From the IMG/VR virus record IMGVR_UViG_3300005095_000109, positions 1-63,132 of that record: a stretch of DNA of 63,132 nt. One strand, written 5' to 3'. Position 1 is the stretch's first letter. Every line of letters begins with the position of its first letter. The notes under the pieces are model-generated. The model was not told the DNA's origin and did not search any database. It saw only the letters and a list, made by a program, of their open reading frames with translations. The stretch comes from a virus. Positions 1-63,132 of the stretch are shown piece by piece. The position numbers were made by a program, and so were the translations under genes.

Positions 1-91
1 CGCTCCTATATAACCATCTACCCACGCAGAACAAACACTATACAACTTGGCTATCACACCATACCACATAGCTCTCCTACAACCATCACAT
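1..91. repeat. Terminal redundancy, left copy
   Basis: Bases 1-91 are identical to 63042-63132. One gene reads in frame through the junction, so the contig is a circularised assembly of about 63,041 bp. A repeat this short is more likely a k-mer overlap than a biological packaging repeat. Confidence 0.9.
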
Positions 92-561
92 AATCCACCA
101 TAATCAGACTCTACAAATAAACCACTAACCAACAAATCATCTACAAACCTAACCACATCACTAACAACACCACCACAATCACACGAACCTACACCAACAC
201 ACACACCAGAATTAATACAACCTCCCAACTCAACAACCCTACGCAAATTTACCCTCATCACACCACAACTCCATAAACACTCATACAAAACCTCCTTCCT
301 CAATAACCGCTCCAAACCTATAACCCTACCTACAAAACCACTCTGCCTCAAAACATCCCTCAACTCACTTAATCCTCCCAACATAACCCAGTTGTCTATA
401 CCACTGCCATCCTTCAACACACCAATAAACCTAACTCGCTCACTCACTAAACCACTCAAAATATCACCACCACTAACTAACTCAAAATCACCCAACCCAA
501 ATAACCCAGACCTGTAATCACCTCGCAATCCTTCCCAAATACTACTACTAACAACAAACAT
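1..561 (-). CDS. Hypothetical protein spanning the contig junction (5' part, 187 codons)
   Basis: The minus-strand frame opens at an ATG (559-561) and stays open to base 1. Through the circular junction it continues from 63041 down to a TAG at 62880, giving one 240-residue protein beginning MFVVSSSIWEGLRGDY. I recognise no family. The protein is rich in Gly, Val, Leu, Ser and Arg because its mRNA is rich in G and T. The middle has a cysteine-rich stretch (CINSGVCVGVGSCDCGG), followed by CDGC, which could bind metal or form disulfides. It lies between the GC-rich accessory island and the iteron-like region. An upstream AT-rich stretch (572-610) probably holds its promoter. The G/T-rich codon choice matches the HU-like gene at 61711-62199 but not the A-rich operons. 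Confidence 0.8.
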   Translation of the reverse strand, partial: MFVVSSSIWEGLRGDYRSGLFGLGDFELVSGGDILSGLVSERVRFIGVLKDGSGIDNWVMLGGLSELRDVLRQSGFVGRVIGLERLLRKEVLYECLWSCGVMRVNLRRVVELGGCINSGVCVGVGSCDCGGVVSDVVRFVDDLLVSGLFVESDYGGLCDGCRRAMWYGVIAKLYSVCSAWVDGYIGA

Positions 562-743
562 CTCACTACCATTTTACACAAACTTACAAAAATAATTAAA
601 AACACTCATTAAACTAAACACAATACACACCAGCCAGATGAATAAGAGATGTGCAAGCGAGCAGTTACGGCACATTTAAATTCCAAAAACACATTTGGCT
701 CCCCCGGGGCACTCTCCGCCACAGAAAAGCATTATGCTTTCCT
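562..743. other. Intergenic stretch between two minus-strand units
   Basis: No convincing gene is seen. The right half holds the palindrome AAAGCATTATGCTTT (726-740), next to the A-run of the terminator at 744-778. The left part (572-610) is A-rich and probably carries the promoter of the junction-spanning gene. The nearby plus-strand frame (649-1062) is a shadow of the hairpin-rich gene. Confidence 0.5.
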
Positions 744-778
744 GAAAAAAAGACCCCCCACCCTTGCGGGCAGGGGGT
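744..778 (-). terminator. Rho-independent terminator of the 784-1074 gene
   Basis: On the minus strand a GC-rich stem (753-777) is followed by seven U residues (A-run 745-751 on the plus strand). It begins directly after the stop codon of the minus-strand gene at 784-1074, as expected of an intrinsic terminator. Confidence 0.8.
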
Positions 779-783
779 GCCCC

Positions 784-1074
784 TTACCGCGGCCACGGGT
801 GCTCCATGAGCACCCTGCCACGGATGGCCTCCACAATAGCGGAGGCCTTTTCGCCGCGGGGCGGGGCATACCCCGCGGCATACGCCGCCCTGCGGAGGGC
901 GGCATAAGCACTCCCGGCGCCGAAGCGCCGGGAAATCCGCCCACCCCGGTCTCCGACCAGGGTGAGCGTTATAACTCCGTCCGGGCCTTTCTCGGCCCGG
1001 ACGTCTTTGATTGCCTCTGCCCCGAAGGCCCAGCTATCGCTGGGCCCTGGGGCTCTTATTAGCTCGTCTATCAT
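784..1074 (-). CDS. Small GC-rich protein of unknown function, coding sequence full of hairpins
   Basis: This 96-residue protein starts at ATG 1072-1074 (MIDELIRAPGPSDSWAFG) and ends just before an intrinsic terminator. A phage promoter-like motif lies 9 bases upstream, so it is a complete one-gene transcription unit. I recognise no family. The sequence reads like a real globular protein (mixed charged and hydrophobic residues, Ala/Arg/Gly-rich). GC content is far above the phage average. Eight perfect short hairpins (7-9 bp stems) follow each other at about 30-base intervals along nearly the whole frame, so codon choice seems constrained by RNA or DNA structure. An alternative is that the locus is mainly a structured RNA and the frame is incidental; promoter, start and terminator fit both readings. 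Confidence 0.6.
   Translation of the reverse strand: MIDELIRAPGPSDSWAFGAEAIKDVRAEKGPDGVITLTLVGDRGGRISRRFGAGSAYAALRRAAYAAGYAPPRGEKASAIVEAIRGRVLMEHPWPR
797..1046. repeat. Series of eight regularly spaced perfect hairpins inside a gene
   Basis: The stems lie at 797-815, 826-847, 853-879, 884-903, 913-932, 942-964, 979-1002 and 1027-1046. Stems are 7-9 bp without mismatch, except 942-964, which is a nested 5+4 bp stem. Loops are 3-9 bases. Midpoints are 27-31 bases apart for the first six and then wider. They cover almost all of the 96-codon frame. Confidence 0.85.
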
Positions 1075-1082
1075 GGCTCTTT

Positions 1083-1106
1083 GATTTTACGTATAGTAAC
1101 ATTTAA
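1083..1106 (-). promoter_or_regulatory. Promoter-like motif upstream of the 784-1074 gene
   Basis: The minus strand reads TTAAATGTTACTATACGT followed by AAAATC, nearly the same as the motif before the 3224-3610 gene and related to those near 1520, 2060, 8420 and 62235. It ends 9 bases before the ATG. Recurrence at the start of separate units is the evidence; which polymerase uses it is unknown. Confidence 0.6.
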
Positions 1107-1163
1107 TCTCTTTCTCCAGAGAGTACAGAGCAGCAGAGAGCAGTAAGACGGTCTGGCGGTGAG

Positions 1164-1232
1164 AAAAAAAAGAGAGAGCCACTTAGGCTCTGTGGCGGCC
1201 CGTGCCACCTCTACCACAGAGCCCTATGGCTC
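1164..1232 (-). terminator. Terminator with alternative upstream pairings (attenuator-like)
   Basis: On the minus strand four segments follow in order: GAGCC (1228-1232), GGCTCTGTGG (1214-1223), CCACAGAGCC (1186-1195) and GGCTCT (1175-1180), then a U-run (1164-1171). Segments 3 and 4 form the terminator stem, 2 and 3 a 10-bp alternative stem, and 1 and 2 a small hairpin. This is the layout of a transcription attenuator or riboswitch expression platform. Confidence 0.6.
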
Positions 1233-1520
1233 TCATCCACTCCCGGCCTCCTGCTTACGTCAGTGCCCGGCAAGCCTGTGCGGCACGGCACCGGCGTTCC
1301 CTTTCGGGACCTTACGCCGGCTGCCTGGGACACAGGCAATCCCTCTTGTCCCGGACACTTCGGGGGTCGGCTGATTATAGCGGGGCCCACCCAGCGGATA
1401 ACCCCCTGGCACTTGCCGACCACACAGTGGCTACTTCGCGCAGGCTGTCCCCCAGGCGGACCCTCCACCTGCGCTTTTCACCACTGTGCTCCCCGCTCAC
1501 CAGAGAGCAAAATCACAGAT
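1164..1520 (-). ncRNA. Candidate structured non-coding RNA, about 340 nt
   Basis: A promoter-like motif (1510-1532) and an intrinsic terminator (1164-1191) bracket a GC-rich stretch with no convincing reading frame; the longest frame starts with GTG and is Pro/Gly/Arg-rich. The minus-strand RNA would fold extensively. CACAGTGG pairs with CCACTGTG around an inner GCGCAGG/CCTGCGC stem, GGTCGGC pairs with GCCGACC, and CCGGCGT/ACGCCGG encloses a TCCC-GAAA-GGGA hairpin with a GNRA tetraloop. Large ornate phage RNAs (GOLLD, ROOL) are known near phage tRNA genes, and a tRNA lies 1.3 kb upstream here. I could not match this RNA to those families, to RNase P or to tmRNA. Confidence 0.55.
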
Positions 1521-1532
1521 AAGAACATTTAA
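1510..1532 (-). promoter_or_regulatory. Promoter-like motif for the candidate structured RNA
   Basis: The minus strand reads TTAAATGTTCTTAT, identical over its first 14 bases to the motif before the 3224-3610 gene. It lies at the upstream end of the GC-rich structured stretch. Confidence 0.55.
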
Positions 1533-1632
1533 AAAAAAGAGGCAGGCGGTAATCGGCTATCCGTCCCGGGCCGTGCCGAAACGCCCCCTGCGACCTTTCG
1601 CGCTGGGGACGCTGTCTCACCTGCCTCTCTGC

Positions 1633-1997
1633 CTGGGACCCTTAGACGCTTTCCCAGCGTCTTTTCTCTGGGTCCCAGACCCATTTCCGCGGCCCTTTGG
1701 CCAACCATTGCTGGTCTGCCTCTTTGGCCGCCACCCACTCATCGTGGGCGGCGACCACCTTGGCCGCGGTGTCCAGTAGCGCGCTGTGGCGCCGCTGGAC
1801 TTCCTCCCGGAACCCGGGCTCGCCGGGTTCCGGTTCGCGGTCCCTCATTCCGTATGCTATTTGGAATGGGACCGCTTTTATTACTCTTTCGAGTAGGCCT
1901 GCGGCCATCTGTTCTTTGGCTTGCAGGCCCACTTTCCACTCCCCCTCGTAGTAGTAGAGGGGGATTTCTAGGCCCTCCTCCAACTGGAGGAGGGCCT
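1633..1997. repeat. Series of strong hairpins through the 1642-2028 gene
   Basis: Stems seen: 1633-1678 (9 bp outer, with 6 bp inner 1645-1661), 1728-1752, 1771-1800 (with inner GCGC/GCGC), 1807-1833 (10 bp), 1839-1873, 1882-1895, 1897-1928 (with an inner stem), 1940-1964 (8 bp) and 1970-1997 (12 bp, loop AACT). Midpoints are about 25-45 bases apart. The pattern matches that at 797-1046. Confidence 0.8.
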
Positions 1998-2028
1998 TTC
2001 CTAGTTCCTGCCACTCCAGTCTCTTCAT
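1642..2028 (-). CDS. GC-rich protein of unknown function, coding sequence full of hairpins
   Basis: This 128-residue protein starts at ATG 2026-2028 (MKRLEWQELGKALLQLEEGL) and ends at a TAA (1642-1644) inside a nested hairpin. The protein looks real: amphipathic helices, several Trp/Tyr, and a charged C-terminus (RKWVWDPEKRRWESV). I recognise no family. As in the 784-1074 gene, perfect hairpins run through the frame, including a 12-bp stem (1970-1997) and a 10-bp stem (1807-1833), in a GC-rich context unlike the rest of the genome. The promoter-like motif at 2056-2067 precedes it. The nested hairpin at 1633-1678 overlaps the stop codon and may act as its 3' end, although no long U-run follows. 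Confidence 0.65.
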   Translation of the reverse strand: MKRLEWQELGKALLQLEEGLEIPLYYYEGEWKVGLQAKEQMAAGLLERVIKAVPFQIAYGMRDREPEPGEPGFREEVQRRHSALLDTAAKVVAAHDEWVAAKEADQQWLAKGPRKWVWDPEKRRWESV

Positions 2029-2055
2029 CTTTCTCTTATTTTAAGGTTAACACCT

Positions 2056-2067
2056 AAGAACATTTAA
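2056..2067 (-). promoter_or_regulatory. Promoter-like motif upstream of the 1642-2028 gene
   Basis: The minus strand reads TTAAATGTTCTT, the core shared with the motifs at 1510-1532 and 3619-3642, starting about 28 bases before the ATG. A CTCTAACTC-rich stretch lies directly upstream, and similar CT-rich runs lie upstream of 1106 and 8428. Confidence 0.55.
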
Positions 2068-2621
2068 GAGAGAGTTAGAGGTAGAGTTAGAGATATAGAG
2101 ATGTTGAAGTGTAAAACTCTACTGCTCTACTACTTTATATGCTCTGCTACTCTACTACTTCATTTCTCTACTTGTCACTGTCGTGGTTCTCTAGTGTCTG
2201 CTCTGTGGCTCCAGTGTTCTTGTGTTTCTGTCTCCATTCGCCAGCCTGCTGTTATCTCTTGCCACTGCTACAGTGCTCTGCTACTGTCTCCAGAACTATG
2301 CTATCTGCTCTGTTGCTTTGCCATTGCTATGGCTCTGCTCTTCTCCGCTTCTACCCATCTCTCCATCTCCAGGTCTCTGTCTTCAAGAGCTAAGAGAAGT
2401 GGGACTGTCGGTCGGTCGGTCAGCCAGTTTCTTGTCTCTACTGCTCTATCACTGCGTGGCAACTAAGCAATGCAGTGCGTCTGTTGGTCGGTCTATGTTA
2501 CTACTGCCACTGCTTACGCTACTGCTCACACTGCAGATAGAGAGCAGTGGCACAGGCTGTCGGCATGAGCAGAACGAACGCAACGAACGCAACGCATCGC
2601 AACAGCAGAACTGCAATCGCT
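2068..2621. other. Gene-free, low-complexity CT-rich stretch
   Basis: About 550 bases are built of short repeats: CTCTACT/TCTACTACT near 2130-2170, GGTCGGTCGGTC near 2410, and CGAACGCAACGAACGCAACGC near 2575. Plus-strand frames here translate to Ser/Leu/Cys low-complexity peptides and are not credible genes. It lies between the tRNA operon terminator and the promoter motif at 2056-2067. I see no defined element apart from the repeats. Confidence 0.6.
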
Positions 2622-2710
2622 GGCTCTCAAAGAGGGTGGGCGGGTGGGAATAAACGAAACGCGTTGAAACGCATCGCTCTGGCTCTGAAGAGGGTGGGTG
2701 GGTTGGGAAA
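2622..2710 (+). repeat. Direct repeat carrying two G-quadruplex motifs
   Basis: Two related units of about 29 bases (2622-2650 and 2681-2710) start GGCTCT, continue with AGAGGGTGGG and end in GGGAA. Each contains four G-triplets with one- or two-base loops: GGGTGGGCGGGTGGG (2634-2648) and GGGTGGGTGGGTTGGG (2692-2707). Such sequences are strong intramolecular quadruplex formers. Confidence 0.8.
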
Positions 2711-2714
2711 CTGT

Positions 2715-2742
2715 AAAAAACGCAGCCCCATTGCGGGGCTGC
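2715..2742 (-). terminator. Rho-independent terminator downstream of the tRNA
   Basis: On the minus strand GCAGCCCC/GGGGCTGC (2722-2742) forms an 8-bp stem with a 5-base loop, followed by six U residues (A-run 2715-2720). It lies 47 bases after the tRNA 3' end and closes the operon that starts at 3610. Confidence 0.85.
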
Positions 2743-2788
2743 TCACGGCGCTGGCAACATGTCACTGTCGCTCTGTTTAGGCGACGGT

Positions 2789-2865
2789 TGGTGGGCCCGG
2801 CAGGGCTTGAACCTGCGACCTGCGGATTATGAGTCCGCCGCTCTGACCTGCTGAGCTACGGGCCC
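2789..2865 (-). tRNA. tRNA with anticodon CAU (Met or lysidine-type Ile)
   Basis: The minus strand folds as a complete 77-base tRNA: acceptor GGGCCCG/CGGGCCC, D-stem GCUC/GAGC, anticodon stem GCGGA/UCCGC with loop CUCAUAA, T-stem GCAGG/CCUGC, discriminator A and an encoded CCA (2789-2791). Anticodon CAU means elongator Met or, if C34 becomes lysidine, Ile(AUA); I cannot tell which. ATA codons are frequent in this A-rich genome, which would favour Ile. It follows the Csx16-like gene by 11 bases and is probably co-transcribed with it. Confidence 0.93.
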
Positions 2866-2876
2866 AGATGGAGCCT

Positions 2877-3227
2877 CTACGGCTCCTCTCCGAGTAGTTC
2901 ATAGAATTCGCTGTCGTCGTCATCTTCTTCTGTGTTGTTCACTTCTCTGACGACGAACCCACGTAGCCCTCTGAACCGCTCCTTCAGTTCCTCTAAACTC
3001 AGTTCCCTACCGCGGTCCTCAGGCTTCAGTTCTAACTCTGGCGTCCACACCTCTTTACATCGTGCCGCTAAGTGTAGAGGCAGAACGCCTGCCACCACCT
3101 TCCCGTCAAGAACAGACGGGTCTGTGACGTGAGTAAGTAGTTCTGTCTTCTCGTCCGCCACCCCTAACTCCTTAAGAAGTTGCACCAGAGCAGGGTGGCG
3201 GGTGATAATGATTTCTACTCTCCTCAT
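2877..3227 (-). CDS. Csx16-like protein (CRISPR type III-associated family)
   Basis: This 116-residue protein begins MRRVEIIITRHPALVQLLKE. Three conserved blocks of the Csx16/VVA1548 family are visible: TRHP (9-12), LDGKVVAGVLPLHLAA (about 40-55) and RGRELSLEEL (about 72-81). The tail after residue 95 is acidic and probably disordered. Csx16 proteins sit beside type III CRISPR loci and have been linked to turnover of cyclic oligoadenylate signals. A phage copy could blunt a type III or related nucleotide-signalling defence, as the ring nuclease AcrIII-1 does; that role is inference. The start overlaps the stop of the upstream gene (ATGA), and the tRNA follows by 11 bases. The family call is by eye. 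Confidence 0.6.
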   Translation of the reverse strand: MRRVEIIITRHPALVQLLKELGVADEKTELLTHVTDPSVLDGKVVAGVLPLHLAARCKEVWTPELELKPEDRGRELSLEELKERFRGLRGFVVREVNNTEEDDDDSEFYELLGEEP

Positions 3228-3610
3228 TGCTCTACGATTTTGCTTTTTATTTCTTCAAGAACTGCGTCTTGCTCTTCTGCGTCGGCGGCAGACTCCTCAA
3301 TCTCCTGAGCCGTTATGTCGTAGTACATCTTGCTCGGACTCAGAAGACGCAAGTTCTCCAACCAGTTCTCGCCATAACGTGGCGGCTGGTTGGGCGGGGT
3401 TGTTAGGGCAATCAGCTGCTCCAGAATGTTTTCCAGAACAGCCTGCGAGCCGCGGTGCATAATCTTGCAACGCTTGCTCTGTTGGCCGCGCTGCAGGTAT
3501 ATTACTATTCTGTCTGCGTTCACAACCACCGACTTTATGAGATCGCCACGCGCCAGACGTGGCGTTAGTCGGTGGCCCCTCTTTCCGTTTGTCTTCTCTT
3601 GTGCTGCCAT
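3224..3610 (-). CDS. Hypothetical protein, first gene of the Csx16-like/tRNA operon
   Basis: This 128-residue protein starts at ATG 3608-3610 (MAAQEKTNGKRGHRLTPRLA). The basic N-terminus is followed by a likely beta segment (SVVVNADRIVIYLQRG), a helical middle and an acidic C-terminal helix (EIEESAADAEEQDAVLEE). I recognise no family. Its stop overlaps the start of the Csx16-like gene, so the two are translationally coupled, and it is led by the best copy of the TTAAATGTTC promoter-like motif. The operon context suggests an early anti-defence or host-interaction role, but nothing in the sequence shows one. Confidence 0.75.
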   Translation of the reverse strand: MAAQEKTNGKRGHRLTPRLARGDLIKSVVVNADRIVIYLQRGQQSKRCKIMHRGSQAVLENILEQLIALTTPPNQPPRYGENWLENLRLLSPSKMYYDITAQEIEESAADAEEQDAVLEEIKSKIVEQ

Positions 3611-3618
3611 TGTTTGAT

Positions 3619-3642
3619 GATTTTATGTATAAGAACATTTAA
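3619..3642 (-). promoter_or_regulatory. Promoter-like motif of the 3224-3610 operon
   Basis: The minus strand reads TTAAATGTTCTTATACAT followed by AAAATC, ending 8 bases before the ATG. It differs at only three of 24 positions from the motif at 1083-1106 and is the reference copy for this recurring element. Confidence 0.65.
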
Positions 3643-3671
3643 TTAATTAAAGTGAAACTGAAAGTGTAGGC

Positions 3672-3700
3672 AGAGCCTGCCCTGTGAGCGGACAGGCTCT
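3672..3700 (-). terminator. Hairpin at the end of the amidoligase operon
   Basis: AGAGCCTG (3672-3679) pairs perfectly with CAGGCTCT (3693-3700), just after the stop of the last gene (3716). No strong U-run follows on the minus strand, so it may be a weak terminator or an mRNA 3'-end stabiliser. Confidence 0.5.
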
Positions 3701-3715
3701 CCTTAAGTTTTCTTT

Positions 3716-4087
3716 TCACGTTGTCAGTTGTTCAAGGTATTCTATACTTCTTTCTTTTGCGAAATTGATATCTTTATCTGATATAGTATTTAGTATATAT
3801 TCTATATCTTTTTCTGACAGAATTCTTATTTCTACTGTTATATTGTTTTCTTTTATTTGTACGTATGTTTCTTTGATTGATGCTATTTCTGATAGTGTTT
3901 CTGCTATTATTTTTCTTGTTTTAGGTTCTTTTTGTTCTGTTTCTATGAATGGTTCGTAGTCATATACTTCTTGATTATTGTATTCATATAGATTGTATGT
4001 TTGTGTTTCTATTATTTCTATTATTTGTTCTGTTGATTTGATTGGTATTTGTTTTTCTTTTGTGTGTATTATTATTTGTACTTTCAT
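3716..4087 (-). CDS. Hypothetical A-rich-operon protein, last gene
   Basis: This 123-residue protein begins MKVQIIIHTKEKQIPIKSTE. The mRNA is A-rich, giving a protein dominated by Ile, Glu, Lys, Thr and Asn. Alternating hydrophobic N-terminal residues suggest beta strands; the C-terminus (EKDIEYILNTISDKDINFAKERSIEYLEQL) looks helical. I recognise no family. The start overlaps the stop of the preceding gene (ATGA), so it belongs to the operon of two amidoligases and two glutamine amidotransferases. It could be an accessory factor or a substrate of those enzymes; the sequence does not decide. Confidence 0.75.
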   Translation of the reverse strand: MKVQIIIHTKEKQIPIKSTEQIIEIIETQTYNLYEYNNQEVYDYEPFIETEQKEPKTRKIIAETLSEIASIKETYVQIKENNITVEIRILSEKDIEYILNTISDKDINFAKERSIEYLEQLTT

Positions 4088-4476
4088 TGCTGTATTATTT
4101 TGTTATGTATTAGTTTCAGGTATTTTATTGTTAATGCTTTTCTGTTTAGTGTAGACATATCTATTTGTACGTAGTCTTCTATTTCAATGTACTTTATTAT
4201 CATTTCTGCTTTTGTTTCTTTTGTTAGGTTTCTTAGTATTGAGTATTCTGTGAATGTTGCTATTTCTTTTACTGTTGTTGTGTTGTTTATTTTCTGTATT
4301 AGCCTTACTTTGTTTCCTGGTTTAAAGTTTTGTTTTTGCAGTATTGTTTTTGTTATTCTGTATGGTACTTCGTGTAATGGTATTACTGCGTCTGTTGTTT
4401 CTTTAATTTTGTGTGCTGCTTCTATTATTGTGTCTTCTGTTATTATGATTTCTTGTTTTAGAACTTCTTGAGCCAT
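4084..4476 (-). CDS. Hypothetical A-rich-operon protein
   Basis: This 130-residue protein starts at MAQEVLKQEIIITEDTIIEA and overlaps both neighbours (4 bases downstream, 19 bases upstream), so it is tightly coupled in the amidoligase operon. It is rich in Ile, Thr, Lys and Glu, with likely helices at the N-terminus and strands in the middle (FKPGNKVRLIQKI, VKEIATFTEY). The FKPGNKVRLI segment resembles a small beta-barrel start, but I can assign no family. No signal peptide, membrane segment or cysteine cluster is seen. Confidence 0.75.
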   Translation of the reverse strand: MAQEVLKQEIIITEDTIIEAAHKIKETTDAVIPLHEVPYRITKTILQKQNFKPGNKVRLIQKINNTTTVKEIATFTEYSILRNLTKETKAEMIIKYIEIEDYVQIDMSTLNRKALTIKYLKLIHNKIIQQ

Positions 4477-4814
4477 TCTTGTTTGATTTTCTTTAGTTCT
4501 TTGTTTAGTTTGTTTATGATTTTGATTGCTTTTTTTCCTGCTTTTTGTGCTTGTTTGAGTTCTTTGCTTAGTCTTTTGTAGTTTTCTATTGGGATGTTTT
4601 TGTAGATGTATATGAAGTGGTCTGTAGTTGGTTTAGTGAGCAGTGGTGCTTCTGTTCCTACTCTGCATCCGTTCCATTTGCTTTGTGCGTGTGTTGATAT
4701 TAGCGGTAGTAGTTCCATTGGTTGTATTGGTAGTTCTGTTTTTGCGTAGATATCTACGATTAGTTTGATATGTTTTCCGTTTTGTGTTGTTGCTGTGATT
4801 TTTGCTTTTACCAT
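4458..4814 (-). CDS. Hypothetical A-rich-operon protein with basic C-terminus
   Basis: This 118-residue protein starts MVKAKITATTQNGKHIKLIV. Likely beta strands at the N-terminus lead into a long, strongly basic helix at the C-terminus (about residues 80-118, KELKQAQKAGKKAIKIINKL and on), which could bind nucleic acid or form a coiled coil. I recognise no family. Its start overlaps the end of the 4808-5509 gene by 7 bases and its end overlaps the next gene by 19 bases. Confidence 0.75.
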   Translation of the reverse strand: MVKAKITATTQNGKHIKLIVDIYAKTELPIQPMELLPLISTHAQSKWNGCRVGTEAPLLTKPTTDHFIYIYKNIPIENYKRLSKELKQAQKAGKKAIKIINKLNKELKKIKQEWLKKF

Positions 4815-5509
4815 GGTGTGTTTATTTTGTTGTGTTCATTTATTAATTGTTGTGCTATTTTTCTTGTTAGTTTTTTGATTTTTGGTGGTATTGGTTTTTG
4901 TTTTGTTGCTTTTATGATTATTTTGTGTAGTGATGTTGTTGCTATTGAGTTGCTTTCGTTTAGTATTATTTGTTCTGGTTTGTTTTTGTTGTTTGCTACT
5001 ATAAATTTGCTTGTTGTTTTTGTTGCTTTATCTTTTATAAATGCTATATATTCTATTGCATAGTTATCTATTCGCAAGTTTGGTGTTATAGATTTTATGT
5101 TTGTTGTTTCTGTTTCTATTTCTGTGTAGTATGTTTTTTGTTTTATGTTTGTTATTCTGAGTCTTCTTGGCTTGTCTTGGTCAATTATGTCTAATATATG
5201 CATATTTCTTACTTTGTTAATTAGTTCTGGTATGTTCATTGTGTGCATTGTTTCTGTTTTGTTTTTTATGATGTATCTGTTCATGTCTGTTCTTGTTGAT
5301 GCTGCTATGTATTCGTTTTCTGTTTCTATGATTATTTCGTTGTTTATAATGTCTTTGATTTTCATTCTTGTTATTACTGGCACTATGGTTATGTATATGT
5401 TGTTTTTTCTAATTGTTTCTGTTGAGTCTGTGTTTTTTAGCGTTTTTAGTTCTTCTGTTTCTATTAGTTTGTAATCTGTGCCGTCGTCTGAAAATATTCT
5501 TAGTATCAT
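4808..5509 (-). CDS. Hypothetical A-rich-operon protein, 233 residues
   Basis: This protein starts MILRIFSDDGTDYKLIETEE and is rich in Ile, Thr, Asn and Lys. Regular strand-like segments (NNIYITIVPVIT, EIIIETENEYIAAS, RRLRITNIKQKTYYTEIET) suggest a mostly beta fold; the C-terminal third is basic (KQKPIPPKIKKLTRKIAQQ). No catalytic motif or membrane segment is visible. The start overlaps the stop of the truncated amidoligase gene (ATGA), so translation is probably coupled. It is the largest unknown of the operon and the best candidate for a partner of the amidoligases. Confidence 0.78.
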   Translation of the reverse strand: MILRIFSDDGTDYKLIETEELKTLKNTDSTETIRKNNIYITIVPVITRMKIKDIINNEIIIETENEYIAASTRTDMNRYIIKNKTETMHTMNIPELINKVRNMHILDIIDQDKPRRLRITNIKQKTYYTEIETETTNIKSITPNLRIDNYAIEYIAFIKDKATKTTSKFIVANNKNKPEQIILNESNSIATTSLHKIIIKATKQKPIPPKIKKLTRKIAQQLINEHNKINTPW

Positions 5510-6204
5510 TGTGTTTTGATTTTACTTGTGAACTTGTTTAGTCTTGCTGGTGGCAGGTTTGATTCTTCTATTTCTTTTGTGTATTCTGTTTGTTTTCCTG
5601 CAAGGACTCTATTTATTTGCTTTATTCTTTCAAATATTCCGAATGCTTTTGTTATTGGTCCGCTTATTCTGAACTCTACTGTTTTGAAGTTTTCTCTGAC
5701 TGCTATTGGCGTGTCCTTTATAAATTGCTTTGCTCGTTTAATTTTGTTTGTTTTGTTGATTCCGAGGAATTCTGCGTCTAGTGTTCTTCCCCATTTTGCG
5801 TATTCTTCTTTAATTACTTTTATGTTGTCATTAAATCTTCTTTCCAGTCTGTTTAGGTATTGTAGATACTCAATTATGTTATACATTTCCAATGCGTTTA
5901 TTGCTCTGATTGGGATATGTATATGTAGTCCGTTTGCTTCGCACAAGTGTACTTCGTTTAGTATTTTTTCAAGGTCTGTTACTATTTGTTCTGGTGTTCC
6001 TTTCAGTTTGAATTCTACGTGGTCGTATTCATCTGAGAATGTTCCGTCGTGTATTCCTTTATGGAATGCTGGTGTGTCGCTGTCTATTGAGTGTTCTGTT
6101 ATTACTCCTTGGCATGTTTGCAGTTCTGTTTTTAGTTCTTCTGCGTCGTAGTAGTCGAATAGACACTCTACTTCTACTCCTATTATGGTGTTTTTCTTTA
6201 TCAT
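5506..6204 (-). CDS. Putative amidoligase (ATP-grasp/COOH-NH2 ligase type), short paralogue
   Basis: This 232-residue protein carries the family landmarks in order: GVEVEC (E11, E13), DHVEFKLKG (about 61-69, in place of the usual EIVSP block), NGLHIHI (H94, H96) and VEFRISG (E177, R179). Enzymes of this family join a carboxylate to an amine using ATP and often work with a glutamine amidotransferase that supplies ammonia. It is shorter than the paralogue at 7442-8383, and the two share only these blocks, so the duplication is old or the genes were acquired separately. A glutamine amidotransferase lies 15 bases upstream. Substrate unknown: cell-wall peptide, phage protein or small molecule are all possible. 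Confidence 0.65.
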   Translation of the reverse strand: MIKKNTIIGVEVECLFDYYDAEELKTELQTCQGVITEHSIDSDTPAFHKGIHDGTFSDEYDHVEFKLKGTPEQIVTDLEKILNEVHLCEANGLHIHIPIRAINALEMYNIIEYLQYLNRLERRFNDNIKVIKEEYAKWGRTLDAEFLGINKTNKIKRAKQFIKDTPIAVRENFKTVEFRISGPITKAFGIFERIKQINRVLAGKQTEYTKEIEESNLPPARLNKFTSKIKTQ

Positions 6205-6219
6205 TTTTGCTTTATTTAC

Positions 6220-6825
6220 TTATTTTACTGTTAGTATTTCTTTTGCTTTTCTGACCAGTTCTATGTCTGGTCTTGATAGGAATATTTTTTCGTTTAGTTT
6301 GAACCAGTTTCCTATGAAGTGCATTTTTGTTTCCCAGATGAGTATGAATCTTGCTTTTGTTTTCTTTTCTTGAAGTTTTAAGTATTCAATTACTTGTTGT
6401 TCTGTTGCTCCGTGTTCTATTGAGTCTTTTATTACCCAAGCCAGTAGTGCTGTGTCTGATAGGTTGCTATAGATTGGGTCTTTTGTTACTGTTCCGTTTT
6501 GGAACAGTAGTTTGTCTGTTGTTCCTTTTAGTCTCTTAATTGGGTTTTCAGTTAGCGGAAATGGATGTGTGAGTTGTTTGTTTGTCTTTCCTGCGCTTGT
6601 TTTACGTAGGTGGATTACTACTTCTGTTTTTCCAAGTATTCTGTTTACGTTAAGTAGTAATCCCTCTGGTGTCATTATTCCCTTTCTGAATTTCCATTTG
6701 TTTTCTTTTCTGTATGCGAACCCTGCGCCATCTTTGTTGGTTTTCCAGTTCGCTATTATTAGGTTGTTAACTATTTGCACTTCGCTTGATGTAAGGTTTT
6801 TTCTTGTTGCTATTATCAAGCACAT
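6220..6825 (-). CDS. Class II glutamine amidotransferase-like protein, copy 2
   Basis: This 201-residue protein starts MCLIIATRK. Once Met is removed, Cys2 would be the N-terminal nucleophile of an Ntn hydrolase. Further landmarks are KDGAGFAYR, VVIHLRKTSAG (the HTRWATHG block), LLFQNGTV (the HNGII block) and SDTALLAWVI (the SDTE block). The enzyme would release ammonia from glutamine for transfer to a partner ligase. It has no synthetase domain of its own, so the neighbouring amidoligase (5506-6204) is the likely partner. In the second block Gln replaces the usual His before Asn-Gly. Copy 1 lies directly upstream. Confidence 0.7.
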   Translation of the reverse strand: MCLIIATRKNLTSSEVQIVNNLIIANWKTNKDGAGFAYRKENKWKFRKGIMTPEGLLLNVNRILGKTEVVIHLRKTSAGKTNKQLTHPFPLTENPIKRLKGTTDKLLFQNGTVTKDPIYSNLSDTALLAWVIKDSIEHGATEQQVIEYLKLQEKKTKARFILIWETKMHFIGNWFKLNEKIFLSRPDIELVRKAKEILTVK

Positions 6826-6845
6826 TGCTTCTTTGTTTTTTGAGT

Positions 6846-7430
6846 TTATAGACCTGCGCTTGTAATTATTTCATGTTCTTCGTTGTATCTGAAGTTTTCT
6901 GTTATGTATAGTTTGTGTTCTCCGTTAAAGTCTGTTACTGCGAACTTTCCTCCGTTTGTGTCGTACGCGTATTCTATTGCTATGTGTGCTGGTAGCAGAG
7001 AGATGAGACGTGCCAGTTCAGCTGTGTCTGATTCACCAGTAGTAGTGTTTATAGAGCAGCCTCCGTAGTAGCAAGAGTATGTCTTTTCTCCCATTCCGCT
7101 AATCACTCCGTTGTGGAACAGGAGTTTGTCTGTTATGCCCTCCATTATATTGTAGTGCTTCTTCTTAACCAGTTCAGTTAACTGGAATGGATGTGTCATT
7201 TGTGGTCTTACGCCGCCTGCTGTAGCAAGCCTTACGTGGACTATTATCAGTTCTTTATCTGTGTGTTTTTTCAGTTCTTCTTTCAGTTCCTTGAGGGTCA
7301 TTATTCCACGTCTGAAATACCAGCCGTCTTTGACTGGGACTGCGAGCCCTGCTCCGTCGCTGTTTTGAATCCACTGGTAGTCTATTACTTCTAATATATT
7401 CCCCGCTTTACCTATTAGAATGTTACACAT
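6846..7430 (-). CDS. Class II glutamine amidotransferase-like protein, copy 1
   Basis: This 194-residue protein starts MCNILIGKAG, with Cys2 as predicted nucleophile. Family blocks in order: NSDGAGLAV, IIVHVRLATAGGV, LLFHNGVISG (oxyanion Asn-Gly) and ESDTAELARLI. The set is more canonical than in copy 2. It probably hydrolyses glutamine and channels ammonia to the amidoligase encoded 11 bases upstream (7442-8383). Two such ligase-amidotransferase pairs in the order ligase, GATase, GATase, ligase is unusual. A proteasome-like peptidase cannot be excluded by fold alone, but the block pattern is that of glutamine amidotransferases. Confidence 0.75.
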   Translation of the reverse strand: MCNILIGKAGNILEVIDYQWIQNSDGAGLAVPVKDGWYFRRGIMTLKELKEELKKHTDKELIIVHVRLATAGGVRPQMTHPFQLTELVKKKHYNIMEGITDKLLFHNGVISGMGEKTYSCYYGGCSINTTTGESDTAELARLISLLPAHIAIEYAYDTNGGKFAVTDFNGEHKLYITENFRYNEEHEIITSAGL

Positions 7431-7441
7431 TTCTTTTAGAT

Positions 7442-8383
7442 TTAAGTGAATAATGGTATTGTTGCAATTAGGCTGTTTACTTCTTTGATGTTTTTTCTTT
7501 TGATTGTGTTTACTAATTCTGCGTATTTTTTCTGTTCTGCAAGTTTTCTGATGTGGCTCCAGTTCAGTTTTCTTATTTTGCTTGGTGAGTCAAATTGTTC
7601 TGTTATTAATTCTGTCAGGACGTCTGCGAATTGAAGTCTCGCTTTAATCTCGTATAAGTCAAGCGTTCCCTCAAATATTCTCAGTTCAACTGTCTTACCG
7701 GCAGTGCCCCTTAGGTTGTATCCGTTTACTGCACAGTTTCTGTTTCTCTGCATATAGTCTCTTAGCATGTCTATAACGTCTCCTTCTTGCATCAGTATGT
7801 GCATTGGATATTCGGTATATCCGTTGTCTTTTCTGTTTGTGAGTTTGAGCAGACCTGGTATTAATCTCATCAGCGCTAACATTACATATTCCGGGATTAT
7901 CTCATATGTTCTGTTGTTTTTTCTATACCTTCTTTGGATATGTATGTGCAATCCAGCATTTACGTTTTTTCCTGTCGTTACTTCTAAGTCGTGTTCATAT
8001 ATTATGTCAAAGACTTCTCTTAGCATATCCACCAGCGTTTCTATTCCTTTTTTATCTGCTGGCATTGGCGGTGATACTATTTCGCATCCATAGTTGTATA
8101 CGCTGCCGTCATATTTGACTGCCGGGGTGCTATGTGTTGCCAAATGTAGTCTGTTTAGTGTTTTTGTGAAGTAATCTTGTTCCATTTCGCTCTCAAACGA
8201 AATCTCTATTTCACAGCCTATCCGTTTTCTTCTTGTTAATATTCCGTTCCACTCAAGCCTCCTGTCATATCTGAACATGTCATTTGTTCTTGTAATCTCA
8301 TCTGGTCTCATGTTTCTTCTGAATGTGAAGAGCAGTTCGTATTCAATCCCTGCTCTTCTTGCCTCTCTTTCCAAAATGCTCAT
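7442..8383 (-). CDS. Putative amidoligase (ATP-grasp/COOH-NH2 ligase type), full-length
   Basis: This 313-residue protein is the first gene of the operon. Family blocks are clear: IGCEIEISFE (E58, E60), YGCEIVSPPMP (E101), NAGLHIHIQ (H146, H148) and VELRIFEGTL (E233, R235). These match the amidoligase family found in bacteria and phages next to glutamine amidotransferases and predicted to form amide or peptide bonds on unknown substrates. The start ATG at 8381-8383 follows a weak copy of the phage promoter-like motif (8417-8428). In phages such pairs have been suggested to modify cell-wall or surface peptides; here that is inference. Composition is slightly less A-rich than the distal genes. 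Confidence 0.75.
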   Translation of the reverse strand: MSILEREARRAGIEYELLFTFRRNMRPDEITRTNDMFRYDRRLEWNGILTRRKRIGCEIEISFESEMEQDYFTKTLNRLHLATHSTPAVKYDGSVYNYGCEIVSPPMPADKKGIETLVDMLREVFDIIYEHDLEVTTGKNVNAGLHIHIQRRYRKNNRTYEIIPEYVMLALMRLIPGLLKLTNRKDNGYTEYPMHILMQEGDVIDMLRDYMQRNRNCAVNGYNLRGTAGKTVELRIFEGTLDLYEIKARLQFADVLTELITEQFDSPSKIRKLNWSHIRKLAEQKKYAELVNTIKRKNIKEVNSLIATIPLFT

Positions 8384-8416
8384 TGCTCTATTATTTAAGA
8401 GTTAAGAGTTATAAAT

Positions 8417-8428
8417 GAAGACATTTAG
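8417..8428 (-). promoter_or_regulatory. Weak copy of the TTAAATGTTC motif, amidoligase operon
   Basis: The minus strand reads CTAAATGTCTTC, two mismatches from the TTAAATGTTCTT core, about 34 bases before the ATG at 8383. It is preceded by ATATCT and a GTAGAGTT element, also seen upstream of the 2056-2067 motif. Confidence 0.4.
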
Positions 8429-8541
8429 ATATAGATTTAACTCTACTATTCTACTTCTTTACTGTTTTATTCTTTTGTTTGTTGTTTTTTTTTTGTTTTG
8501 TCTCTCTGTTTGTTTCTCTTCATTTCTTTTTTTATGTATAG

Positions 8542-8576
8542 GAAGTGCGACGGTCAATATATGAAGTGTGGCGGTC
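8542..8576. repeat. Two 14-base direct repeats 21 bases apart
   Basis: GAAGTGCGACGGTC (8542-8555) and GAAGTGTGGCGGTC (8563-8576) match at 12 of 14 positions, with starts 21 bases apart, two helical turns. They lie between divergent operons, as expected of a regulator binding pair, but no regulator gene was recognised. Confidence 0.45.
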
Positions 8577-8759
8577 TGGCTGTTTTTTAGTATAAGCGTT
8601 GTGGCGTGTGCCTGCTGGCCTGTCGTTACCGTGCCATTTGCTAATGCCTTATTATTACACGTAGTTGATTGTTATGGGCGAATAAATTGCATAATTTAAT
8701 GTCATTTAGGGAACCTTTTTTAATTTAATGACGTATAATATAATGTAAATTGTTTAGCA

Positions 8760-9047
8760 ATGATGCAACCAACCTTTTTTAGGCTAACGCCAGAGCAATT
8801 CAAGATGCACTTTGGCAGTGCGAAGTGGGAATTCAAGAGGTTTTACATAGAGAATGATGTTGCTGAGTTTGAGTTCCGTGATAGCATAGGCTTATACACA
8901 CTTTTAGCCAGACCAACTCATACTGATATAATAGAACGGATGATGAAATCTGATGATTTAATTGATGGATTTGAAATAATTGAGATTAGAGAGACTGACA
9001 AGCAAGGTAACGTCATTAAGGTGCTTGAAATAGGTGATGATGCGTGA
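8760..9047 (+). CDS. Hypothetical protein, first gene of the recombination operon
   Basis: This 95-residue protein begins MMQPTFFRLTPEQFKMHFGS. The beginning looks like a mixed alpha/beta fold, and the C-terminus alternates charged and hydrophobic residues (FEIIEIRETDKQGNVIKVLE). I recognise no family and see no catalytic motif. It opens the plus-strand operon and overlaps the start of the helicase gene, so it is probably co-translated with it and may be a helicase or replication accessory. An ATGTAAATT element (8743-8751) lies just upstream. Confidence 0.7.
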   Translation: MMQPTFFRLTPEQFKMHFGSAKWEFKRFYIENDVAEFEFRDSIGLYTLLARPTHTDIIERMMKSDDLIDGFEIIEIRETDKQGNVIKVLEIGDDA

Positions 9048-10188
9048 GTTGTTAAGGTGGCAGAAGGAAATCATCTTGTCTATTGAGAACAGAATGCGAA
9101 CAGATGATATGTTTGTAGTGAACGTAGCGACTGGCGGTGGCAAGACGTGGATAGGTGGCTACTTGGCTTTACGCCATAAGCCATCAATAGTTGTGTGCCC
9201 TACTGTCGTATTAGCCCGCCAGTGGGATGCTTGGTTCAGGGAAAGAGGCATAGAGCCCGGGTTTATAGGTGACGGATGTATGGATGTAAACAGAGATGGT
9301 GTTAACATAGGTGTTATAAACAGCATAGTCAATAACATATATATAATGCCACAATTTGCTATGGGCATATACGACGAGGCACATAACTACGGCGGGACAT
9401 ATCAACGTGCGTTCAACATATCACGGACAAAAGTGTTACTAACTGCTACGCCGACGGAATGGATGAAAGGATACAAACAGATTGCAAACGTAACGCTCAA
9501 CAAACTGATAGATAACAAGATAGTTGACGACTACATTGCTACACTAATAGGCGTTGACTTAACACTATCTGAACAGAAAGAATACAATTATTACGACAGG
9601 CTTCTTCGTCAATACCTTGACGACAGCGGGATAGCAACACTACAAACAGCATTTAAGTTAATCGGTCTATCAAGCGGTAAGATGTCGCATGTGCTAAGGG
9701 ATATAGCGAAAACATATCAAAATATGATACGCATATCTGCCATGTCGGAAGGGAAAGATGAATTAATAACAGAGTTCGCAAAAGACAGCGATGAAAACGT
9801 AATAGTGTTTTGTAACTACATAGAACAGGCAAGGCGAATACACGAACGGTTACTAAGGCTGGGAATAGATAGCATATTAATAACTGGTAAAGACAGCAAG
9901 AAGCAACGCAGAGAAAAACTGAGGCGAGCCAGCAATACCAAAGCCCTTGTTACAACTAAAATACTTGACGAGGGATGGACACCAGAAGTTCCATTCAGCA
10001 TAGGGATAATAGCCAGTGCAACAGGACAGAAGAGGCAACTTATACAGCGGATAGGCAGGACGATAAGACACTACGGCAACGGGCATAGATACATAATAGA
10101 CGTTGTAGCACGTGGGACTGTTGACGAGAGGCTTGCGAGGAGACGTTGGCATTCGTTAGGGAACCGTTTGAGAACATTCATTGTTTAA
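9037..10188 (+). CDS. SF2 helicase (compact DEAH type)
   Basis: Reading from ATG 9037 gives 383 residues. Superfamily 2 motifs are clear: Walker A ATGGGKT (31-37), VVCPTVVLARQW (motif Ia), DEAH (113-116), TATPT (136-140) and QRIGRTIR near residue 345 (motif VI). The RecA-like pair with little else is typical of phage helicases of the UvsW/Rad25 kind. It probably unwinds or remodels replication or recombination intermediates, in line with the exonuclease, RecT and RuvC-like genes downstream. The open frame extends to a GTG at 9034, but the ATG at 9037 or 9040 is the better start. The start overlaps the stop of the preceding gene. Confidence 0.9.
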   Translation: MMRELLRWQKEIILSIENRMRTDDMFVVNVATGGGKTWIGGYLALRHKPSIVVCPTVVLARQWDAWFRERGIEPGFIGDGCMDVNRDGVNIGVINSIVNNIYIMPQFAMGIYDEAHNYGGTYQRAFNISRTKVLLTATPTEWMKGYKQIANVTLNKLIDNKIVDDYIATLIGVDLTLSEQKEYNYYDRLLRQYLDDSGIATLQTAFKLIGLSSGKMSHVLRDIAKTYQNMIRISAMSEGKDELITEFAKDSDENVIVFCNYIEQARRIHERLLRLGIDSILITGKDSKKQRREKLRRASNTKALVTTKILDEGWTPEVPFSIGIIASATGQKRQLIQRIGRTIRHYGNGHRYIIDVVARGTVDERLARRRWHSLGNRLRTFIV

Positions 10189-10196
10189 TGTAAAAA

Positions 10197-10745
10197 ATGG
10201 TTGCTATGGGGATAAACATTGACAAGACACTCGTTGAGTTATTTGAAATAGTTTCAAAAAGTGCAACCGATAGTATGCTATACGCACTTATCAATATGCA
10301 CAAGAAACTGAATGAAATAAAAGAACAATTTGACATAGGCACTATTGAAGACTACATAAACATAAAGAACAAGAGCGACAAACGAGAATATGAAAACGTA
10401 AACATAAAAGTCAAATCAACAGAAGGCGGGACAGAAGCATCAATAGTGCTAACCTCAGACGAAACATACACAGGCTTATTAACAGAAGTGAGAGACATAA
10501 ACGAAGAAAAGGCACTGTTTGAAATAAGATTTTCATCAATAACCCCAGACGACATAACAGAGATAGCAAGGTTCGTCGTTCAGGCAAGCCAAATAGCAGA
10601 CATTGACATACAAGAGAAAATGATTTACAACAAACAGGAACTGCTTAACAGCGTTGAGTTAGTTAACGCACTGATGAACGCAACAGGGACGCTAATCCGT
10701 ATCTACTACCATCTTGACGAAGACCACGAACTAATGTGGCCTTAA
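10197..10745 (+). CDS. Hypothetical protein, 182 residues
   Basis: The protein starts MVAMGINIDKTLVELFEIVS, 8 bases after the helicase stop. It appears helical at both ends, with a charged beta-rich middle (ENVNIKVKSTEGGTEASIVL). No family, membrane segment or metal site is seen. Its place between the helicase and the exonuclease suggests a role in DNA metabolism, for example as a single-strand-binding or accessory protein, but no OB-fold signature is obvious. Confidence 0.75.
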   Translation: MVAMGINIDKTLVELFEIVSKSATDSMLYALINMHKKLNEIKEQFDIGTIEDYINIKNKSDKREYENVNIKVKSTEGGTEASIVLTSDETYTGLLTEVRDINEEKALFEIRFSSITPDDITEIARFVVQASQIADIDIQEKMIYNKQELLNSVELVNALMNATGTLIRIYYHLDEDHELMWP

Positions 10746-10756
10746 AAACAAGAAAG

Positions 10757-11167
10757 ATGAAAGAATGGGAGCAACTGCGTGTCAGGTCAGTAATAGGCAT
10801 AATAGACATACAGGACTACGGGATAACATTGATAGTTGAGAAGTCAAAACAATTCCCCCAAGACCAAACATTCAGCACATACTCAATAAGCATACACAAG
10901 CAAGATAAGTTAAGCGGTGTGGCACAGGAACATTACGAATGGCTAAGCGAGATAATTGATGGGGAAGCACTGGACAAGAAAGAAATGATAGACGTAATCT
11001 TCTCATTCATAGACGAGACGGCACACTACGCAGAAGTGAGACCATACGTCAAGGCTATAACTAATTACAGCAGGGCAACAGGTAATTACATAACAATCCT
11101 GACAGGTAACAGGAAATTGCTTATGAAACTGTTGCTTGAACTGGAAAACCACAGAGGAACGCATTAA
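10757..11167 (+). CDS. Hypothetical protein, 136 residues
   Basis: The frame opens at GTG 10736 inside the previous gene, but the first ATG (10757, MKEWEQLRVRSVIGIIDIQD) sits 11 bases after that gene's stop and is preferred. The N-terminal half looks like beta strands (VIGIIDIQDYGITLIVEKS), the rest helical. I recognise no family. It precedes the YqaJ-type exonuclease by 12 bases in the same operon. Confidence 0.72.
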   Translation: MKEWEQLRVRSVIGIIDIQDYGITLIVEKSKQFPQDQTFSTYSISIHKQDKLSGVAQEHYEWLSEIIDGEALDKKEMIDVIFSFIDETAHYAEVRPYVKAITNYSRATGNYITILTGNRKLLMKLLLELENHRGTH

Positions 11168-11179
11168 AATCACTGGGAG

Positions 11180-12214
11180 ATGAGAATAAGTAGCACTGAA
11201 TTACCAATAATAGTCGGGCTTAGCAAGTTTGCTACGCCCCTTGACCTCTGGCTGGTAAAGAAAGGATTAAAGGAACGACAGCCCGATAACGAGTATATGC
11301 GGTTAGGCAGACGGCTTGAATACGGTATATTCGCAGAAGCAAAAGAAGAAATACAGAAAAAGAAAATCCTACCTATTGAACCAACTGATAAGATAGTCTA
11401 TGCCCCGGGAATTCTATTCACGAAAGATATATTTTCTTGCCATATAGATGCGGCAGTGGTAAAGCCAAACGATGAAATCAAATATCTAATAGAGATTAAA
11501 AGCACCTCAATGCCTATACAGGCATTTGAGAAATATGCTCTTGCCCAATATGAATGCCAAGTAATGCAACAGATATACATAACAGGAGCCCAACAAGCCG
11601 TTATAGTAGTGGCACCCGACGGAGGGAAAGGAGAACTGAAATACTACTACGTATTCTTTGATGATGAGAAATGGTCTAAATGGGAAGCTGAAGCCCGCAA
11701 GTTCTACGAATCACTAAAAGAAGACAATCCGCCTGAATGGATAATAGAAAGGTCAAAGGAACAGAACAAGGAACTTTTTGAGGCGAATAATGTGTTTAGT
11801 ATAATGGAAGTTGATGACGACGTTGCCGCTTGGATAGTGTCGGCAGCCGTTAAACTGGAAGAACTGAAAGCACAGAAGAAGGAATTAGACGCACAGATTA
11901 AGGCAATAGAAGGCGTCCTTTCAAATGCCATAAAAGGCAACGGAGAAATCAAATGGAACGACGAAGTGATTGTGAAGGCTACAACATACGAAAGCGAAAC
12001 ATTTGACAAAGAGAAACTCAAAAAAGAACATCCAGAGATTTACGAGAAATACGTCGGGAAAACAACTAAAAGCAGATTAACAGTAGCAAAAGGCAAAAAA
12101 CTACAAAGGCTGGCAAGCACCTTCCAAAGCCTACCAGAAATCAAAAACGCAGAATCACTAACTTCACTAATAGCAAAACAAGACGAAGATGGCAGAGAAA
12201 CTACCAATCAATGA
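11180..12214 (+). CDS. YqaJ/lambda-exonuclease-type recombination nuclease
   Basis: This 344-residue protein begins MRISSTELPIIVGLSKFATP. The PD-(D/E)XK exonuclease pattern is visible: GLSKFATPLDLWLVKKG and LGRRLEYG at the start, CHIDAAV with the catalytic Asp, LIEIKSTSM with the E-x-K pair, then YECQVMQQIYITG. Enzymes of this type resect one strand of double-stranded DNA ends so that a RecT annealase can load. The RecT gene follows and overlaps by 26 bases, the usual pairing. The C-terminal 120 residues are a charged helical extension beyond the nuclease core. Confidence 0.85.
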   Translation: MRISSTELPIIVGLSKFATPLDLWLVKKGLKERQPDNEYMRLGRRLEYGIFAEAKEEIQKKKILPIEPTDKIVYAPGILFTKDIFSCHIDAAVVKPNDEIKYLIEIKSTSMPIQAFEKYALAQYECQVMQQIYITGAQQAVIVVAPDGGKGELKYYYVFFDDEKWSKWEAEARKFYESLKEDNPPEWIIERSKEQNKELFEANNVFSIMEVDDDVAAWIVSAAVKLEELKAQKKELDAQIKAIEGVLSNAIKGNGEIKWNDEVIVKATTYESETFDKEKLKKEHPEIYEKYVGKTTKSRLTVAKGKKLQRLASTFQSLPEIKNAESLTSLIAKQDEDGRETTNQ

Positions 12215-12971
12215 AGGACAAACTCAACAGGCACAGCCAAAGCCTGCACAGGCAACAAGCCAAGCACAGATAGAAAAGGCTAAGCCATTTGATATGATTA
12301 TACAAGACCTGTCCAGAGCCACAGGACAGGATGTAAACGAAATAAAACAGAAGGTTATGTATATATTGCTCAACAATAAAGACGCCTTTATGAAGGCGGC
12401 ACGCACGCCAGAAGGCAAACTGAGTGCAATCAACGCACTGATGTATATAATGAGGACGGGACTTAGCCCCACAGCAGGACAGATATACATAGTGCCTTAC
12501 CAAAACAGAAAAGAAGGCTACGTTAACATAGACGTCCAAATAGGTTATAAAGGACTGCTTAAACTGCTTGCCCAACACCCAGAAATAGAAGCAATAGACT
12601 TCGGGGTAGTCCGGGAAGGCGACGAGTTTGAATGGTATGTTGACCCAATAGAAGGCGGATTTAGAATGAAATATAAATGCAAGAGTTCATATAAAGACCC
12701 CATCACTCACGCTTGGGCATACGCTAAACTGAAAAATGGAACGGTCGTCGGATACGTAGCAGATAGGAACGAGATTGAACAAGCCCGTAAACTGAGTAGA
12801 GGTGCTGACTCACCATCCAGCCCGTGGAACCAGTTCTACGAGGCAATGGCTGCCAAGACAGCCCTCAGGCGTCTGGCTCGTAAACTACCACTGTCTGACT
12901 CAATAGCAGAGATAGTAGAATGGGAAGAAAGACAACTTGGACTGTCTGCAAAAGAAATGGCAGATGAGTAA
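12189..12971 (+). CDS. recT: RecT-family single-strand annealing protein
   Basis: This 260-residue protein starts MAEKLPINEGQTQQAQPKPA, a Gln/Ala-rich flexible leader. RecT hallmarks follow: TGLSPTAGQIYIVPY, VQIGYKGLLKLL and a C-terminal SPWNQFYEAMAAKTALRRLA then KLPLSDSIAE. RecT coats single-stranded DNA and anneals complementary strands. With the upstream exonuclease it forms the two-component recombination system common in phages, used for replication, repair or concatemer formation. The start overlaps the exonuclease gene by 26 bases and the stop overlaps the next gene. Confidence 0.95.
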   Translation: MAEKLPINEGQTQQAQPKPAQATSQAQIEKAKPFDMIIQDLSRATGQDVNEIKQKVMYILLNNKDAFMKAARTPEGKLSAINALMYIMRTGLSPTAGQIYIVPYQNRKEGYVNIDVQIGYKGLLKLLAQHPEIEAIDFGVVREGDEFEWYVDPIEGGFRMKYKCKSSYKDPITHAWAYAKLKNGTVVGYVADRNEIEQARKLSRGADSPSSPWNQFYEAMAAKTALRRLARKLPLSDSIAEIVEWEERQLGLSAKEMADE

Positions 12972-13389
12972 AGTCCCTATCCCAACAGTCCTGCGGATAA
13001 TAAACAAGAAAATTCCGCTTTTTAAGAAGTTTGACTTAGGGGTGCGGGCTTGCGACTTTAGATTCGGCGAAGCCTGCGCCCCACCCCCCTTCATCAAAAT
13101 GGAACTGGACGGCGAGGAGTTCAACATATGTGAACGATGCCGGGAGGTTCTAATTGAGATGAGAAACATAATAGTAACAGCAATTAGATGCGAAGTGTGT
13201 GGGTTTAAGCCGACGGAAAAAGACGCCCTATACATAGCAATGGCAAACGACTGGGACCCCGGATACATAAACGACGAAGGATGGTCATTACCAATTGAAC
13301 GCAAATCAGGCAACTTCAAATTAGTGGCTTGCTCAAGATGTTTTAGAGAAATAACTAATTTCAAAGGGTATAGAGATGCTAATAACTAA
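12964..13389 (+). CDS. Putative zinc-ribbon protein
   Basis: The open frame extends to a TTG at 12937, but ATG 12964 (MSKVPIPTVLRIINKKIPLF) overlaps the RecT stop and is preferred, giving 141 residues. Cysteine pairs suggest zinc binding: ACDFRFGEAC, ICERCRE, RCEVCGF and ACSRCFRE. Such multi-ribbon proteins often bind nucleic acid or hold a complex together. I cannot name the family. It lies between RecT and the resolvase, so a recombination accessory role is plausible. Confidence 0.75.
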   Translation: MSKVPIPTVLRIINKKIPLFKKFDLGVRACDFRFGEACAPPPFIKMELDGEEFNICERCREVLIEMRNIIVTAIRCEVCGFKPTEKDALYIAMANDWDPGYINDEGWSLPIERKSGNFKLVACSRCFREITNFKGYRDANN

Positions 13390-13672
13390 GATTAGAGAGA
13401 AATACGAAATGATACGCAAACGGACTGGATATCCCTCACATGAAAAGATAGAGGAACTTGAACAAATAATTGAGAAGATATATGAACTGTATAAGGAGGA
13501 CGGTAGAATAGAATATATTGTAATATACTTCAACTATATGCTAACAGACTTACTCAATGACATACAAAACAACAAGGCAATAACACATAAATTGCATTTT
13601 ATAAACGAAATAAAAACATTCATTAACTCATACAAAAAAACTAAATCAATACGCAATGGAAGCAAAGCTTAA
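13376..13672 (+). CDS. Small helical hypothetical protein
   Basis: This 98-residue protein starts MLITKIREKYEMIRKRTGYP and appears entirely helical with alternating charges (EKIEELEQIIEKIYELYKED), perhaps a short coiled coil. It overlaps the preceding gene by 14 bases and the RuvC-like gene by 17 bases, so it is tightly coupled in the operon. No family recognised. Confidence 0.7.
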   Translation: MLITKIREKYEMIRKRTGYPSHEKIEELEQIIEKIYELYKEDGRIEYIVIYFNYMLTDLLNDIQNNKAITHKLHFINEIKTFINSYKKTKSIRNGSKA

Positions 13673-14189
13673 ACAAAAGAGGATACCAGTCAAGATAGAC
13701 GACAGGGGCAGACGACTCATTGACACAGGAGAGTTCCTTGTGCTGGGCGTGGACCCAGGTAAGTCAGGAGCAATAGCAATCCTTGACAACAACTACAACT
13801 TAGTAGACTTTACAACCATCAGGGGCAGAATAGATAATATGATTAGCATTGTTGAGGAATACAGCGACCGAATAGCGACAGTGTTCTTTGAGAAGAACCA
13901 CGCCCGCCCAACAGACGGCGTAGCATCAGCATTCACATTCGGCATCTGGACAGGGATGAAGATGGGCGTTCTTAGAAGTATGCTACTGCCAATAACATAC
14001 TTAACACCACAGCAGTGGATGCGTATAATAGGCGTTAAACCACGAATGACAAAGAAAGCACGGAAACACGCAATTAAGGCGAAAGTAATAGAACGTGTCA
14101 ACTTAGGAGACAGGAAGGTGCCACTGCTTGCCTTTGACGCAATAGGCATCGCAACAGCTGGATTGGACATCATTTTAGAAACCAACTAA
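13656..14189 (+). CDS. RuvC-like Holliday junction resolvase
   Basis: This 177-residue protein contains LVLGVDPGKSGAIAIL (catalytic D33), TVFFEKNHARPTDGVASAFT (E79) and a C-terminal LLAFDAIGIATAG (D161), the acidic set and order of RuvC/RNase H-fold resolvases. Length is normal for the family. It would cut four-way junctions made during RecT-dependent recombination and clear branches before packaging. Start at ATG 13656 overlaps the previous gene; the following gene begins 10 bases later. Confidence 0.88.
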   Translation: MEAKLKQKRIPVKIDDRGRRLIDTGEFLVLGVDPGKSGAIAILDNNYNLVDFTTIRGRIDNMISIVEEYSDRIATVFFEKNHARPTDGVASAFTFGIWTGMKMGVLRSMLLPITYLTPQQWMRIIGVKPRMTKKARKHAIKAKVIERVNLGDRKVPLLAFDAIGIATAGLDIILETN

Positions 14190-14199
14190 ATAAAGAGCA

Positions 14200-15192
14200 A
14201 TGGTTGAAGGCGCATTGTTAATACATTCCCTGCGTATAAAGGATAAAATCTACATGACAAAAGACATGCAGCCAGAACTCGGACACAAGATAAATGCCGA
14301 ACTGGCACAAACAATGTCAAAGATAATAAGCGGGATGGCAAAGAAAGGAGACAAAATAGAACTTCTTTCAGTAACAGAATACACAATACCAGACTCAACA
14401 ATCTACTCATACTTTGCAGTAAATAAAGCACCAATCATTGAACTAATAGAGAGCGCAGGGATGAATCCGGAACACGACATGCTTAAAAGAATAGTAGCAG
14501 ACTCATTCAGCATACTGCAACAAAATAAATCCCTTAACGTCGGGATGCAAATGTTTGACGAGTATATGAAACTTGGTTCTATCATCAATAACATAGCAAC
14601 TATACTCATACCAGATTTGGTAGGTGCGATAGGCGGAATGGTTCTATTTGAAATGTCAAACAGCCTTATGGAAGAAGAACGGATTAACATAGGCGTATCA
14701 CAAGATAGCCCACTTGCCAGCACGCACGGCATCATCAGCATAATAACAAACGATGGCGAACAGCACCTGTTCTCAATAATGAAACTCGTCAAGACATACG
14801 GCGGATATGTGTTATACACAGGAACGCCTTACGAGGTAATAGCCACGGCGGCAACACTGCTTGCAATCAGGCAGGATAGAGTGTTTATATCAACTGAATT
14901 GCTGTCTAAAGATGATGACAAAGACGTAGTTCAGAAAACAACAGAAGAACTCCTAAAGGTATTTGACGACCTCAATATAGATATACGGAAATATGATAAG
15001 ATTAACATAGTAAACATAATCAAGGCAATAAAAATGACTGACCACGTAATAAAGTATGATGCAGAAAAGACAATAGATTTACTCAACGAAACTGGCGTTG
15101 AAGTGGTAGACTTGAAGATTAACGAACTGAGAGAGGCAATAGTAGAAGAAGCAAAAGAAAGAACAATGGAACTACTACTTGAAGTAGTCTAA
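14200..15192 (+). CDS. Hypothetical protein, 330 residues
   Basis: The protein starts MVEGALLIHSLRIKDKIYMT. It is mixed alpha/beta, with a hydrophobic stretch (NNIATILIPDLVGAIGGMVLF, about residues 127-147) that could be a buried helix or a membrane segment. The middle reads like a small enzyme or nucleotide-binding region (HGIISIITNDGEQHLFSIMK), and the last 80 residues are charged helices. No family motif is convincing. It follows the resolvase in the recombination operon. Confidence 0.78.
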   Translation: MVEGALLIHSLRIKDKIYMTKDMQPELGHKINAELAQTMSKIISGMAKKGDKIELLSVTEYTIPDSTIYSYFAVNKAPIIELIESAGMNPEHDMLKRIVADSFSILQQNKSLNVGMQMFDEYMKLGSIINNIATILIPDLVGAIGGMVLFEMSNSLMEEERINIGVSQDSPLASTHGIISIITNDGEQHLFSIMKLVKTYGGYVLYTGTPYEVIATAATLLAIRQDRVFISTELLSKDDDKDVVQKTTEELLKVFDDLNIDIRKYDKINIVNIIKAIKMTDHVIKYDAEKTIDLLNETGVEVVDLKINELREAIVEEAKERTMELLLEVV

Positions 15193-15202
15193 ATGCATAA
15201 CA

Positions 15203-15550
15203 ATGCATACGGTAGAAGTTGAGATTTCAAGGCACATTGAGATGATTGCAAATGGGTCAAAACTGAAATTCAAACTATTACCACTGATAACTGTCGGCTA
15301 TAACAAGTCAATAGAAGAAGACATAAAACCAGCACTCAAACGGATAGCGGAACTGATAAAAGACCCCATTGAAACAGAGCACATTTTAGTATGCGGGGAC
15401 GAGGCATACGAATATGCATATCACGTAAACGACAAGCTAATAGAGGCAATTCTGATGCTTGACAAGATGATTGCAGAACTGACAGTTACAATTGAAGACA
15501 TCATAAAAAGCACTTTGCCCGACGCAGAAGTAAAGTTGATTTTCACTTAA
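15203..15550 (+). CDS. Hypothetical protein, 115 residues
   Basis: The protein starts MHTVEVEISRHIEMIANGSK, 11 bases after the previous stop. It has strand-like ends and a helical middle (EEDIKPALKRIAELIKD). No known motif is seen. It belongs to the plus-strand operon by spacing and orientation. Confidence 0.7.
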   Translation: MHTVEVEISRHIEMIANGSKLKFKLLPLITVGYNKSIEEDIKPALKRIAELIKDPIETEHILVCGDEAYEYAYHVNDKLIEAILMLDKMIAELTVTIEDIIKSTLPDAEVKLIFT

Positions 15551-15561
15551 ATAAAGGAGCC

Positions 15562-15933
15562 ATGCGAAGAATTAACTTGCAGGAATTTATCAATCAATAC
15601 AGCCAGTTTTTGCAAAGGGAGCCAGACTCAATACTTGTTTACGCAAACGGTGCTGTTACCTTCGGCTACTATAACAACGACAAGATTTACTTCTTTGTGT
15701 TCTACCTTATAGATTATAGCACAGTTAATCTAAAAGACCTATACAGTTTGTTGGACTATACTAATGATATAACTGTATTCTGCTACGAGCCTGCAACTAA
15801 AGAAGAACTTTTAGAGAACCCAACAGAACTTCTTGAAGATAGCTATCCTATTCTGAGTGTTACCATACCTGATAATAATGAGGAACTTAAAAGGATAATT
15901 ACTGAGTGGACCCTAAAAATAAACCTGCAATGA
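15562..15933 (+). CDS. Hypothetical protein, 123 residues
   Basis: The protein starts MRRINLQEFINQYSQFLQRE and is acidic and aromatic-rich (FGYYNNDKIYFFVFYLIDYS). No family recognised. It is one of the few genes here with a recognisable purine-rich ribosome site (AAAGGAG just upstream of the ATG). Its stop overlaps the start of the next gene (ATGA). Confidence 0.7.
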   Translation: MRRINLQEFINQYSQFLQREPDSILVYANGAVTFGYYNNDKIYFFVFYLIDYSTVNLKDLYSLLDYTNDITVFCYEPATKEELLENPTELLEDSYPILSVTIPDNNEELKRIITEWTLKINLQ

Positions 15934-16142
15934 AAAACAAAAAACCAAGGGAACGACTAACAATCATTGCTATTGTATTAGCAGTAATAGTCATTTCAGT
16001 TTCTTGGATGTTTATATCTTCTATTACACTATATATAATAGGAGGGGGCGATGACCCTAAAGTAATAAAGTGGCTCTTGTTCTGGATAGGTATTGCAATT
16101 GCAACTTTTACATTAATGTTCAGGAGAATTAATATACACTAA
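15930..16142 (+). CDS. Small membrane protein with two transmembrane segments
   Basis: The frame opens at GTG 15906, but ATG 15930 overlaps the stop of the previous gene as ATGA and is preferred, giving 70 residues (MKNKKPRERLTIIAIVLAVI). After a basic N-terminus come two hydrophobic helices: about residues 11-34 (IIAIVLAVIVISVSWMFISS) and 47-61 (WLLFWIGIAIATFTL). The function could be membrane anchoring, superinfection exclusion or host takeover; nothing in the sequence decides. Confidence 0.7.
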   Translation: MKNKKPRERLTIIAIVLAVIVISVSWMFISSITLYIIGGGDDPKVIKWLLFWIGIAIATFTLMFRRINIH

Positions 16143-16157
16143 AAAATATAAGCAGCC

Positions 16158-16583
16158 ATGAACTGGTTAAGAAAACTAATCAAAAATGTCTTAAGTAACC
16201 CCCCATACAAACCTAAAGGACATTATAACTTGCCATACACGTTTGAGATAGATGAAAAGTTTAAGATTATGGGAGAACCATTTACATTTGTGGGATTTAG
16301 ATATGCAATATTCAAGGATAATGAAGGGAGAATGGCATTAGGAAGGCTATTCGTAAATGATTGGATTGGAGTAGCAAAAGCAAGAGAGGATAATGCTGGA
16401 ACATACTTTGTATGGTGGCGATATGAGTATTACACTTTCTACATCTTGTATGTGCATTGGGATGGCGAAAGATGGAGGTATATAGGATTTAACATTCCGG
16501 GTGAACATGCAAATGATAAAGAAGGAGAATGGATTGAAAGAATAAGAAATGAAGTCAAAGACTGGAAAAATAAAATCAAGTAA
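16158..16583 (+). CDS. Hypothetical aromatic-rich protein
   Basis: This 141-residue protein starts MNWLRKLIKNVLSNPPYKPK. After an amphipathic N-terminal helix comes a beta-rich domain with many Trp and Tyr (FVWWRYEYYTFYILYVHWDG), followed by a charged C-terminal helix. No family recognised. It lies 3 bases before the YopX-like gene, and the two are probably translated together. Confidence 0.7.
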   Translation: MNWLRKLIKNVLSNPPYKPKGHYNLPYTFEIDEKFKIMGEPFTFVGFRYAIFKDNEGRMALGRLFVNDWIGVAKAREDNAGTYFVWWRYEYYTFYILYVHWDGERWRYIGFNIPGEHANDKEGEWIERIRNEVKDWKNKIK

Positions 16584-16586
16584 GCC

Positions 16587-17057
16587 ATGAGAAAGATAAA
16601 ATTCAAAGTTTGGGACGACCTGTACAAGAGGTGGGTAAAAGATGATGGAACTGTTTTGATAACGCCGGGAGGAAAAATCTTCACATTTGAAGAAGTAAAT
16701 CCGGGCAGAGCAGGCAACCCATACAAAGCATTCTTCTATAAAGGTCATTATAGATTGTTACAATTCACAGGATTTTATGATGTTGACGGCAGGGAAATCT
16801 ACGAAGGAGATATAGTCAAGGCAACAGAGCTTGATTTCGGATATGACTACGGGCGAGTTATATGGTTTGAGGGACTGGCGCAGTTTTCTATTGAATGGAA
16901 CAAGTATAATGATTTTGGTTCGTTCTATGAGTTTGCATATCGTGATAAGAACGGGAAAGTAACAAGGAAAACAGAACTTAAAATAATTAGAAATATATTT
17001 GAAAACCAGGAGTTTGAGTTTGACGGTGATTATAACCCAGAGAATGGCAAAAAATGA
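16587..17057 (+). CDS. YopX-family protein
   Basis: This 156-residue protein begins MRKIKFKVWDDLYKRWVKDD. The YopX pattern is clear: an N-terminal KFKVWDD segment, LLQFTGFYDVDGREIYEGDI with the conserved G-D-I and a following hydrophobic strand, then YDYGRVIWFEG. YopX proteins are common small phage and prophage proteins of unknown biochemical role. It is the last gene of the plus-strand operon. A 41-codon frame overlapping its stop (17054-17179) looks like a remnant. Confidence 0.85.
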   Translation: MRKIKFKVWDDLYKRWVKDDGTVLITPGGKIFTFEEVNPGRAGNPYKAFFYKGHYRLLQFTGFYDVDGREIYEGDIVKATELDFGYDYGRVIWFEGLAQFSIEWNKYNDFGSFYEFAYRDKNGKVTRKTELKIIRNIFENQEFEFDGDYNPENGKK

Positions 17058-17088
17058 GCAACTGGAAAGACTTGTCTCCGTTGACAAC

Positions 17089-17562
17089 TCATTCCTTCCT
17101 AATCTTTTCTAACCACGGGACCTCAACGTTCCCACGTGTAGCCCCCACACTCTTGGCTGCTTTAGTGTTCTCTTTGTAATCCTTTGCCATCTCATTTATT
17201 ATCTTCTCAATTTTCAGACGTGCATTCAATAAATTGTCAAGTAACACAAGGGCATCCTCAATATTATCATCACTGTCAATCATCTTACTGATTACAGCCA
17301 TCTTGTTATTAACAGCATCAATAACATAATCTAACGGGTCCCAGTCCAACTTCTTATACGTCTCAATGCATTCCTCAACTAACTCGTCAATCGGGCCATC
17401 ATAACCACTTATTTGCCTCGCCAGTTGTTCCCGGGCTTCTCTGTTCAACTTAGCAAACGGGGAACGGCGGTCTGTGAAATAAATAACGAACATAATAGCG
17501 GCGTTACTTAATCTGCTAAATGGACGGATAGTTTTTAGTCCTTCAATATCAAGGAATTTCAT
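17089..17562 (-). CDS. Probable virion-module protein, 157 residues
   Basis: The protein starts MKFLDIEGLKTIRPFSRLSN. The stretch IMFVIYFTDRRSPFAKLNRE followed by a helical region (DELVEECIETYKKLDWDPLD) resembles a small protein that recurs in structural blocks of crAss-like phages; this link is from memory of the pattern and only tentative. No enzyme motif is seen. It is transcribed leftward from the gap it shares with the zincin gene and converges on the recombination operon. Confidence 0.65.
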   Translation of the reverse strand: MKFLDIEGLKTIRPFSRLSNAAIMFVIYFTDRRSPFAKLNREAREQLARQISGYDGPIDELVEECIETYKKLDWDPLDYVIDAVNNKMAVISKMIDSDDNIEDALVLLDNLLNARLKIEKIINEMAKDYKENTKAAKSVGATRGNVEVPWLEKIRKE

Positions 17563-17595
17563 AAGGCTTTTTATTTTTGAATAAATATATGCAAT

Positions 17596-19188
17596 ATGAC
17601 TAAATGGAAAGAGAAACTACTAAAAGAAACAAGCAACAAGAAAATACTAAATATCTTAGGCAATTTAGACTTATCAGAGGACAAGCAGGCGAAACTAATA
17701 CTGCTTATTAAACTATTGAAAGCAGGGGTCCCGACAGCAATCGTAACGCCAGAGGGGGAACCGCTAACAGCAGTGTTTGGGAAACTAAGAGACCTTAATA
17801 ACAAGAGATGGCTGGTCAGGGACTTGTTCAAGGGACTGTCAGAAGATGTATTGCACATAGGTGTGTTCAGAGGGCATAAACCGGGGGATCCCAGCGTGGC
17901 GGTCGCCGGATTAAAGTGGCGAAAGAAAACATTTCGCAAACCACACGAAATACTAACAGGCAAATATGCAAACGTAGGGCGCGAAAAGTTAGTAGTTATT
18001 AAGCATGAAAACGCACACGCCCTTGATAAATTCCTAAGTCCAGAAATTAAACTCGTCAATGCAGGGGATGAATCATTCCTAAAAGTCTATCACGGGGGGT
18101 TCGCAGTGCTTACAGATGGCACTGCTTATAACTTACATAGGCTTTGGACAAGATACATTACATATAGCGATTGGCTAATGATACTATCATACATAACTGA
18201 AACGCAGGATTATTATAAAGAACTCATTGATGCATACACATTCAGGTATCAGGAAGTCCTTGAAAGACTTGTTAAGTATATGCACGAAAGCGGGCTTTCC
18301 TTTTGGCAGGCAGCAAGGGGCGTTATAGCAGTATCAAAAATGGTAGGCGTTGAGAAGGTAATCGTTGAAAGAGTATTAAGGTATATTGCACGTTCATACG
18401 GCTATAATGAGTATGAGGCAACACGACTAACAGACATAATCTATGAACTGACGCCTGATGAGATAACTCATATATACGCAACGCACTTTGATGAACATAT
18501 AAGGAACCGAATCAAACATATAATAAGATTGCTGTCTTCTCTATCAATGCATACATCAGCGCTCTCTCAATTACTTGATGAAACAGACGCAGTTAGACGA
18601 AAGGCTTTTGATGCCCACATTGGCTCTGTTTATGTCATTCCCGTAGTCAATAAGGAACAAGTGAAAGAGATAGTTTTAATAACGCTATTTAGCAGAGGCA
18701 CACTCCGGGGAACAGCAATAAGATATCCAGCAAAGTATGAAGAAATTAAGAATGCGTATTTAAGAATCCTCGTAACTAATGTAAAGCCCGGAACATTCAT
18801 AGATATAGCACAGGAAGCAATAGGACATATATCAATTAAGACGAACGGTGTTGATTACAACAACCTAAACGATATGCTTGATGAGTTAGACAGTCTGATA
18901 GCAACGCCTATATATAGACAGGCAGCAAAAGATGTAACATACAAGCACAGCATAGTAAAAGATAAATCAGGATACCTTGTAATATCTGATAAACTTATAA
19001 AGAACTTAATGGCTAAGTATCACATTAACCTGCAATTAGGAGTCATCAAGCACTTAATATGCTACTTATTAGACGGATTTATATGGGAATATGAACACAG
19101 TAATATCATTGAAGGTAGAGTGATATTCTTTAACCCACCAAAAGACAAAATAAGTAACAAATTAAAATCTATCCTTGATATGCCATAG
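17596..19188 (+). CDS. Zincin-like protein with HENAH motif
   Basis: This 530-residue protein starts MTKWKEKLLKETSNKKILNI. The segment LVVIKHENAHALDKFL places an HExxH zinc-peptidase motif at residues 137-141, and the regions before it (VLHIGVFRGH) and after it (KVYHGGFAVLTDGTAYNLHR) could complete an active site. The rest is helical, without a clear signal peptide or membrane segment. The gene stands alone on the plus strand between the lysis block and the recombination operon and overlaps the 3' end of the endolysin gene by 20 bases. It could be a virion-associated peptidase, a maturation protease or a host-directed peptidase. The zinc motif is seen; the activity is inferred. Confidence 0.65.
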   Translation: MTKWKEKLLKETSNKKILNILGNLDLSEDKQAKLILLIKLLKAGVPTAIVTPEGEPLTAVFGKLRDLNNKRWLVRDLFKGLSEDVLHIGVFRGHKPGDPSVAVAGLKWRKKTFRKPHEILTGKYANVGREKLVVIKHENAHALDKFLSPEIKLVNAGDESFLKVYHGGFAVLTDGTAYNLHRLWTRYITYSDWLMILSYITETQDYYKELIDAYTFRYQEVLERLVKYMHESGLSFWQAARGVIAVSKMVGVEKVIVERVLRYIARSYGYNEYEATRLTDIIYELTPDEITHIYATHFDEHIRNRIKHIIRLLSSLSMHTSALSQLLDETDAVRRKAFDAHIGSVYVIPVVNKEQVKEIVLITLFSRGTLRGTAIRYPAKYEEIKNAYLRILVTNVKPGTFIDIAQEAIGHISIKTNGVDYNNLNDMLDELDSLIATPIYRQAAKDVTYKHSIVKDKSGYLVISDKLIKNLMAKYHINLQLGVIKHLICYLLDGFIWEYEHSNIIEGRVIFFNPPKDKISNKLKSILDMP

Positions 19189-19654
19189 CCTTGTGATAAG
19201 CATCTATCGTTCTCCTTAACCACCCTATAAGATAACGACGCTTGCTTGGCCACCTATAAGCCAATTCGGTATAGAACTTGACAATAGTTACTGCATAATG
19301 AGACATGCAAGTCTTCTTTATTGCGTTGAGAGTGATTGGGCCGATTATGCCATCTGGCTTTACCCCAACTGCTCTCTGTAAATACCTATTTGCTCTCCTA
19401 ACGCCAATATTAACTGCATTGATAAAATGATATATCCCCCACTTGGGAGGCATCTTATGGCAACGTGCTTTAATCCAAAAGTCATCAAAATATATAGCCT
19501 TGGCTTGTTCAAGGGTTAGGTTTTTGATATCTAAATCAGGATATGACATCTTGCTTATGCCATATTTAGTTTCCCCGCCTGGGTCATGCGGGTCATTAAC
19601 ATACCCGCCTTCCCATTTCATTAACAGATTAAATGCGTAATCAAATGCATTCAT
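19169..19654 (-). CDS. GH108-family endolysin (peptidoglycan hydrolase)
   Basis: This 161-residue protein has the GH108 signature near the N-terminus: KWEGGYVNDPHDPGG then ETKYGIS, with catalytic Glu about residue 15. The second half (GVRRANRYLQRAVGVKPDGI) matches the peptidoglycan-binding domain that usually follows. It has no signal peptide, so it would need a holin; a holin-like gene lies 300 bases upstream. The gene is last in the leftward late operon, and its 3' end overlaps the convergent zincin gene by 20 bases, leaving no room for a separate terminator. Confidence 0.92.
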   Translation of the reverse strand: MNAFDYAFNLLMKWEGGYVNDPHDPGGETKYGISKMSYPDLDIKNLTLEQAKAIYFDDFWIKARCHKMPPKWGIYHFINAVNIGVRRANRYLQRAVGVKPDGIIGPITLNAIKKTCMSHYAVTIVKFYTELAYRWPSKRRYLIGWLRRTIDAYHKAMAYQG

Positions 19655-19685
19655 AGTTGCTGTTTCCTGCTAAGATAAAAAACCA

Positions 19686-19928
19686 CTAATTAACCACTAC
19701 AACTTTTTGTTTACTAAAAGCAAATACTTCTAATATAACTCTACAACATTCCCCAGTAGTTGATAGTATAACTTTATCATTTGAAAAATCTATACACATA
19801 ATACAGTTATCGCAATTTATATTTGATTTATAACACTTTGAAGAGTTAAGTATAATACTACGACTTGCTTCTATAAGCCTTCCTGAAAAGATAAACTTAT
19901 CACCACACAAGCCACCTCCCCCACACAT
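19686..19928 (-). CDS. Small cysteine-rich hypothetical protein
   Basis: This 80-residue protein starts MCGGGGLCGDKFIFSGRLIE and has nine cysteines, including CDNCIMC and ECC, suggesting metal binding or disulfides. It sits between the holin-like and endolysin genes in the same orientation, so it could be a lysis accessory such as a spanin-like or regulatory protein. It lacks a clear lipoprotein signal or membrane helix. No family recognised. Confidence 0.6.
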   Translation of the reverse strand: MCGGGGLCGDKFIFSGRLIEASRSIILNSSKCYKSNINCDNCIMCIDFSNDKVILSTTGECCRVILEVFAFSKQKVVVVN

Positions 19929-19954
19929 TGCCGTAAAACTCTATCATGAATCCT

Positions 19955-20320
19955 TTATAGCACATCCTCCTCAGGTAGTTGTTCAATTATTCTTGGAACT
20001 TCTTGGTCTGCACAGGGACACGCAAGCGAAGGAACTATTAAAATCAATGCCGCAATTCCTGTTAACCCAATTATCCACCAGTCCATCTGCCCCGTCTTTG
20101 TATAGTGCAGTGTTGCAAGGGTCATGATAGCCATTGCAACAACCCGTTTGCTGGATACCTTGCTCCTGTCCCGCTCTTGTATTACAGAGGGAATTTCCTG
20201 TATTACCTTGCCTGCTCCCCTCCCAATGCCCTTCACTACTTTACCTATTGCGCCTATAACCTTAGGAGCACTTTCCACAATAGCCCCTATAACCGTTGGA
20301 GGAATTTTTTTCTGTCCCAT
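19955..20320 (-). CDS. Holin-like membrane protein
   Basis: This 121-residue protein starts MGQKKIPPTVIGAIVESAPK. Residues 10-45 form a Gly/Ile-rich amphipathic stretch (VIGAIGKVVKGIGRGAGKVI). A basic hinge follows, then two membrane segments: VVAMAIMTLATLHYT (about 60-75) and WWIIGLTGIAALILIVPSLA (about 81-100). The C-terminus is acidic. Size, membrane layout and position just upstream of the endolysin fit a holin, but a virion membrane protein is possible too. The gene has its own TATCTTTG element at 20336-20343. Confidence 0.6.
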   Translation of the reverse strand: MGQKKIPPTVIGAIVESAPKVIGAIGKVVKGIGRGAGKVIQEIPSVIQERDRSKVSSKRVVAMAIMTLATLHYTKTGQMDWWIIGLTGIAALILIVPSLACPCADQEVPRIIEQLPEEDVL

Positions 20321-20335
20321 GCTTAACTGTTTTCA

Positions 20336-20343
20336 CAAAGATA
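20336..20343 (-). promoter_or_regulatory. Bacteroidota-type -7 element before the holin-like gene
   Basis: The minus strand reads TATCTTTG, matching TAnnTTTG, 15 bases before the ATG at 20320. No good TTG box is seen about 20 bases further upstream, so confidence is moderate. Confidence 0.45.
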
Positions 20344-20351
20344 AGCAACAA

Positions 20352-23300
20352 TTATATGTCCATACTGGTTCTGTAATTAACCCTCACGCTCATAACACGT
20401 GGCATAGTATTGCGGATGTCCAGCCCCAATATATCACAGTCAACAGGATATTGCTTGTTCATTAACCTCTTAAATGTCAATGTGCGTGGCTCATACCAAT
20501 CAGTGGGCGGTAAGACTATATTATCAGTAAACCAAATCCTAACCAACAACCATTTGCCCCTATGACGTCTGTTCCGAGATACAGGCTTCACAGGACCTCT
20601 TATTATGCCTTCCCTGTATTTAATATCGGTTCTGTCTATAAATGAATACCCTGCCTCGCTAATAAACTCAATACGCTCAATGTAAATAGTAGGGTCAGCA
20701 AAGTTAATAGAGTTTGCATCAAATAGACCCCTTACAAATGGGAATGTATCTAATGCTATGTCAATAGTATCAAAAGTAGTGGCATAGTTATAATTAGTTG
20801 TAACTATAAAATCAACAAATGGCTTGGAAGGTCCTAAGTTATTAACACCTATATATTCATTAAATCCATAACGCCAATGTATATCCGACACACGCCAAAG
20901 GAATACCTTGTCGTAGTTTCTAATCTGTGTTTCTGCCCTGTTTGCTGGCGGGCAAACAGAGTAATCAACATATCCAGAAGAGAAATCATTACTCAAGTCA
21001 TATGAAACAGGCACAACTCCTCTAATTTGAGCCAGTAAGTAGCCTCTTATGTTGCCACCCCACCCCGGCACCATCCTGTCAATACCGGTAAAAACCCCAA
21101 GTGCTTCATCATAAACAACAGGGAACTGCCTTTCAGCAGTGCCAACGACAAATATCAATTCTCTATTCTGTAAGTCCTTAAGTATCCTTGACACATACTC
21201 ATCTACTAAATCTAAATTCTCTCCCAGCACGCCATCTAAGAAAGATGAAATAGCCCCGCCACTTATAACATCAATCCCATTGCTTATTCTGAAAATTGCC
21301 TTGCGGATATTATCAATCCCATATACCCCACTCATACCTGCACGCAACCCATACCACGACTGAACACCTATTCCGGGGGTGATTGGTTTGGCATATGCAA
21401 CGCCGCTCTGAACACCTAATACCAATGACTCTCCACCGGTATCTGGAATGACCCTTGTCTCATCAATAGCAACTATATTAACAGCAGACCTTTGTGCTAT
21501 GTATAACCTATCATTAAATGATGCGCTGGCAGTTATCTCACCATACTGACCAGCGCAATCATAATAATATCCCGGCAATATACTCTGAAATCTGTCTATG
21601 AATTCGCCATAAACCTTCTTGTCCGAATAAACAAATCTATTAGGGAATTTTATCGCTTCCCTAAACAGTTGCGGGCTGGGGAAGTAGAACTTAACAATCT
21701 CATCTAATAAGGCAACCGAAGCCAACTCAACACGCTCATTTTGAACAAAGTGGTCTGGGCCTGTATTTGCAAAAAATCCAGAACAATTTGTTCTCTCCCC
21801 TGATATGTTAGCAGTAGTTACCCTGTTACCAGTTGTTAGCATAAAGTTCTTCCTTGACTCAAAAGGCAAAATATAAACCCTACTATAAGTCAACCCATCT
21901 GGTGTATCATAATGTGGCAATAGATACATAAACGGGAATAGCCCAGCATAAGTATCGCCACCAAATACAACCATATAATCGGTGAATGCTTCCTCGCCAG
22001 TATTTATAAGCGGATAAAACGCTCCAGTAGTGATGTATTTAGTATTAGATAAAGATGTCTCATTAAGCCCACCATATTGCTTATCCGGGCTCCTGCCATC
22101 CCAAACCTCAACTATTGGGATTGCCGCTTCATTGGTCAAACACCTATGCCAAAATGGTGCATTCTGTATTTCAAGTGGGTCAAAGGCAATACCAGTGAAA
22201 TGAACTGGATGGTGCCTATCCCAGAAAAACCAATTTATATATCTATTAACAGACCCGTTGCCAACGCCTGCTATTATGCAATCAGTCACGAACATTGAAT
22301 ATGTGTATCGCAACTTCACCATTAAGCCTGCCGACTGCCCACCACTTTCTATTAATTTTCGCTTACGAAGAATTCTACCAACTGGGCATCCTCTCGTCAA
22401 AGATGAGTAAGTCGGGCAATCCCAGAAACTGTTTGAAGTATTATCATACCAGAACTTAACATTAGATGCAGCCCCTCTTACCTCGCCATAACAAGGCGAA
22501 ACTGTGCTTCTATAATCGTCTATTAAGCCTCTTGCCAGCCAGTGCATATTAGCGTAGACCATCCCTGACCCGTCTATGCCCTCACAGTATGTCCACGGGC
22601 CATTTGGTAGCAAAGAAGAAACCCAGTCAATACGGTCTGAATATCCAATATTGTAGTATGGTATTGTATCTGAAGGAGTTGTGTATCTACCATAAACTTT
22701 CAATTTAGAGAAATCCATATTTACCAGATAACCACCATGCTCGTTGTCAGTATTGTGGCTTAATATAGTTGGCATTAAAGACACTGTATGATACCTATGC
22801 TTGTCATTATTGCATACAGAGCGATCAAATTCCTCATTAAATATGTAATCGCTGAGACAGGAGTTATCACCCCAAACACCTATTGACACACCACACAGTC
22901 TTATTAACAAGGAACCTCCTAAACTGCCTTTTTTGCCTGCAAGCGCCTCATCAATGGCGATGTCAGGAGACCACAAATAAACAAGGTTCCAAGCAGCCAT
23001 AAGATTACAAAGCCTATTTGTATTGTCGCCCCAACAGAAGTCTTCATCTATCTGCGTTGCTAATTTGTATAGATTGACTATTTGATTTGGCTGGCACCAA
23101 CTACACCATTCACGCCAGTTCAGAACAGCCCGCCAGTAATGAGTGCTATTAGGCGTTGAATAGCATGGTGCGGTAATATACTGGTTTGATACGCCTTGGT
23201 CTTTTTGAAGTCCCATTACAGGGAACATGCCGGGATGCTGTTCAACAGTAGCCCCCTGATAGAATGTCCCAGACCCACATCCATGCCTATCAACACATTC

Positions 23301-25298
23301 GTGGTTTACTTCTAATGCTGGCGTTACCCCCGCAACCATAAGAACAGATGGGTCAGCCTCTGCCCTAACAATTAGGAAGCCATTTATGTCGTTCTTGTTG
23401 GCAGTTCGCCAATTACCAAGCGTATCATCATATATCTGTATCCTCAAATTGCTAATTCTTAGCCCCATTGACAAAACAGCGTAACTCATATCAACAGTGT
23501 AACTGCCAGATGTATAATCAAGCGGATGTACTGCTTTTTTAAGTGATAACGCAGAAACCCCATACTTCTCCCAATAATCAGGTATGTCAGTTCCATCAAG
23601 GCATCTCTTATTGAGTATTTCTATTAGGTTCGCATCACATCCGAACCCAAAATCAGTATTCTCAAAAACAGGAAGCCTCCTATAATCATAATATCCTAAC
23701 GCAGAGGATACTTCAGGATATAGATAAACATTCTTCGTGTAAGTGCTAACGCTACATGTGTCAGGATTATATGTTCTAATAATTATATTGCTGTATGGTC
23801 TATTATTTGCATCCCTGCCTTGTTCATACATAACAGGGAAAGTAATATCAGCAAGATGAGTAACAAATGATGGACGCATCTTTTTATCAAATACTACGAC
23901 GCCAAACCTGTATGTATCGCCACGTTTATAACCAGAAAACGAGAAATCCATCTGGACATCCCTGAAATCAGAGTAGCCATTTATTATAGGTGCGGGGCGT
24001 CTTCGTATAGTGGAAAGCGGTATGCCAATATGCTCAAGCGACCCAACACAATTTGATGTTGTTGGGCATCCGATAACAGTTCCATATGCACGTGGCTCAA
24101 CATATGGTTTTCTGAACTTATAGTTAGTGTATTTACTATCAAAGCACGACGGAGCATTAACAACACTTACATCATTAGCAGGGTCTGGTATCACTGCCCT
24201 ATGCAGACTGCGTGGATGATACTCAACATTGCCGAAGAATATACGATTGTTAAACATCTCAACTGTTTTAGCAGATTTTATAGCCTGATAGTATATGTCA
24301 AACTGCCTGTGGTCAATTAACTCGCCCCCCATTTTAGTATGGTCAATAAACATTTCTGTCTGCCACCAATCACTTACGTTCCTAATACCACATTTTTTAA
24401 GGTCTATAGTCTTAAATATGGCGGCATGGTCAACTGAATTATCTGACTTCATATATACATATGCTATTTGTAGATACCTAAAACGCCTATCTATATAATG
24501 AAGCCTAAGCCTAAACCCTTTGTTTGAATTAACGCCAACCTCATGCAACCGCCTATCCTTCCAAGCATTGCCATAATAACATAGCAGTCCAGATGGCATT
24601 ATAAGGCGTCTTGTCAACGGGAACCAAGGCGTTACAGTCCCGAACTCAGTTACATAGCGAAAACTATACTGATAGGCCCCAGTCAGCAAATTGCCACCTG
24701 TAAGTGAATAAAATGATAAGAAAGATGGGTCAACGTCAGGGAATAGGTAATAGTTATTACATGCAACATTAGGGGAATACCAAGTCCCTGTTAATGTGTT
24801 CTTATATACGACTATTGTCATCGGCTCAGTATCCTTAGGTATGAAATAAAACCTATATTTCAAGTTGTCAGACTCGCCACCATCCCTAACGCCGACCATC
24901 TCAAAATAGTCCATAGGGAATAATGGTAGTTTAGCAACTATGTTGAAAGATACAGTTCCAGAACTGTCCATCTCAGCAACAACAAATAGCCTTTGCCCCC
25001 ATCTTACAGCATCAAAACCAACAATCATAAATAGTGTATCGTCAATTGTATAAGCAGAAATTATTTCGTGATTGACTAAGAACGATGGGGTTGACAAATC
25101 ACATACTCCATCAGGGAGAAAGAAAGGAAAACGTAAATATCCAACATCAAGATGGTCTTTCGCAACACGAAGCCCAAAATGATGCAGTTCATCTTTTGAT
25201 AATGAAACACCTATGCCAAGACGATAACCTTCTTTATTGTAAGTATCGTGGACAAAGCCTTTACTAAATGTTTGGACAACACTTTCTTGCCTTGGCAT
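20352..25298 (-). CDS. Very large tail muzzle/stabilisation-type protein
   Basis: This 1,648-residue protein starts MPRQESVVQTFSKGFVHDTY. The opening (F-KG-x-D around residues 10-17) and the long run of beta-rich segments with many aromatic and Gly/Asp turns resemble the muzzle or tail-stabilisation proteins of crAss-like and other short-tailed phages, which form the distal part of the tail tube. No enzyme motif or transmembrane helix was seen. It follows the ring-type proteins and precedes the lysis genes, the expected place. It is larger than typical muzzle proteins, so it may carry added receptor-binding domains; numerous Cys residues are scattered through the middle third. A composite tail fibre remains an alternative. 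Confidence 0.65.
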   Translation of the reverse strand: MPRQESVVQTFSKGFVHDTYNKEGYRLGIGVSLSKDELHHFGLRVAKDHLDVGYLRFPFFLPDGVCDLSTPSFLVNHEIISAYTIDDTLFMIVGFDAVRWGQRLFVVAEMDSSGTVSFNIVAKLPLFPMDYFEMVGVRDGGESDNLKYRFYFIPKDTEPMTIVVYKNTLTGTWYSPNVACNNYYLFPDVDPSFLSFYSLTGGNLLTGAYQYSFRYVTEFGTVTPWFPLTRRLIMPSGLLCYYGNAWKDRRLHEVGVNSNKGFRLRLHYIDRRFRYLQIAYVYMKSDNSVDHAAIFKTIDLKKCGIRNVSDWWQTEMFIDHTKMGGELIDHRQFDIYYQAIKSAKTVEMFNNRIFFGNVEYHPRSLHRAVIPDPANDVSVVNAPSCFDSKYTNYKFRKPYVEPRAYGTVIGCPTTSNCVGSLEHIGIPLSTIRRRPAPIINGYSDFRDVQMDFSFSGYKRGDTYRFGVVVFDKKMRPSFVTHLADITFPVMYEQGRDANNRPYSNIIIRTYNPDTCSVSTYTKNVYLYPEVSSALGYYDYRRLPVFENTDFGFGCDANLIEILNKRCLDGTDIPDYWEKYGVSALSLKKAVHPLDYTSGSYTVDMSYAVLSMGLRISNLRIQIYDDTLGNWRTANKNDINGFLIVRAEADPSVLMVAGVTPALEVNHECVDRHGCGSGTFYQGATVEQHPGMFPVMGLQKDQGVSNQYITAPCYSTPNSTHYWRAVLNWREWCSWCQPNQIVNLYKLATQIDEDFCWGDNTNRLCNLMAAWNLVYLWSPDIAIDEALAGKKGSLGGSLLIRLCGVSIGVWGDNSCLSDYIFNEEFDRSVCNNDKHRYHTVSLMPTILSHNTDNEHGGYLVNMDFSKLKVYGRYTTPSDTIPYYNIGYSDRIDWVSSLLPNGPWTYCEGIDGSGMVYANMHWLARGLIDDYRSTVSPCYGEVRGAASNVKFWYDNTSNSFWDCPTYSSLTRGCPVGRILRKRKLIESGGQSAGLMVKLRYTYSMFVTDCIIAGVGNGSVNRYINWFFWDRHHPVHFTGIAFDPLEIQNAPFWHRCLTNEAAIPIVEVWDGRSPDKQYGGLNETSLSNTKYITTGAFYPLINTGEEAFTDYMVVFGGDTYAGLFPFMYLLPHYDTPDGLTYSRVYILPFESRKNFMLTTGNRVTTANISGERTNCSGFFANTGPDHFVQNERVELASVALLDEIVKFYFPSPQLFREAIKFPNRFVYSDKKVYGEFIDRFQSILPGYYYDCAGQYGEITASASFNDRLYIAQRSAVNIVAIDETRVIPDTGGESLVLGVQSGVAYAKPITPGIGVQSWYGLRAGMSGVYGIDNIRKAIFRISNGIDVISGGAISSFLDGVLGENLDLVDEYVSRILKDLQNRELIFVVGTAERQFPVVYDEALGVFTGIDRMVPGWGGNIRGYLLAQIRGVVPVSYDLSNDFSSGYVDYSVCPPANRAETQIRNYDKVFLWRVSDIHWRYGFNEYIGVNNLGPSKPFVDFIVTTNYNYATTFDTIDIALDTFPFVRGLFDANSINFADPTIYIERIEFISEAGYSFIDRTDIKYREGIIRGPVKPVSRNRRHRGKWLLVRIWFTDNIVLPPTDWYEPRTLTFKRLMNKQYPVDCDILGLDIRNTMPRVMSVRVNYRTSMDI

Positions 25299-25305
25299 AG
25301 CATTA

Positions 25306-26010
25306 CTAAGTTAAATTAAGTCCACCAAGTGGTTTTAAGTTATTCCAAACTCTCTTTGCTATTGTTGTTAGTTCATCAGCACTGCGTAATGCTGTCTGAC
25401 CACGCACCTGCCCACATAGCCAATGCCACCTGTGCTCAGCTTCTCTATACACAACATTAGGGATATCCCCCTTAAAGAACTTCCTCGCAATTAGTTTATA
25501 AACTATATAAGCAACTACTGCGTCGGCATGCAGATGGTAAACAGTAGGCAAGCCTCTTTCGTCAAGCGGTAGCGCTAAATATGCAATTCCAATCTTACCT
25601 TCTCGTAGAGTTATATGTATGTAGTTATTGCTAACATAGTAAACAACATCGCTATAAGCCTCATAATGCGACGTCTGGTAGTTATATGGCGAAACAGTGT
25701 ATGGCTCTGCTAAATGCGACGCTTTGCTATCATCAAGGCTTTTGTAAAAATGAACAAAGTGCCTTTCTGTGTATGGAACATATCTGCCGGAATGCTTTAC
25801 ATATAAAAGCCTTACAAGGTCATCAGGCAATTTTGCCCTGTAATCCTTTACATCTAACAAGCACTCCTTCCTTATTAGAGAATCCTCAGTGCCTATCTTA
25901 GCAATAGCCTCAACAATCCACTCATATATGCTATAAAGGTCTCGCTCATCTATATCGCCATAATCCCTATTAACCATAGCCAGTATCTCTTCAGCGGAAA
26001 ACCTTTTCAT
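25306..26010 (-). CDS. Probable ring/connector protein
   Basis: The frame extends to a GTG at 26019, but ATG 26008-26010 (MKRFSAEEILAMVNRDYGDI) overlaps the stop of the small zinc protein gene and is preferred, giving 234 residues. A helical N-terminus (EEILAMVNRDYGDIDERDLY, then YEWIVEAIAKIG) is followed by beta segments (DYRAKLPDDLVRLLYVKHSG). This layout matches head-to-tail ring or tail tubular A-type proteins of podoviruses. Its place just before the muzzle gene supports that. The specific role is inferred. Confidence 0.6.
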   Translation of the reverse strand: MKRFSAEEILAMVNRDYGDIDERDLYSIYEWIVEAIAKIGTEDSLIRKECLLDVKDYRAKLPDDLVRLLYVKHSGRYVPYTERHFVHFYKSLDDSKASHLAEPYTVSPYNYQTSHYEAYSDVVYYVSNNYIHITLREGKIGIAYLALPLDERGLPTVYHLHADAVVAYIVYKLIARKFFKGDIPNVVYREAEHRWHWLCGQVRGQTALRSADELTTIAKRVWNNLKPLGGLNLT

Positions 26011-26198
26011 CAAGACCACTTTTTAAGCGGGCACTTAGCCCATTTAGCCTTAGTCTTCAGATGCACGAAACACCCACAGACTCCACACCGCCACATCTTC
26101 TCTGGAAGCATAATCCCCATCGCCTTTCTTTTTAACTTCTCACACTTAAGGCATATAGACAGCCTATGCCTTGCAACCTTATCGCTTATAGTCATCAT
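26010..26198 (-). CDS. Small zinc-binding protein of the tail module
   Basis: This 62-residue protein starts MMTISDKVARHRLSICLKCE. Cysteines are arranged as CLKC, CGVCGC and a final CP in KWAKCPLKKW, a pattern common in small phage zinc proteins encoded among structural genes. It overlaps both neighbours by a few bases. It may chaperone or stabilise tail assembly; the exact function is unknown. Confidence 0.75.
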   Translation of the reverse strand: MMTISDKVARHRLSICLKCEKLKRKAMGIMLPEKMWRCGVCGCFVHLKTKAKWAKCPLKKWS

Positions 26199-26869
26199 TT
26201 CGTTCTTATTTTGCCAAGTGTATCTCTGTTTTCTGCTATTGAATCCTGCAATCCATATACAAATCTACTAACTTCATTGAGAATGTTCTGTGTTATCAGA
26301 GGTAACATCCAATCAGCAATTGGATAAGGCTCATCCCACCCAAGGCATTTACCACTGCATTCGCCATCTGGCTCTGCACAATCAAGCGGATTAGATAGTA
26401 TAGCACGCACGTTTATGTAACAGCGTGGCGATGAACACCCAGTTATGTATAATTTTCCGCCAATGAATAAAGCGTATGGAACATTCTTAGCCAGCCAACT
26501 ATGAATCCTATGTATAGTGCTTTCAGTTAGAACCCTTAATGGCGTCCGCTTGTCAATAAGACCTACAAACCCTATCGCCCACGGCTCATTAGAAATAAGA
26601 GCGGGGAGCCTCGCTTTATAAACATCATATCCATACAATACCTCTGGGCAATCAGCAACATCAACTTTATCAAGAGGAACGCACCCTAAATCTTGATACA
26701 ATGACTCATCTACATTATTATTCTTCTCTACTTCATCTTTAATCAGATAAGCACGCCACTTATTTACCCAAAAGGCAATCTGCCTATCATGTAATACCCT
26801 ATCATCTACATAACCGCCACCACTTAACAGGTTCTTTATATCCGCAACAATCTGTGAGAGCGTAGCCAT
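26195..26869 (-). CDS. Probable ring/tail connector protein
   Basis: This 224-residue protein starts MATLSQIVADIKNLLSGGGY. The segment GGGYVDDRVLHDRQIAFWVN followed by KWRAYLIKDE closely resembles a conserved N-terminal pattern of ring proteins in crAss-like phages (DD, RQI, IN, RA-LI). The middle has Cys residues (SSPRCYINVRAILSNPLDCA) and the C-terminus is helical. It is encoded between other connector-type proteins. The call rests on this pattern and context. Confidence 0.62.
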   Translation of the reverse strand: MATLSQIVADIKNLLSGGGYVDDRVLHDRQIAFWVNKWRAYLIKDEVEKNNNVDESLYQDLGCVPLDKVDVADCPEVLYGYDVYKARLPALISNEPWAIGFVGLIDKRTPLRVLTESTIHRIHSWLAKNVPYALFIGGKLYITGCSSPRCYINVRAILSNPLDCAEPDGECSGKCLGWDEPYPIADWMLPLITQNILNEVSRFVYGLQDSIAENRDTLGKIRTK

Positions 26870-26883
26870 CCATTACATAACTA

Positions 26884-27600
26884 TTAAATGCTTGCAAGGA
26901 ACGTGTCAAGATTAGATATAGAAGTTGTATTCGTTCGTTCTATAAAAATAGTAAATACAACACGCCTTTCAACAGGAGACCACCTTGTAAACATCCCGTG
27001 CACATTAGACGTAGATGGGGAATCAAAGTCCACTACAAGGTCATACCTGAAATACTGAGATGATGTGTTGACAATAGTAGCGGGCACGCCTAAGTCAAGC
27101 AGGTTCTGTGGCTGCCCAACAGAAGGTGCCGCTGAACTGTTTAGGGTATATGACCAGTGAGAACTATATGCTATGCCAAAGGGCTCACCAACCTGCTTTG
27201 CTACGATAGTGATAGAATTTGTTGTTGTTGTTATAGTGGCATATTCCCCGAATAATGATTGTATTCTATTTGCTATATAGTTAATTATAGGTGTAACAGT
27301 TGCGGGAGGGGGTGTAGGCACAACATACCTAACAAAGTATTTTTCATTCCCGATATAAAGTGTAACCCAAACTATATCCCCAGATGCCGGGACAGATGGC
27401 AAGGTCAACGTAACAGAATGTGGAGTTCCAGTTGTAGGCGCAATTTTGTGATGCTCAATTAATTTTTCATAATTAAATTCTGGCATATCGCCCCAATCAA
27501 AGCCAGACAGTTGAACCATATTACCATTTATAGTTGCTGTTAAGGTAGATGTGTTAACTACTGCTATCTTCCGAGGTGCCTCTGGATTATGCATATACAT
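26884..27600 (-). CDS. Beta-rich structural protein, probable tail or head auxiliary
   Basis: This 238-residue protein starts MYMHNPEAPRKIAVVNTSTL. It is rich in Thr, Ser and Val with many strand-like segments (TVTPIINYIANRIQ, ATITTTTNSITIVAKQ) and no enzyme motif, typical of virion structural proteins. A TAACTTTG element (27618-27625) lies just upstream. It lies between the 40-residue basic protein and the ring-type protein. No specific family assigned. Confidence 0.65.
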   Translation of the reverse strand: MYMHNPEAPRKIAVVNTSTLTATINGNMVQLSGFDWGDMPEFNYEKLIEHHKIAPTTGTPHSVTLTLPSVPASGDIVWVTLYIGNEKYFVRYVVPTPPPATVTPIINYIANRIQSLFGEYATITTTTNSITIVAKQVGEPFGIAYSSHWSYTLNSSAAPSVGQPQNLLDLGVPATIVNTSSQYFRYDLVVDFDSPSTSNVHGMFTRWSPVERRVVFTIFIERTNTTSISNLDTFLASI

Positions 27601-27617
27601 TTCGCTTCATTTTGCTA

Positions 27618-27625
27618 CAAAGTTA
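27618..27625 (-). promoter_or_regulatory. Bacteroidota-type -7 element before the 26884-27600 gene
   Basis: The minus strand reads TAACTTTG (TAnnTTTG), 17 bases before the ATG at 27600 and identical to the elements before the capsid and 28418-29272 genes. The -33 region lacks a clear TTG. Confidence 0.5.
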
Positions 27626-27639
27626 TGTAAGCGAATTGA

Positions 27640-27762
27640 TTACTTCTTCTGTCGTTTAGAATTATTGTTCTGCTTAAATCCCTCCTTCTTACTACATCCA
27701 CACCCACCAGATTCATTAGTCTTTAACTTGCCTCTCCTATTCCCAACTACCATCTTTGGCAT
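27640..27762 (-). CDS. Small basic protein, 40 residues
   Basis: ATG 27760-27762 to TAA 27640-27642 encodes MPKMVVGNRRGKLKTNESGG, then CGCSKKEGFKQNNNSKRQKK. It is strongly basic with a GGCGC core and is probably a real small gene: it fills the gap between two structural genes with correct orientation and 11- to 14-base spacing to its neighbour. It could bind DNA or be a minor virion component. Confidence 0.55.
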   Translation of the reverse strand: MPKMVVGNRRGKLKTNESGGCGCSKKEGFKQNNNSKRQKK

Positions 27763-27773
27763 CGCCTTTATAT

Positions 27774-28421
27774 TTATTCCCTCCTTGGTATTTCAACATT
27801 TACAAAGTTAGAATACTTGTTAAAATCGTGAATTGTGTTAAGTAGCATCCGTGCCGCTATCTGCACTATCTCGTCGTGCGTCTGCTCTGGCAGTATAGGG
27901 ACGCCTGTTGGGGCGCCAGTGGCATTTATTGGCGTCGGTTTCTGGATAATAGTTATCTCAAAATTATTGTAACTACATTGAGGGTATATATAAATACCAC
28001 CGCTTCTCAACACATAAACAGGATAATCACAAGTAGGTTTCCTAAACGGGTCCTTCATCATAGCCATTAACTCATCGTGCTTAACTGGCTTTACATAAGT
28101 TATCTTATAAGAATCGCCACATTTATATTCACAGCGGATAGAAACTATATACAACATATTCGTGAGAACAGCATGCGTATTAGGAAGCACTAAAGCATCG
28201 GTAGTTGCATTAAACTGGCTTACAGGAACTATATATTCCCTAACGAGAGGTCTCAAGTCCTGAGTTATCCTTTCATCTCCTTCAAAGTTTCTAAATCTGT
28301 TTTCTATTAACTCATACATAGCACGTGTTAATATAAGGTCAAGTTGTTGGGAAGAGAAATACGGAGTGTCATACTTGTCAAGAAAGGTCTTCAATAAATC
28401 ATGCATCTGCTGGAACGTCAT
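27774..28421 (-). CDS. Probable connector/ring protein
   Basis: This 215-residue protein starts MTFQQMHDLLKTFLDKYDTP. A helical N-terminus (SQQLDLILTRAMYELIENRF) leads into beta segments (DALVLPNTHAVLTNMLYIVS) and a C-terminal helix, the general layout of head-tail connector or tail tubular A proteins. It overlaps the upstream gene by 4 bases. Other podoviral connector roles are equally possible. Confidence 0.58.
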   Translation of the reverse strand: MTFQQMHDLLKTFLDKYDTPYFSSQQLDLILTRAMYELIENRFRNFEGDERITQDLRPLVREYIVPVSQFNATTDALVLPNTHAVLTNMLYIVSIRCEYKCGDSYKITYVKPVKHDELMAMMKDPFRKPTCDYPVYVLRSGGIYIYPQCSYNNFEITIIQKPTPINATGAPTGVPILPEQTHDEIVQIAARMLLNTIHDFNKYSNFVNVEIPRRE

Positions 28422-29272
28422 GGCTTATTAGTTTGCCTCCTTCTTACAGGTCGCTTTAGCTTCTGCTCCCCCTTGCTATCAGTCTCTTCGGCATCGTCTT
28501 CTTTAATATCAGCAGGCATTTTCAACTCTTCCTCTATCTTTTTTACAATCTCATTATAAATCTCATCGTTGTTCTTAAGAAACTGAACTGCTAAGTCTGG
28601 CGAAGTAGCCATATTTATTTCTCCATACCTATACATACCATTAGCAGTGTGAACTATTATACCAAGCGTTTCTGCCAGATAGAATGTATTGTAATACTTC
28701 CTATCTGGTCTGTTATAAAGGTCAATTACTTCATCTGGATTGGCAGTGGCTCTCTGTATTAACTCAGCACGCCAGATGTCAACATCATCACGTAAATCAA
28801 CTTGAATACCTAACATTCTACACATCACAAACAACTCATAGTCCTTTGCTTTGTTTAACAACTGTATTGCCTCCGTAAGCCTCAAGGCAGTGCGAACCTT
28901 GTCCTTAGCCTCCTTCTCCCTATGTATGATACGAATGTATGGATTAGGTGTGTCATAATAAACTGGATGATGAAGCCAACATTCATACTCGTTCCTATCA
29001 AGCGGATTAGACAAGTCAAGTATTCTTGTTGAAGACATCCTAACTACCCTTTCCTCGCCATTCTCATCCACCAGCCTACGCCATACGCCATTCCTGTCCC
29101 TATAAGACCTTAAAGTTATCATACCAGTCTTTTTAGGATTTCTAAAAGTAATTACAACAGTGCCTTTATTCGGGATAGCAATTGACACTGCCTTTCTTTC
29201 CTTTGCAACTGCCTTACTAAGTTCCCTTTCCCTCTCTATCTGCTGTTGTATTGTCTCAGGCATAACATTCAT
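28418..29272 (-). CDS. Virion-module protein downstream of the capsid gene
   Basis: The open frame begins at a TTG (29281), but ATG 29270-29272 (MNVMPETIQQQIERERELSK) is the sensible start, giving 284 residues. After a charged helical start come strand-like segments (KAVSIAIPNKGTVVITFRNP) and a long helical middle; the last 40 residues are acidic then basic (KLKRPVRRRQTNKP). No enzyme motif. It follows the capsid terminator and has its own TAACTTTG element that would give an almost leaderless mRNA. It could be a head-completion or decoration protein. Confidence 0.65.
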   Translation of the reverse strand: MNVMPETIQQQIERERELSKAVAKERKAVSIAIPNKGTVVITFRNPKKTGMITLRSYRDRNGVWRRLVDENGEERVVRMSSTRILDLSNPLDRNEYECWLHHPVYYDTPNPYIRIIHREKEAKDKVRTALRLTEAIQLLNKAKDYELFVMCRMLGIQVDLRDDVDIWRAELIQRATANPDEVIDLYNRPDRKYYNTFYLAETLGIIVHTANGMYRYGEINMATSPDLAVQFLKNNDEIYNEIVKKIEEELKMPADIKEDDAEETDSKGEQKLKRPVRRRQTNKP

Positions 29273-29278
29273 TTGTTC

Positions 29279-29286
29279 CAAAGTTA
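29279..29286 (-). promoter_or_regulatory. Bacteroidota-type -7 element before the 28418-29272 gene
   Basis: The minus strand reads TAACTTTG, ending only 6 bases before the ATG at 29272. If used, transcription would start within a few bases of the start codon. A terminator lies just upstream, so this element re-initiates the operon. Confidence 0.5.
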
Positions 29287-29292
29287 AGAAAA

Positions 29293-29332
29293 AATAGAAA
29301 ATAAAAACCCCTCCTGCACATATCAGGAGGGG
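29293..29332 (-). terminator. Rho-independent terminator after the major capsid gene
   Basis: On the minus strand CCCCTCCTG/CAGGAGGGG (29308-29332) forms a perfect 9-bp stem with a 7-base loop, followed by a U-rich tail (A-runs 29290-29307). It lies 40 bases after the capsid stop and would limit read-through from the strongly expressed capsid gene. Confidence 0.88.
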
Positions 29333-29371
29333 CCATTAATTACAAGTGGCTTATTAGGGCTGGGCTTGGGG

Positions 29372-30757
29372 CTAAACTCTTATCAACATTCCGCAAGCAA
29401 GCGGGTTGCGGACTACAATGCCAGATTCAGACAGTAACTCAATGGTAAAGCCGTCAAAGGAAGTTGCGGCATTCACGCTGTTTGGGTTGAATGGGTCCAT
29501 CATCCCCGGTATATACTTAACAATAAACCCTCTATTCATCCTATCTGCACCCTTAACAGCTATCTCCACATTTGCTTGCCCGCCTGCCTGAACAGACCAA
29601 TCAACAAAAACCATTCTATAAGATTCCTTAGGGTATCCAGTTGCTGGGTCTATATCATGATGTATCGTTGGGTCATCAAAGATTGGGTTCCTTACAACTG
29701 TTATAGTATGACCCAACGCATGGAACGTCTTGAAGTTTAGCCCAAGCTCTATCTCCATACCAGCATCGTAATCATAGAATACTGAACCTGTTTGTGTTAA
29801 ATAGTTCTTCATTGCTTCATAGAATGCACGCATGCCAGCAGTTCCTGTATATACTACCCACTTAATATTTTCTCTGTTCCCGTTGTTATAAGCGAGCTGC
29901 GTCATAAAGTCAAGCAATACTGTATCTGTCAACTGCCCACTGTAAGTATCAATGTTAGAGGGTTCTATTTGTGCTAACAATCCATCGCCAGAAAGCAAGA
30001 CCCGTCCAAGGTTATCTGTTATGTTGATGTTGCCGTTAGCATCAATAGTTCTGCGTCCATACCAATACATCAACTCTCGCCTATACATGAACAAGTCCAT
30101 CAACTGTTGTTGTGCTTCATAGAACCACAACTTCTGACCGTTGTTCTCAAGCCATATAATATCTGTCAATGCATCGCCAGTGATGGTTTTGCCCATCCGC
30201 ATAATGGTCAGGTAGTTGACATACTCATCAGGATACCTCTCAATGCTGTATCCCTTTTCGCTACCTTCTGGGAATACAGACCCAATTACGCCTGCCAATT
30301 CGCCATTGGCAAGGTTTGCAGGGTTCAAAGTCTGTGTTGGGTCATCTGTCTGAAGCCTAAACTCGTATTCATATCCCCCTGCAACAGGTTTGGGGCCGCT
30401 AATAGCAATAGCCTGTGTCCCGTCTTTGAACCTAACTACATCGTATGGATGTATATAATTTTCATAAAAAACAACCTTAAACACAGATTGATTTTGTCCT
30501 ATATTAGTAGCAGGGCTGAAGATACCTGTGCATGTAGATGGCTCAGTAAGGCGACCTATCACCTTCCACCTATATTCTCTATTACCTACTTGGACGTCTT
30601 TTGCTATTCGTCCTAGCCCTTCTGTTAGGTAAGTAAGACCATACTGGGGGTAAAGCCTAACAAGCACTTTTGAAAGTGCAGGTTCTTTAATCATATTAGC
30701 AACAAGGCTGTTGCTTTCTGTAACCTCTGCATTTACTTTACCCTTGAATATCCGCAT
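29372..30757 (-). CDS. Major capsid protein (probable)
   Basis: This 461-residue protein starts MRIFKGKVNAEVTESNSLVA. The early helical region with VLVRLYPQYGLTYLTEGLG and the GNREYRWKVIGR strand resemble HK97-fold capsid proteins of crAss-like phages, and length fits. It lies directly after portal and scaffold genes, has its own promoter-like element and is followed by a strong terminator, as expected for the most expressed virion gene. No protease gene was recognised nearby. Identification is by context plus pattern. Confidence 0.78.
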   Translation of the reverse strand: MRIFKGKVNAEVTESNSLVANMIKEPALSKVLVRLYPQYGLTYLTEGLGRIAKDVQVGNREYRWKVIGRLTEPSTCTGIFSPATNIGQNQSVFKVVFYENYIHPYDVVRFKDGTQAIAISGPKPVAGGYEYEFRLQTDDPTQTLNPANLANGELAGVIGSVFPEGSEKGYSIERYPDEYVNYLTIMRMGKTITGDALTDIIWLENNGQKLWFYEAQQQLMDLFMYRRELMYWYGRRTIDANGNINITDNLGRVLLSGDGLLAQIEPSNIDTYSGQLTDTVLLDFMTQLAYNNGNRENIKWVVYTGTAGMRAFYEAMKNYLTQTGSVFYDYDAGMEIELGLNFKTFHALGHTITVVRNPIFDDPTIHHDIDPATGYPKESYRMVFVDWSVQAGGQANVEIAVKGADRMNRGFIVKYIPGMMDPFNPNSVNAATSFDGFTIELLSESGIVVRNPLACGMLIRV

Positions 30758-30773
30758 AACTTATGTTTTGTTG

Positions 30774-30781
30774 CAAAGTTA
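30774..30781 (-). promoter_or_regulatory. Bacteroidota-type promoter of the capsid gene
   Basis: The minus strand reads TAACTTTG (TAnnTTTG), 16 bases before the capsid ATG, with a TTG about 21 bases further upstream inside the end of the scaffold gene. Spacing and both boxes fit the consensus of Bacteroidota sigma factor promoters; this is the best example in the window. Confidence 0.6.
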
Positions 30782-30788
30782 AGAACCG

Positions 30789-31814
30789 TTACTTTATACC
30801 TTCAAGGAACTTGGACAGGTCAACACCGCTACTTCCAGTCGGCGGCAACCCAGTTGCCCTGCTTATATTATTAGCATGAGTAAGGCTTTTCATAAATTCT
30901 GCCTTTGCAGACTGCGTGGCACTTGATTTTATCATTTCAAAAATCTTGTCTCGCCATCTCCATAGCATTGCCGCCTGTGCAAGATTTTCAGGAGCTGAGA
31001 ATATCTCTTCTGCAAACTGACCACTTGTTACATAATTATATATATCTTTTCTTATTTGCTCTGCCTGTTCCTTAGAGGTTGCTATTGGAATGCCACCTAT
31101 ATCATTAATGTTATTGAGTGCCATGATAAACTCTTGTCTTGCCCTCTCTAATTCTTGTTCTCTCTGTAACCTTGCCTGTTCAATAGCCTGCTGGGCGAGC
31201 CGTTGGTATTCCTTTAACTTAGCATTTATCTGTGCCTTTACTTCTGTTGCCTTTAGGCTTAACATATCAGACATAGCAAGTTTATCTACATAGTCATCAA
31301 TCTCATCTTTTGACATTCCTAACTCGCTAAGCCATGCTTTTATCATTTCATCCTCAGGAAGTATAAGATACTTTTGGAGTTTTTCTATATCGTCTTGATA
31401 AGGTATCTTTTCCTGCTTAACAGTTGCCGGCTGTGGAACTGCTTTTGTTGGTGCCTGCTCTAACTTGCCCTGTAATTTTTGTTTCAGTTCCTCAATACTT
31501 GATACACTTTCCGGGTCTATGCCAAAACTTTTTGCCAGTTCTTTTATTACTTCTAAATCCTTGGTCTGTGCGGTTTGATTAGCCTGTGGCGTTTGTTGAG
31601 GTGTATCCATAGCCTGCGTGTCGGTTCTGGACCCGGCTTCCCCACCTGCCAAATCAAACCACGAAAGCGACGTGGTTTCTTTATTATGTGCCTGCGTATC
31701 CGTTTTTTCATCTTTCTGTGGTTGTTGTGTTGACTGTTCTGTTTGTGTTGCCTTTGTCTCTTGATTATCAGTGCCAGTATGTGTCTCCTGACCCTGCTTC
31801 AAATCTTCTGCCAT
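30789..31814 (-). CDS. Probable scaffold protein
   Basis: This 341-residue protein starts MAEDLKQGQETHTGTDNQET. The first 110 residues are Gln/Thr/Ala-rich and disordered. The rest is highly charged helix, including RLAQQAIEQARLQREQELER, with a coiled-coil look. It has no Cys and ends in DLSKFLEGIK. This composition and a place between portal and capsid genes are typical of phage scaffolding proteins that shape the procapsid and then leave. Confidence 0.72.
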   Translation of the reverse strand: MAEDLKQGQETHTGTDNQETKATQTEQSTQQPQKDEKTDTQAHNKETTSLSWFDLAGGEAGSRTDTQAMDTPQQTPQANQTAQTKDLEVIKELAKSFGIDPESVSSIEELKQKLQGKLEQAPTKAVPQPATVKQEKIPYQDDIEKLQKYLILPEDEMIKAWLSELGMSKDEIDDYVDKLAMSDMLSLKATEVKAQINAKLKEYQRLAQQAIEQARLQREQELERARQEFIMALNNINDIGGIPIATSKEQAEQIRKDIYNYVTSGQFAEEIFSAPENLAQAAMLWRWRDKIFEMIKSSATQSAKAEFMKSLTHANNISRATGLPPTGSSGVDLSKFLEGIK

Positions 31815-31849
31815 AGCTTTTTGTTTTACATAAAGATAAGAACTATTTA

Positions 31850-33994
31850 TTAAATAGGAGGAGGAGGTGGTGATTGAGGTGTCTTTTTATCAGTGTCAGC
31901 ATCTATTGATCTAAGTTCTTTCTCTTTATTTGCTTTTATCATAGTTGCCTCCTTCCTGCCTTTGGCTTCTATCTCTGCCGCTCTTACTCTTGTTTCGCCA
32001 GCAATCATACTCTTTTGTATCTCTGCGTTAATCTTAGCCTGTTCAAGCTGTGCCTTCATCATTTCTATCTGTTGCTGTTGCTGTGCCAGTTGCTGTTGTA
32101 GTTGTTGCATTGCCGCAACACCCTCTTCAAATATCTTCTCTGCCTCCTCATAATCCCTTGCCTTAGCAAGTTTAATTAGTTGTAATATATCTATGTGACC
32201 GCTTGATGCCGCTTGTGCCGCCACCTGCATTATAAACTGCTTCTTCTCTATATCTATATCGCCTATCTTGACAAATACAGAGTAGTCGTTTAACGCTACT
32301 GTCTCATCTATCTTGAAGTAAGCAAGTTGAGCATCAGACATAAAGTATTTAGCACGTCCGCCCCCAGCCAGCCCCCAGTAAATCTTGACAAAGTGAACAA
32401 GTCTATTTAGTGAATCACGCATTAGTTTGTTAAGCATATAAAAAACAGGCATTGTCATAAGGGAAGACTGCGTTATTGCAGACTGAACGGAACTGGCTGG
32501 TGTCCTGTCAGACACAAACCCCTCACGAACCCTGCTAATTCCAGTTAGGGCTTCCGCTGTCTGCTCAAGAACAATTTTCAAGTTGATGAGTTGTGTAAGG
32601 CTTTGGCTAAGCGTCAAGTCAACTTCAGACATTGCGGGAGCTCTGGCTTCCCTAATGCCCTCTTCCATTGAGTTTATGAATATAACTCCAGTATTCTTTA
32701 AGTGATAAATAATTTCTGACAATGGAACATTGGAAGGTTTCTGTGCAAGGTCATAGACAATAGCCTTTCCGCCAGCCCGTGCCATAGTCAGTTCTATATG
32801 ATACATGACTATATTGTATAGAAGTTGTATGTTTTTAAGCAGGTCAACTATACCTTGTGGGGTGCCTACGCCACCATTCTTAATAACACCAGAATAAGTA
32901 AATCGTGTTGTGCTTAGGTTTTCTTGCGTCCGTTGTTGACCGGGAACAGGTCTGGCCATTATGACTTTATCTACGCCTACAACAATAGCCTCCCACAGTT
33001 CTACTATCGGGACCTTCTGCTCATCGCCACCTCCTTCTTCACTGTATATTGCGAATGACTCATCCTCTTCTGACTGTGCCAGTTTCTTGAGACTGACCCA
33101 TCTTATAGCCTTCCACTCTATCCTGTAAACCTTAACCCACGTCCCAGAGCCATCATAGTAATACCATCTATTATCCATCCCCTTAGCCTTCTGCGGGTCT
33201 GCCAATTCCTTAAGCCATCCCTTTATGCCTTTGTCCTCTATAAATGCACTATATCTATTAACTATAACATGCAGTGGCAACCATGCCTCTTCTATTACAT
33301 AAGGACTGTCTTCTAAATCACTGCCAACTGACGGGTCGTAATATATATTTAGTGGGTGTATCCTCTCAATAGTTGGTGTATCCCCGTCAACAACTATTTT
33401 AACAAACGCTTTTCCGCATATCAGGACATCAAGAAGGCACTGTTTGAACACATGCTTAAAATCATAGAGTTCATTAAGATACTGAAGGCTCTTTTCTATA
33501 TTTACCTCATTGGCATCTCGCCAATCGCCACGACCTATTTCTTTTATAACCTCCATACCGACCTGTGTAATTATATCAGGCATTATATTAATGCCTATTT
33601 CTTCTGTTATTTCATGGAGTATCTGTCTTGCGAAATAATCAACTGTCTGTGTTATATACTTTGAGAACTTTGTGTTTAGTGCTTCGTCATTAACAGACCG
33701 CACTGTGAACTTCAAAGGCTTAGTTACGAACTCGCCTATTAGCAACTCAATTTTAGGCTTTATTAGTGGGTAGTTAACGAGCCTTGCTGGAGCCGCAACG
33801 CCATACATTTCAGTAATATACTTAAAGTCATCTTTATTAAACTTGCCATCATAAATTGCATAGTTTTCCTCAACACGCTGTCTCTCAGCAGACCAATATG
33901 TAGATAAGGGGACGCTATTAGCAAGTTTCTTAGCAACTTCCTCTGCCCACTCCTTCTCATTTGAGTCTGGAACAACAAACTCTATATATGCCAT
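31850..33994 (-). CDS. Portal protein
   Basis: This 714-residue protein starts MAYIEFVVPDSNEKEWAEEV. The region RQRVEENYAIYDGKFNKDDF, then ARLVNYPLIKPKIELLIGEF and TKPLKFTVR matches portal proteins of crAss-like phages, as does the HPLNIYYDPSVGSDLEDSPY block. The last 100 residues are a Gln-rich coiled coil and charged tail (AAMQQLQQQLAQQQQQIEMM), the C-terminal crown or barrel. It overlaps the TerL stop by 13 bases, the usual TerL-portal order. It would form the dodecameric DNA gate of the head. Confidence 0.85.
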   Translation of the reverse strand: MAYIEFVVPDSNEKEWAEEVAKKLANSVPLSTYWSAERQRVEENYAIYDGKFNKDDFKYITEMYGVAAPARLVNYPLIKPKIELLIGEFVTKPLKFTVRSVNDEALNTKFSKYITQTVDYFARQILHEITEEIGINIMPDIITQVGMEVIKEIGRGDWRDANEVNIEKSLQYLNELYDFKHVFKQCLLDVLICGKAFVKIVVDGDTPTIERIHPLNIYYDPSVGSDLEDSPYVIEEAWLPLHVIVNRYSAFIEDKGIKGWLKELADPQKAKGMDNRWYYYDGSGTWVKVYRIEWKAIRWVSLKKLAQSEEDESFAIYSEEGGGDEQKVPIVELWEAIVVGVDKVIMARPVPGQQRTQENLSTTRFTYSGVIKNGGVGTPQGIVDLLKNIQLLYNIVMYHIELTMARAGGKAIVYDLAQKPSNVPLSEIIYHLKNTGVIFINSMEEGIREARAPAMSEVDLTLSQSLTQLINLKIVLEQTAEALTGISRVREGFVSDRTPASSVQSAITQSSLMTMPVFYMLNKLMRDSLNRLVHFVKIYWGLAGGGRAKYFMSDAQLAYFKIDETVALNDYSVFVKIGDIDIEKKQFIMQVAAQAASSGHIDILQLIKLAKARDYEEAEKIFEEGVAAMQQLQQQLAQQQQQIEMMKAQLEQAKINAEIQKSMIAGETRVRAAEIEAKGRKEATMIKANKEKELRSIDADTDKKTPQSPPPPPI

Positions 33995-35820
33995 TTAAGT
34001 ATTGATTTTGTCAGTTCAGAGTATTTACCCTCTGTCCCCTTGTTGACAAAGTTATCAACTATAATCTTTCCATCTACATATTTAAGGCGTGGCAGTATAA
34101 TCTGATTATCGTCCGTTTTTTCTTCATCAACGACTCCTATCGGCAAGTCAAGGTCTGCTATCAGTGCAATACCAAAAGCCATTGCGAGGTCATCACGACC
34201 TTTACCATATCGCCGTAGGTCGTCTATCAGTTCTGGGAACATTATCATATCAACATTCTGATTGATATACTTGTTAAGCAGTTCAGTAACTAATGCTTTC
34301 TGCGTAACCTTCATATTAATTCCGTATTTAAGCGGGGACCTTGTTTCAAACAGGCGTGGTCTGGGCAAGAGCAAGTTCAACTTCCTGTTGTGTCTGAACC
34401 AAGAGAACAACTCCGGGTCAGAATTTTCAACAAGCATTTTGCAACCATAATACTCTGCTATCATAGCAATAGTCCTGTAAAACTCTTCCTTGTCATCTGG
34501 GCGGTCTGCATATATACAAACAGGCAATTCGCATACCTCATTAGCAGAATAAAAACGCCTGTATATGACACATGCACCACGTGAAATCTTTTCATGGACC
34601 TCTGCAAACATATATGGGTCAACGCCTCCTATGTCTACATTTTTACCCTTTAAGTGTTGTGGCAGTGGATGTAAGTAAATCTTTACTGGGCCGCCTTTAA
34701 CTGGCTTAAACAAAACGTCCCCATTTTTGTCTCTTATCATATAGCCTTCTTGGACGCCAACATCATTTGTCATCAGATAAGAATACCTATCGTTCAATTT
34801 GCCTATGTCAAAGACTGAATTTGCTGCATCTAAAAACGCTTCCTCAACAGTTGTGGGATATTCCTGCAAATACATATAGTAAGCAGAAGAGTTACCAGAT
34901 CTTCTAAGTTTCTCTGCCTGTTCTTTTATGTATCTCTTTGCTCCTTCCTCGTCGTCTTTCCCTGTTGCAGGGTCAAAGAAGCCGTGTAGTGCCCTATGCG
35001 CACCTATAAAGAACCTAATCATATTATACTTCTCTGCATTATACCACAACTCTTTGAAATCATCATATCCCTTGCCGAACTTGTTAACTGTCCCGCCAAT
35101 TACTATTGTGCCGAACTGCTCAGCCCCTTCTTTGACGCAAGCGAGCGACGCCATAAAGGCACGCAACAAATTATCTATCTCACCAGCCTCTTCAAACAAC
35201 AAAAGCCTTAACCGCTCACCACGGAACGTGTCTGGGTCTTTTATAGTCCTTAGATGCAAAACTGTTTGCGTGCCTTGTTTCTGCCAACCTGCTTCCGTCT
35301 TCCTCTTGTAACCGCTTACTATCCTGTCCTTCTTAGATTCAAGTATTGGCAATTGCAGCTTGCCCGGCAAATTGCTCAGCATTACTTCAAATCGCTTCCT
35401 GAATGTATTGACATATACTTCCTTCTGTGCACCAACGCCGACCTCATTGAAAGGAAAGAATAACCACTCCCAAAGTATATAAGCAGTCATCATGTATGAG
35501 AAGCCCTTATCACGGGCTTTGACTATAATTACGTTCTTGCCCTCCTGCCGAGCCCTTTCAAGCGTCCAGAAGAATTCCTTGTCCAGTTCACGATATAGCG
35601 GGGGTAGTAACTTCTTACGTCTCTCACGACCATCAGAAGCAAGAATGCGAACAAAGTTTAGATAGAAATAATGAGCACCAGTTATCTTGCCAAGCCTTGT
35701 CTCATAACCATTTAGACACCTGTCAACCTGCTCAGCCCACCAGTCATCATCATCATATATCTCGCCATATACAACAGGAGAGAAATCCTTAACAACTTCA
35801 AATGCATAGTAATCATGCAT
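33982..35820 (-). CDS. terL: Terminase large subunit
   Basis: This 612-residue protein has the two-domain terminase layout. The ATPase shows a deviant Walker A KARDKGFS (101-108), with preceding strand NVIIV, and Walker B LLLFEEAGE (about 206-214) with the catalytic Glu. The nuclease domain shows VDIGGVDPYM (D401) and GRDDLAMAFGIAL (D543/D544). It pumps and cuts DNA during packaging. It overlaps the portal gene and an upstream structural gene by a few bases. No small terminase gene was recognised; one of the small genes upstream may fill that role. Confidence 0.9.
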   Translation of the reverse strand: MHDYYAFEVVKDFSPVVYGEIYDDDDWWAEQVDRCLNGYETRLGKITGAHYFYLNFVRILASDGRERRKKLLPPLYRELDKEFFWTLERARQEGKNVIIVKARDKGFSYMMTAYILWEWLFFPFNEVGVGAQKEVYVNTFRKRFEVMLSNLPGKLQLPILESKKDRIVSGYKRKTEAGWQKQGTQTVLHLRTIKDPDTFRGERLRLLLFEEAGEIDNLLRAFMASLACVKEGAEQFGTIVIGGTVNKFGKGYDDFKELWYNAEKYNMIRFFIGAHRALHGFFDPATGKDDEEGAKRYIKEQAEKLRRSGNSSAYYMYLQEYPTTVEEAFLDAANSVFDIGKLNDRYSYLMTNDVGVQEGYMIRDKNGDVLFKPVKGGPVKIYLHPLPQHLKGKNVDIGGVDPYMFAEVHEKISRGACVIYRRFYSANEVCELPVCIYADRPDDKEEFYRTIAMIAEYYGCKMLVENSDPELFSWFRHNRKLNLLLPRPRLFETRSPLKYGINMKVTQKALVTELLNKYINQNVDMIMFPELIDDLRRYGKGRDDLAMAFGIALIADLDLPIGVVDEEKTDDNQIILPRLKYVDGKIIVDNFVNKGTEGKYSELTKSILKWHI

Positions 35821-36664
35821 TACTTCTATTTAATAGTATATTTGCATTTTCTACAAGTGAATGGGCTATTAGGCTTGGATGCGTATAGTATTTTTGGCTT
35901 GATGACTTTGCTATGGCATAATAAGTAGTATATGGAAGAATTTGTGGCGTGTAAACAAGATTGTTATAGCATCCGCCGAATAAAGAAACGTCATAAAAAT
36001 ACAAAATGTTATAATAATTGCTATTTAATAATAGCGTATCCACAAACCTTGAAATAATAGTATGCTTAAAGTCTATTTCCTTTATTTCTACTGTGAATGT
36101 ATATTTAACTGGGCCTACATAAAGAGTGCCTAAATTATTCCTAACATCTTCAATATAATGATTCGCATATGCAACTATTGTCAAGGGAGACTCCCTGCCA
36201 ATTATATATTTCCCTATGTATTCTTTTCTAATAAAGTTTACAGTGTCCTTGTGCATTCTATACAACTCAAAACTAATGCTATCACTATTCACGCTAAACC
36301 TTTCTAACATTAGTGTGTCAAAGAATATCCTACTACCAATCGTATTGTTGGGTCTGCGGTTAATTAAAGACCATCCGCTATCCGCAAGTCCTAAATATAT
36401 CATTAAAGTTGATGTGTTTATATTTGAGATTGTAAATGGATACAACCTCCAAGCCATAGCATCTGTGCCCTTAGGCGGTCCATATCTGCTATAAGATGCT
36501 GATGAATACATTAATACGCCATTGACGTTGTTAATCTGCTGAGTAAAAGCACGTTCGCCGTTTATGATTCTAAAATCAAGACCGCCATAGCCACTTAAGT
36601 TAGCATGATTATAATAGAACGGCACTACTGTGTGCGTCCCTTCAATATCTACTAGGTCGAGCAT
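35813..36664 (-). CDS. Hypothetical beta-rich protein upstream of TerL
   Basis: This 283-residue protein starts MLDLVDIEGTHTVVPFYYNH. It is rich in Tyr, Asn, Ser and Ile, with strand-like segments through its length (SNINTSTLMIYLGLADSGWS, KYTFTVEIKEIDFKHTIISR) and no enzyme motif. It could be a head fibre, decoration or receptor-contact protein; I do not recognise the family. It overlaps TerL by 8 bases and ends the block of small virion genes. Confidence 0.68.
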   Translation of the reverse strand: MLDLVDIEGTHTVVPFYYNHANLSGYGGLDFRIINGERAFTQQINNVNGVLMYSSASYSRYGPPKGTDAMAWRLYPFTISNINTSTLMIYLGLADSGWSLINRRPNNTIGSRIFFDTLMLERFSVNSDSISFELYRMHKDTVNFIRKEYIGKYIIGRESPLTIVAYANHYIEDVRNNLGTLYVGPVKYTFTVEIKEIDFKHTIISRFVDTLLLNSNYYNILYFYDVSLFGGCYNNLVYTPQILPYTTYYAIAKSSSQKYYTHPSLIAHSLVENANILLNRSNA

Positions 36665-36675
36665 TAGTCATGCTA

Positions 36676-37059
36676 TTATAAAGCACTAATTACATCATCT
36701 GCTGTTTGAGCACTTGTTACTAATTGGGCAAGGGCAGCCTCGTCAACTTCGTTAGTAGAACGTGCAAGAACAGCCATTAACGCATTGTCAAGCAAGGGCT
36801 TTACTGCATCCTTTTCCGCTTGCGTTGCCGCTGTTACATACTTAGTGAGATATGTTAGAAGTGCTGCTAATTCTGGTATGCTAACATGTCTATAATTAAC
36901 TGCCCCTGCTAAAAGGATAGCATCTTCTTTGGAGAAATCATCTCCACTAATAACAGCCTTAAGAGTATTTTTATCTGCTATCACGTTAACACCAACAATG
37001 TAACCATTCTTATCAACATCCTCAACTCCTATTACAGCCTGTGATATTCTCTTTGTCAT
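36676..37059 (-). CDS. Hypothetical Ala-rich protein
   Basis: This 127-residue protein starts MTKRISQAVIGVEDVDKNGY. It has a strand-rich N-terminal half (GYIVGVNVIADKNTLKAVIS) and a helical, Ala-rich C-terminal half (AATQAEKDAVKPLLDNALMA). No family recognised. Small, acidic and preceded by a TATATTTG element (37077-37084), it may be a decoration or head-completion protein expressed on its own. Confidence 0.68.
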   Translation of the reverse strand: MTKRISQAVIGVEDVDKNGYIVGVNVIADKNTLKAVISGDDFSKEDAILLAGAVNYRHVSIPELAALLTYLTKYVTAATQAEKDAVKPLLDNALMAVLARSTNEVDEAALAQLVTSAQTADDVISAL

Positions 37060-37076
37060 TTGCCTGTTATTTTATG

Positions 37077-37084
37077 CAAATATA
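37077..37084 (-). promoter_or_regulatory. Bacteroidota-type -7 element before the 36676-37059 gene
   Basis: The minus strand reads TATATTTG followed by C, matching TAnnTTTG, 17 bases before the ATG at 37059. The upstream -33 region is A-rich without a clear TTG. Confidence 0.42.
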
Positions 37085-37088
37085 TATA

Positions 37089-37307
37089 CTATTTCCTTTT
37101 ACGCTTCTTTGATATATTTCTTGCGGCTTTTGCAAATGCTGCTCTTTTTTTAATAGTTGGATTCTTGCTTTTGAGTCCTTTTTGTATGCATTCGTTGGTT
37201 ACGCCTGAATATCCTTGCCGTTTGCACCATCTTGTGAATGCACCTACTGTTCCCTTCCTCTCCATCCTCGCCCGTGCCTTCTGTAGCCATTTGCTGTTTC
37301 TTGCCAT
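37089..37307 (-). CDS. Small basic virion-module protein
   Basis: This 72-residue protein reads MARNSKWLQKARARMERKGT, with VGAFTRWCKRQGYSGVTNEC and a basic tail ARNISKKRKRK. This Arg/Lys-rich pattern (KGT-GAFTR-CKR-GY-VT-ECI) recurs in small proteins of Bacteroidota phage structural blocks. It probably binds DNA or is packaged; the exact role is unknown. Spacing to neighbours is short and orientation matches the late operon. Confidence 0.72.
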   Translation of the reverse strand: MARNSKWLQKARARMERKGTVGAFTRWCKRQGYSGVTNECIQKGLKSKNPTIKKRAAFAKAARNISKKRKRK

Positions 37308-37313
37308 TGCTGT

Positions 37314-37604
37314 CTATTTTATTATTGAACTGATTAATGTCCAGACTTTGTCAAACAACCCGCCGACAACCATGCCAGTTAAGAAAATAACTATTTTGTA
37401 TGTTATCTTTAGCCCAGCAAGTTCTTTTTCGTGGGCTATTACTGTTTTATTCAGTTCTTCCTGAAATGATAACATTCTATTAAATAGCCTTTCATACATA
37501 GACTCTATTTGTGTTTTGTGTTGTTTAAGTGCATCATGAAATTCACCACGAAGTATGTTGATCTGGTCGTTAACATACCTTACTAACTGTTCCTTGTCAC
37601 TCAC
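37314..37604 (-). CDS. Coiled-coil protein with C-terminal membrane helix
   Basis: This 96-residue protein begins at GTG 37602-37604, as no upstream ATG exists (MSDKEQLVRYVNDQINILRG). Residues 5-65 look like a continuous coiled coil (YERLFNRMLSFQEELNKTVI), and residues 69-88 are a membrane helix (ITYKIVIFLTGMVVGGLF). Such proteins occur as tail tape or spanin-like anchors or as membrane-contacting ejection factors. No family assigned. Confidence 0.65.
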   Translation of the reverse strand: MSDKEQLVRYVNDQINILRGEFHDALKQHKTQIESMYERLFNRMLSFQEELNKTVIAHEKELAGLKITYKIVIFLTGMVVGGLFDKVWTLISSIIK

Positions 37605-37628
37605 TGCTTTTTTGTTACTAAATTACAA

Positions 37629-39014
37629 TTATCTACATACTACTTGTATATTGTTAAATGCCAAGAGTTTGCCATTACAATTATAAACATATATCTCCAG
37701 TGTCCCATCAGCAGGTGAACAAGGGCTGCATCCATTACCATCATATATAACATTCCAAATATGATTTATATGGTCATAAACAACTGGCAGGGGGACATGT
37801 TGTGGCGTGCCGTCACAATAAAGAGTAATTGTTGCAACAATATTAAACGTAGTTATACATCTTCCTTCACAATTAACAGTAGCAATTGTTGAAGGTATTG
37901 TTAAGGTATTGAGGTCAGTGCCATTGGCTATGTTAAATCTTACTATAGGATTAATGCATGAACCATCATCAATTGCTACTTTAGCAACTACTGTCTTAGT
38001 GCCACAGCAACTATCAAACGTAATATATACATAACCTAACGAGCACTCTCTTACTATACCATCACAATTTAATAAAACGCTACCATCATTTAAGTAAACA
38101 TTTTCAGATATATTGCCAATAATATTTCTTACTGTAAACATAACGCTATTTGTATTTATACAATTAACTGGTCTAAACAAGATATACTTGCCATAACAGT
38201 CACATCCATCTGCGATATTACAGCAGTAATCTTTTAGCTCATAATTGCAATCAACAAGCCTTAAATTCACTGTCAAGTTAGTTGTGTTTTCATCACATGT
38301 TCTAACATCCTGTATAATTAGCGTTATGTCTGTATCGCCATTTTGATAGTAAGGGACAAGGCTACCGTTTAGGTTAATAGTCAAAACGCCATCATCATGA
38401 ACAGCCCAACTAAACGTTGTGCTATCACTTGTCTGAACGACGAATACGCTACCGCTTTGTGTTGCACAGATGCCAGGAACTGCTATGTTTAATGGAAAAT
38501 CACAGCATGATCTTAATTCATCAAATACGGTTCTTGTTAGCCTATAACATGCTCTGAAGGATATAGGTATTTCAATAGTCGTGCAGGCTCCAACTACCTG
38601 TGCTGTAAAGTTGTAATCAGAACACTGTGTAATCAAGTTCGTATCCACGTATAGAGTAATTAAATCACCGCTTGTAGAAGGTATTAAATCGTATGATATG
38701 TAGTCAGGAACTATTATCTGTTCTACAAGCGTATGGTGTGGAATGAGTATTCTCGTTAATTCATGCACGTTATTATCTATATATATAACACTATTGTGGG
38801 ATAGAACAAAATATGAATATTGCGAAGGGGGTGGGCACTTGTATTTATTAAGGCATTCTAAATCATACTCACGCTCTGTCCTGTTTTGATACCATAGTAT
38901 GTGGTTTATTGCAAGCAATTTGATGTAATCTTCTTTATCAGCATCAGGAAGAAAGCATTTATCTCTGTTCTTACATATTTTGTCAACATAATATTCCTTC
39001 TCACGCCTATCCAT
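37629..39014 (-). CDS. Cys-rich beta protein, tail appendage candidate
   Basis: The frame starts at a TTG, but ATG 39012-39014 (MDRREKEYYVDKICKNRDKC) follows the upstream stop by one base and is preferred, giving 461 residues. After a helical, Cys-containing N-terminus (residues 1-60) comes a long beta-rich region with about 30 cysteines in repeated CDG/CC contexts (VDCNYELKDYCCNIADGCDC). It resembles a string of small Ig-like or bubble domains and is a good candidate for a receptor-binding or tail spike protein. Not matched to a named family. Confidence 0.62.
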   Translation of the reverse strand: MDRREKEYYVDKICKNRDKCFLPDADKEDYIKLLAINHILWYQNRTEREYDLECLNKYKCPPPSQYSYFVLSHNSVIYIDNNVHELTRILIPHHTLVEQIIVPDYISYDLIPSTSGDLITLYVDTNLITQCSDYNFTAQVVGACTTIEIPISFRACYRLTRTVFDELRSCCDFPLNIAVPGICATQSGSVFVVQTSDSTTFSWAVHDDGVLTINLNGSLVPYYQNGDTDITLIIQDVRTCDENTTNLTVNLRLVDCNYELKDYCCNIADGCDCYGKYILFRPVNCINTNSVMFTVRNIIGNISENVYLNDGSVLLNCDGIVRECSLGYVYITFDSCCGTKTVVAKVAIDDGSCINPIVRFNIANGTDLNTLTIPSTIATVNCEGRCITTFNIVATITLYCDGTPQHVPLPVVYDHINHIWNVIYDGNGCSPCSPADGTLEIYVYNCNGKLLAFNNIQVVCR

Positions 39015-39015
39015 C

Positions 39016-39744
39016 TCAGCAATTTTTGGCAAGGCAGTTCTTTACTTCATCAAATATAGATGCGGCGCATCTAATGTATCCGTCTTCCATAATTATCTTT
39101 GCTGATTCAAACTTGGCTACTTGCTCGTAAAGCCAATCCCCCCCACAGCAGTCATCTTCACGACACTCACAAAGATGTTTAATCAAGCACTGTGCCAGTT
39201 GGGCTCTCAGTTGGCAGATTGGATACACAACAAAGTCTTTCTCAAAATAAACAGAATAGATGAGAGGCATATTCAGAGTTATAGCGTCAATGCAGTCATC
39301 CCAAGAGAATCCTGTGTGTTCAACTATAAGTTTTATGTCTGTGCCACTTATGTAGTGAACGGCATTCTTATCTAATGCTATTTTTTCGCCATCAACCATC
39401 ACAAACAATATAGCACTGCATTCATCAGGTATCGGGCTTGTATCTATTATGTATGTTCCAGAGGGAACTGTCGCTATTATTGTATATGTGCCATTGTCTT
39501 CGTTGGCAATGTTCCAACTCATTGAAGTTGCTATTACCGATTTGAACTCATGCAATGTAGATGGCAATATCACAGATGTTGGGTCTGTGTAAGTGTATGA
39601 ATCTGTAAGTGCTGTTGTAGTGTTTAGATATTTATTTTCGCCATTTAGGAACACTGCCACTACATCCCCTACTGTATCAACAGTAAAATCTACGACAACG
39701 CTTTCGCAGGTCTCTGCGTCGTATGCATATGTTATGTTCGCCAT
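39016..39744 (-). CDS. Cys-containing beta protein paired with the 37629-39014 gene
   Basis: This 242-residue protein starts MANITYAYDAETCESVVVDF. The first 150 residues are strand-rich (TVDTVGDVVAVFLNGENKYL). The C-terminal part is helical with Cys pairs (LIKHLCECREDDCCGGDWLY). It ends one base before the start of the downstream Cys-rich protein, and the two probably work together as a tail appendage or adaptor. Function inferred only from context. Confidence 0.62.
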   Translation of the reverse strand: MANITYAYDAETCESVVVDFTVDTVGDVVAVFLNGENKYLNTTTALTDSYTYTDPTSVILPSTLHEFKSVIATSMSWNIANEDNGTYTIIATVPSGTYIIDTSPIPDECSAILFVMVDGEKIALDKNAVHYISGTDIKLIVEHTGFSWDDCIDAITLNMPLIYSVYFEKDFVVYPICQLRAQLAQCLIKHLCECREDDCCGGDWLYEQVAKFESAKIIMEDGYIRCAASIFDEVKNCLAKNC

Positions 39745-39753
39745 ACTACGAAA

Positions 39754-42700
39754 TTAGCGAATTCTATATGAAACAGACCCAACTACTTTTGTTCTTTTCC
39801 TTTTATTTGCCTGTTCATATTTCCTCATTAGAGATAGTGCTTGGTTAGGCACTATTGGCGTTACCGTTAGCGAGAACGCTTTAAGGTAGTCTCGTGTCAA
39901 CTGCATAGGTGTTGACTCCCCTTTGGCAAAGTCAATTGTTCTATATGTAGAGTTTGCTATAGCCTGCATAAAGTTGAAGCCTATTGGTAGCCTTATGCCA
40001 TATGTTGGCAGGTCAAGGATTTTATTAACTGTTGCTGGCAGATAGTAAGATGCTGGGTATGCTACTAATCCAAGTGAGTTGTTTATAAATGAAGCGGCTG
40101 CTGTCTTTGCTATACGTTCCTGTTCCTTTTCTTTTGTCTTTCTTTTCTCGCCAGTAAGCAGTTCTTTGAGGAAATCAATAGCAGCAAGGAAAAGCGATGT
40201 TAGGATTATAGCAAGCCCGTAGTATGACAAACGCTTTGTATTCCTATACTTAAGGTAATCTCTTAAACCGAGCACGAAGTTTGAGAAGATAGGCCAAGAT
40301 GGCGTTGTAAACATTGTAAATAGCCTAATCCACGAGTAATAAATTTCTGGTCTGAAGGTTGTCGTGTACATTGGTTGTGTGCTCCTGACTGCGTTATAAG
40401 TGTTTTCAGATACGTATTTAGCCCATTCTCTCGTGCCTTTCTTTAACCCCATTTTTTGTGCCTTCTCTGCATATCTATTCCACGTTTCTATAATCATTTC
40501 TCTATCTGCATATGCAATCATTGACATTGTTGATTCCATACTTGTTGCATCAATAATTTTCTGTGCTACTTTTTTGCCGAACATTTTTGTTAACAATTTT
40601 CCTGCTTCAATAGAGACAGATGTTTTAGTCCCGAACAAGTCTTCAACAGTGTAGTATGACAATAGTGGTGTTGATATAAGCCTTGCGGCAATAAGTCCAG
40701 TAGTATCATACTCAATTATTTCCCTTATTCTTGGGTCGTTCAACTCTCTCATTATAGACTCTGGCTTTGACTTGATTGCTCTTGCCTGTTCAACTGGTGC
40801 CCCTTTGATTATCCTTCCGACAAGAGTTATTGCCCTACCTATTGATTTAAGGTCCCCAGTAGCCGCTCCGAGGGTTACAAGACCAGCCGCCTGCTTAATA
40901 GCAGAGAATATGTTCATAAAGAATATAAATGCCACTTCTATTTTCATTTGTCTATCAAGGAGGCGTTGCCACTTTGCCTCATTTAATTGAGGGGCGTAAT
41001 ACCTATTTACGAAACTCTTTATCTTCTGGACAAGGAACCTATACATTTCGCTTCCGTATCTATCGCCGTAGGAAGTTACTGTTTTTGCAATCTTCTTATA
41101 GTTCATCACTGGGAATGTATATCCATAAACTGTTGAGGCAAGCCTTTGTGAAAGTGTCAGGACTGTATAGGCGTCAGTGATTGTTACAGCCTCGTTTTTA
41201 CGTTTATGCATATCAATGTATGGGTTATCAAATATGTTGGCAACTCCCTTTATCTGGACTGAAAGAGGGGTGCCAATGCCAGATACTCTTGGGACAAACA
41301 GACCATCTGCTTTATTCTCATAGCCGAAAGCCTTTTTAACTATTGAGTTAGTTTCGTTTTTCAGTATTCTAAATGCCTGTTCAAAAGCCTGTGCCTCTTC
41401 TTTGAAATGTGCATTGACAATACTATTAATTGCTTTTTCAAATGACTTGAAAGCACTTTCATCTCCGAACCATATGCTTCTTTTCTTAATGTCATCTCTA
41501 TCAGAACCATAGATAATACCATGTTCTTTAATATCTTCTCTTGCCTTGTTATCTTTTAGATACAGGTATACTGTTATAATCTCTGCCGGAGTTAACTCAT
41601 GGACGTCTTCAAACTCTTCAATTTCTTCCTGCCCTTTATTCCAAACTTTTTTAACATTTGTAAATTTCACTTTCATCTTAGGCACGTCCTTTCTGCTAAC
41701 TGTTACATACTCGCTTGACCTAATATGCTGTGAACCATCTGCCAACTTTTTGTTCTTCAGAGTTGGTGTTATAAGTTTCTGCACCCGCATAGTCAGTTTA
41801 CTTGCCATCATGTCGCCATGTTCAAAAGCGAGATAAAGACCTTTATACAGTGCGTTATCTGTCCCGCCAGCAATCAAGTTAAAGAATGCGTGTGGTTGCA
41901 GGAATGAAGACAACTTAAACGTCTTAAACATTTTAACAACCAATGGGTCTGAGGCAGCAGTTGATATTTGCGTTACCATCTCGTTATCAAGATAGTCATT
42001 ATATGTAGATGTGATAGCCCTTCCATCAGCTGCTTGGAATGTGTTTTTGGAAGACAAAACTCTGTTTATCAAAGCCAGAGCTCTTACTGCAACTATAACA
42101 TCGCTTAACGCCAAGTCCCTAAGGACAATTTCATTGCCATTCTGCAATTTTAGACTTGCGACTGGGCTCTTGCCGTCATATTCTATTTCAAGTGTTCCAT
42201 TAAGTATTTGCTGTATTGTTTCATCAGAAAGCCTGCCATCTGGGTTATCACCAAAGAGCAGATTAAAAACACTCATTGGATTAGCATCGTCATATGCGGC
42301 TCCTTGTAAGTTAGTTAGACCAGATAATGAGTTATCAAGGAAGTTGCCAAAGCCTTTTAGCCCAAGTATAGCCTTACTAATCTGATGTTCTTTATCATCG
42401 CCTATTATATCGTCAAGTTGTCTAAATATCTGTAACATTGCTTGTTTACGTGCTGGGATGTCAAGGGACATAATACCTGAATCCACTTCATTTGAAATGA
42501 AAAATCCGAACGATAGATAATCAAGTATTTCGTCTGCTGCTGTTATTATGTCATCTGCGCTTTTAATTTCAGTGTAATGCTGTTCCACCCCCTCTGTATC
42601 AGCCACTATGCCGGGGTTAATCTCATCAAAATGCTGCTCAAACAGGTTGTCTGGTTGGTGCTGTGCTTGCTGCTTTATTTCTTGCTGTGCTGGCTGCGTT

Positions 42701-45700
42701 TGTAGTTGTGGTTGCTTAATGCCCTGCTTTTCAAGTATTTGCCTTGCTTCACCAGTCGGCGTTAACCTGCGCAGGTCTGCTTCATAAAATAGTTTAGCAA
42801 GTCTCTCATAACCTATAGAACTTTTTATCAGCCACTTAAGCCTTGTCCAGAACTTGTATATAACCTTTAGCACACCCTTCAACTCATTAATCTTGCGTTC
42901 ATCTTGTAGCCTTCTGACGTAAGAGACAGCAAGCATCTCAGCAAGCCGTTCCTCTCCGTATTTGTCTATTAGCCTTTTAACGAGTGGGTCTTCCCTGAAC
43001 ATATCTATATAGACGTGTGCGAATTCGTGAGGGGCGGTTGTTATTCTCCCATCAACCAACGACCACGCAACTAAATAACTAAGTTCTCTTTTTTGCATAT
43101 ATCCAAGTCTCTTGCCTAACTTTTCATCATATATTCTAATTTCAACAAATGGGTATTTAGCCATTAAGTCTTTAACTATTGCCTTGTATAGTTCTTCATT
43201 TTCTATAATTCTAACCATACTTTCACGTTCAATCATATAATCGGCATCTTCTATTTGGCTTTTGATTTCTGCTTCATTTATTGATACTACTTCAATGCTC
43301 TCTTCACTTAGTTTAACCAGTCGTGGCACAACACCTTTCTTGGCAAGATTAATGATTGATTCTGTTATCTTATCTATATCGCCTTGTGCACCAAGGACAT
43401 CTTTCAAAATCTTCTTAATCTGTTCCATATCCTTTTTAGCAACTGCTTCTTTTAATGTGTTGTTTATAGTTTCAATATCCTGTGTTTCGCTTGCTCTCTT
43501 GAGCAACTTTATAGTTGTTTTCCGCCCGCTTGATAACGCATTTGCTAATGCTTCTGCTATTGATGCCCTCTTGCTTGTCGGGATATAGAAGCCGAATACA
43601 TCCTTATCATTTACTATTCCTATTTTATCAAACTTGGTATTAAGAATTAAGTTATCATCAATAGTATTTGACGCCTGCAATTTCTGAGACAAAGAGATTG
43701 CAGACTTAATGGATTCAAGCAGGTTAGGGTTGCTAACTGCTATTCTACTTAATACATTAATAGTCCTTGCAGAAAGGTCATTTATAACCTTATCTATATC
43801 AAGCCCATTTAAGTTAACTTCAGTTACTGATATATTAATTCCAGGTGGTATGTATATCTTAGCTTGTGCTTTACCTCCAATTTCATTTATCCTGACAGCT
43901 ACATCAACTGTTTGTAGGCTATTTATTAAATCTTTTATCTTATCGGCAACTTCTCTGTTAACATTTAGCGATTGTAGATGTGTTATTAGCATACTGCTAA
44001 AGTCAACTCCGCTGACTATAACTTCTTGTTTTGGTATGCCGTCAAAGTATGGTGTTATTTTAACGAGACTATTATCTGCTGGCTCAGCAAGTCCAGGCAT
44101 ATATGCAAGTTCATGGTATCGTGTTGTTATTAGTTTTTGTTTTGATTGTCTATCTTCAACTACCTTATCATATTTGATCTTCAGTATTACATAGTTATTA
44201 GGTGTCTGAGGCGGTATTGCAGATAAAGCGTCTGCCAGGTCAGGAGGCAGATTAGTTAATACCTTGCTTAGCTCCTGTTGCGTTGGCTTTTCAACAGTCA
44301 ATTTCCTATACTCATATGCATTGTGCTTTCTAACCCTTATGTTAAACTCATTTAATCCTGCAAGCAGGATTATGTTCTCCCTTGTGTTATATGGATGTAA
44401 TGGGTTTATGAGCATATACTTACTGCCTGCAATATCAAACAATATAAACCTTTCTTTCTCTAAATCATACTTAACCATTCCGTGCACTACGCCCTCAGGG
44501 CGTGATTTCCTTAATATGTTTGTTGCAAGAGATTCTCTTAAAGCCTGTAATTTGTCTTCCTTGCTTATACCTGCTATTGATTCTGTTATTTGCATTAGTT
44601 CCTGCTCTGGTAATAATGACATAACTGGCGATGCGGCAAACACGCCGTTCTTAGCTGTCATAACATATGCTATTGGCTTCAGGTATATAGATGATAGGTC
44701 GGGAGATGCGTTTATAAGTTTCTTTATTGCGAGCCATTCGTGAGGTGATACATTAGTAAATGTCAAGTCAACACCATTCTTTTTGAATGGCGACTTTATT
44801 CTTTTCTTTTCAAGCCATCCTATTATGTTCTTCACCTGTGAAGGCCCGATAAAATGCTCACCATTAATTGAGTATGCTGATAATAGCCGTGCTATGTGGA
44901 ATGGCATCCTGCCGTTTAGTTTAGCGTTGTATAGGTCTATATTCATTTTCATCCACAGGCGTTCGCTTGGTGCCTCGCCATACATAGCCTTATCAACAAG
45001 GTATGCGCTGTATAATTCAAGTGCAGGACGTATCTCTGTTTCGTATCCTTTGAATATGCTGTATTCTCTGAATGGGAGGAACACAGTAGATAGCGGTTCG
45101 TAGATTTTTGAGTATATGTATCCAGCAAAGTCTGCGTATTCAGATTGTATTGCGAATTCTGTTTTTTCTACGCCTGGATAAGCCTTATGTTCATCAAGTG
45201 CTATCCTTACACGAATCATCTCCTCAATAGATGATGGTATTGACCTGTATATGCCGAGGATTGGGGCAACATACGATATTGCTTCCTGCCCAGCTGCCAG
45301 ATAGTCCATTTTTTCAAGGCGATATTCAAGGGACATATCTCCATAGAATGCTTCTACTGCCTGCGCGTATAAGTGTGCTGGCATTGAGAAGTAATCATAT
45401 CCATTTTTAACTGCATATTTTTCAACAAAGTCATACATATTTATTATTTCAGATATTACTTCAGATATTTCGTTTCCGTGCAGGATAGCCCCTGCTATGT
45501 AGTTAAGTGATGCTGAGTTAATGAGCATTCTGGATATTGCGAAGTTGTTATTGTTGTCGTCCAGTGCGGCCTGCACGAATATATCAAGGCTTTTGACTAC
45601 GCCTTCTTTCTGCAACAGTTCCTGTATGTTTATCGTCTTCCTGCGTCGCACTATTATCTCTTCTTCTTCTGTTTCCTGTGTTGTGTATCCTGTATATGAC

Positions 45701-48700
45701 ATTTTATCGACAACGCTTATTAACTTTCTCAGGACGACAAGCGTGCTTATAGCATCGTTAGCAGAGCGAGTTCGTGCTGAAATCTTTAGCCTTGCAGACC
45801 TATTTTCAAGAGACAGTTCTTTATCTAAATCAGCTTTTCCGCTTTTGCTTAATGCACTTAATAACCTATCGTATATTTCTTTGTAATAGCCTTCATCGTC
45901 AATTATCTTCTTAACTGTTTCCGGTGTGAACCTCACAACTTCTTGCAGGTCGTTTGGAAGTGTTATTTTGTATTTCTTAGCAAGCATAGCCAGTTCAACT
46001 ACATCAGCAAGATTTGACATCCCAGATGGGTCAAGTTTATAGTCTCTAATTGCTTCATCAACAGAGTTATATACTTGCTCTGCTGTTTTGACCAATTTGG
46101 ATAGTGCTTTTGCTATTTTCAGTGATTGCATTGACCACCCCCATTCAGGCGTGTTTACATTTTTTATCTCTTTTTGTATCTTTAGCCCTTTTAGTTTTAG
46201 ATATTGTGTTATTAACTCATTAATATCTTTTTCTGTTTTAACATTATCAATGTTATTCATTATATAGTCTATCATATCATTGACAAGAGAAACATAGTCT
46301 CCTTCATGAGTTTTACTTGCTATTATTTTAAAAAATGTTTGACCTGTTATTTCTTTCATTCCCCTTAAGTCCTCATATATGAAAGGTGCTATTGCTTTTA
46401 TGCCTTTTGACACTATGTAGTCCATTATAATTTTCCTCATACCTCCATCTTCAGGGAACACAAATAGGGCATCTCCATCGTAGTCGGCATCAGCCCTGAC
46501 CCTGTCCCTTACTCCACGGATAATGATATTTGCGTGCAGGCGTCTCCTTGCTTTATTAGAGTAGTATTCTCCAGTATGCCCTATTACCTTTGAGAATGCT
46601 ATATTTGGTGCCTGAGTAGGGACACGGATAGTCATTATTTTTTCGCCCCGCTTAGCTACCATAGGAGACACGATAGCCTTACCATCAATAAGCAATTCAC
46701 CAGTTGAAGGAGACCCCATATCTGGGACCTCATATAAGTGTGCTCCGGGCAGTTCTGCACGTGCCGCCCGCTTATGGAACATCTTAGCAAGCGTTGGGAT
46801 TATGATGGAAGCATATTCTATGTTATGCATAACTGCTTCTGTCATTGCCTTCGCCTCGTCTATGTCTTCTTCCGCTTTGCTTTTTATTGCTTTATCTATT
46901 TTGTCCTGAAGCAGTTTGAACATTTTAGACAGTGATTCAGAAACATTTGTTTTCCAAGCGGCATCGGCACCTTGTATAGCACCAACTATCGCTTCCTTCA
47001 TAGTTCGCAGAAAACCTATATCAGAGTTGTCCCAGTTGTTGAGCGTCGCCTCAATCAGTTCCTTATATGCATTCCACAGTTCTTTCACCCTTTCTGGGTC
47101 CTGAGCCACAGATTTAATTGTTGTATAAGCCATTAGCGGGAACAACGATGAGGACTGTTCGTCAACTGGTTTGTTGGTATTAATGACTATGCCGAATGTT
47201 GATGAGTCAACATATGGCTCTTCCTCCTTTATGTATTCTGCTATATCTGTTGCTATATCCTTAACTGCTTTCTTTACTTTGAGTTTTGCTCTTTTTGCTA
47301 CTTGTTGACCATTCACCTCTTCTGTTTCTATTGCTTCAATATCAAATATGTCAAAGACTTGTATCGGACCGCCCCCCTTTGTTAAATGCCCTTTCATAGC
47401 AGAACTTGCTATAAACACAACTGCTGTGTTATCATCTATATGCCCCCTGCGTTTAAGTTCATCAAGTATTGCTTGCAGTCGTGATTCAACATATGACCTC
47501 CCACCTTCTATTTTAATGCCGCCCATTTTGCCATACAGAGGAGCCAGCGCATACCTGCCGTCTTTCTTTTTGTATGGTGCTAACCCATAGAGCATTGGCT
47601 TGATAAATGGGCTTGTATCATCAATACTTGCAGTATCGTTAATCAAGTCATACATTGCGTCGTTGTAGAAGCAGAAGCCGTCAAGCAGTTCTGTTTCTGC
47701 TACCTCATTACCTATGCGTAGTTTTATCTTCGGATCTTTGAATGGTATGATAAGCAATTTCTTCCCGGGAGCCAATCGTCTAATGGTTGGCGTCTTTGCA
47801 CCCTTAGTTATTTTCTGTTTCTTGCCGTGGGAGAGCATATCAGTAAACACAAGGTCTCCTGATGTAAGGACATCATATACGAAAGATGCCATAACTATAT
47901 CAGTTGCTATTTTCTTAAATGATTGCTTACCTATCTTGAACACATTAGCCTTTTTATCATATTGTATGTCATATTTGTTTTTCAGAAAACTTATCTGGCT
48001 CTGTGTAACGTCGTCAGGTGCCTTCACTTCTATGTATTCAATATCTGCTTCCTTCAGGAGTGATTCATATTCTTTTACAAGTTCATCCCTATACTTAGCA
48101 AGTCTTCCCTTAATGTCTTTATTATCAAGACCAACAGACTCTGCGATAAAATCCAAGTCGCTGTATTTATCAAAAACTTTAGCATCTTGATAAGTAGGCA
48201 TTTTAACAGCGTAAACTTCCCTGCTATCGCCGTGTGGCGGGCTAATGAAATAGAAGTATTTGCCCGCACTTTCAATTATTCCGTTTATATGCATCTTCAA
48301 CTGTGCTATTAGCTTATTCTTGTATGGCGCAGTAGCGAACTGTGTTGCCTTTTCGCCTATATATACGCTTGTGAACAAGCTAACCATATCACCGCCTTCT
48401 TGTTCTATCAATCTGTATATAAGTGTGTTCTTATACAACTCAGTTAGTTTGTTGATGTAGTCTTGTGCAGAGTTGAATTTTGCTATGCTTTGTATGAAGT
48501 ATTTCGCATTTGAGAATATTCGGATAACATTATTGACAAAACTTAGTGCATTGCCCTTTTCAGACCCCACATTGAAAGTCGTCTTGTTGTAGTAACCTTC
48601 TTTGATTAATTCCCCTATTATCTTCTTGTAGTAGTATGATACGCTTCTTATTTCCCTTACTTGTTTTTTCTTATCGTCTTTGTAAATGTTAAAGACAAGC

Positions 48701-51700
48701 GGGTCGCCTATTTTATCATTATAGAGAAGTATCTTTTCCTCACCTGTAAACTTCAAGTTAGTTTTGAACCCGACATTTGTTATATATCCCGCCTTTTTGT
48801 TTAGTGTATTAGTTACTATCTGCTCAATATCTATATTCTTGAGATTTATCTGCCTTCCTTTGCCCAGTATATAGTTCCTGCTGGCTGGAATTTCAAACGC
48901 TATAGCCAACATAGCCAGCATATCGATTATACTGTCATACAACTCTTTGTTTCCAGTTACAGGGTTTACCATCCCTGCTGGGGGCATGGGGACCCCGAAG
49001 GCGACAGAAAATTCGTGCAATGCCTTTTCAAGTTCATAATCTATCTGTTGTTGTATGTATTCGTTGTTTAAGTATTCTTTGTTGTCAATTGCTTTCTTTA
49101 AGTTCTGAAGTGCAGTAAGCAGTCCTCTTGCCGCTGTGTATAGTTCAGACGACTGCCAAGCTCCTTTTATTGCTTTGTTTATTTCTGTAACAAGGGTTGT
49201 TTCGCTATTGAATGTTTTACCTTTTAATAAGTGTATAGCCCGTGGCAACATAGATGCGAATACTGCGTTTAGTATAGCACCTGATGGTGATTTGATTTGA
49301 GCCGGGATATTTACTAATCCCTCTGTGTCCCTTCTTGATGGCTCTATGTGTGCATTAGTTGTTCTGACGGGTAGAAGTATTGATGTGCTGGCTTTGTTGT
49401 AGAACAGGCTTATTGCTCTATCTCTATATTTATTTGGCAATCCTTCAAGCGCTTGAAGGATTATTTGTAATGAGTGTCTTGCATCGCTTGGTATGTCAAG
49501 CGAATAAGCGTATTCCCTAAGGTTATCAATGAAGTTTTCCTTAGTGGATTCTCTGGCTACCTTGTTCAGTGCAGTTATTACATTTTCCTTGTGGTGTGTT
49601 GCTATCTCAACTGTCCCATCCTTGTTAACGACTATATATTCTGGCGGTATTGCAAACGCTATGATAGTCCTATATACCGATGTATCTTTATCTCGTATGT
49701 ATCGTGAGAATACCTCAAGGCTTTCCTGCATTGCTGTTTCTAAATCGCTCAGTTCAATCTCATCTATTTCTGTTTGAGAATCTTCGTCTGTCTTGGATAT
49801 CCTAAGCACTTTTGCTGTGAATACCCTCTTAGCAATGTTTTTCTGCCTATCGGATAAGTTGCTACCTTCAAGGACCTTATTGAATATATCAAGTAGTCTT
49901 TTTGTTGAGATAGTTTTAGATGCTTTGCTTTTGAGAGTTGCGGATTCTAAGGCAGCGATGATTACTGTTTGTGCTATTGATATTGATATTTTCTCTTTTT
50001 CTGCATCTTCAGAGGATTTAACGTTAACGACTGTTGCATTTTCATTTCTGTATTTATCAGCAAGTTCTTTGAATACTTTGCCTATGTCAGTTGTTTCGTC
50101 AAATGGTGGCTTGTATTTGCTTGAATATACTATGTATACTCCGCCGTCAAGCAGTGCTTCTCGCAGTGCCTCCTTTGGGTTCTCATTAATATCACCTTTG
50201 AATACGAACGGTGTTTTGCCGTTTAGCGTATTGATTATTTGTTTAAGTTCTTCATCGCTTTTACCTTCTAAAAACTTGTTTATTGCTTGCTTGAGGCGTA
50301 TGCGTCCGCTGGGTAGTTTAGATTCAATTAGTGCTTTTATTAGTCGTTCTTTGTTTGGAGCAAATGTTTCGTCTAGCTTATCTACCTCATCAAGTATTGG
50401 GCTCTTAACTTCCCTTAAATCATCTGCTTTTACTTCTTCTGTGTGTTTAATAATTAATCTCTCTTCTTTTTTCTGTCTAACATTTTGAGTTGGTTGTGAT
50501 GTCTGTTTTTTTTCATCCTTTCGTTCTTGTGGTGCTGCTGGGTGGCTCTGTTTTTGTTCTGCTTCCCTTTGCTTTTTTTGTTGCTGTTGAGGTTGAGCAG
50601 GTTGTTGTTGAGGCGTGGCTTGTTGAGTTTGTTGTTTCTGTTGTGTATTTTGTGGTTTTATAAGTTCTTTAATTGCTTTTACAAGTATTTCTTTTGTCTT
50701 TTGTGTTATCCCTGGAACTTTACTTTCTCTTGGCCCTGCTACGTTTATGACTTCTGGGTCGTGCTCAACGATGAACTCTTTTATCTTCTGTGCATTTGTT
50801 TCTATATCTTGGTTTATATCAACAAGCAGATATGGTCTATATGGTTTTTCAGGTGGGTTTTGTAATGGTTCTCCAAACAAGCCATCCTGTGCAAGTCTTA
50901 TAGTTTGTTTAGTTCCTGGCGTCAAGTTATTAGGGTCATAGAATATTATGACTACGTCTGCATTATCTATATTCCTTTTGGTTCTGCTTCTATAATCTCT
51001 TGTTCTATCCTCTTCAAGCCCAAATTGCTTCAGGAACCCTACATGTTCCATTCCTTCTTTTTGCCTGCCTATATCTAACAGTTCATTTCTATACCCTTTT
51101 GGTGCTATACCTCCTGTTTCAAGGCGTAGTTCTTTTGCTGCAAGTAATGCCCCGAAGTCTGCTCCTGTTTGACCGCCTGATATTATCTTTTTGAGTCTAA
51201 TTTTTTTGGTCTGTTGTGGTTGTTGTTGCGGTTGTTGTATTTCCCCCTGTTCAGGTTGTTCAGGCTGTTCCGTTTCTTGTTCTTTCTCTTGTTTCTGTTG
51301 TTGCTGTGTCTGTTTAGGTTGTTGTGTTTGTGCTTGCTGTTGCTGTGGAGTTATGCCATTTAAGTATTGTTCAATTTTAGTATCATCTGTTTGGCTTATG
51401 TATGTTATAACGTCGTCAGGGATAATGTATTTATCAAGCAGTCTTAGTGCATATCTCTTGGCGTCAAGTGTTTGCTCGCCTGCACTTGCAAACAGTTCTT
51501 CAAGTCTATTTCTTAGTTTTTGCTTTGCTTGTTTTGATATTGCTTTTTGCTCATTCCATATTTGGTCTCTAATGATTAGCGATACGTCTTCAAGGAATTG
51601 CTTAGCTTCCTGTGGCAGTTTAGCGAATATATCCTGTTTCTTTTTCTGGCTTAGTGGTAGCATTAAGCCGTAGTTAGGCATTTGTTCTGCCAGTGCTTTA

Positions 51701-53937
51701 TTGTCAGATTTAAATTTGCTAAAATTGTTATTTATCTTTGTTAGCCTAATGAAGTATGGCATTAATGGTAGTAATTTATCATCTATCTTATCTAAATAAT
51801 TTAATACTTGCACATCTATATGTTTTGTTATATCTATTGCCTTATTTGCTATATCGTTATCTATTACATTAAGGTCTTTTAATGTATTTAATGTATTAGA
51901 AATTACATCTGAGAATCTAATATATGCTCTTGGGTTATGAGAGAACGCTGTAACTGGCAACGCTGAATATATTAAGTCAACCACTGCTTCTACATTATTT
52001 CTTTTTAAAATTTCCTTATTATCTGCGTCCTCTAACTCTTTTTCAAATTTGCTAAACAGTGTTGTTGGCACTAATTCAACTTCACCGCCACGTCTGACTA
52101 CCTTAAATATGTTTTGTAGTGCATTTCCAATCTTTGGATATTTAGTAATCAGTTCAATTATCTCTTGTGTCTTTCGTTCGCCTTTTGGTTGTATTTGTTG
52201 TTCACGTCTTTGTTGTTGTTGTTGCACTTGTTGAGTTTGTTGTTGTATCTCTTGTTGTGTTTGTTTATGCGATACTTGTTGTTGTGCTGATTGCTGGGGA
52301 GGTTGTATTTGTTGTTGAGGCGTGGCTTGTTGAGTTTGTTTAAATATATCTTTTACGCTTTGTATTTGTTGTTGAGTTTGTTTTATTCTTTGTGATGCCA
52401 ACGATTTGGTTCCATTCATTATTCCGCCCATGCTTGATAGGAACGCCCCACCTATTGCTCCAGCCATGAAGGCGTAGTATAATTGCTGTCTGTCTTCTGG
52501 GCTATTTATCATTTCTGTTATTGCATCTGTCCAAGATATATCTGTTGCTTTTGGATTTCGCAACATTAGGTTTACTCTATGGTATGCTATTAGTGGCAGT
52601 GCTTCTTGTATTACTTCCTCAACGCCCTCTGTTATAGCACCTTCTGTTACTATTTTTGTTGCTTTAACACCTATTTCAAGAGGTGTTTTTGCTAATGTTT
52701 TAGCTACTTGCCCAGTGGCTCGTTTTCTAATATTGTCAAGTATTATCTTGCTTGCTGTTTTCCTAATAGTTGCTTTTCCTGCTTGCACTGCTGTGCCGAG
52801 GAATAGCCTTCCAGGTGCGAATAGTGCTGTTGATAATGCTTCAACGCCAGCTGCTCCTAAGCCAGTTAATGTTGAGTATCTATCTGCTATTCTATATATT
52901 TCCTCGTCAGATATATTAATGAGTCCTTTCTGTTTGTCTTCAAGTAGTCTATCTGATATTTCCTTATATGCGTTCCATTTCTCTGCGAAGTATGTAGGTG
53001 CTGCTGAGCCGACTAATGCGCCTGCCAACGCCCCAAGAGGTCCCCCGACTTTGCCGCCTGCTAAGCCGCCAGCCATTGCCCCGACTATTGGTATTATTGC
53101 AGAGCCTGTTGCTTCGCCTGCCAACGCCGCTATTGTCTGCAGGTCCCAGTATCCGTCTCTTTCAACATATCCGTGTGCGAGCAGGTCTGTATCAACTGAT
53201 TCTCTGTATATCTCATCAAGCCATTCATCAAGTCCTGTTTCGTAGTCAAATTGCAGTTCTGTTCCTTTGATTGCACTTGAGGTCATTTGTAGCATTGAGC
53301 CTTTGAAATTGTTCCAGAATAGGTATAGTGCGCTGGCGTCCCTGATCTTTCGTTCTCTAAGGAGTTCTTCAAGGTTGGCGTCATATAGGTAGTCTGCGTC
53401 GTCGTTTGCTTCTGGGTAGTATCCTTTGAAGGCGTATATTGTTTTAGATGTTAGATAAACGGCGCGTTCCAGTTCTGTGGGGTCAAGGGCTTTTAGTTTC
53501 TTATTGCCGTAGCCTTTCATTTGTTGTATGATAGATTGGAACGTTATAGGCATAAGTGTTTTAAGTGCTTCTGGGTCTATGTTGGCGAGTGCTTGTTTAT
53601 AGAACTCTCTTAGCGTTTGGTCTTTTAGTTCGCCTGTTTGTGGGTCGAACATGTGTGTTCGTGTGATAATTTCTATTTCTTTTTTTGTTGGATATTTTGC
53701 TTCGTGTGGTATATATTCCTGTGCTATATAGTTTAGTAATCCCTCATCAATTGCTACTATTCCTGTTTGTGATAGTTCAATTGCTTTATCTAAGGTATTT
53801 GCTTTGATGGCGTCGAGGAATATCTGTGGGTTATTAGGTATAGCAAGTTCTTGTGTGTCATATGGCAATACTATTTGTGGCTGTTGTGTATTCTGCTTTG
53901 TATTTTGCTGATTATTCTGTTTGCTCTGTGGCTGCAT
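39754..53937 (-). CDS. Giant polyvalent protein with RNA-polymerase-like, SLOG and zincin-like segments
   Basis: The 4,727 residues take up 22% of the genome. In order: Gln-rich start; helical region with Gly/Ala-rich hydrophobic segment (about 285-325); Gln-rich linkers near 515-610, 870-905 and 1100-1170; a SLOG/YpsA-like domain with GGQTGAD (921-927); an RNA-polymerase-like region with LLDGFCFYND, IASSAMKG, TIRVPTQAPNIAFSKVIGHT and DYDGD (2485-2489, catalytic Asp triad); a HEFAH zinc motif (3637-3641); and a C-terminal part with a hydrophobic helix near LSYYGLAIILTSLFLAAI. The RVPTQ-DYDGD spacing is that of two-barrel RNA polymerases; crAss-like phages package such a polymerase. It is probably ejected with the DNA to transcribe early genes. 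Motifs are seen; activities are inferred. Confidence 0.8.
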   Translation of the reverse strand: MQPQSKQNNQQNTKQNTQQPQIVLPYDTQELAIPNNPQIFLDAIKANTLDKAIELSQTGIVAIDEGLLNYIAQEYIPHEAKYPTKKEIEIITRTHMFDPQTGELKDQTLREFYKQALANIDPEALKTLMPITFQSIIQQMKGYGNKKLKALDPTELERAVYLTSKTIYAFKGYYPEANDDADYLYDANLEELLRERKIRDASALYLFWNNFKGSMLQMTSSAIKGTELQFDYETGLDEWLDEIYRESVDTDLLAHGYVERDGYWDLQTIAALAGEATGSAIIPIVGAMAGGLAGGKVGGPLGALAGALVGSAAPTYFAEKWNAYKEISDRLLEDKQKGLINISDEEIYRIADRYSTLTGLGAAGVEALSTALFAPGRLFLGTAVQAGKATIRKTASKIILDNIRKRATGQVAKTLAKTPLEIGVKATKIVTEGAITEGVEEVIQEALPLIAYHRVNLMLRNPKATDISWTDAITEMINSPEDRQQLYYAFMAGAIGGAFLSSMGGIMNGTKSLASQRIKQTQQQIQSVKDIFKQTQQATPQQQIQPPQQSAQQQVSHKQTQQEIQQQTQQVQQQQQRREQQIQPKGERKTQEIIELITKYPKIGNALQNIFKVVRRGGEVELVPTTLFSKFEKELEDADNKEILKRNNVEAVVDLIYSALPVTAFSHNPRAYIRFSDVISNTLNTLKDLNVIDNDIANKAIDITKHIDVQVLNYLDKIDDKLLPLMPYFIRLTKINNNFSKFKSDNKALAEQMPNYGLMLPLSQKKKQDIFAKLPQEAKQFLEDVSLIIRDQIWNEQKAISKQAKQKLRNRLEELFASAGEQTLDAKRYALRLLDKYIIPDDVITYISQTDDTKIEQYLNGITPQQQQAQTQQPKQTQQQQKQEKEQETEQPEQPEQGEIQQPQQQPQQTKKIRLKKIISGGQTGADFGALLAAKELRLETGGIAPKGYRNELLDIGRQKEGMEHVGFLKQFGLEEDRTRDYRSRTKRNIDNADVVIIFYDPNNLTPGTKQTIRLAQDGLFGEPLQNPPEKPYRPYLLVDINQDIETNAQKIKEFIVEHDPEVINVAGPRESKVPGITQKTKEILVKAIKELIKPQNTQQKQQTQQATPQQQPAQPQQQQKKQREAEQKQSHPAAPQERKDEKKQTSQPTQNVRQKKEERLIIKHTEEVKADDLREVKSPILDEVDKLDETFAPNKERLIKALIESKLPSGRIRLKQAINKFLEGKSDEELKQIINTLNGKTPFVFKGDINENPKEALREALLDGGVYIVYSSKYKPPFDETTDIGKVFKELADKYRNENATVVNVKSSEDAEKEKISISIAQTVIIAALESATLKSKASKTISTKRLLDIFNKVLEGSNLSDRQKNIAKRVFTAKVLRISKTDEDSQTEIDEIELSDLETAMQESLEVFSRYIRDKDTSVYRTIIAFAIPPEYIVVNKDGTVEIATHHKENVITALNKVARESTKENFIDNLREYAYSLDIPSDARHSLQIILQALEGLPNKYRDRAISLFYNKASTSILLPVRTTNAHIEPSRRDTEGLVNIPAQIKSPSGAILNAVFASMLPRAIHLLKGKTFNSETTLVTEINKAIKGAWQSSELYTAARGLLTALQNLKKAIDNKEYLNNEYIQQQIDYELEKALHEFSVAFGVPMPPAGMVNPVTGNKELYDSIIDMLAMLAIAFEIPASRNYILGKGRQINLKNIDIEQIVTNTLNKKAGYITNVGFKTNLKFTGEEKILLYNDKIGDPLVFNIYKDDKKKQVREIRSVSYYYKKIIGELIKEGYYNKTTFNVGSEKGNALSFVNNVIRIFSNAKYFIQSIAKFNSAQDYINKLTELYKNTLIYRLIEQEGGDMVSLFTSVYIGEKATQFATAPYKNKLIAQLKMHINGIIESAGKYFYFISPPHGDSREVYAVKMPTYQDAKVFDKYSDLDFIAESVGLDNKDIKGRLAKYRDELVKEYESLLKEADIEYIEVKAPDDVTQSQISFLKNKYDIQYDKKANVFKIGKQSFKKIATDIVMASFVYDVLTSGDLVFTDMLSHGKKQKITKGAKTPTIRRLAPGKKLLIIPFKDPKIKLRIGNEVAETELLDGFCFYNDAMYDLINDTASIDDTSPFIKPMLYGLAPYKKKDGRYALAPLYGKMGGIKIEGGRSYVESRLQAILDELKRRGHIDDNTAVVFIASSAMKGHLTKGGGPIQVFDIFDIEAIETEEVNGQQVAKRAKLKVKKAVKDIATDIAEYIKEEEPYVDSSTFGIVINTNKPVDEQSSSLFPLMAYTTIKSVAQDPERVKELWNAYKELIEATLNNWDNSDIGFLRTMKEAIVGAIQGADAAWKTNVSESLSKMFKLLQDKIDKAIKSKAEEDIDEAKAMTEAVMHNIEYASIIIPTLAKMFHKRAARAELPGAHLYEVPDMGSPSTGELLIDGKAIVSPMVAKRGEKIMTIRVPTQAPNIAFSKVIGHTGEYYSNKARRRLHANIIIRGVRDRVRADADYDGDALFVFPEDGGMRKIIMDYIVSKGIKAIAPFIYEDLRGMKEITGQTFFKIIASKTHEGDYVSLVNDMIDYIMNNIDNVKTEKDINELITQYLKLKGLKIQKEIKNVNTPEWGWSMQSLKIAKALSKLVKTAEQVYNSVDEAIRDYKLDPSGMSNLADVVELAMLAKKYKITLPNDLQEVVRFTPETVKKIIDDEGYYKEIYDRLLSALSKSGKADLDKELSLENRSARLKISARTRSANDAISTLVVLRKLISVVDKMSYTGYTTQETEEEEIIVRRRKTINIQELLQKEGVVKSLDIFVQAALDDNNNNFAISRMLINSASLNYIAGAILHGNEISEVISEIINMYDFVEKYAVKNGYDYFSMPAHLYAQAVEAFYGDMSLEYRLEKMDYLAAGQEAISYVAPILGIYRSIPSSIEEMIRVRIALDEHKAYPGVEKTEFAIQSEYADFAGYIYSKIYEPLSTVFLPFREYSIFKGYETEIRPALELYSAYLVDKAMYGEAPSERLWMKMNIDLYNAKLNGRMPFHIARLLSAYSINGEHFIGPSQVKNIIGWLEKKRIKSPFKKNGVDLTFTNVSPHEWLAIKKLINASPDLSSIYLKPIAYVMTAKNGVFAASPVMSLLPEQELMQITESIAGISKEDKLQALRESLATNILRKSRPEGVVHGMVKYDLEKERFILFDIAGSKYMLINPLHPYNTRENIILLAGLNEFNIRVRKHNAYEYRKLTVEKPTQQELSKVLTNLPPDLADALSAIPPQTPNNYVILKIKYDKVVEDRQSKQKLITTRYHELAYMPGLAEPADNSLVKITPYFDGIPKQEVIVSGVDFSSMLITHLQSLNVNREVADKIKDLINSLQTVDVAVRINEIGGKAQAKIYIPPGINISVTEVNLNGLDIDKVINDLSARTINVLSRIAVSNPNLLESIKSAISLSQKLQASNTIDDNLILNTKFDKIGIVNDKDVFGFYIPTSKRASIAEALANALSSGRKTTIKLLKRASETQDIETINNTLKEAVAKKDMEQIKKILKDVLGAQGDIDKITESIINLAKKGVVPRLVKLSEESIEVVSINEAEIKSQIEDADYMIERESMVRIIENEELYKAIVKDLMAKYPFVEIRIYDEKLGKRLGYMQKRELSYLVAWSLVDGRITTAPHEFAHVYIDMFREDPLVKRLIDKYGEERLAEMLAVSYVRRLQDERKINELKGVLKVIYKFWTRLKWLIKSSIGYERLAKLFYEADLRRLTPTGEARQILEKQGIKQPQLQTQPAQQEIKQQAQHQPDNLFEQHFDEINPGIVADTEGVEQHYTEIKSADDIITAADEILDYLSFGFFISNEVDSGIMSLDIPARKQAMLQIFRQLDDIIGDDKEHQISKAILGLKGFGNFLDNSLSGLTNLQGAAYDDANPMSVFNLLFGDNPDGRLSDETIQQILNGTLEIEYDGKSPVASLKLQNGNEIVLRDLALSDVIVAVRALALINRVLSSKNTFQAADGRAITSTYNDYLDNEMVTQISTAASDPLVVKMFKTFKLSSFLQPHAFFNLIAGGTDNALYKGLYLAFEHGDMMASKLTMRVQKLITPTLKNKKLADGSQHIRSSEYVTVSRKDVPKMKVKFTNVKKVWNKGQEEIEEFEDVHELTPAEIITVYLYLKDNKAREDIKEHGIIYGSDRDDIKKRSIWFGDESAFKSFEKAINSIVNAHFKEEAQAFEQAFRILKNETNSIVKKAFGYENKADGLFVPRVSGIGTPLSVQIKGVANIFDNPYIDMHKRKNEAVTITDAYTVLTLSQRLASTVYGYTFPVMNYKKIAKTVTSYGDRYGSEMYRFLVQKIKSFVNRYYAPQLNEAKWQRLLDRQMKIEVAFIFFMNIFSAIKQAAGLVTLGAATGDLKSIGRAITLVGRIIKGAPVEQARAIKSKPESIMRELNDPRIREIIEYDTTGLIAARLISTPLLSYYTVEDLFGTKTSVSIEAGKLLTKMFGKKVAQKIIDATSMESTMSMIAYADREMIIETWNRYAEKAQKMGLKKGTREWAKYVSENTYNAVRSTQPMYTTTFRPEIYYSWIRLFTMFTTPSWPIFSNFVLGLRDYLKYRNTKRLSYYGLAIILTSLFLAAIDFLKELLTGEKRKTKEKEQERIAKTAAASFINNSLGLVAYPASYYLPATVNKILDLPTYGIRLPIGFNFMQAIANSTYRTIDFAKGESTPMQLTRDYLKAFSLTVTPIVPNQALSLMRKYEQANKRKRTKVVGSVSYRIR
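50602..50633. repeat. 32-bp direct repeat inside the giant gene, copy A
   Basis: This 32-bp sequence, beginning TTGTTGTTGAGGCGTGGC, is identical to 52309-52340. It encodes the TQQATPQQQ linker near residue 1103. The offset between copies is 1,707 bp, a multiple of three. Confidence 0.85.
52309..52340. repeat. 32-bp direct repeat inside the giant gene, copy B
   Basis: Exact copy of 50602-50633, encoding the TQQATPQQQ linker near residue 535. Together the copies flank the SLOG-type domain and a helical region. Confidence 0.85.
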
Positions 53938-53954
53938 ATAGTATGTTTATTTGC

Positions 53955-53990
53955 TAAATTAGTGATTATGATAAGATACGTAAATTAGTG
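53955..53990. repeat. Direct repeat in the divergent gap 53938-53992
   Basis: TAAATTAGTG occurs at 53955-53964 and 53981-53990, 26 bases apart, between the giant gene and the divergent 53993 gene. AAATTAGC-type sequences also lie before the 39744 and 56999 starts, so this may be a late promoter or operator element. Confidence 0.45.
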
Positions 53991-53992
53991 TT

Positions 53993-54301
53993 ATGGCTGT
54001 AAGTGAGTTGAGTGGTTATATTTGGAGGATGGCTGTTAAGAGCGTTAAATATGTTTTTCTTACCTATGAAAGTAATGGTTTATTTGGGTTCAGGGGCGAT
54101 AGCAAGGACTTTACTGTTTTTATTGTTGACAGTAATTATGACAAGTTTGATGATGATATGGTTGAGTTAAGCAGTATAGACTTTAATGACTTTGCGTGTG
54201 TTGTTATTTGTGATAGGTCTGCCGACGCTGTTTACTTACATGGCGATGTTCCTGAAGGTAGTATTGGCGATGTGATTAGGCAGTGGGTTGAGTATGCTTA
54301 G
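53993..54301 (+). CDS. Solitary plus-strand hypothetical protein
   Basis: This 102-residue protein starts MAVSELSGYIWRMAVKSVKY. It is acidic with strand-like segments (DFTVFIVDSNYDKFDDDMVE, FACVVICDRSADAVYLHGDV). No family recognised. It lies alone between two minus-strand cargo genes, with its own upstream repeat region, and its stop overlaps the end of the 54298 gene. This placement is typical of an independently expressed insertion (moron). Confidence 0.68.
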   Translation: MAVSELSGYIWRMAVKSVKYVFLTYESNGLFGFRGDSKDFTVFIVDSNYDKFDDDMVELSSIDFNDFACVVICDRSADAVYLHGDVPEGSIGDVIRQWVEYA

Positions 54302-56250
54302 GGTCCTTGTTGGTATGCTTGTTCATATATATTTGGCACTCCTCTTTGCGGGCTTTCTGCTTCTTGCTGCATAGGTGCTGTCATTGCCCCCGCTATTTGT
54401 CTTGTTTGTGCTGTTTGTTGCATTTGAGTGGCGAGCGATACAGCGTCTAAGACTATAGGTGTAAGTGTTTTTGCTATTATCTCATATTCGTAATCATATC
54501 CTTCATCAGTTGGTATCTTATACTCTCTTAATTCAAAGTTGACAAGCGGCAATCTTTTATTCCCTATATCAATATACATGTTTTTAACAGTTAGCCTGTT
54601 TAATTCCGCTACTATACTTGAAATAGTCTGTCTATCAATTCCTATTTCTGCTGATTTCTGATATAGTTCTGAGAACTTATCTTGTATTTCCTGCACGTAT
54701 TCTTTCGGCAAGATGTTATTAAGTTTAGCGAAGTCAGATATATTCCCGTTATTTATGTCTATTGGCACGTGGGCTCGTGCTAATGCAAGGGTATAGTCTA
54801 TTCTGCCGTCTGCGTCTATGTCAGGCATTATTGTGTATTCTGTTAGTTCAACGTCGTATGCTTCTATGTCTGTTAATGTTGGTCTGTCTTCTGGATTTGT
54901 AACCATTTCAATCTTTGAGAAATCAAATTTATTGCCAATCATATCTCTAAGGCTGGCGGGGACAGGCACTATAACTTGCGTTTCTGTTTTTCGCAATCCT
55001 ATTGATATGTCATACCAAGGGGCTATATCTGGTATTGTATAGATGTTGATGGTTTCTGCTTCTTTCTTTTTAAGTTTGTCTTCTGTTCCAGTTGCTGATA
55101 TTTGTCTATCAATTTGTCGTTTTGGCAATGATTTTCTAAATTCTCTTGTTATTTGCAGTGCGTTGTTTTTGGGGATTTGGATTACATTGTATGGTGCTAA
55201 GTATACCGTAGTGTTCGGTTCCAATTGCTCTGTATCATCTACCTTGCCTATGTTTAGTTGTCCTACTGTTTGTGTAAATGGTATGATTGGTTGGGTTCTT
55301 TGTGTTCCGCCTCTTGCTGCTGAGAAGAGTCTTTGTTTCATGTTTGCGAGGACCATTGGGTCGTAGTCCCATCTATGGACTGTTGGTATGTTGCCCAGTA
55401 TTTGTGATGCTCTTTGTATTGCTTCTCTATCTATACGTCCTTTTTGCCTGAGGTATTCAGCCCAGTTGTTCAGTTGTATAGTTACGTATTGTGCTTGTTT
55501 ATCCGACAGGCGTTCCCAGTCTATTGATTGCTTGAGGACTTCAATGGCTACCCATGGCGGGACTGTTTCCAAGTGTCCGAGCAGTTGGTCTGCATATACT
55601 GTTCTGTCCCATCTGTTTTTGTTTGGTGTTGGTATAGTGTGGAATTTGAACATGTCGTGCAGGGCTGATGGGTTAAAGGACCCCATGAACTTGAGTTCTG
55701 GCAGGGCGCCTACGAAGTATAGGTCAACTGCTTCTTCTGCACTGATGTATCTGACTGTGTTTGTTGTTTTGTCGTATAGTGGGACTGGTGCTACCCAGTG
55801 TCCTTTTGACCATGCTTCCACCATTTGCGTATATGCTTTTTTGTTTTGCATTGCTTTAGCGAGCAGTGGCGACAGCATGAGTTGTTTTTTGTAGTTTGTG
55901 AGGGCTTGTTGACCTTCTGCTGAGAGCCATGATGAGACATCTCCGCCGTATTTTTCAAGTGATACTTGAAGTTCTTGTCTTAGTTGTTGTTCGTATTCTT
56001 TTAGTCTTGCTATATCTGGGCTGAGCAGTTCAAAGTTTTGTAACTTGTCAATGTGTTCTTGTATGAATGATTCAAAGGCTTCCCTTGCAAGCCTTTCTTC
56101 CTCTGCGTCTTTTGCGGCGAATAGGAATAGGCGTTTTGCTGTTTCAAGGCGTTGTGTGTCTGCTTCGTATATGATAGAGAATGGTGCTATTACAGCGAGG
56201 GCTCCTTCTGTTGTTTGTAGTGGTTGTCTATGTGGCGTAGCACCGTTCAT
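54298..56250 (-). CDS. Probable virion cargo/ejection protein, 650 residues
   Basis: The protein starts MNGATPHRQPLQTTEGALAV. A long helical first half (RLAREAFESFIQEHIDKLQN and onward) is followed by mixed alpha/beta and a Gln-rich end. It has no membrane helix, signal peptide or enzyme motif. In crAss-like phages, proteins of this kind sit directly before the giant polymerase genes and are packaged as cargo. Its position before the giant gene and the two helical genes upstream fits. Homology is suggested by arrangement, not proven. Confidence 0.6.
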   Translation of the reverse strand: MNGATPHRQPLQTTEGALAVIAPFSIIYEADTQRLETAKRLFLFAAKDAEEERLAREAFESFIQEHIDKLQNFELLSPDIARLKEYEQQLRQELQVSLEKYGGDVSSWLSAEGQQALTNYKKQLMLSPLLAKAMQNKKAYTQMVEAWSKGHWVAPVPLYDKTTNTVRYISAEEAVDLYFVGALPELKFMGSFNPSALHDMFKFHTIPTPNKNRWDRTVYADQLLGHLETVPPWVAIEVLKQSIDWERLSDKQAQYVTIQLNNWAEYLRQKGRIDREAIQRASQILGNIPTVHRWDYDPMVLANMKQRLFSAARGGTQRTQPIIPFTQTVGQLNIGKVDDTEQLEPNTTVYLAPYNVIQIPKNNALQITREFRKSLPKRQIDRQISATGTEDKLKKKEAETINIYTIPDIAPWYDISIGLRKTETQVIVPVPASLRDMIGNKFDFSKIEMVTNPEDRPTLTDIEAYDVELTEYTIMPDIDADGRIDYTLALARAHVPIDINNGNISDFAKLNNILPKEYVQEIQDKFSELYQKSAEIGIDRQTISSIVAELNRLTVKNMYIDIGNKRLPLVNFELREYKIPTDEGYDYEYEIIAKTLTPIVLDAVSLATQMQQTAQTRQIAGAMTAPMQQEAESPQRGVPNIYEQAYQQGP

Positions 56251-56252
56251 AG

Positions 56253-56999
56253 TTAGTCATTTAGCAGTTCGTTCCATATTTGAATATCGTATTTTTTGTT
56301 TCCTTTTTTGTTGTTTTCTGTTTTACGTTCTGTTGGTGTTGTTATGTTGTATCCTCCTGAGTGGGCGTAGTCAAGCAGTTGCTCTCTTCTTTGTAGCATT
56401 TCGTCTATTAACGGGTCCATTTGCCTGCGTCGTTCCCCGAGAGCTATTGCGTTCAGCATGTTAATCATTCCTGCTTGGATGAGGCTTGCTGCTTCTGCTT
56501 GTTGTTGCAGTAGTGTTTCCCGTTCTGCTTTTCGTGCCAGTTGCTTATATGATGCTATTGTTGACAGGACGTTTGTTAGTCCTTGTAGTGCTTGCATCTT
56601 TACCTGTTCGTCTGTTCTATACATGTCAAGTATGATGTTTTGTGCTTTGTCCTGTGCTGCTGATAGCATTGCGTATGCGAGGGCTCCGTGTCCACCAGCC
56701 AGTGAAGGCACTTGTGCTATTGCTTGCTGAGTAAGCATTGAAGCGAGCCGTTTGAATGCTGCTTCTTCCTCAGGCGTTAGTCCGACAGTTGCTTTTTTCT
56801 GCCACAGTTTAAGTGCTGGTGTTAGGATGTTTGATGTGTCAAGGCTTGGCAGGTCAGGCATATTAGCCATTTTGTTTAAGCCCATAGCCATTTGGAACAG
56901 TGCTAGGGATGCTGTTGCGGCGTTGGCGAAGTTGATGCCTTGCAGGTTTTCTGTGTTTGTTTGCGGTGCCTGTTGTTTTTTAGTTGTGTTTTGTGCCAT
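56253..56999 (-). CDS. Probable helical internal virion protein
   Basis: This 248-residue protein starts MAQNTTKKQQAPQTNTENLQ. It is Ala/Gln/Leu-rich and almost entirely helical (SMLTQQAIAQVPSLAGGHGA, RKAERETLLQQQAEAASLIQ, RRQMDPLIDEMLQRREQLLD), typical of internal or ejection proteins of podoviruses. It lies 2 bases before the 54298-56250 gene. No enzyme motif. Confidence 0.62.
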   Translation of the reverse strand: MAQNTTKKQQAPQTNTENLQGINFANAATASLALFQMAMGLNKMANMPDLPSLDTSNILTPALKLWQKKATVGLTPEEEAAFKRLASMLTQQAIAQVPSLAGGHGALAYAMLSAAQDKAQNIILDMYRTDEQVKMQALQGLTNVLSTIASYKQLARKAERETLLQQQAEAASLIQAGMINMLNAIALGERRRQMDPLIDEMLQRREQLLDYAHSGGYNITTPTERKTENNKKGNKKYDIQIWNELLND

Positions 57000-57006
57000 T
57001 GCTAAT

Positions 57007-57660
57007 TTATTTTACTGTTTTTTGGCGTTGGGCGAATACGTTGTATTTGTCGTATGGGACGTTTACTGTGTGGTAGTACACTTGTGCTATATCTGAAATT
57101 ACGTTTCCTACCAATGGAATCATCTGGTTTACCTGTGCCCAGTCTATTTGTGATTGTTGTGCTGTTGCTTGCTGTGTTGCCGCTTGCTGTGCTGGCGCTT
57201 GTTGTGTTGTTGTTTGTTGCTGTTGTTGCCAAGCCTGCCCCATTAGTGCTTTCGCTGTGTTTGTTACGGCCTGAGCCAGTTCAGTGTTTTGTGTTGTTGC
57301 GGCTGCTGTTGATGCTGTGGCGGCAGCTGTGCCGCTTGTTCCTGTTCCTAATCCTCCGAATGTTCCTGCTGAGATGATTAGCAGTGCGAGGTCTGTGTTT
57401 AGTTTTGCGAGCGATATAAGTCTGTTTCTTGCGGCTTCTTTTTCCGCCTTTATATTTCCTTCTGCCCGAGTGCCTGTTTGGTCGCTTGTTAATGTTGCCA
57501 TTGGCGCTGTTGTTAAAAAGCGATTTAATGCTGATGATGATTTTCCTGTATAGACGTCTAATCCAAGAGCCTTTCTCCATAGTAGTTCTTTTTTAGTTGG
57601 TTGTCTAAATGCTATGTGTAGCAGTTGTTGTTGCTGTGGTGCTTCTTTGTATATAGCCAT
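57007..57660 (-). CDS. Probable helical internal virion protein, Gln/Ala/Thr-rich
   Basis: This 217-residue protein starts MAIYKEAPQQQQLLHIAFRQ. A charged helical first half is followed by a Gly/Ala/Thr-rich hydrophobic stretch (ALLIISAGTFGGLGTGTSGT, AAATASTAAATTQNTELAQA) and a Gln-rich tract (QQQQTTTQQAPAQQAATQQA). It is likely an internal or ejection component that inserts in or spans the envelope. It sits with the neighbouring cargo-type genes in one operon. Confidence 0.6.
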   Translation of the reverse strand: MAIYKEAPQQQQLLHIAFRQPTKKELLWRKALGLDVYTGKSSSALNRFLTTAPMATLTSDQTGTRAEGNIKAEKEAARNRLISLAKLNTDLALLIISAGTFGGLGTGTSGTAAATASTAAATTQNTELAQAVTNTAKALMGQAWQQQQQTTTQQAPAQQAATQQATAQQSQIDWAQVNQMIPLVGNVISDIAQVYYHTVNVPYDKYNVFAQRQKTVK

Positions 57661-57663
57661 TGG

Positions 57664-57999
57664 CTATTTATTTTTAGTTTGTTGTTGTATCTGTTTGTTT
57701 ATTTCTTTTGTTAGTTCCTTAGCCATGTCTTTTACCACTTTTGTTATTACTGCGTTTTTGTTTGCGAGGTCAATTATGTCAAGGATTACGTCTATTCGTG
57801 TTGACAGGGCTATCCATTCTCTGATAGACATATTTCTTTCTTTTGAAATCATTGCTGCGTATATACATGCTCTGACGAATTCTGCGAATGATAGTTCTTC
57901 TGCCTCAAGCATTTTTTTGAATTCGTCAAAGCGTTGTTCATCTATTATTTTGTAAAATGCGTGTGAGTCGCCTACCCTTACTGTTATTGTCTTAGACAT
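57664..57999 (-). CDS. Hypothetical protein, 111 residues
   Basis: The protein starts MSKTITVRVGDSHAFYKIID and is helical after the first strand (EFKKMLEAEELSFAEFVRAC, VIDLANKNAVITKVVKDMA). The N-terminal strand followed by helices resembles small ribbon-helix-helix-like proteins, but no clear match. Its start overlaps the upstream gene by 8 bases. Confidence 0.62.
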   Translation of the reverse strand: MSKTITVRVGDSHAFYKIIDEQRFDEFKKMLEAEELSFAEFVRACIYAAMISKERNMSIREWIALSTRIDVILDIIDLANKNAVITKVVKDMAKELTKEINKQIQQQTKNK

Positions 58000-58570
58000 C
58001 TTCGCTTAGTTTAATGAGTAGTTTACGTGCTTCATCTTCTATTTCTTCTTCTGTAAAGATAAGACTTATCTTCCTTATACCTTTCATAGATAGTATGCGA
58101 GCCAGTGCTGCCTCTATCAGTATTCTGAATGCTTTAAGGACTATGTATGCTTGGGCGTGTGCTGGCGGCTCAACGTATTTGTAGTCAACAGTTGGGTGAG
58201 TGAAGAACATATGTGCAGAGAAGACGTTTTTGTCTGTGTTGAATGACAGTGTGATGTTTAGTTCATCTCCGTATGGTGTCTTATAGAGTAGTTTATGTTT
58301 TGGCAATTCTGACAGCGACACTTCTGCTCTATAAGGCAGTGCTATCTGTTCTGCGAGAGATATTGTTGTGAAGAATGCTGTGTTGATTGTTGACATGCTA
58401 TCTGGGTGTGTCGTTAGGAGGAAGTGCAGTGCGTCTTTTGCTGCTGTGATTAGTTGCCTGATAGCTGGTTTAGTTAAGTATGCTTTGACGAGTCGTATTG
58501 CTTCGTCCATGACTTCTTCCTTGTCTATGTTTAGTTTGCTTTGCAGTGTTGTTCTAAACATTCTTCTCAT
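57992..58570 (-). CDS. Hypothetical protein, 192 residues
   Basis: The protein starts MRRMFRTTLQSKLNIDKEEV. Helical N-terminal half (DEAIRLVKAYLTKPAIRQLI), a strand-rich middle (YGDELNITLSFNTDKNVFSA) and a C-terminal helical end (LIEAALARILSMKGIRKISL). No family recognised. It is the first gene of the minus-strand cargo operon. Confidence 0.68.
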   Translation of the reverse strand: MRRMFRTTLQSKLNIDKEEVMDEAIRLVKAYLTKPAIRQLITAAKDALHFLLTTHPDSMSTINTAFFTTISLAEQIALPYRAEVSLSELPKHKLLYKTPYGDELNITLSFNTDKNVFSAHMFFTHPTVDYKYVEPPAHAQAYIVLKAFRILIEAALARILSMKGIRKISLIFTEEEIEDEARKLLIKLSEDV

Positions 58571-58638
58571 TGCTATGTGATTTAAGTTAGTGTTGTTTAG
58601 TTATGTAAATTTACGGTTGAGAAGTTAAATTTAGTTTT

Positions 58639-59157
58639 ATGAGGAAGCCGAGGAACAGGCTGTTTAGGAAAAAGATGAGGGATGGTAAAAGTAATTTCAT
58701 TGAGCGTCCGTTTTTGATGCTTAGGCGTCCTCGTTACATTGATGTGTTTTTCTACATGTCTCTTGGCATTTATGCTATTAAGGCTGCCTATATGCTTGAT
58801 GTGTTGATGAGGTGTTATTTCGGCATTATTGATTGCATTAAGCATGTTTATGGCGGTGTTGTTTGGTATTTGCCTATTGAGTGTTCCTCTTATGATTTTA
58901 GCCTTTACAGCGATAGGTATGTTGAAGTGGAGACCATTGGTAAGATGGCCGAGATGAAAGGGCTTGTTTATGTTTACAAGCCAACGAGATACACTGCTTA
59001 CCTGAGACCCACTGATAAGTTTATTATGCTGTGGCATGACAGGTATAGTTATACTCTGTTTTTTGAGTTGTGTAGTAACATAGCTCATTCTGAGGATAAG
59101 ATTGTTAGGTATTGGGCTGCTCGTGATGGTGCTATTAATTCGTTTGTTGCGATGTGA
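58639..59157 (+). CDS. Second solitary plus-strand hypothetical protein
   Basis: This 172-residue protein starts MRKPRNRLFRKKMRDGKSNF. A basic N-terminus is followed by a hydrophobic segment (YIDVFFYMSLGIYAIKAAYM) and an aromatic-rich domain (LRPTDKFIMLWHDRYSYTLF). The hydrophobic segment could be a membrane helix. The opposite-strand frame (58597-59088) is His/Thr/Asn-rich and looks like a shadow, so the plus frame is chosen. It converges on the primase gene and overlaps its end by 23 bases. Confidence 0.62.
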   Translation: MRKPRNRLFRKKMRDGKSNFIERPFLMLRRPRYIDVFFYMSLGIYAIKAAYMLDVLMRCYFGIIDCIKHVYGGVVWYLPIECSSYDFSLYSDRYVEVETIGKMAEMKGLVYVYKPTRYTAYLRPTDKFIMLWHDRYSYTLFFELCSNIAHSEDKIVRYWAARDGAINSFVAM

Positions 59158-61567
59158 TGTTAGTTATGCTTAGCAGTGTCTGTTCTATTTCGTAAGCCAT
59201 TGACTTAGTTTGTTCGTCTGTTAGCATGTCTGTTTGCGGGGCTATAGCCTGTGCTATGTTTTGTGTTTCCTGAATTAAGTGTGGGTTGTTTGCTATTAAT
59301 GAAAGGGTTTTTTCAGTTAATGGCGACAGGTCAAAGTATTTGATGTGTTGAGGGGTTAGGGCTATGACGTATGACCTTTTGTTGCCTATTCGTATTCGTG
59401 ATTTAGTTGTTTTAGTTGTGTTTTTGAAGAAGTCGTATATGTCTTTTGTTTCAATGCCTTTTATGTGTGGCATATTTGCTATGATAGAGATTAGTGCGTT
59501 TATGTTTATGTAGAAATATCCGTTTCGTGGTATTACCACTTCCGTTGGCGGTATGTTGTGTATCCATTCTGTTCCGAGCGTTAGGCAGTCCAATGCCTGC
59601 CTAATGGTCTCAAGGATTTCTATCTGTTTATTAGTTAGGCTTTCCAGTATTGCTTCTTTTGAAAGGGTCTGTTTCACTTCATCTGGTGAGAAGAAAAGCC
59701 TGCCACGTGGTGTTTCGTGTGGTATGTTGTGGAACAGCCAGTGTATGAACAGTCTTGCTTCGTCGTATAGTTTCTGTTCAAGGTATGGGTCGTTCCTGTG
59801 TGGCTTGGGAACGTTGAGCAGGATAAACCTGTCTTCCTCCTCTGCAAGGGGCAGGAAGTCTATGTTGTTTGTTGAGAGGCAGAACACTCCGTAGAAGTCC
59901 CGTGTAGTGGCTTCTGTAAACTTGCCCTCTACTGATATTGTTGTGTTAGTTATGTATGCTTTTAGGCTTTCAAGGGCTTTGCGTTTGCTAATAAGTGCTT
60001 CTTCTATTAGGCACAGGCGGGCGCTGGCAAACGAAGCGTTGAACCTGCTTTCAAGAACTGAGTTGTTTACCCATACGCCGGCACCCCCTACTATGTATGC
60101 CAGCAGGCGTTGGAACAGTGTTTTGCCTGTTGCCCTGTGTGCCGAGTGCAGGACAAGAGCAGGCAGTTTCTGCGTGGGGTTAAACAGCAGTTGCCTAATC
60201 CATTGCAGTAGCATATACAAACGTTGCTCATTATATGAAGAGATGTGTTTTAAGAACGAGATAGTTACTTCAGGGTAGTCCGTTGGCGGGTCCTTTATCT
60301 CTTCGTCAGTTAAGTATATGTTAAACCTGTGTGCTGTGTTGAGAAGGATGCCTTCTTCAGTTATTATAAAGCGTTTCCACTGTTTATGTGGCGGTGCAAA
60401 CTGCGTTGTCATAGCGACGAACTCAGGTGTGTATGGCAATATATCCTCAACTTTTAAGCCCCACTGCTTGAGGATTGGCGACACGTGAGCCTGCTCAATG
60501 CCAACTATTACCTTGTGGTTGTTGTAATAGGCAAACTGCGGTCTATACAACCTCGCATCCTTCGTCTTTCTTAAAAGGAATGGTTCGTCAGTGTCTAAGG
60601 CGAAGAAATCAACTGCTGATACAATAGCATTAGCGAATGAGTCGCCCTCGGCAGCACGCTTCCTCGCATCGCTAATATTGTCAAGCCAATACTGCTTAGG
60701 CTTGTATGTTGAGACATAAACTGGCTTTGAAACATGTGTTGGCGGCTTGTATAACTTGCCCGGCTCCTCTACAACAAGACCCTTAGCCCATAATAGCAAC
60801 GACTCAAACTTAGATGGCTCAGTAGATTGCAACGGCGGGTCGCAATAGTTCTTGTCGTAATACCTCAGCCAGTGCTCTAAGTCATCAGCATCACCAGTCC
60901 TGCTTGCTATATAGCCTGCAAGGCTCTGCAACGCACTAAACCTACTGCCTTCGCCAACCACATCGCCACGCAAAAAAGGCTCATACTGGCGAGTGGAAAT
61001 AGGCTTGCCATCACGCAAGCCAGTAAGCAACATAAACAACGCAGATAAATCATCATCACACTCAGTAGGCTCGCCAAACTGAACATAAGCATAAGTGCCC
61101 CTCTCACCAGTCCGCTTGTTCTCAATAGACGATGGCGGCAATACACACAAGCCATTAGACAGCACATCAACTCCAGGCAACACACTTATAAACCTGCCAA
61201 TCGGGAAATCATCTGGACGGTAAAAATACAAATGATAGCCACCGCCAGCAGTAGACACTACTAAATCAGACATCCGCAGTATATCATCTACATCATCTAA
61301 CTGCCAGCCCTGAGACAACATAAACTCATATAAACTACGCAAGCCATTAACACCTCCCTTGTAATCAATATCTATAACTAATAAACCACTTCTATTTAAC
61401 AATACACCAACATTGCCAGACCACTTGCCACCTAACACTAACTCGCTCTTAGGGTCATCCATATAATCCTTAAACGCTGGCGCCTTTGACCCATCACGCA
61501 ACGGAACTAACACAAACCCAAAATCCTCAGACAACTCAACTAACCGCTCGTCAACACGTGCCCCCAT
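59135..61567 (-). CDS. Primase-polymerase/SF3-type helicase
   Basis: This 810-residue protein has an N-terminal prim-pol domain: SGLLVIDIDYKGG (D66, D68) and VVSTAGGGYHLYFYRP (H112), followed by LPGVDVLSNGLCVLPPS. The C-terminal half is a D5/SF3-like helicase with Walker A HRATGKTLF (about 478-486), SFASARLCLIEEALISKR and GVFCLSTNNIDFLP. It would prime and unwind DNA at the origin. It is the only replication enzyme besides the SF2 helicase; no DNA polymerase was found, so the prim-pol may extend, or host polymerase is used. Composition flips inside the gene: the C-terminal codons are A/C-rich, the N-terminal ones T/G-rich. Confidence 0.88.
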   Translation of the reverse strand: MGARVDERLVELSEDFGFVLVPLRDGSKAPAFKDYMDDPKSELVLGGKWSGNVGVLLNRSGLLVIDIDYKGGVNGLRSLYEFMLSQGWQLDDVDDILRMSDLVVSTAGGGYHLYFYRPDDFPIGRFISVLPGVDVLSNGLCVLPPSSIENKRTGERGTYAYVQFGEPTECDDDLSALFMLLTGLRDGKPISTRQYEPFLRGDVVGEGSRFSALQSLAGYIASRTGDADDLEHWLRYYDKNYCDPPLQSTEPSKFESLLLWAKGLVVEEPGKLYKPPTHVSKPVYVSTYKPKQYWLDNISDARKRAAEGDSFANAIVSAVDFFALDTDEPFLLRKTKDARLYRPQFAYYNNHKVIVGIEQAHVSPILKQWGLKVEDILPYTPEFVAMTTQFAPPHKQWKRFIITEEGILLNTAHRFNIYLTDEEIKDPPTDYPEVTISFLKHISSYNEQRLYMLLQWIRQLLFNPTQKLPALVLHSAHRATGKTLFQRLLAYIVGGAGVWVNNSVLESRFNASFASARLCLIEEALISKRKALESLKAYITNTTISVEGKFTEATTRDFYGVFCLSTNNIDFLPLAEEEDRFILLNVPKPHRNDPYLEQKLYDEARLFIHWLFHNIPHETPRGRLFFSPDEVKQTLSKEAILESLTNKQIEILETIRQALDCLTLGTEWIHNIPPTEVVIPRNGYFYININALISIIANMPHIKGIETKDIYDFFKNTTKTTKSRIRIGNKRSYVIALTPQHIKYFDLSPLTEKTLSLIANNPHLIQETQNIAQAIAPQTDMLTDEQTKSMAYEIEQTLLSITNITSQQTN

Positions 61568-61613
61568 AACAACTGCATTTTATTCACACACACACACCTA
61601 AACAAAATTAAAT

Positions 61614-61702
61614 GCCGGACGGGGAAACAAATCAGTTAACCACCCGCCCGGCACTCAGTTGGGGGCACGCTGCATAGACTCCAAAACTACACAGCATGCC
61701 CC
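61614..61702 (-). terminator. Paired hairpins between the HU-like and primase genes
   Basis: Two strong stems lie in this gap: GGGGCACGCTG with CAGCATGCCCC (61662-61702, 10 of 11 pairs) and GCCGGACGGG with CCCGCCCGGC (61614-61652, 9 of 10 pairs). The second is followed on the minus strand by AUUUAAUUUUG, so the pair may terminate the HU-like transcript or control the primase. Confidence 0.5.
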
Positions 61703-61710
61703 TCATTCAA

Positions 61711-62199
61711 TTAACCCCTTCCATTCAACAAATCACGTAAACGCTTGCTCTGCTTAAAACGCATACGCCTAACCCTGCCAGTAACAACTCCTATAGGCGT
61801 ACGCCTCGGAGTTATGCTAAACTCCTTAACATCAAACCTGCCAAAACCCTTTATCGTTACTACAAAACCCTCATCAGCAGAACGCTTCAATAACTCAAAA
61901 TAATCACTAACTATATCACGCACAATAGCATACGGATAACCACTCAGCAAACTTAACAATAAACTCAAATCACCATGACTCAACCTGCCCCCAACACCCA
62001 TAGACATCAAACGCTCAGCCTCAACCCTGTCAATCCCACCCCTAAACCTAAACCTGTCCCTATACGACCTCATTAAACCCCTTAACTCACTACGACTACC
62101 CTCTCGCCATAAATCAATTAACTGTGTCCTGTCAAGACCTGAAAAATCCTTCACTACCCTGTCAACCCCAGAATGCCTCAAATAATCACTCTTAGTCAT
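61711..62199 (-). CDS. HU/IHF-like DNA-bending protein with N-terminal extension
   Basis: This 162-residue protein starts MTKSDYLRHSGVDRVVKDFS. Residues from about 80 onward resemble HU/IHF: IVRDIVSDYFELLKRSADEG, then FVVTIKGFGRFDVKEF and RRTPIGVVTGRVRRMRFKQS. HU proteins end with FK-S or FKPGK-L like this. Residues 1-75 are an extra helical domain absent from classical HU. IHF-like proteins occur in crAss-like phages. It lies between the origin candidate and primase gene, so it may bend origin DNA. The mRNA is T/G-rich. Confidence 0.72.
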   Translation of the reverse strand: MTKSDYLRHSGVDRVVKDFSGLDRTQLIDLWREGSRSELRGLMRSYRDRFRFRGGIDRVEAERLMSMGVGGRLSHGDLSLLLSLLSGYPYAIVRDIVSDYFELLKRSADEGFVVTIKGFGRFDVKEFSITPRRTPIGVVTGRVRRMRFKQSKRLRDLLNGRG

Positions 62200-62225
62200 C
62201 TCTCCCTTATTTTACATTTTTTGCA

Positions 62226-62244
62226 ACGTATAATGAACACTAAA
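62226..62244 (-). promoter_or_regulatory. Promoter-like motif before the HU-like gene
   Basis: The minus strand reads TTTAGTGTTCATTATACGT, related to the TTAAATGTT..TATACGT motif at 1083-1106 with one extra base. It lies about 27 bases before the ATG at 62199. Confidence 0.45.
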
Positions 62245-62289
62245 AAGTTCCACATTAAATAATGAACATTTTCGCCCCGTCCCTAAAGT

Positions 62290-62690
62290 GTCCCACCTGT
62301 CCCACCTAACGTCCCAAACCTTGGGACGGACCCCGCACCTGTAACTGGTTGAAAACCAGACAGTTATAAATCAAAATTTGGTCTTGTCCCATCAGAAAAA
62401 ATTATCCTGGGACGCACTTAACTGGCTGTGAGTGAGTATGTTATCACAAGTTAATGTGTGAATGTCCCAGCTGAATGCTATTTATTTATATATATATACT
62501 ACCCCCCTCTCTATTTTTTACCTTTTCACTTTTTATAAAAAAGATGGGACAGATATAGTAAAAGTATAGGAAACTCACTGAAACACACTTAGTTATAGCG
62601 TCCCACCCATACATGGGACACACAACATACACAAAAACAAAAAATAACTGAAACACACACAGTTATGCCACGTCCCATACCAAATGGGAC
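62290..62690. repeat. Array of 12 GTCCCA/TGGGAC motifs
   Basis: GTCCCA occurs at 62290, 62299, 62311, 62386, 62464, 62600 and 62672, and TGGGAC at 62322, 62408, 62545, 62614 and 62685. Three pairs form dyads GTCCCA-N5-8-TGGGAC (62311-62327, 62600-62619, 62672-62690). By chance about 0.2 such hexamers would be expected in 400 bases at even base composition. Confidence 0.9.
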
Positions 62691-62879
62691 AAAACTCAAA
62701 ACTAAGGACACACACATAAGTTTACTTAACTCAAACACAAAATACACACACAAACCCAACTGTACAACAATATAACAACTATTTACTTGACAAAGTGTAA
62801 AAACTAAACAAAAACTCTAACACAACTAAACAAAAACACAACCAGATAAACACACATACACAACACAAATCACTCAATA

Positions 62880-63132
62880 CTACCCATACATCCCAAACAA
62901 ACCATTAAACTCACCTACATACCACTCAGGTAACCACAACAACTCACCACTATACACAACACTACCCAAATCTCTCTCCACAAAACTTACACCTATATCA
63001 ACACCATCTAAACTACCAACAACCACCAACTTAGACTTCAACGCTCCTATATAACCATCTACCCACGCAGAACAAACACTATACAACTTGGCTATCACAC
63101 CATACCACATAGCTCTCCTACAACCATCACAT
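62880..63132 (-). CDS. Hypothetical protein spanning the contig junction (3' part)
   Basis: This is the C-terminal end of the 240-residue protein that starts at base 561. The frame from 63132 to the TAG at 62880 is continuous with that at 1-561. The last residues are FNGLFGMYG. No domain is recognised. Its 3' end faces the gene-free repeat region at 62200-62879. Confidence 0.8.
   Translation of the reverse strand, partial: CDGCRRAMWYGVIAKLYSVCSAWVDGYIGALKSKLVVVGSLDGVDIGVSFVERDLGSVVYSGELLWLPEWYVGEFNGLFGMYG
63042..63132. repeat. Terminal redundancy, right copy
   Basis: This is the exact copy of bases 1-91 and lies inside the coding frame of the gene that ends at 62880. It closes the genome into a circle and should be trimmed once before any gene counting. 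Confidence 0.9.

Follow-up and report, generated by a model that had tools for sequence, protein, structure and literature searches.

Near the left end of the record four co-directional units follow one another on the minus strand. The first contains a 128-aa orphan gene (3224-3610), a Csx16 homologue and tRNA-Met, the second the orphan gene 1642-2028, the third a GC-rich segment that is the subject of this analysis, and the fourth the orphan gene 784-1074 (Table 1). The window comprises the IMG/VR virus record in full (63,132 bases). It carries an exact 91-bp terminal direct repeat (1-91 and 63042-63132), thus the genome is probably complete, with a circular or terminally redundant map, and the left end of the record is not necessarily a physical end. 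A 240-aa minus-strand ORF (561 to 62880) crosses the junction of the record ends. The region between the Csx16/tRNA unit and the second unit (2100-2700) is non-coding and consists of low-complexity CTCTACTGCTCTACTACT-type and CGAACGCAACGAACGCAACGC-type sequence.

Table 1. Features of the locus and other genes mentioned in the text
Feature	Position	Strand	Remarks
Terminator of 96-aa gene	747-778	minus	ACCCCCTGCCC-GCAA-GGGTGGGGGGTCTTTTTTT
96-aa orphan gene	784-1074	minus	Motif at 1106; coding sequence is eight hairpins in series
Terminator of RNA unit	1165-1234	minus	Nested GAGAGCC/GGCUCUC and GGCUCUGUGG/CCACAGAGCC stem, then CTCTTTTTTTT
Candidate structured non-coding RNA	1165-1503	minus	Fold z -5.1; flat codon-position GC; no Rfam match
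Long composite hairpin	1262-1358	minus	AGUGUCCGG/CCGGGCACU, GCCUGUG/CACAGGC, GCCGGCGU/ACGCCGGU; cap UCCC-GAAA-GGGA
5' hairpin domains	1366-1489	minus	GCACAGUGGU/GCCACUGUGU stem around GCGCAGG/CCUGCGC, then GGUCGGC/GCCGACC hairpin
GTG frame, 41 codons	1375-1500	minus	Start-codon spacing as in neighbouring units; GC 0.63/0.66/0.73 by codon position
Promoter-like motif TTAAATGTTCTTA of RNA unit	1520-1532	minus	Exact copy, start 1532
Structured 3' region and terminator of 128-aa gene 1642-2028	1530-1641	minus	AGAGGCAGG...CCTGCCTCTTTTTTTT
128-aa orphan gene	1642-2028	minus	Motif at 2067; GC 0.70/0.40/0.71 by codon position
tRNA-Met(CAT)	2789-2865	minus	Last gene of Csx16 unit; terminator 2742-2722 follows
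Csx16 (Cas_VVA1548) homologue	2877-3227	minus	Pfam PF09652 1.5e-14; PADLOC Csx16 7.6e-15
128-aa orphan gene	3224-3610	minus	First in Csx16/tRNA unit; motif at 3642; over-structured coding sequence
Major capsid protein (MCP)	29372-30757		Closest GenBank phages crAss-like
TerL	33982-35820		Closest GenBank phages crAss-like
4727-aa protein	39754-53937	minus	ADYDGD motif

The 13-base motif TTAAATGTTCTTA is present in three exact copies, starting at 1532, 2067 and 3642, where a third-order Markov model predicts 0.011 copies for the whole genome, and in a copy with two mismatches at 1106; all are on the minus strand. Every copy lies 32-39 nt upstream of a start codon or of the RNA start deduced for the third unit, the distance being 32 nt for 3224-3610 and 784-1074, and 39 nt for 1642-2028. 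Because the motif is so far above chance and always stands at this distance, the GC-rich segment can be regarded as one of the four co-directional units. We infer that TTAAATGTTCTTA is the promoter of one temporal class. This class is plausibly early in view of the gene content of the units, which comprises a Csx16-type ring nuclease, a tRNA and small orphan proteins.

The original prediction had described this segment as some 340 GC-rich bases without a credible reading frame, bracketed by a promoter-like motif and an intrinsic terminator, with long nested stems and containing a GNRA-capped hairpin, situated between hairpin-rich genes and about 1.3 kb from a tRNA. All these features were found, the tRNA-Met at a distance of 1.26 kb. 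Judged from its sequence, the third unit has a promoter and a terminator of its own, both on the minus strand, which is the strand assigned to the putative RNA. The terminator (1234-1165) has a nested stem of 8+10 bp (1234-1174, minus strand) followed by T8, and the other three units likewise end in terminators (2742-2722, 1641-1530 and 778-747). The 5' end of the RNA was placed at about 1505-1500 from the spacing of the motif.

The coding potential of the unit appears low. GC by codon position is roughly flat (0.50-0.73) along the whole unit, unlike in the neighbouring genes, and the longest ORFs have 85 (minus strand) and 106 codons for amino acids (plus strand). A protein is formally possible: the near-leaderless 41-codon GTG frame (1500-1375) could be a small gene with a structured 3' untranslated region, and its GTG stands 32 nt from the start of the motif, exactly as do the ATG codons of 784-1074 and 3224-3610. 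Its GC distribution over the codon positions is, however, not coding-like, a frame of this length is unremarkable at such GC content, and the neighbouring genes start with ATG. We consider the GTG frame probably non-coding and a small protein gene an improbable explanation of the unit.

The minus strand of a 346-nt segment covering the unit folds at -180.5 kcal/mol (z -5.1) and the plus strand at -151.6 kcal/mol (z -4.3), with no shuffled sequence as stable in either case; the shuffle tests of this analysis relied on a simple local-fold measure, with 30-40 shuffled versions for each case. The minus-strand fold is thus about 28 kcal/mol more stable than its complement, and at 70 C it still has -86.5 kcal/mol and keeps the main domains. 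For the 5' hairpin domains the minimum free energy (MFE) structures calculated for 37 C and 70 C concur with each other and with the centroid, and the long composite hairpin is part of the MFE structure of the 341-nt unit at both temperatures. The GNRA hairpin TCCC-GAAA-GGGA was located on the minus strand, at 1298-1309. Local hairpins of 6 bp or longer cover 19% of the element, whereas over 3.7-58 kb of the genome their share averages 0.8% and nowhere exceeds 7.6%. An AGUGCC/GGCACU kissing match was also noticed within the RNA; such matches are expected by chance in GC-rich RNA.

On the strength of the terminator, of the shared motif, of the fold z-score and of the flat codon positions, which support a non-coding unit, we put about even chances on the minus strand from ~1503 to 1165 encoding a discrete non-coding RNA of ~340 nt with a stable fold, in a crAss-like phage whose host is probably thermophilic.

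It must be noted that structure alone is not a mark of an RNA gene in this region, because the surplus of local folding in the element is smaller than that in the flanking coding genes. The 150-nt windows in the element have fold z-scores of -0.2 to -4.4. The lowest values of the genome, -6.8 to -9.2, fall in 676-1125 and 1576-2025, thus the hairpin-rich flanking genes proved to be extreme; the genome-wide mean of such windows is -0.4 (sd 1.4). When the coding sequences were compared with synonymous shuffles in which the protein and codon usage were held constant, local folding had z-scores of -7.0 (784-1074), -7.9 (1642-2028) and -4.8 (3224-3610). In the same test the Csx16 gene scored -1.1, most other genes were around 0, and the next lowest value was -3.5 (6220-6825). 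Extreme coding-sequence structure was limited to the units carrying the TTAAATGTTCTTA motif. In the 96-aa gene eight hairpins of 8-14 bp follow one another, then comes the terminator hairpin, and 56% of its unit lies within local hairpins of 6 bp or longer. By the searches tried, no homologues of the neighbouring orphan proteins were found. In our view the element itself is less strange than the hairpin-packed mRNAs beside it.

These observations bring up the main rival of a non-coding RNA gene, namely that hairpin packing is a general property of the transcripts of the island, giving stability or protection against heat or RNA-targeting nucleases, and that the third unit is spacer-like or decayed and has no function of its own. 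The stronger folding of the flanking coding sequences speaks for it, both in the windows (-7 to -9) and against synonymous shuffles. So do the deviations from perfect pairing in the stems of the two flanking genes: when folded with G-U pairs forbidden, these were, in small numbers, G-U in 6 cases and A-C in none on the transcribed strand, as against 36 and 59 in the background. Together with the GNRA and UUCG loops which the neighbouring genes carry on the minus strand, the G-U deviations point to selection acting on the RNA of these genes. On the other hand, the third unit retains its own motif and terminator and has no remnant of a codon pattern, and its hairpins are long and composite whereas those of the neighbours are simple tandem hairpins. 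We regard this explanation as unlikely, though not by a wide measure.

The palindromes might also act as DNA, as a cruciform or as a packaging or replication site. This would be consistent with both strands folding significantly better than the shuffled sequences, but the transcribed strand folds better in every unit, it is the minus strand that carries the GAAA, GCAA and UUCG tetraloops, and the excess of G-U over A-C deviations in the flanking units is what selection on RNA would leave. A role as DNA is, in our opinion, very unlikely.

It is interesting to compare the element with known RNA families. At the gathering score a search of the whole window with Rfam returned only the tRNA, and none of the 4227 families matched the RNA element; at E<=10 the region 1050-1600 had only chance matches to miRNA hairpins and none to GOLLD or ROOL, and a limit of E<=1 likewise gave nothing beyond the tRNA and such chance hairpins. 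Covariance-model matches at or above the gathering score were found neither for GOLLD and ROOL nor for OLE. In view of the high GC content of the RNA in an AT-rich genome, RNase P, SRP and tmRNA had been considered, and were dropped as there was no Rfam signal. The element had no blastn match among GenBank phages or plasmids, and DNA matches to 41 IMG/VR records related via TerL and MCP did not go beyond chance 15-25 mers. Covariance models built on the composite hairpin 1262-1358 (R1) and on the 5' hairpin domains 1366-1489 (R2) had no match outside the window over 503 kb, and pattern scans of DNA for the promoter motif gave no matches elsewhere. None of the ten related records that were read has a GC-rich island of this kind. 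A 17-mer of the RNA had two chance matches in GC-rich phages, both within one coding gene. From the failure to find homologues in the searched collections one cannot conclude that this phage alone has the RNA.

The proposal of a new structured phage RNA was thus borne out in so far as a folded, apparently non-coding transcription unit matching no Rfam family, GOLLD and ROOL included, is supported by the sequence. The suggested kinship with the ornate, tRNA-linked RNAs of the GOLLD/ROOL type was not supported. Such an RNA, assembling into RNA-only cages, would likewise be a large structured RNA in a phage genome with a tRNA, here tRNA-Met nearby, and a Met-tRNA is located upstream of the GOLLD env-38 RNA (PMC12286853). 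The element, however, matched neither family even at E<=10, its ~340 nt are less than half of the >800 nt of many GOLLDs, and the tRNA belongs to a separately terminated unit; moreover, the setting is here more likely to be early or anti-defence than a tRNA island. We think it most unlikely that the element belongs among these RNAs. To our knowledge, few phage RNAs have been described beyond the tRNA-linked ornate families.

The best reading of the unit appears to be an orphan non-coding RNA of an early or anti-defence island. The profile match of the Csx16 homologue was 54.4 bits with PF09652 (cut-off 25), and 25.3 bits with NCBIfam TIGR02620, which is under the cut-off of that model (46.35). 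The Csx16 family has been shown to degrade cA4, by which type III CRISPR systems signal, and in a published survey was present in only 2 of 28,114 phage genomes (PMC12409355). The homologue, which was absent from the 41 related viral records, is likely a type III anti-CRISPR. With such a neighbour, the RNA would accumulate early in infection and bind a host protein in trans, serving as a structured decoy for a defence factor that senses or processes RNA, and the Csx16-like enzyme alongside would destroy cA4. This mechanism, which is drawn from the neighbourhood of the unit, is the one that we prefer; it is put forward tentatively, and we would not call it probable. Somewhat less likely still, the phage makes a whole class of mRNAs and non-coding RNA built of back-to-back hairpins, which would be shielded from RNA-targeting immunity such as type III CRISPR, the target of its Csx16 too, or from the nucleases of a hot cell, and the 340-nt RNA would be the non-coding member of this class, maybe a bait.

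Phage RNAs have been connected with immunity before. The ToxI antitoxin RNA acts in the form of short tandem repeats, and no such repeats were found in the RNA element. Phage PhiTE evades the ToxIN system by using RNA mimics (PMC3475682), and the likeness consists in a phage RNA, proposed in our case, directed against defence. In staphylococcal phages the cabRNA (CBASS-activating bacteriophage RNA) is a transcript of the terminase genes that sets off defence; it resembles our element, by its description, as a structured phage RNA with relevance to immunity (PMC10686824), but the unit described here is 32 kb from terL and has its own motif and terminator. Should it be expressed, the element would represent a structured orphan RNA of a crAss-like phage, adjoining a Csx16 homologue. 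The synonymous choices that turn messages into chains of hairpins, in one promoter class only, would offer a test of early-RNA shielding, be it from RNA-directed immunity or from heat.

The assignment of the 63 kb genome to the crAss-like phages is based on TerL and MCP, whose best tblastn matches among GenBank phages were crAss-like (24-28% identity), and on a similar order of the structural genes. The structural block is shared with the IMG/VR record G001 (capsid 51%, TerL 40%). The proteins have an IVYWREL content of 0.408, as compared to 0.345-0.368 in ten relatives, and this composition is suggestive of a thermophilic host. Hardly any Shine-Dalgarno sites are present (3 of 60 starts), and TAnnTTTG motifs, the Bacteroidota promoter type, occur upstream of the capsid gene and others; these two features suggest a Bacteroidota-type host. 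An archaeal host had been considered, as TTAAATGTTCTTA resembles a TATA box ahead of near-leaderless genes, and was dropped in view of the crAss-like structural genes, the scarcity of Shine-Dalgarno sites and the TAnnTTTG motifs before the capsid gene.

In the Thermus phage P23-45 a virion-borne RNA polymerase reads AT-rich pre-early promoters (PMC10770324). The present phage is an attractive parallel in its arrangement: an AT-rich block lies upstream of the set of units, the phage is thermophilic by its protein composition, and it encodes a giant virion protein. The 4727-aa protein is a possible virion RNA polymerase on account of its ADYDGD motif only. Comparison of the protein with solved structures and PHROGs did not find a polymerase, and for this reason the reading of TTAAATGTTCTTA-type motifs by a virion polymerase is something that we infer. 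Residues 912-1085 of the protein resemble a putative molybdenum carrier protein (PDB 3imk).

GTTCTTAACTTTG-type motifs are found in the upstream regions of the capsid and adjacent structural genes (28418-31814), and may represent a second promoter class, of the Bacteroidota type, with GTTCTTA in common with the early-type motif. The non-coding region 62290-62690 has a cluster of 12 iteron-like GTCCCA/TGGGAC copies, and is possibly a replication origin.

Follow-up and report, generated by a model that had tools for sequence, protein, structure and literature searches.

Genome and operon organization

Within the window, that is, the whole 63,132-nt stretch of viral DNA analysed here, four enzyme ORFs head a tightly packed minus-strand operon in the order ligA, gatA, gatB and ligB, with gaps of 11, 20 and 15 bases between them (Table 1). 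All four were found on the minus strand where a preliminary description of this DNA had placed them, and ligase and class II glutamine amidotransferase (GATase) genes adjoin on one strand, the arrangement by which an amidoligase–GATase module is recognized. The "mirrored order" of that description corresponds to ligase–GATase–GATase–ligase, but all of the genes lie on the same strand and the phrase means nothing more; likewise, its "two pairs" comprise two ligases and two GATases but not equal copies, the GATases being probable paralogues and ligB a divergent protein. The "four coupled small unknown proteins" that follow ligB do overlap, by 4–19 bases, but the first of them, at 233 aa, is not small.

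When the operon stretch was shuffled 500 times in dinucleotide blocks, the longest run free of stop codons measured 88 codons in the median and never exceeded 152; odd base composition is not the source of the long ORFs. The three smallest downstream ORFs have lengths that individually fall within or near this shuffled range and were accepted because they are tiled and share their start context with other phage genes. For the 233-aa ORF, no convincing family match was obtained and a single-sequence scan of viral contigs found no relatives, and phmmer showed the small downstream proteins to be unrelated to one another or to other window ORFs. Most genes lack a Shine-Dalgarno sequence; the motif TAAA(A/T)(A/T) recurs approximately 9–14 bases 5' of the start codon, and CA often stands immediately 5' of the ATG in genes of this phage. 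Such a TAAA-rich context with few Shine-Dalgarno sequences would fit the Bacteroidota hosts of crAss-like phages. From the gene layout, the intergenic region upstream of ligA is presumed to be the operon promoter region; a consensus scan for promoter and terminator gave matches at chance level.

Table 1. Positions of the operon, its flanking features and the terminal repeat in the window, and records of the three crAss-like relatives that carry the module
Feature	Position or record	Strand	Basis or remark
ligA, 313-aa amidoligase (Amidoligase_2)	7442–8383	-	PF12224, profile, AF2 + Foldseek
gatA, 194-aa class II glutamine amidotransferase	6846–7430	-	Profile, weak Pfam, conserved Cys2
gatB, 201-aa class II glutamine amidotransferase, gatA paralogue (probable)	6220–6825	-	Profile, identity, tree
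ligB, 232-aa divergent short amidoligase (putative)	5506–6204	-	Window-free profile, invariant residues
233-aa protein	4808–5509	-	Start overlaps ligB stop by 4 bases
118-aa protein	4458–4814	-	Overlaps 233-aa ORF by 7 bases
130-aa protein	4084–4476	-	Overlaps 118-aa ORF by 19 bases
123-aa protein	3716–4087	-	Overlaps 130-aa ORF by 4 bases; final tiled ORF
Intergenic region	8384–8759		Between operon (minus) and early helicase/YqaJ/RecT genes (plus)
Terminal repeat	1–91	+	Exact, same as 63042–63132
crAss-like relative G002	IMGVR_UViG_3300009130_000028		Ligase then GATase
crAss-like relative G006	IMGVR_UViG_3300008267_000388		Ligase then GATase
crAss-like relative G037	IMGVR_UViG_3300028129_000052		Ligase then GATase

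The two ends of the record repeat the same 91 bp exactly, and an ORF runs uninterrupted through their joint over 245 codons; this makes the genome circular (or its assembly so) and, with about 63,041 bp, apparently complete. The major capsid protein matches the Crassvirus capsid family in Pfam (PF23898, E 2.8e-58) and the terminase is related to crAss phage terminases, so that the virus is, judged by both proteins, a crAss-like phage of bacteria.

Several other features of the genome deserve mention. Strand asymmetry at 3716–8383 mounts along the operon, with coding-strand A rising from about 0.4 in ligA and gatA to 0.57 and third-position A from 0.43–0.48 to 0.73, and at 61–63 kb the bias is reversed, the coding strand being T/G-rich. 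The pattern resembles a mutational bias tied to replication or exposure, with a switch near the left end. The region 600–2865 is GC-rich, gene-poor and full of hairpin-like repeats, unlike the remaining genome, and includes a single tRNA gene, for tRNA-Met (2789–2865, minus strand). A 4727-aa ORF (39754–53937, minus strand) contains DADYDGDALFVF, a sequence similar to the catalytic motif found in virion RNA polymerases of crAss phages; the polymerase-like motif apparently lies within one giant multidomain ORF. A Csx16 family protein is encoded at 2877–3227 on the minus strand (PF09652, E 1.5e-14, under the NCBIfam cut-off). Since cA4 ring nuclease activity is confirmed for Csx16, which occurred in only 2 of 28,114 phage genomes (PMC12409355), the window protein may help the virus to counter type III CRISPR defence.

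Identification of the four enzymes

Ligase and GATase profiles were built from proteins of other phages, with no window sequence included. Among 275 window ORFs, the four operon enzymes were the sole significant matches (the best other ORF reached 0.12 with the ligase profile), and larger profiles again retrieved solely these four. Their scores were 82 bits for ligA, 21 (21.2) for ligB, 66 for gatA and 76 for gatB, as against 8.3 for the best of 1000 composition-preserving shuffles per protein. The motifs listed in the preliminary description were recovered as G-x-E-x-E, D-G-S/T, E, G-L-H-I-H and T-V-E-x-R in the ligases and as Met-Cys, H-x-R, H-P-F, (H/Q)-N-G and S-D-T in the GATases, and none of the four proteins has lost a catalytic position. 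The proposed membership of known families was thus upheld by the phage-built profiles for every protein and by Pfam for ligA, which passes PF12224 (E 5.7e-10, 39.9 bits, gathering cut-off 22), but the GATases stay below the Pfam cut-offs and ligB has no Pfam match.

The ligA protein matches the window-free ligase profile at 6e-25. Its AF2 model (pLDDT 86, pTM 0.88) adopts a glutamine synthetase (GS)-like fold and, in a Foldseek search of the PDB, retrieved YbdK (1.6e-6), glutamine synthetase, PafA and Dop with a probability of 1.00, YbdK being the nearest solved fold. YbdK is a carboxylate-amine ligase and PafA is the Pup ligase. On the strength of this model, ligA is predicted to be a GS-fold carboxylate-amine ligase. 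It is devoid of the N-terminal CxxC zinc-ribbon regions typical of most relatives.

The second ligase is far more divergent. It matches the window-free ligase profile at 2e-6, with an hhalign probability of 96.9%, and shows no PF12224 match at E 1; as solely the family-specific profile links it to PF12224, we call it amidoligase-like, divergent. Every residue that is invariant across 27 other ligases (G9, E11, E13, G92, H94, E177 and R179) is retained in ligB, as are most of the nearly invariant ones, although D-G-S has T for S and the F-x-G-T that follows T-x-E-x-R is missing. Structure prediction, which had succeeded for ligA, gave a weak model (pLDDT 62) that found no usable Foldseek match in the PDB and a weak structural match (probability 0.57) to a viral "Amidoligase enzyme"; the GS-like fold of ligB is putative and rests on homology. 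BLAST detected no link between ligA and ligB, and the tree does not resolve the origin of ligB because its branch length is over 5. Single-sequence scans of viral contigs revealed no near relatives of either ligase. A PF14395-type ligase was also considered for ligB and ruled out, as there was no match.

Both gatA and gatB are predicted class II GATases. They match the window-free GATase profile at 8e-20 and 6e-23, respectively; against Pfam GATase_4/GATase_6 they score 17.5–17.8 bits (gatA) and 12.5 bits (gatB), below the cut-offs of 23–27, as do the phage GATase relatives that were scanned. Cys2, H-x-R, N-G and S-D-T are found in both proteins (the conserved residues of gatA are Cys2, R67, N107-G108 and D135), with Q in place of H ahead of N-G in gatB, and an alignment of the family matches GlmS and PurF structures in their glutaminase domains. 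The two proteins share 37% identity (BLAST E 1e-21) and are sisters in the tree with support of 81/90, which is moderate given the long branches; they are probably in-lineage duplicates.

Motifs of the CxxC type occur at least twice in 89 of 95 other ligases and at least once in 62 of 89 GATases and are absent from the window proteins. To judge from these comparisons, all four window enzymes are stripped down relative to their relatives.

Distribution of the module

A terminase profile identified 43 further records. An amidoligase is encoded in three of them, and the same three carry a GATase, one of each; the other 40 have neither, which is weak evidence of absence since many of the records are fragments. 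If the records are taken as independent, the chance of such a coincidence of ligase and GATase is approximately 7e-6. The three environmental crAss-like relatives, whose terminases are related to that of the window (about 39–41% identical), resemble the window in having an Amidoligase_2 gene followed by a class II GATase gene, but have a single ligase and a single GATase instead of two of each, a ligase with N-terminal CxxC regions and a GATase of about 280–310 aa. Upstream of the pair they carry genes for a gamma-glutamyl cyclotransferase (GGCT, PF06094), a DnaA-like protein (by eye) and a DUF932/DUF3871-like protein, and downstream of it a DnaB-like helicase gene (by eye). No window ORF matched the GGCT profile, and no ATP-grasp partner was seen among the window proteins scanned with Pfam. 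The module was absent from 10 crAss-like phage records checked, mostly of gut phages, and a literature search for an amidoligase in a crAss-like phage gave nothing.

A survey of viral sequences yielded 566 ligase relatives, and the neighbourhoods of the best 80 loci were examined. In 73 of these 80 there is exactly one ligase and one GATase; two ligases occur in four, and two of both solely in the jumbo-phage contig described below. Most of the ligase–GATase pairs at these best 80 of 566 loci have no GGCT within 6 kb, GGCT thus being an optional partner. Fusions of a class II GATase with GGCT were observed in loci L023 (4001–5218) and L025 (3001–3897), with amidoligase genes close by. The compact block of two ligases and two GATases is therefore rare among viral loci, a known module in a new arrangement, and no near-identical operon was found in the viral contigs scanned with single sequences.

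Proposed reaction and alternatives

GS-fold ligases activate carboxylates, and class II GATases split glutamine to liberate ammonia. Because of this family knowledge and the strict co-occurrence of ligase and GATase, we interpret the operon as an expanded, compact phage amidoligase–GATase module for glutamine-fed, ATP-dependent amidation, a reading to which we give about an even chance. Each GATase would hydrolyse glutamine at its N-terminal cysteine to produce ammonia, and each GS-fold ligase would activate a carboxylate at the expense of ATP, an acyl phosphate being the probable intermediate. The activated carboxylate would then be joined to ammonia or another amine; a small molecule or peptide formed in the course of infection would thereby gain an amide. 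gatB would have arisen by duplication of gatA, ligB would be a stripped, divergent second ligase, and the four proteins would probably work either in two ligase–GATase couples, each with its own substrate, or in one hetero-complex; ammonia transfer, ATP use and subunit pairing are what we infer here. Amidation is favoured by the fold match of ligA, the match of the GATases to GlmS and PurF, the intact catalytic residues and the co-occurrence of the two families. Against it stand the motif gap and poor model of ligB, the Q for H in gatB, and the GGCT neighbours and fusions, which hint at gamma-glutamyl chemistry.

Gamma-glutamyl chemistry is the main rival because of the GGCT linkage and the GATase–GGCT fusions in two phages. 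The ligase would couple an amine to glutamate or to some other acid (compare YbdK and the gamma-glutamyl ligases), the GATase-fold protein would hydrolyse or transfer the gamma-glutamyl group, and GGCT would remove the tag in the relatives, its place being taken here by the second GATase. The closest solved fold to ligA belongs to just such a carboxylate-amine ligase, GGCT is encoded a few genes from the pair in the three crAss-like relatives, and the apparently complete window genome has an extra GATase but no detectable GGCT. However, GGCT is missing from the vicinity of most phage pairs, and its replacement by gatB is conjecture, as gatB retains the ordinary GATase residues; we consider this scheme possible but doubtful.

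It is unlikely, in our judgement, that ligA–gatA is the sole working enzyme, with gatB and ligB as accessory subunits, specialized or degenerate, that act as its regulators or scaffold. The short length and great divergence of ligB, with part of the last ligase motif missing, and the Q ahead of N-G in gatB would agree with such a role, but ligB keeps all of the residues invariant in 27 other ligases and gatB retains Cys2, R, N-G and D. Still less probable is a scheme close to the two-step pathway of the preliminary description, in which a single peptide or metabolite made by virus or host would receive two distinct amide bonds from the two couples in turn, and at least one of the downstream proteins would serve as carrier or substrate; subunit specialization or one hetero-complex fits equally well. 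The nucleobase-linked modification suggested there found no backing: no nucleotide-modification gene was seen among the early genes scanned with Pfam (ten other genome proteins were scanned, the early ones being helicase, YqaJ exonuclease, RecT and RuvC-like (by eye)). Finally, an auxiliary nitrogen-metabolism cassette that aids host amino-acid or glutathione metabolism, an idea put forward for Phage-ZRK32, is very improbable: this chronic phage, which encodes amidoligase, GATase, glutathione synthase and GGCT, is reported to improve the growth of its host on nitrate or ammonium when added (PMC10945688), but in the available text the effect was seen with the whole phage and not gene by gene, and enzymes that use up glutamine spend nitrogen rather than assimilate it.

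With respect to the biological role of the amidation proposed above, Iyer et al. (2009) reportedly put forward a cell-wall idea for phiEco32, as cited in a later paper (PMC10580990). Cell-wall change against superinfection and secondary metabolites have been proposed for the module (PMC10580990), and the literature, as far as its text was available, contained no biochemistry of the module, its product or its role. The module is widespread in phages, and a compact set of two single-domain ligases and two single-domain GATases, free of zinc-ribbon extensions, would be convenient for biochemistry. This operon also offers a means to ask whether paralogous couples split functions, and it places the module in an environmental crAss-like lineage.

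Comparison with known systems

Ligase–GATase pairs, adjacent or clustered, are already known in the cultivated phages Marvin, MEP401/402, LUZ24-like phages and tf (PMC10580990, PMC3890496, PMC3517423). Together with a GATase within 6 kb of the ligase in 78 of the best 80 of 566 viral loci, they support the phage precedent cited in the preliminary description. Mycobacteriophage Marvin (gp105–gp106) and the OM43 phages MEP401 and MEP402 have a neighbouring ligase and GATase but, unlike the window, only a single pair. The cassettes of the LUZ24/tf/UFV-P2 and phiEco32 types consist of COOH-NH2_lig, Amidoligase_2, GATase, ATP-grasp and AIG2/GGCT genes (PMC3890496, PMC6209634). They share with the window an Amidoligase_2, a class II GATase and the presence of more than one ligase in an early cluster, but their second ligase belongs to PF14395, a third is of the ATP-grasp type, and there is one GATase; the window has neither a PF14395 match nor a detectable GGCT.

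The 214-kb jumbo-phage contig L136 (IMGVR_UViG_3300000553_000004) likewise groups a pair of GATases with a pair of Amidoligase_2-like ligases, one of them only 230 aa long, in a single cluster. Its short ligase shows marginal similarity to ligB. Unlike those of the window, the L136 genes are spread over about 6.6 kb (4955–11528) and are accompanied by a COOH-NH2 ligase and an ATP-grasp protein (both by eye), in the series short amidoligase, Amidoligase_2, GATase, COOH-NH2 ligase-like, second GATase and ATP-grasp-like. The amide-bond cluster of L136 is thus richer than that of the window.
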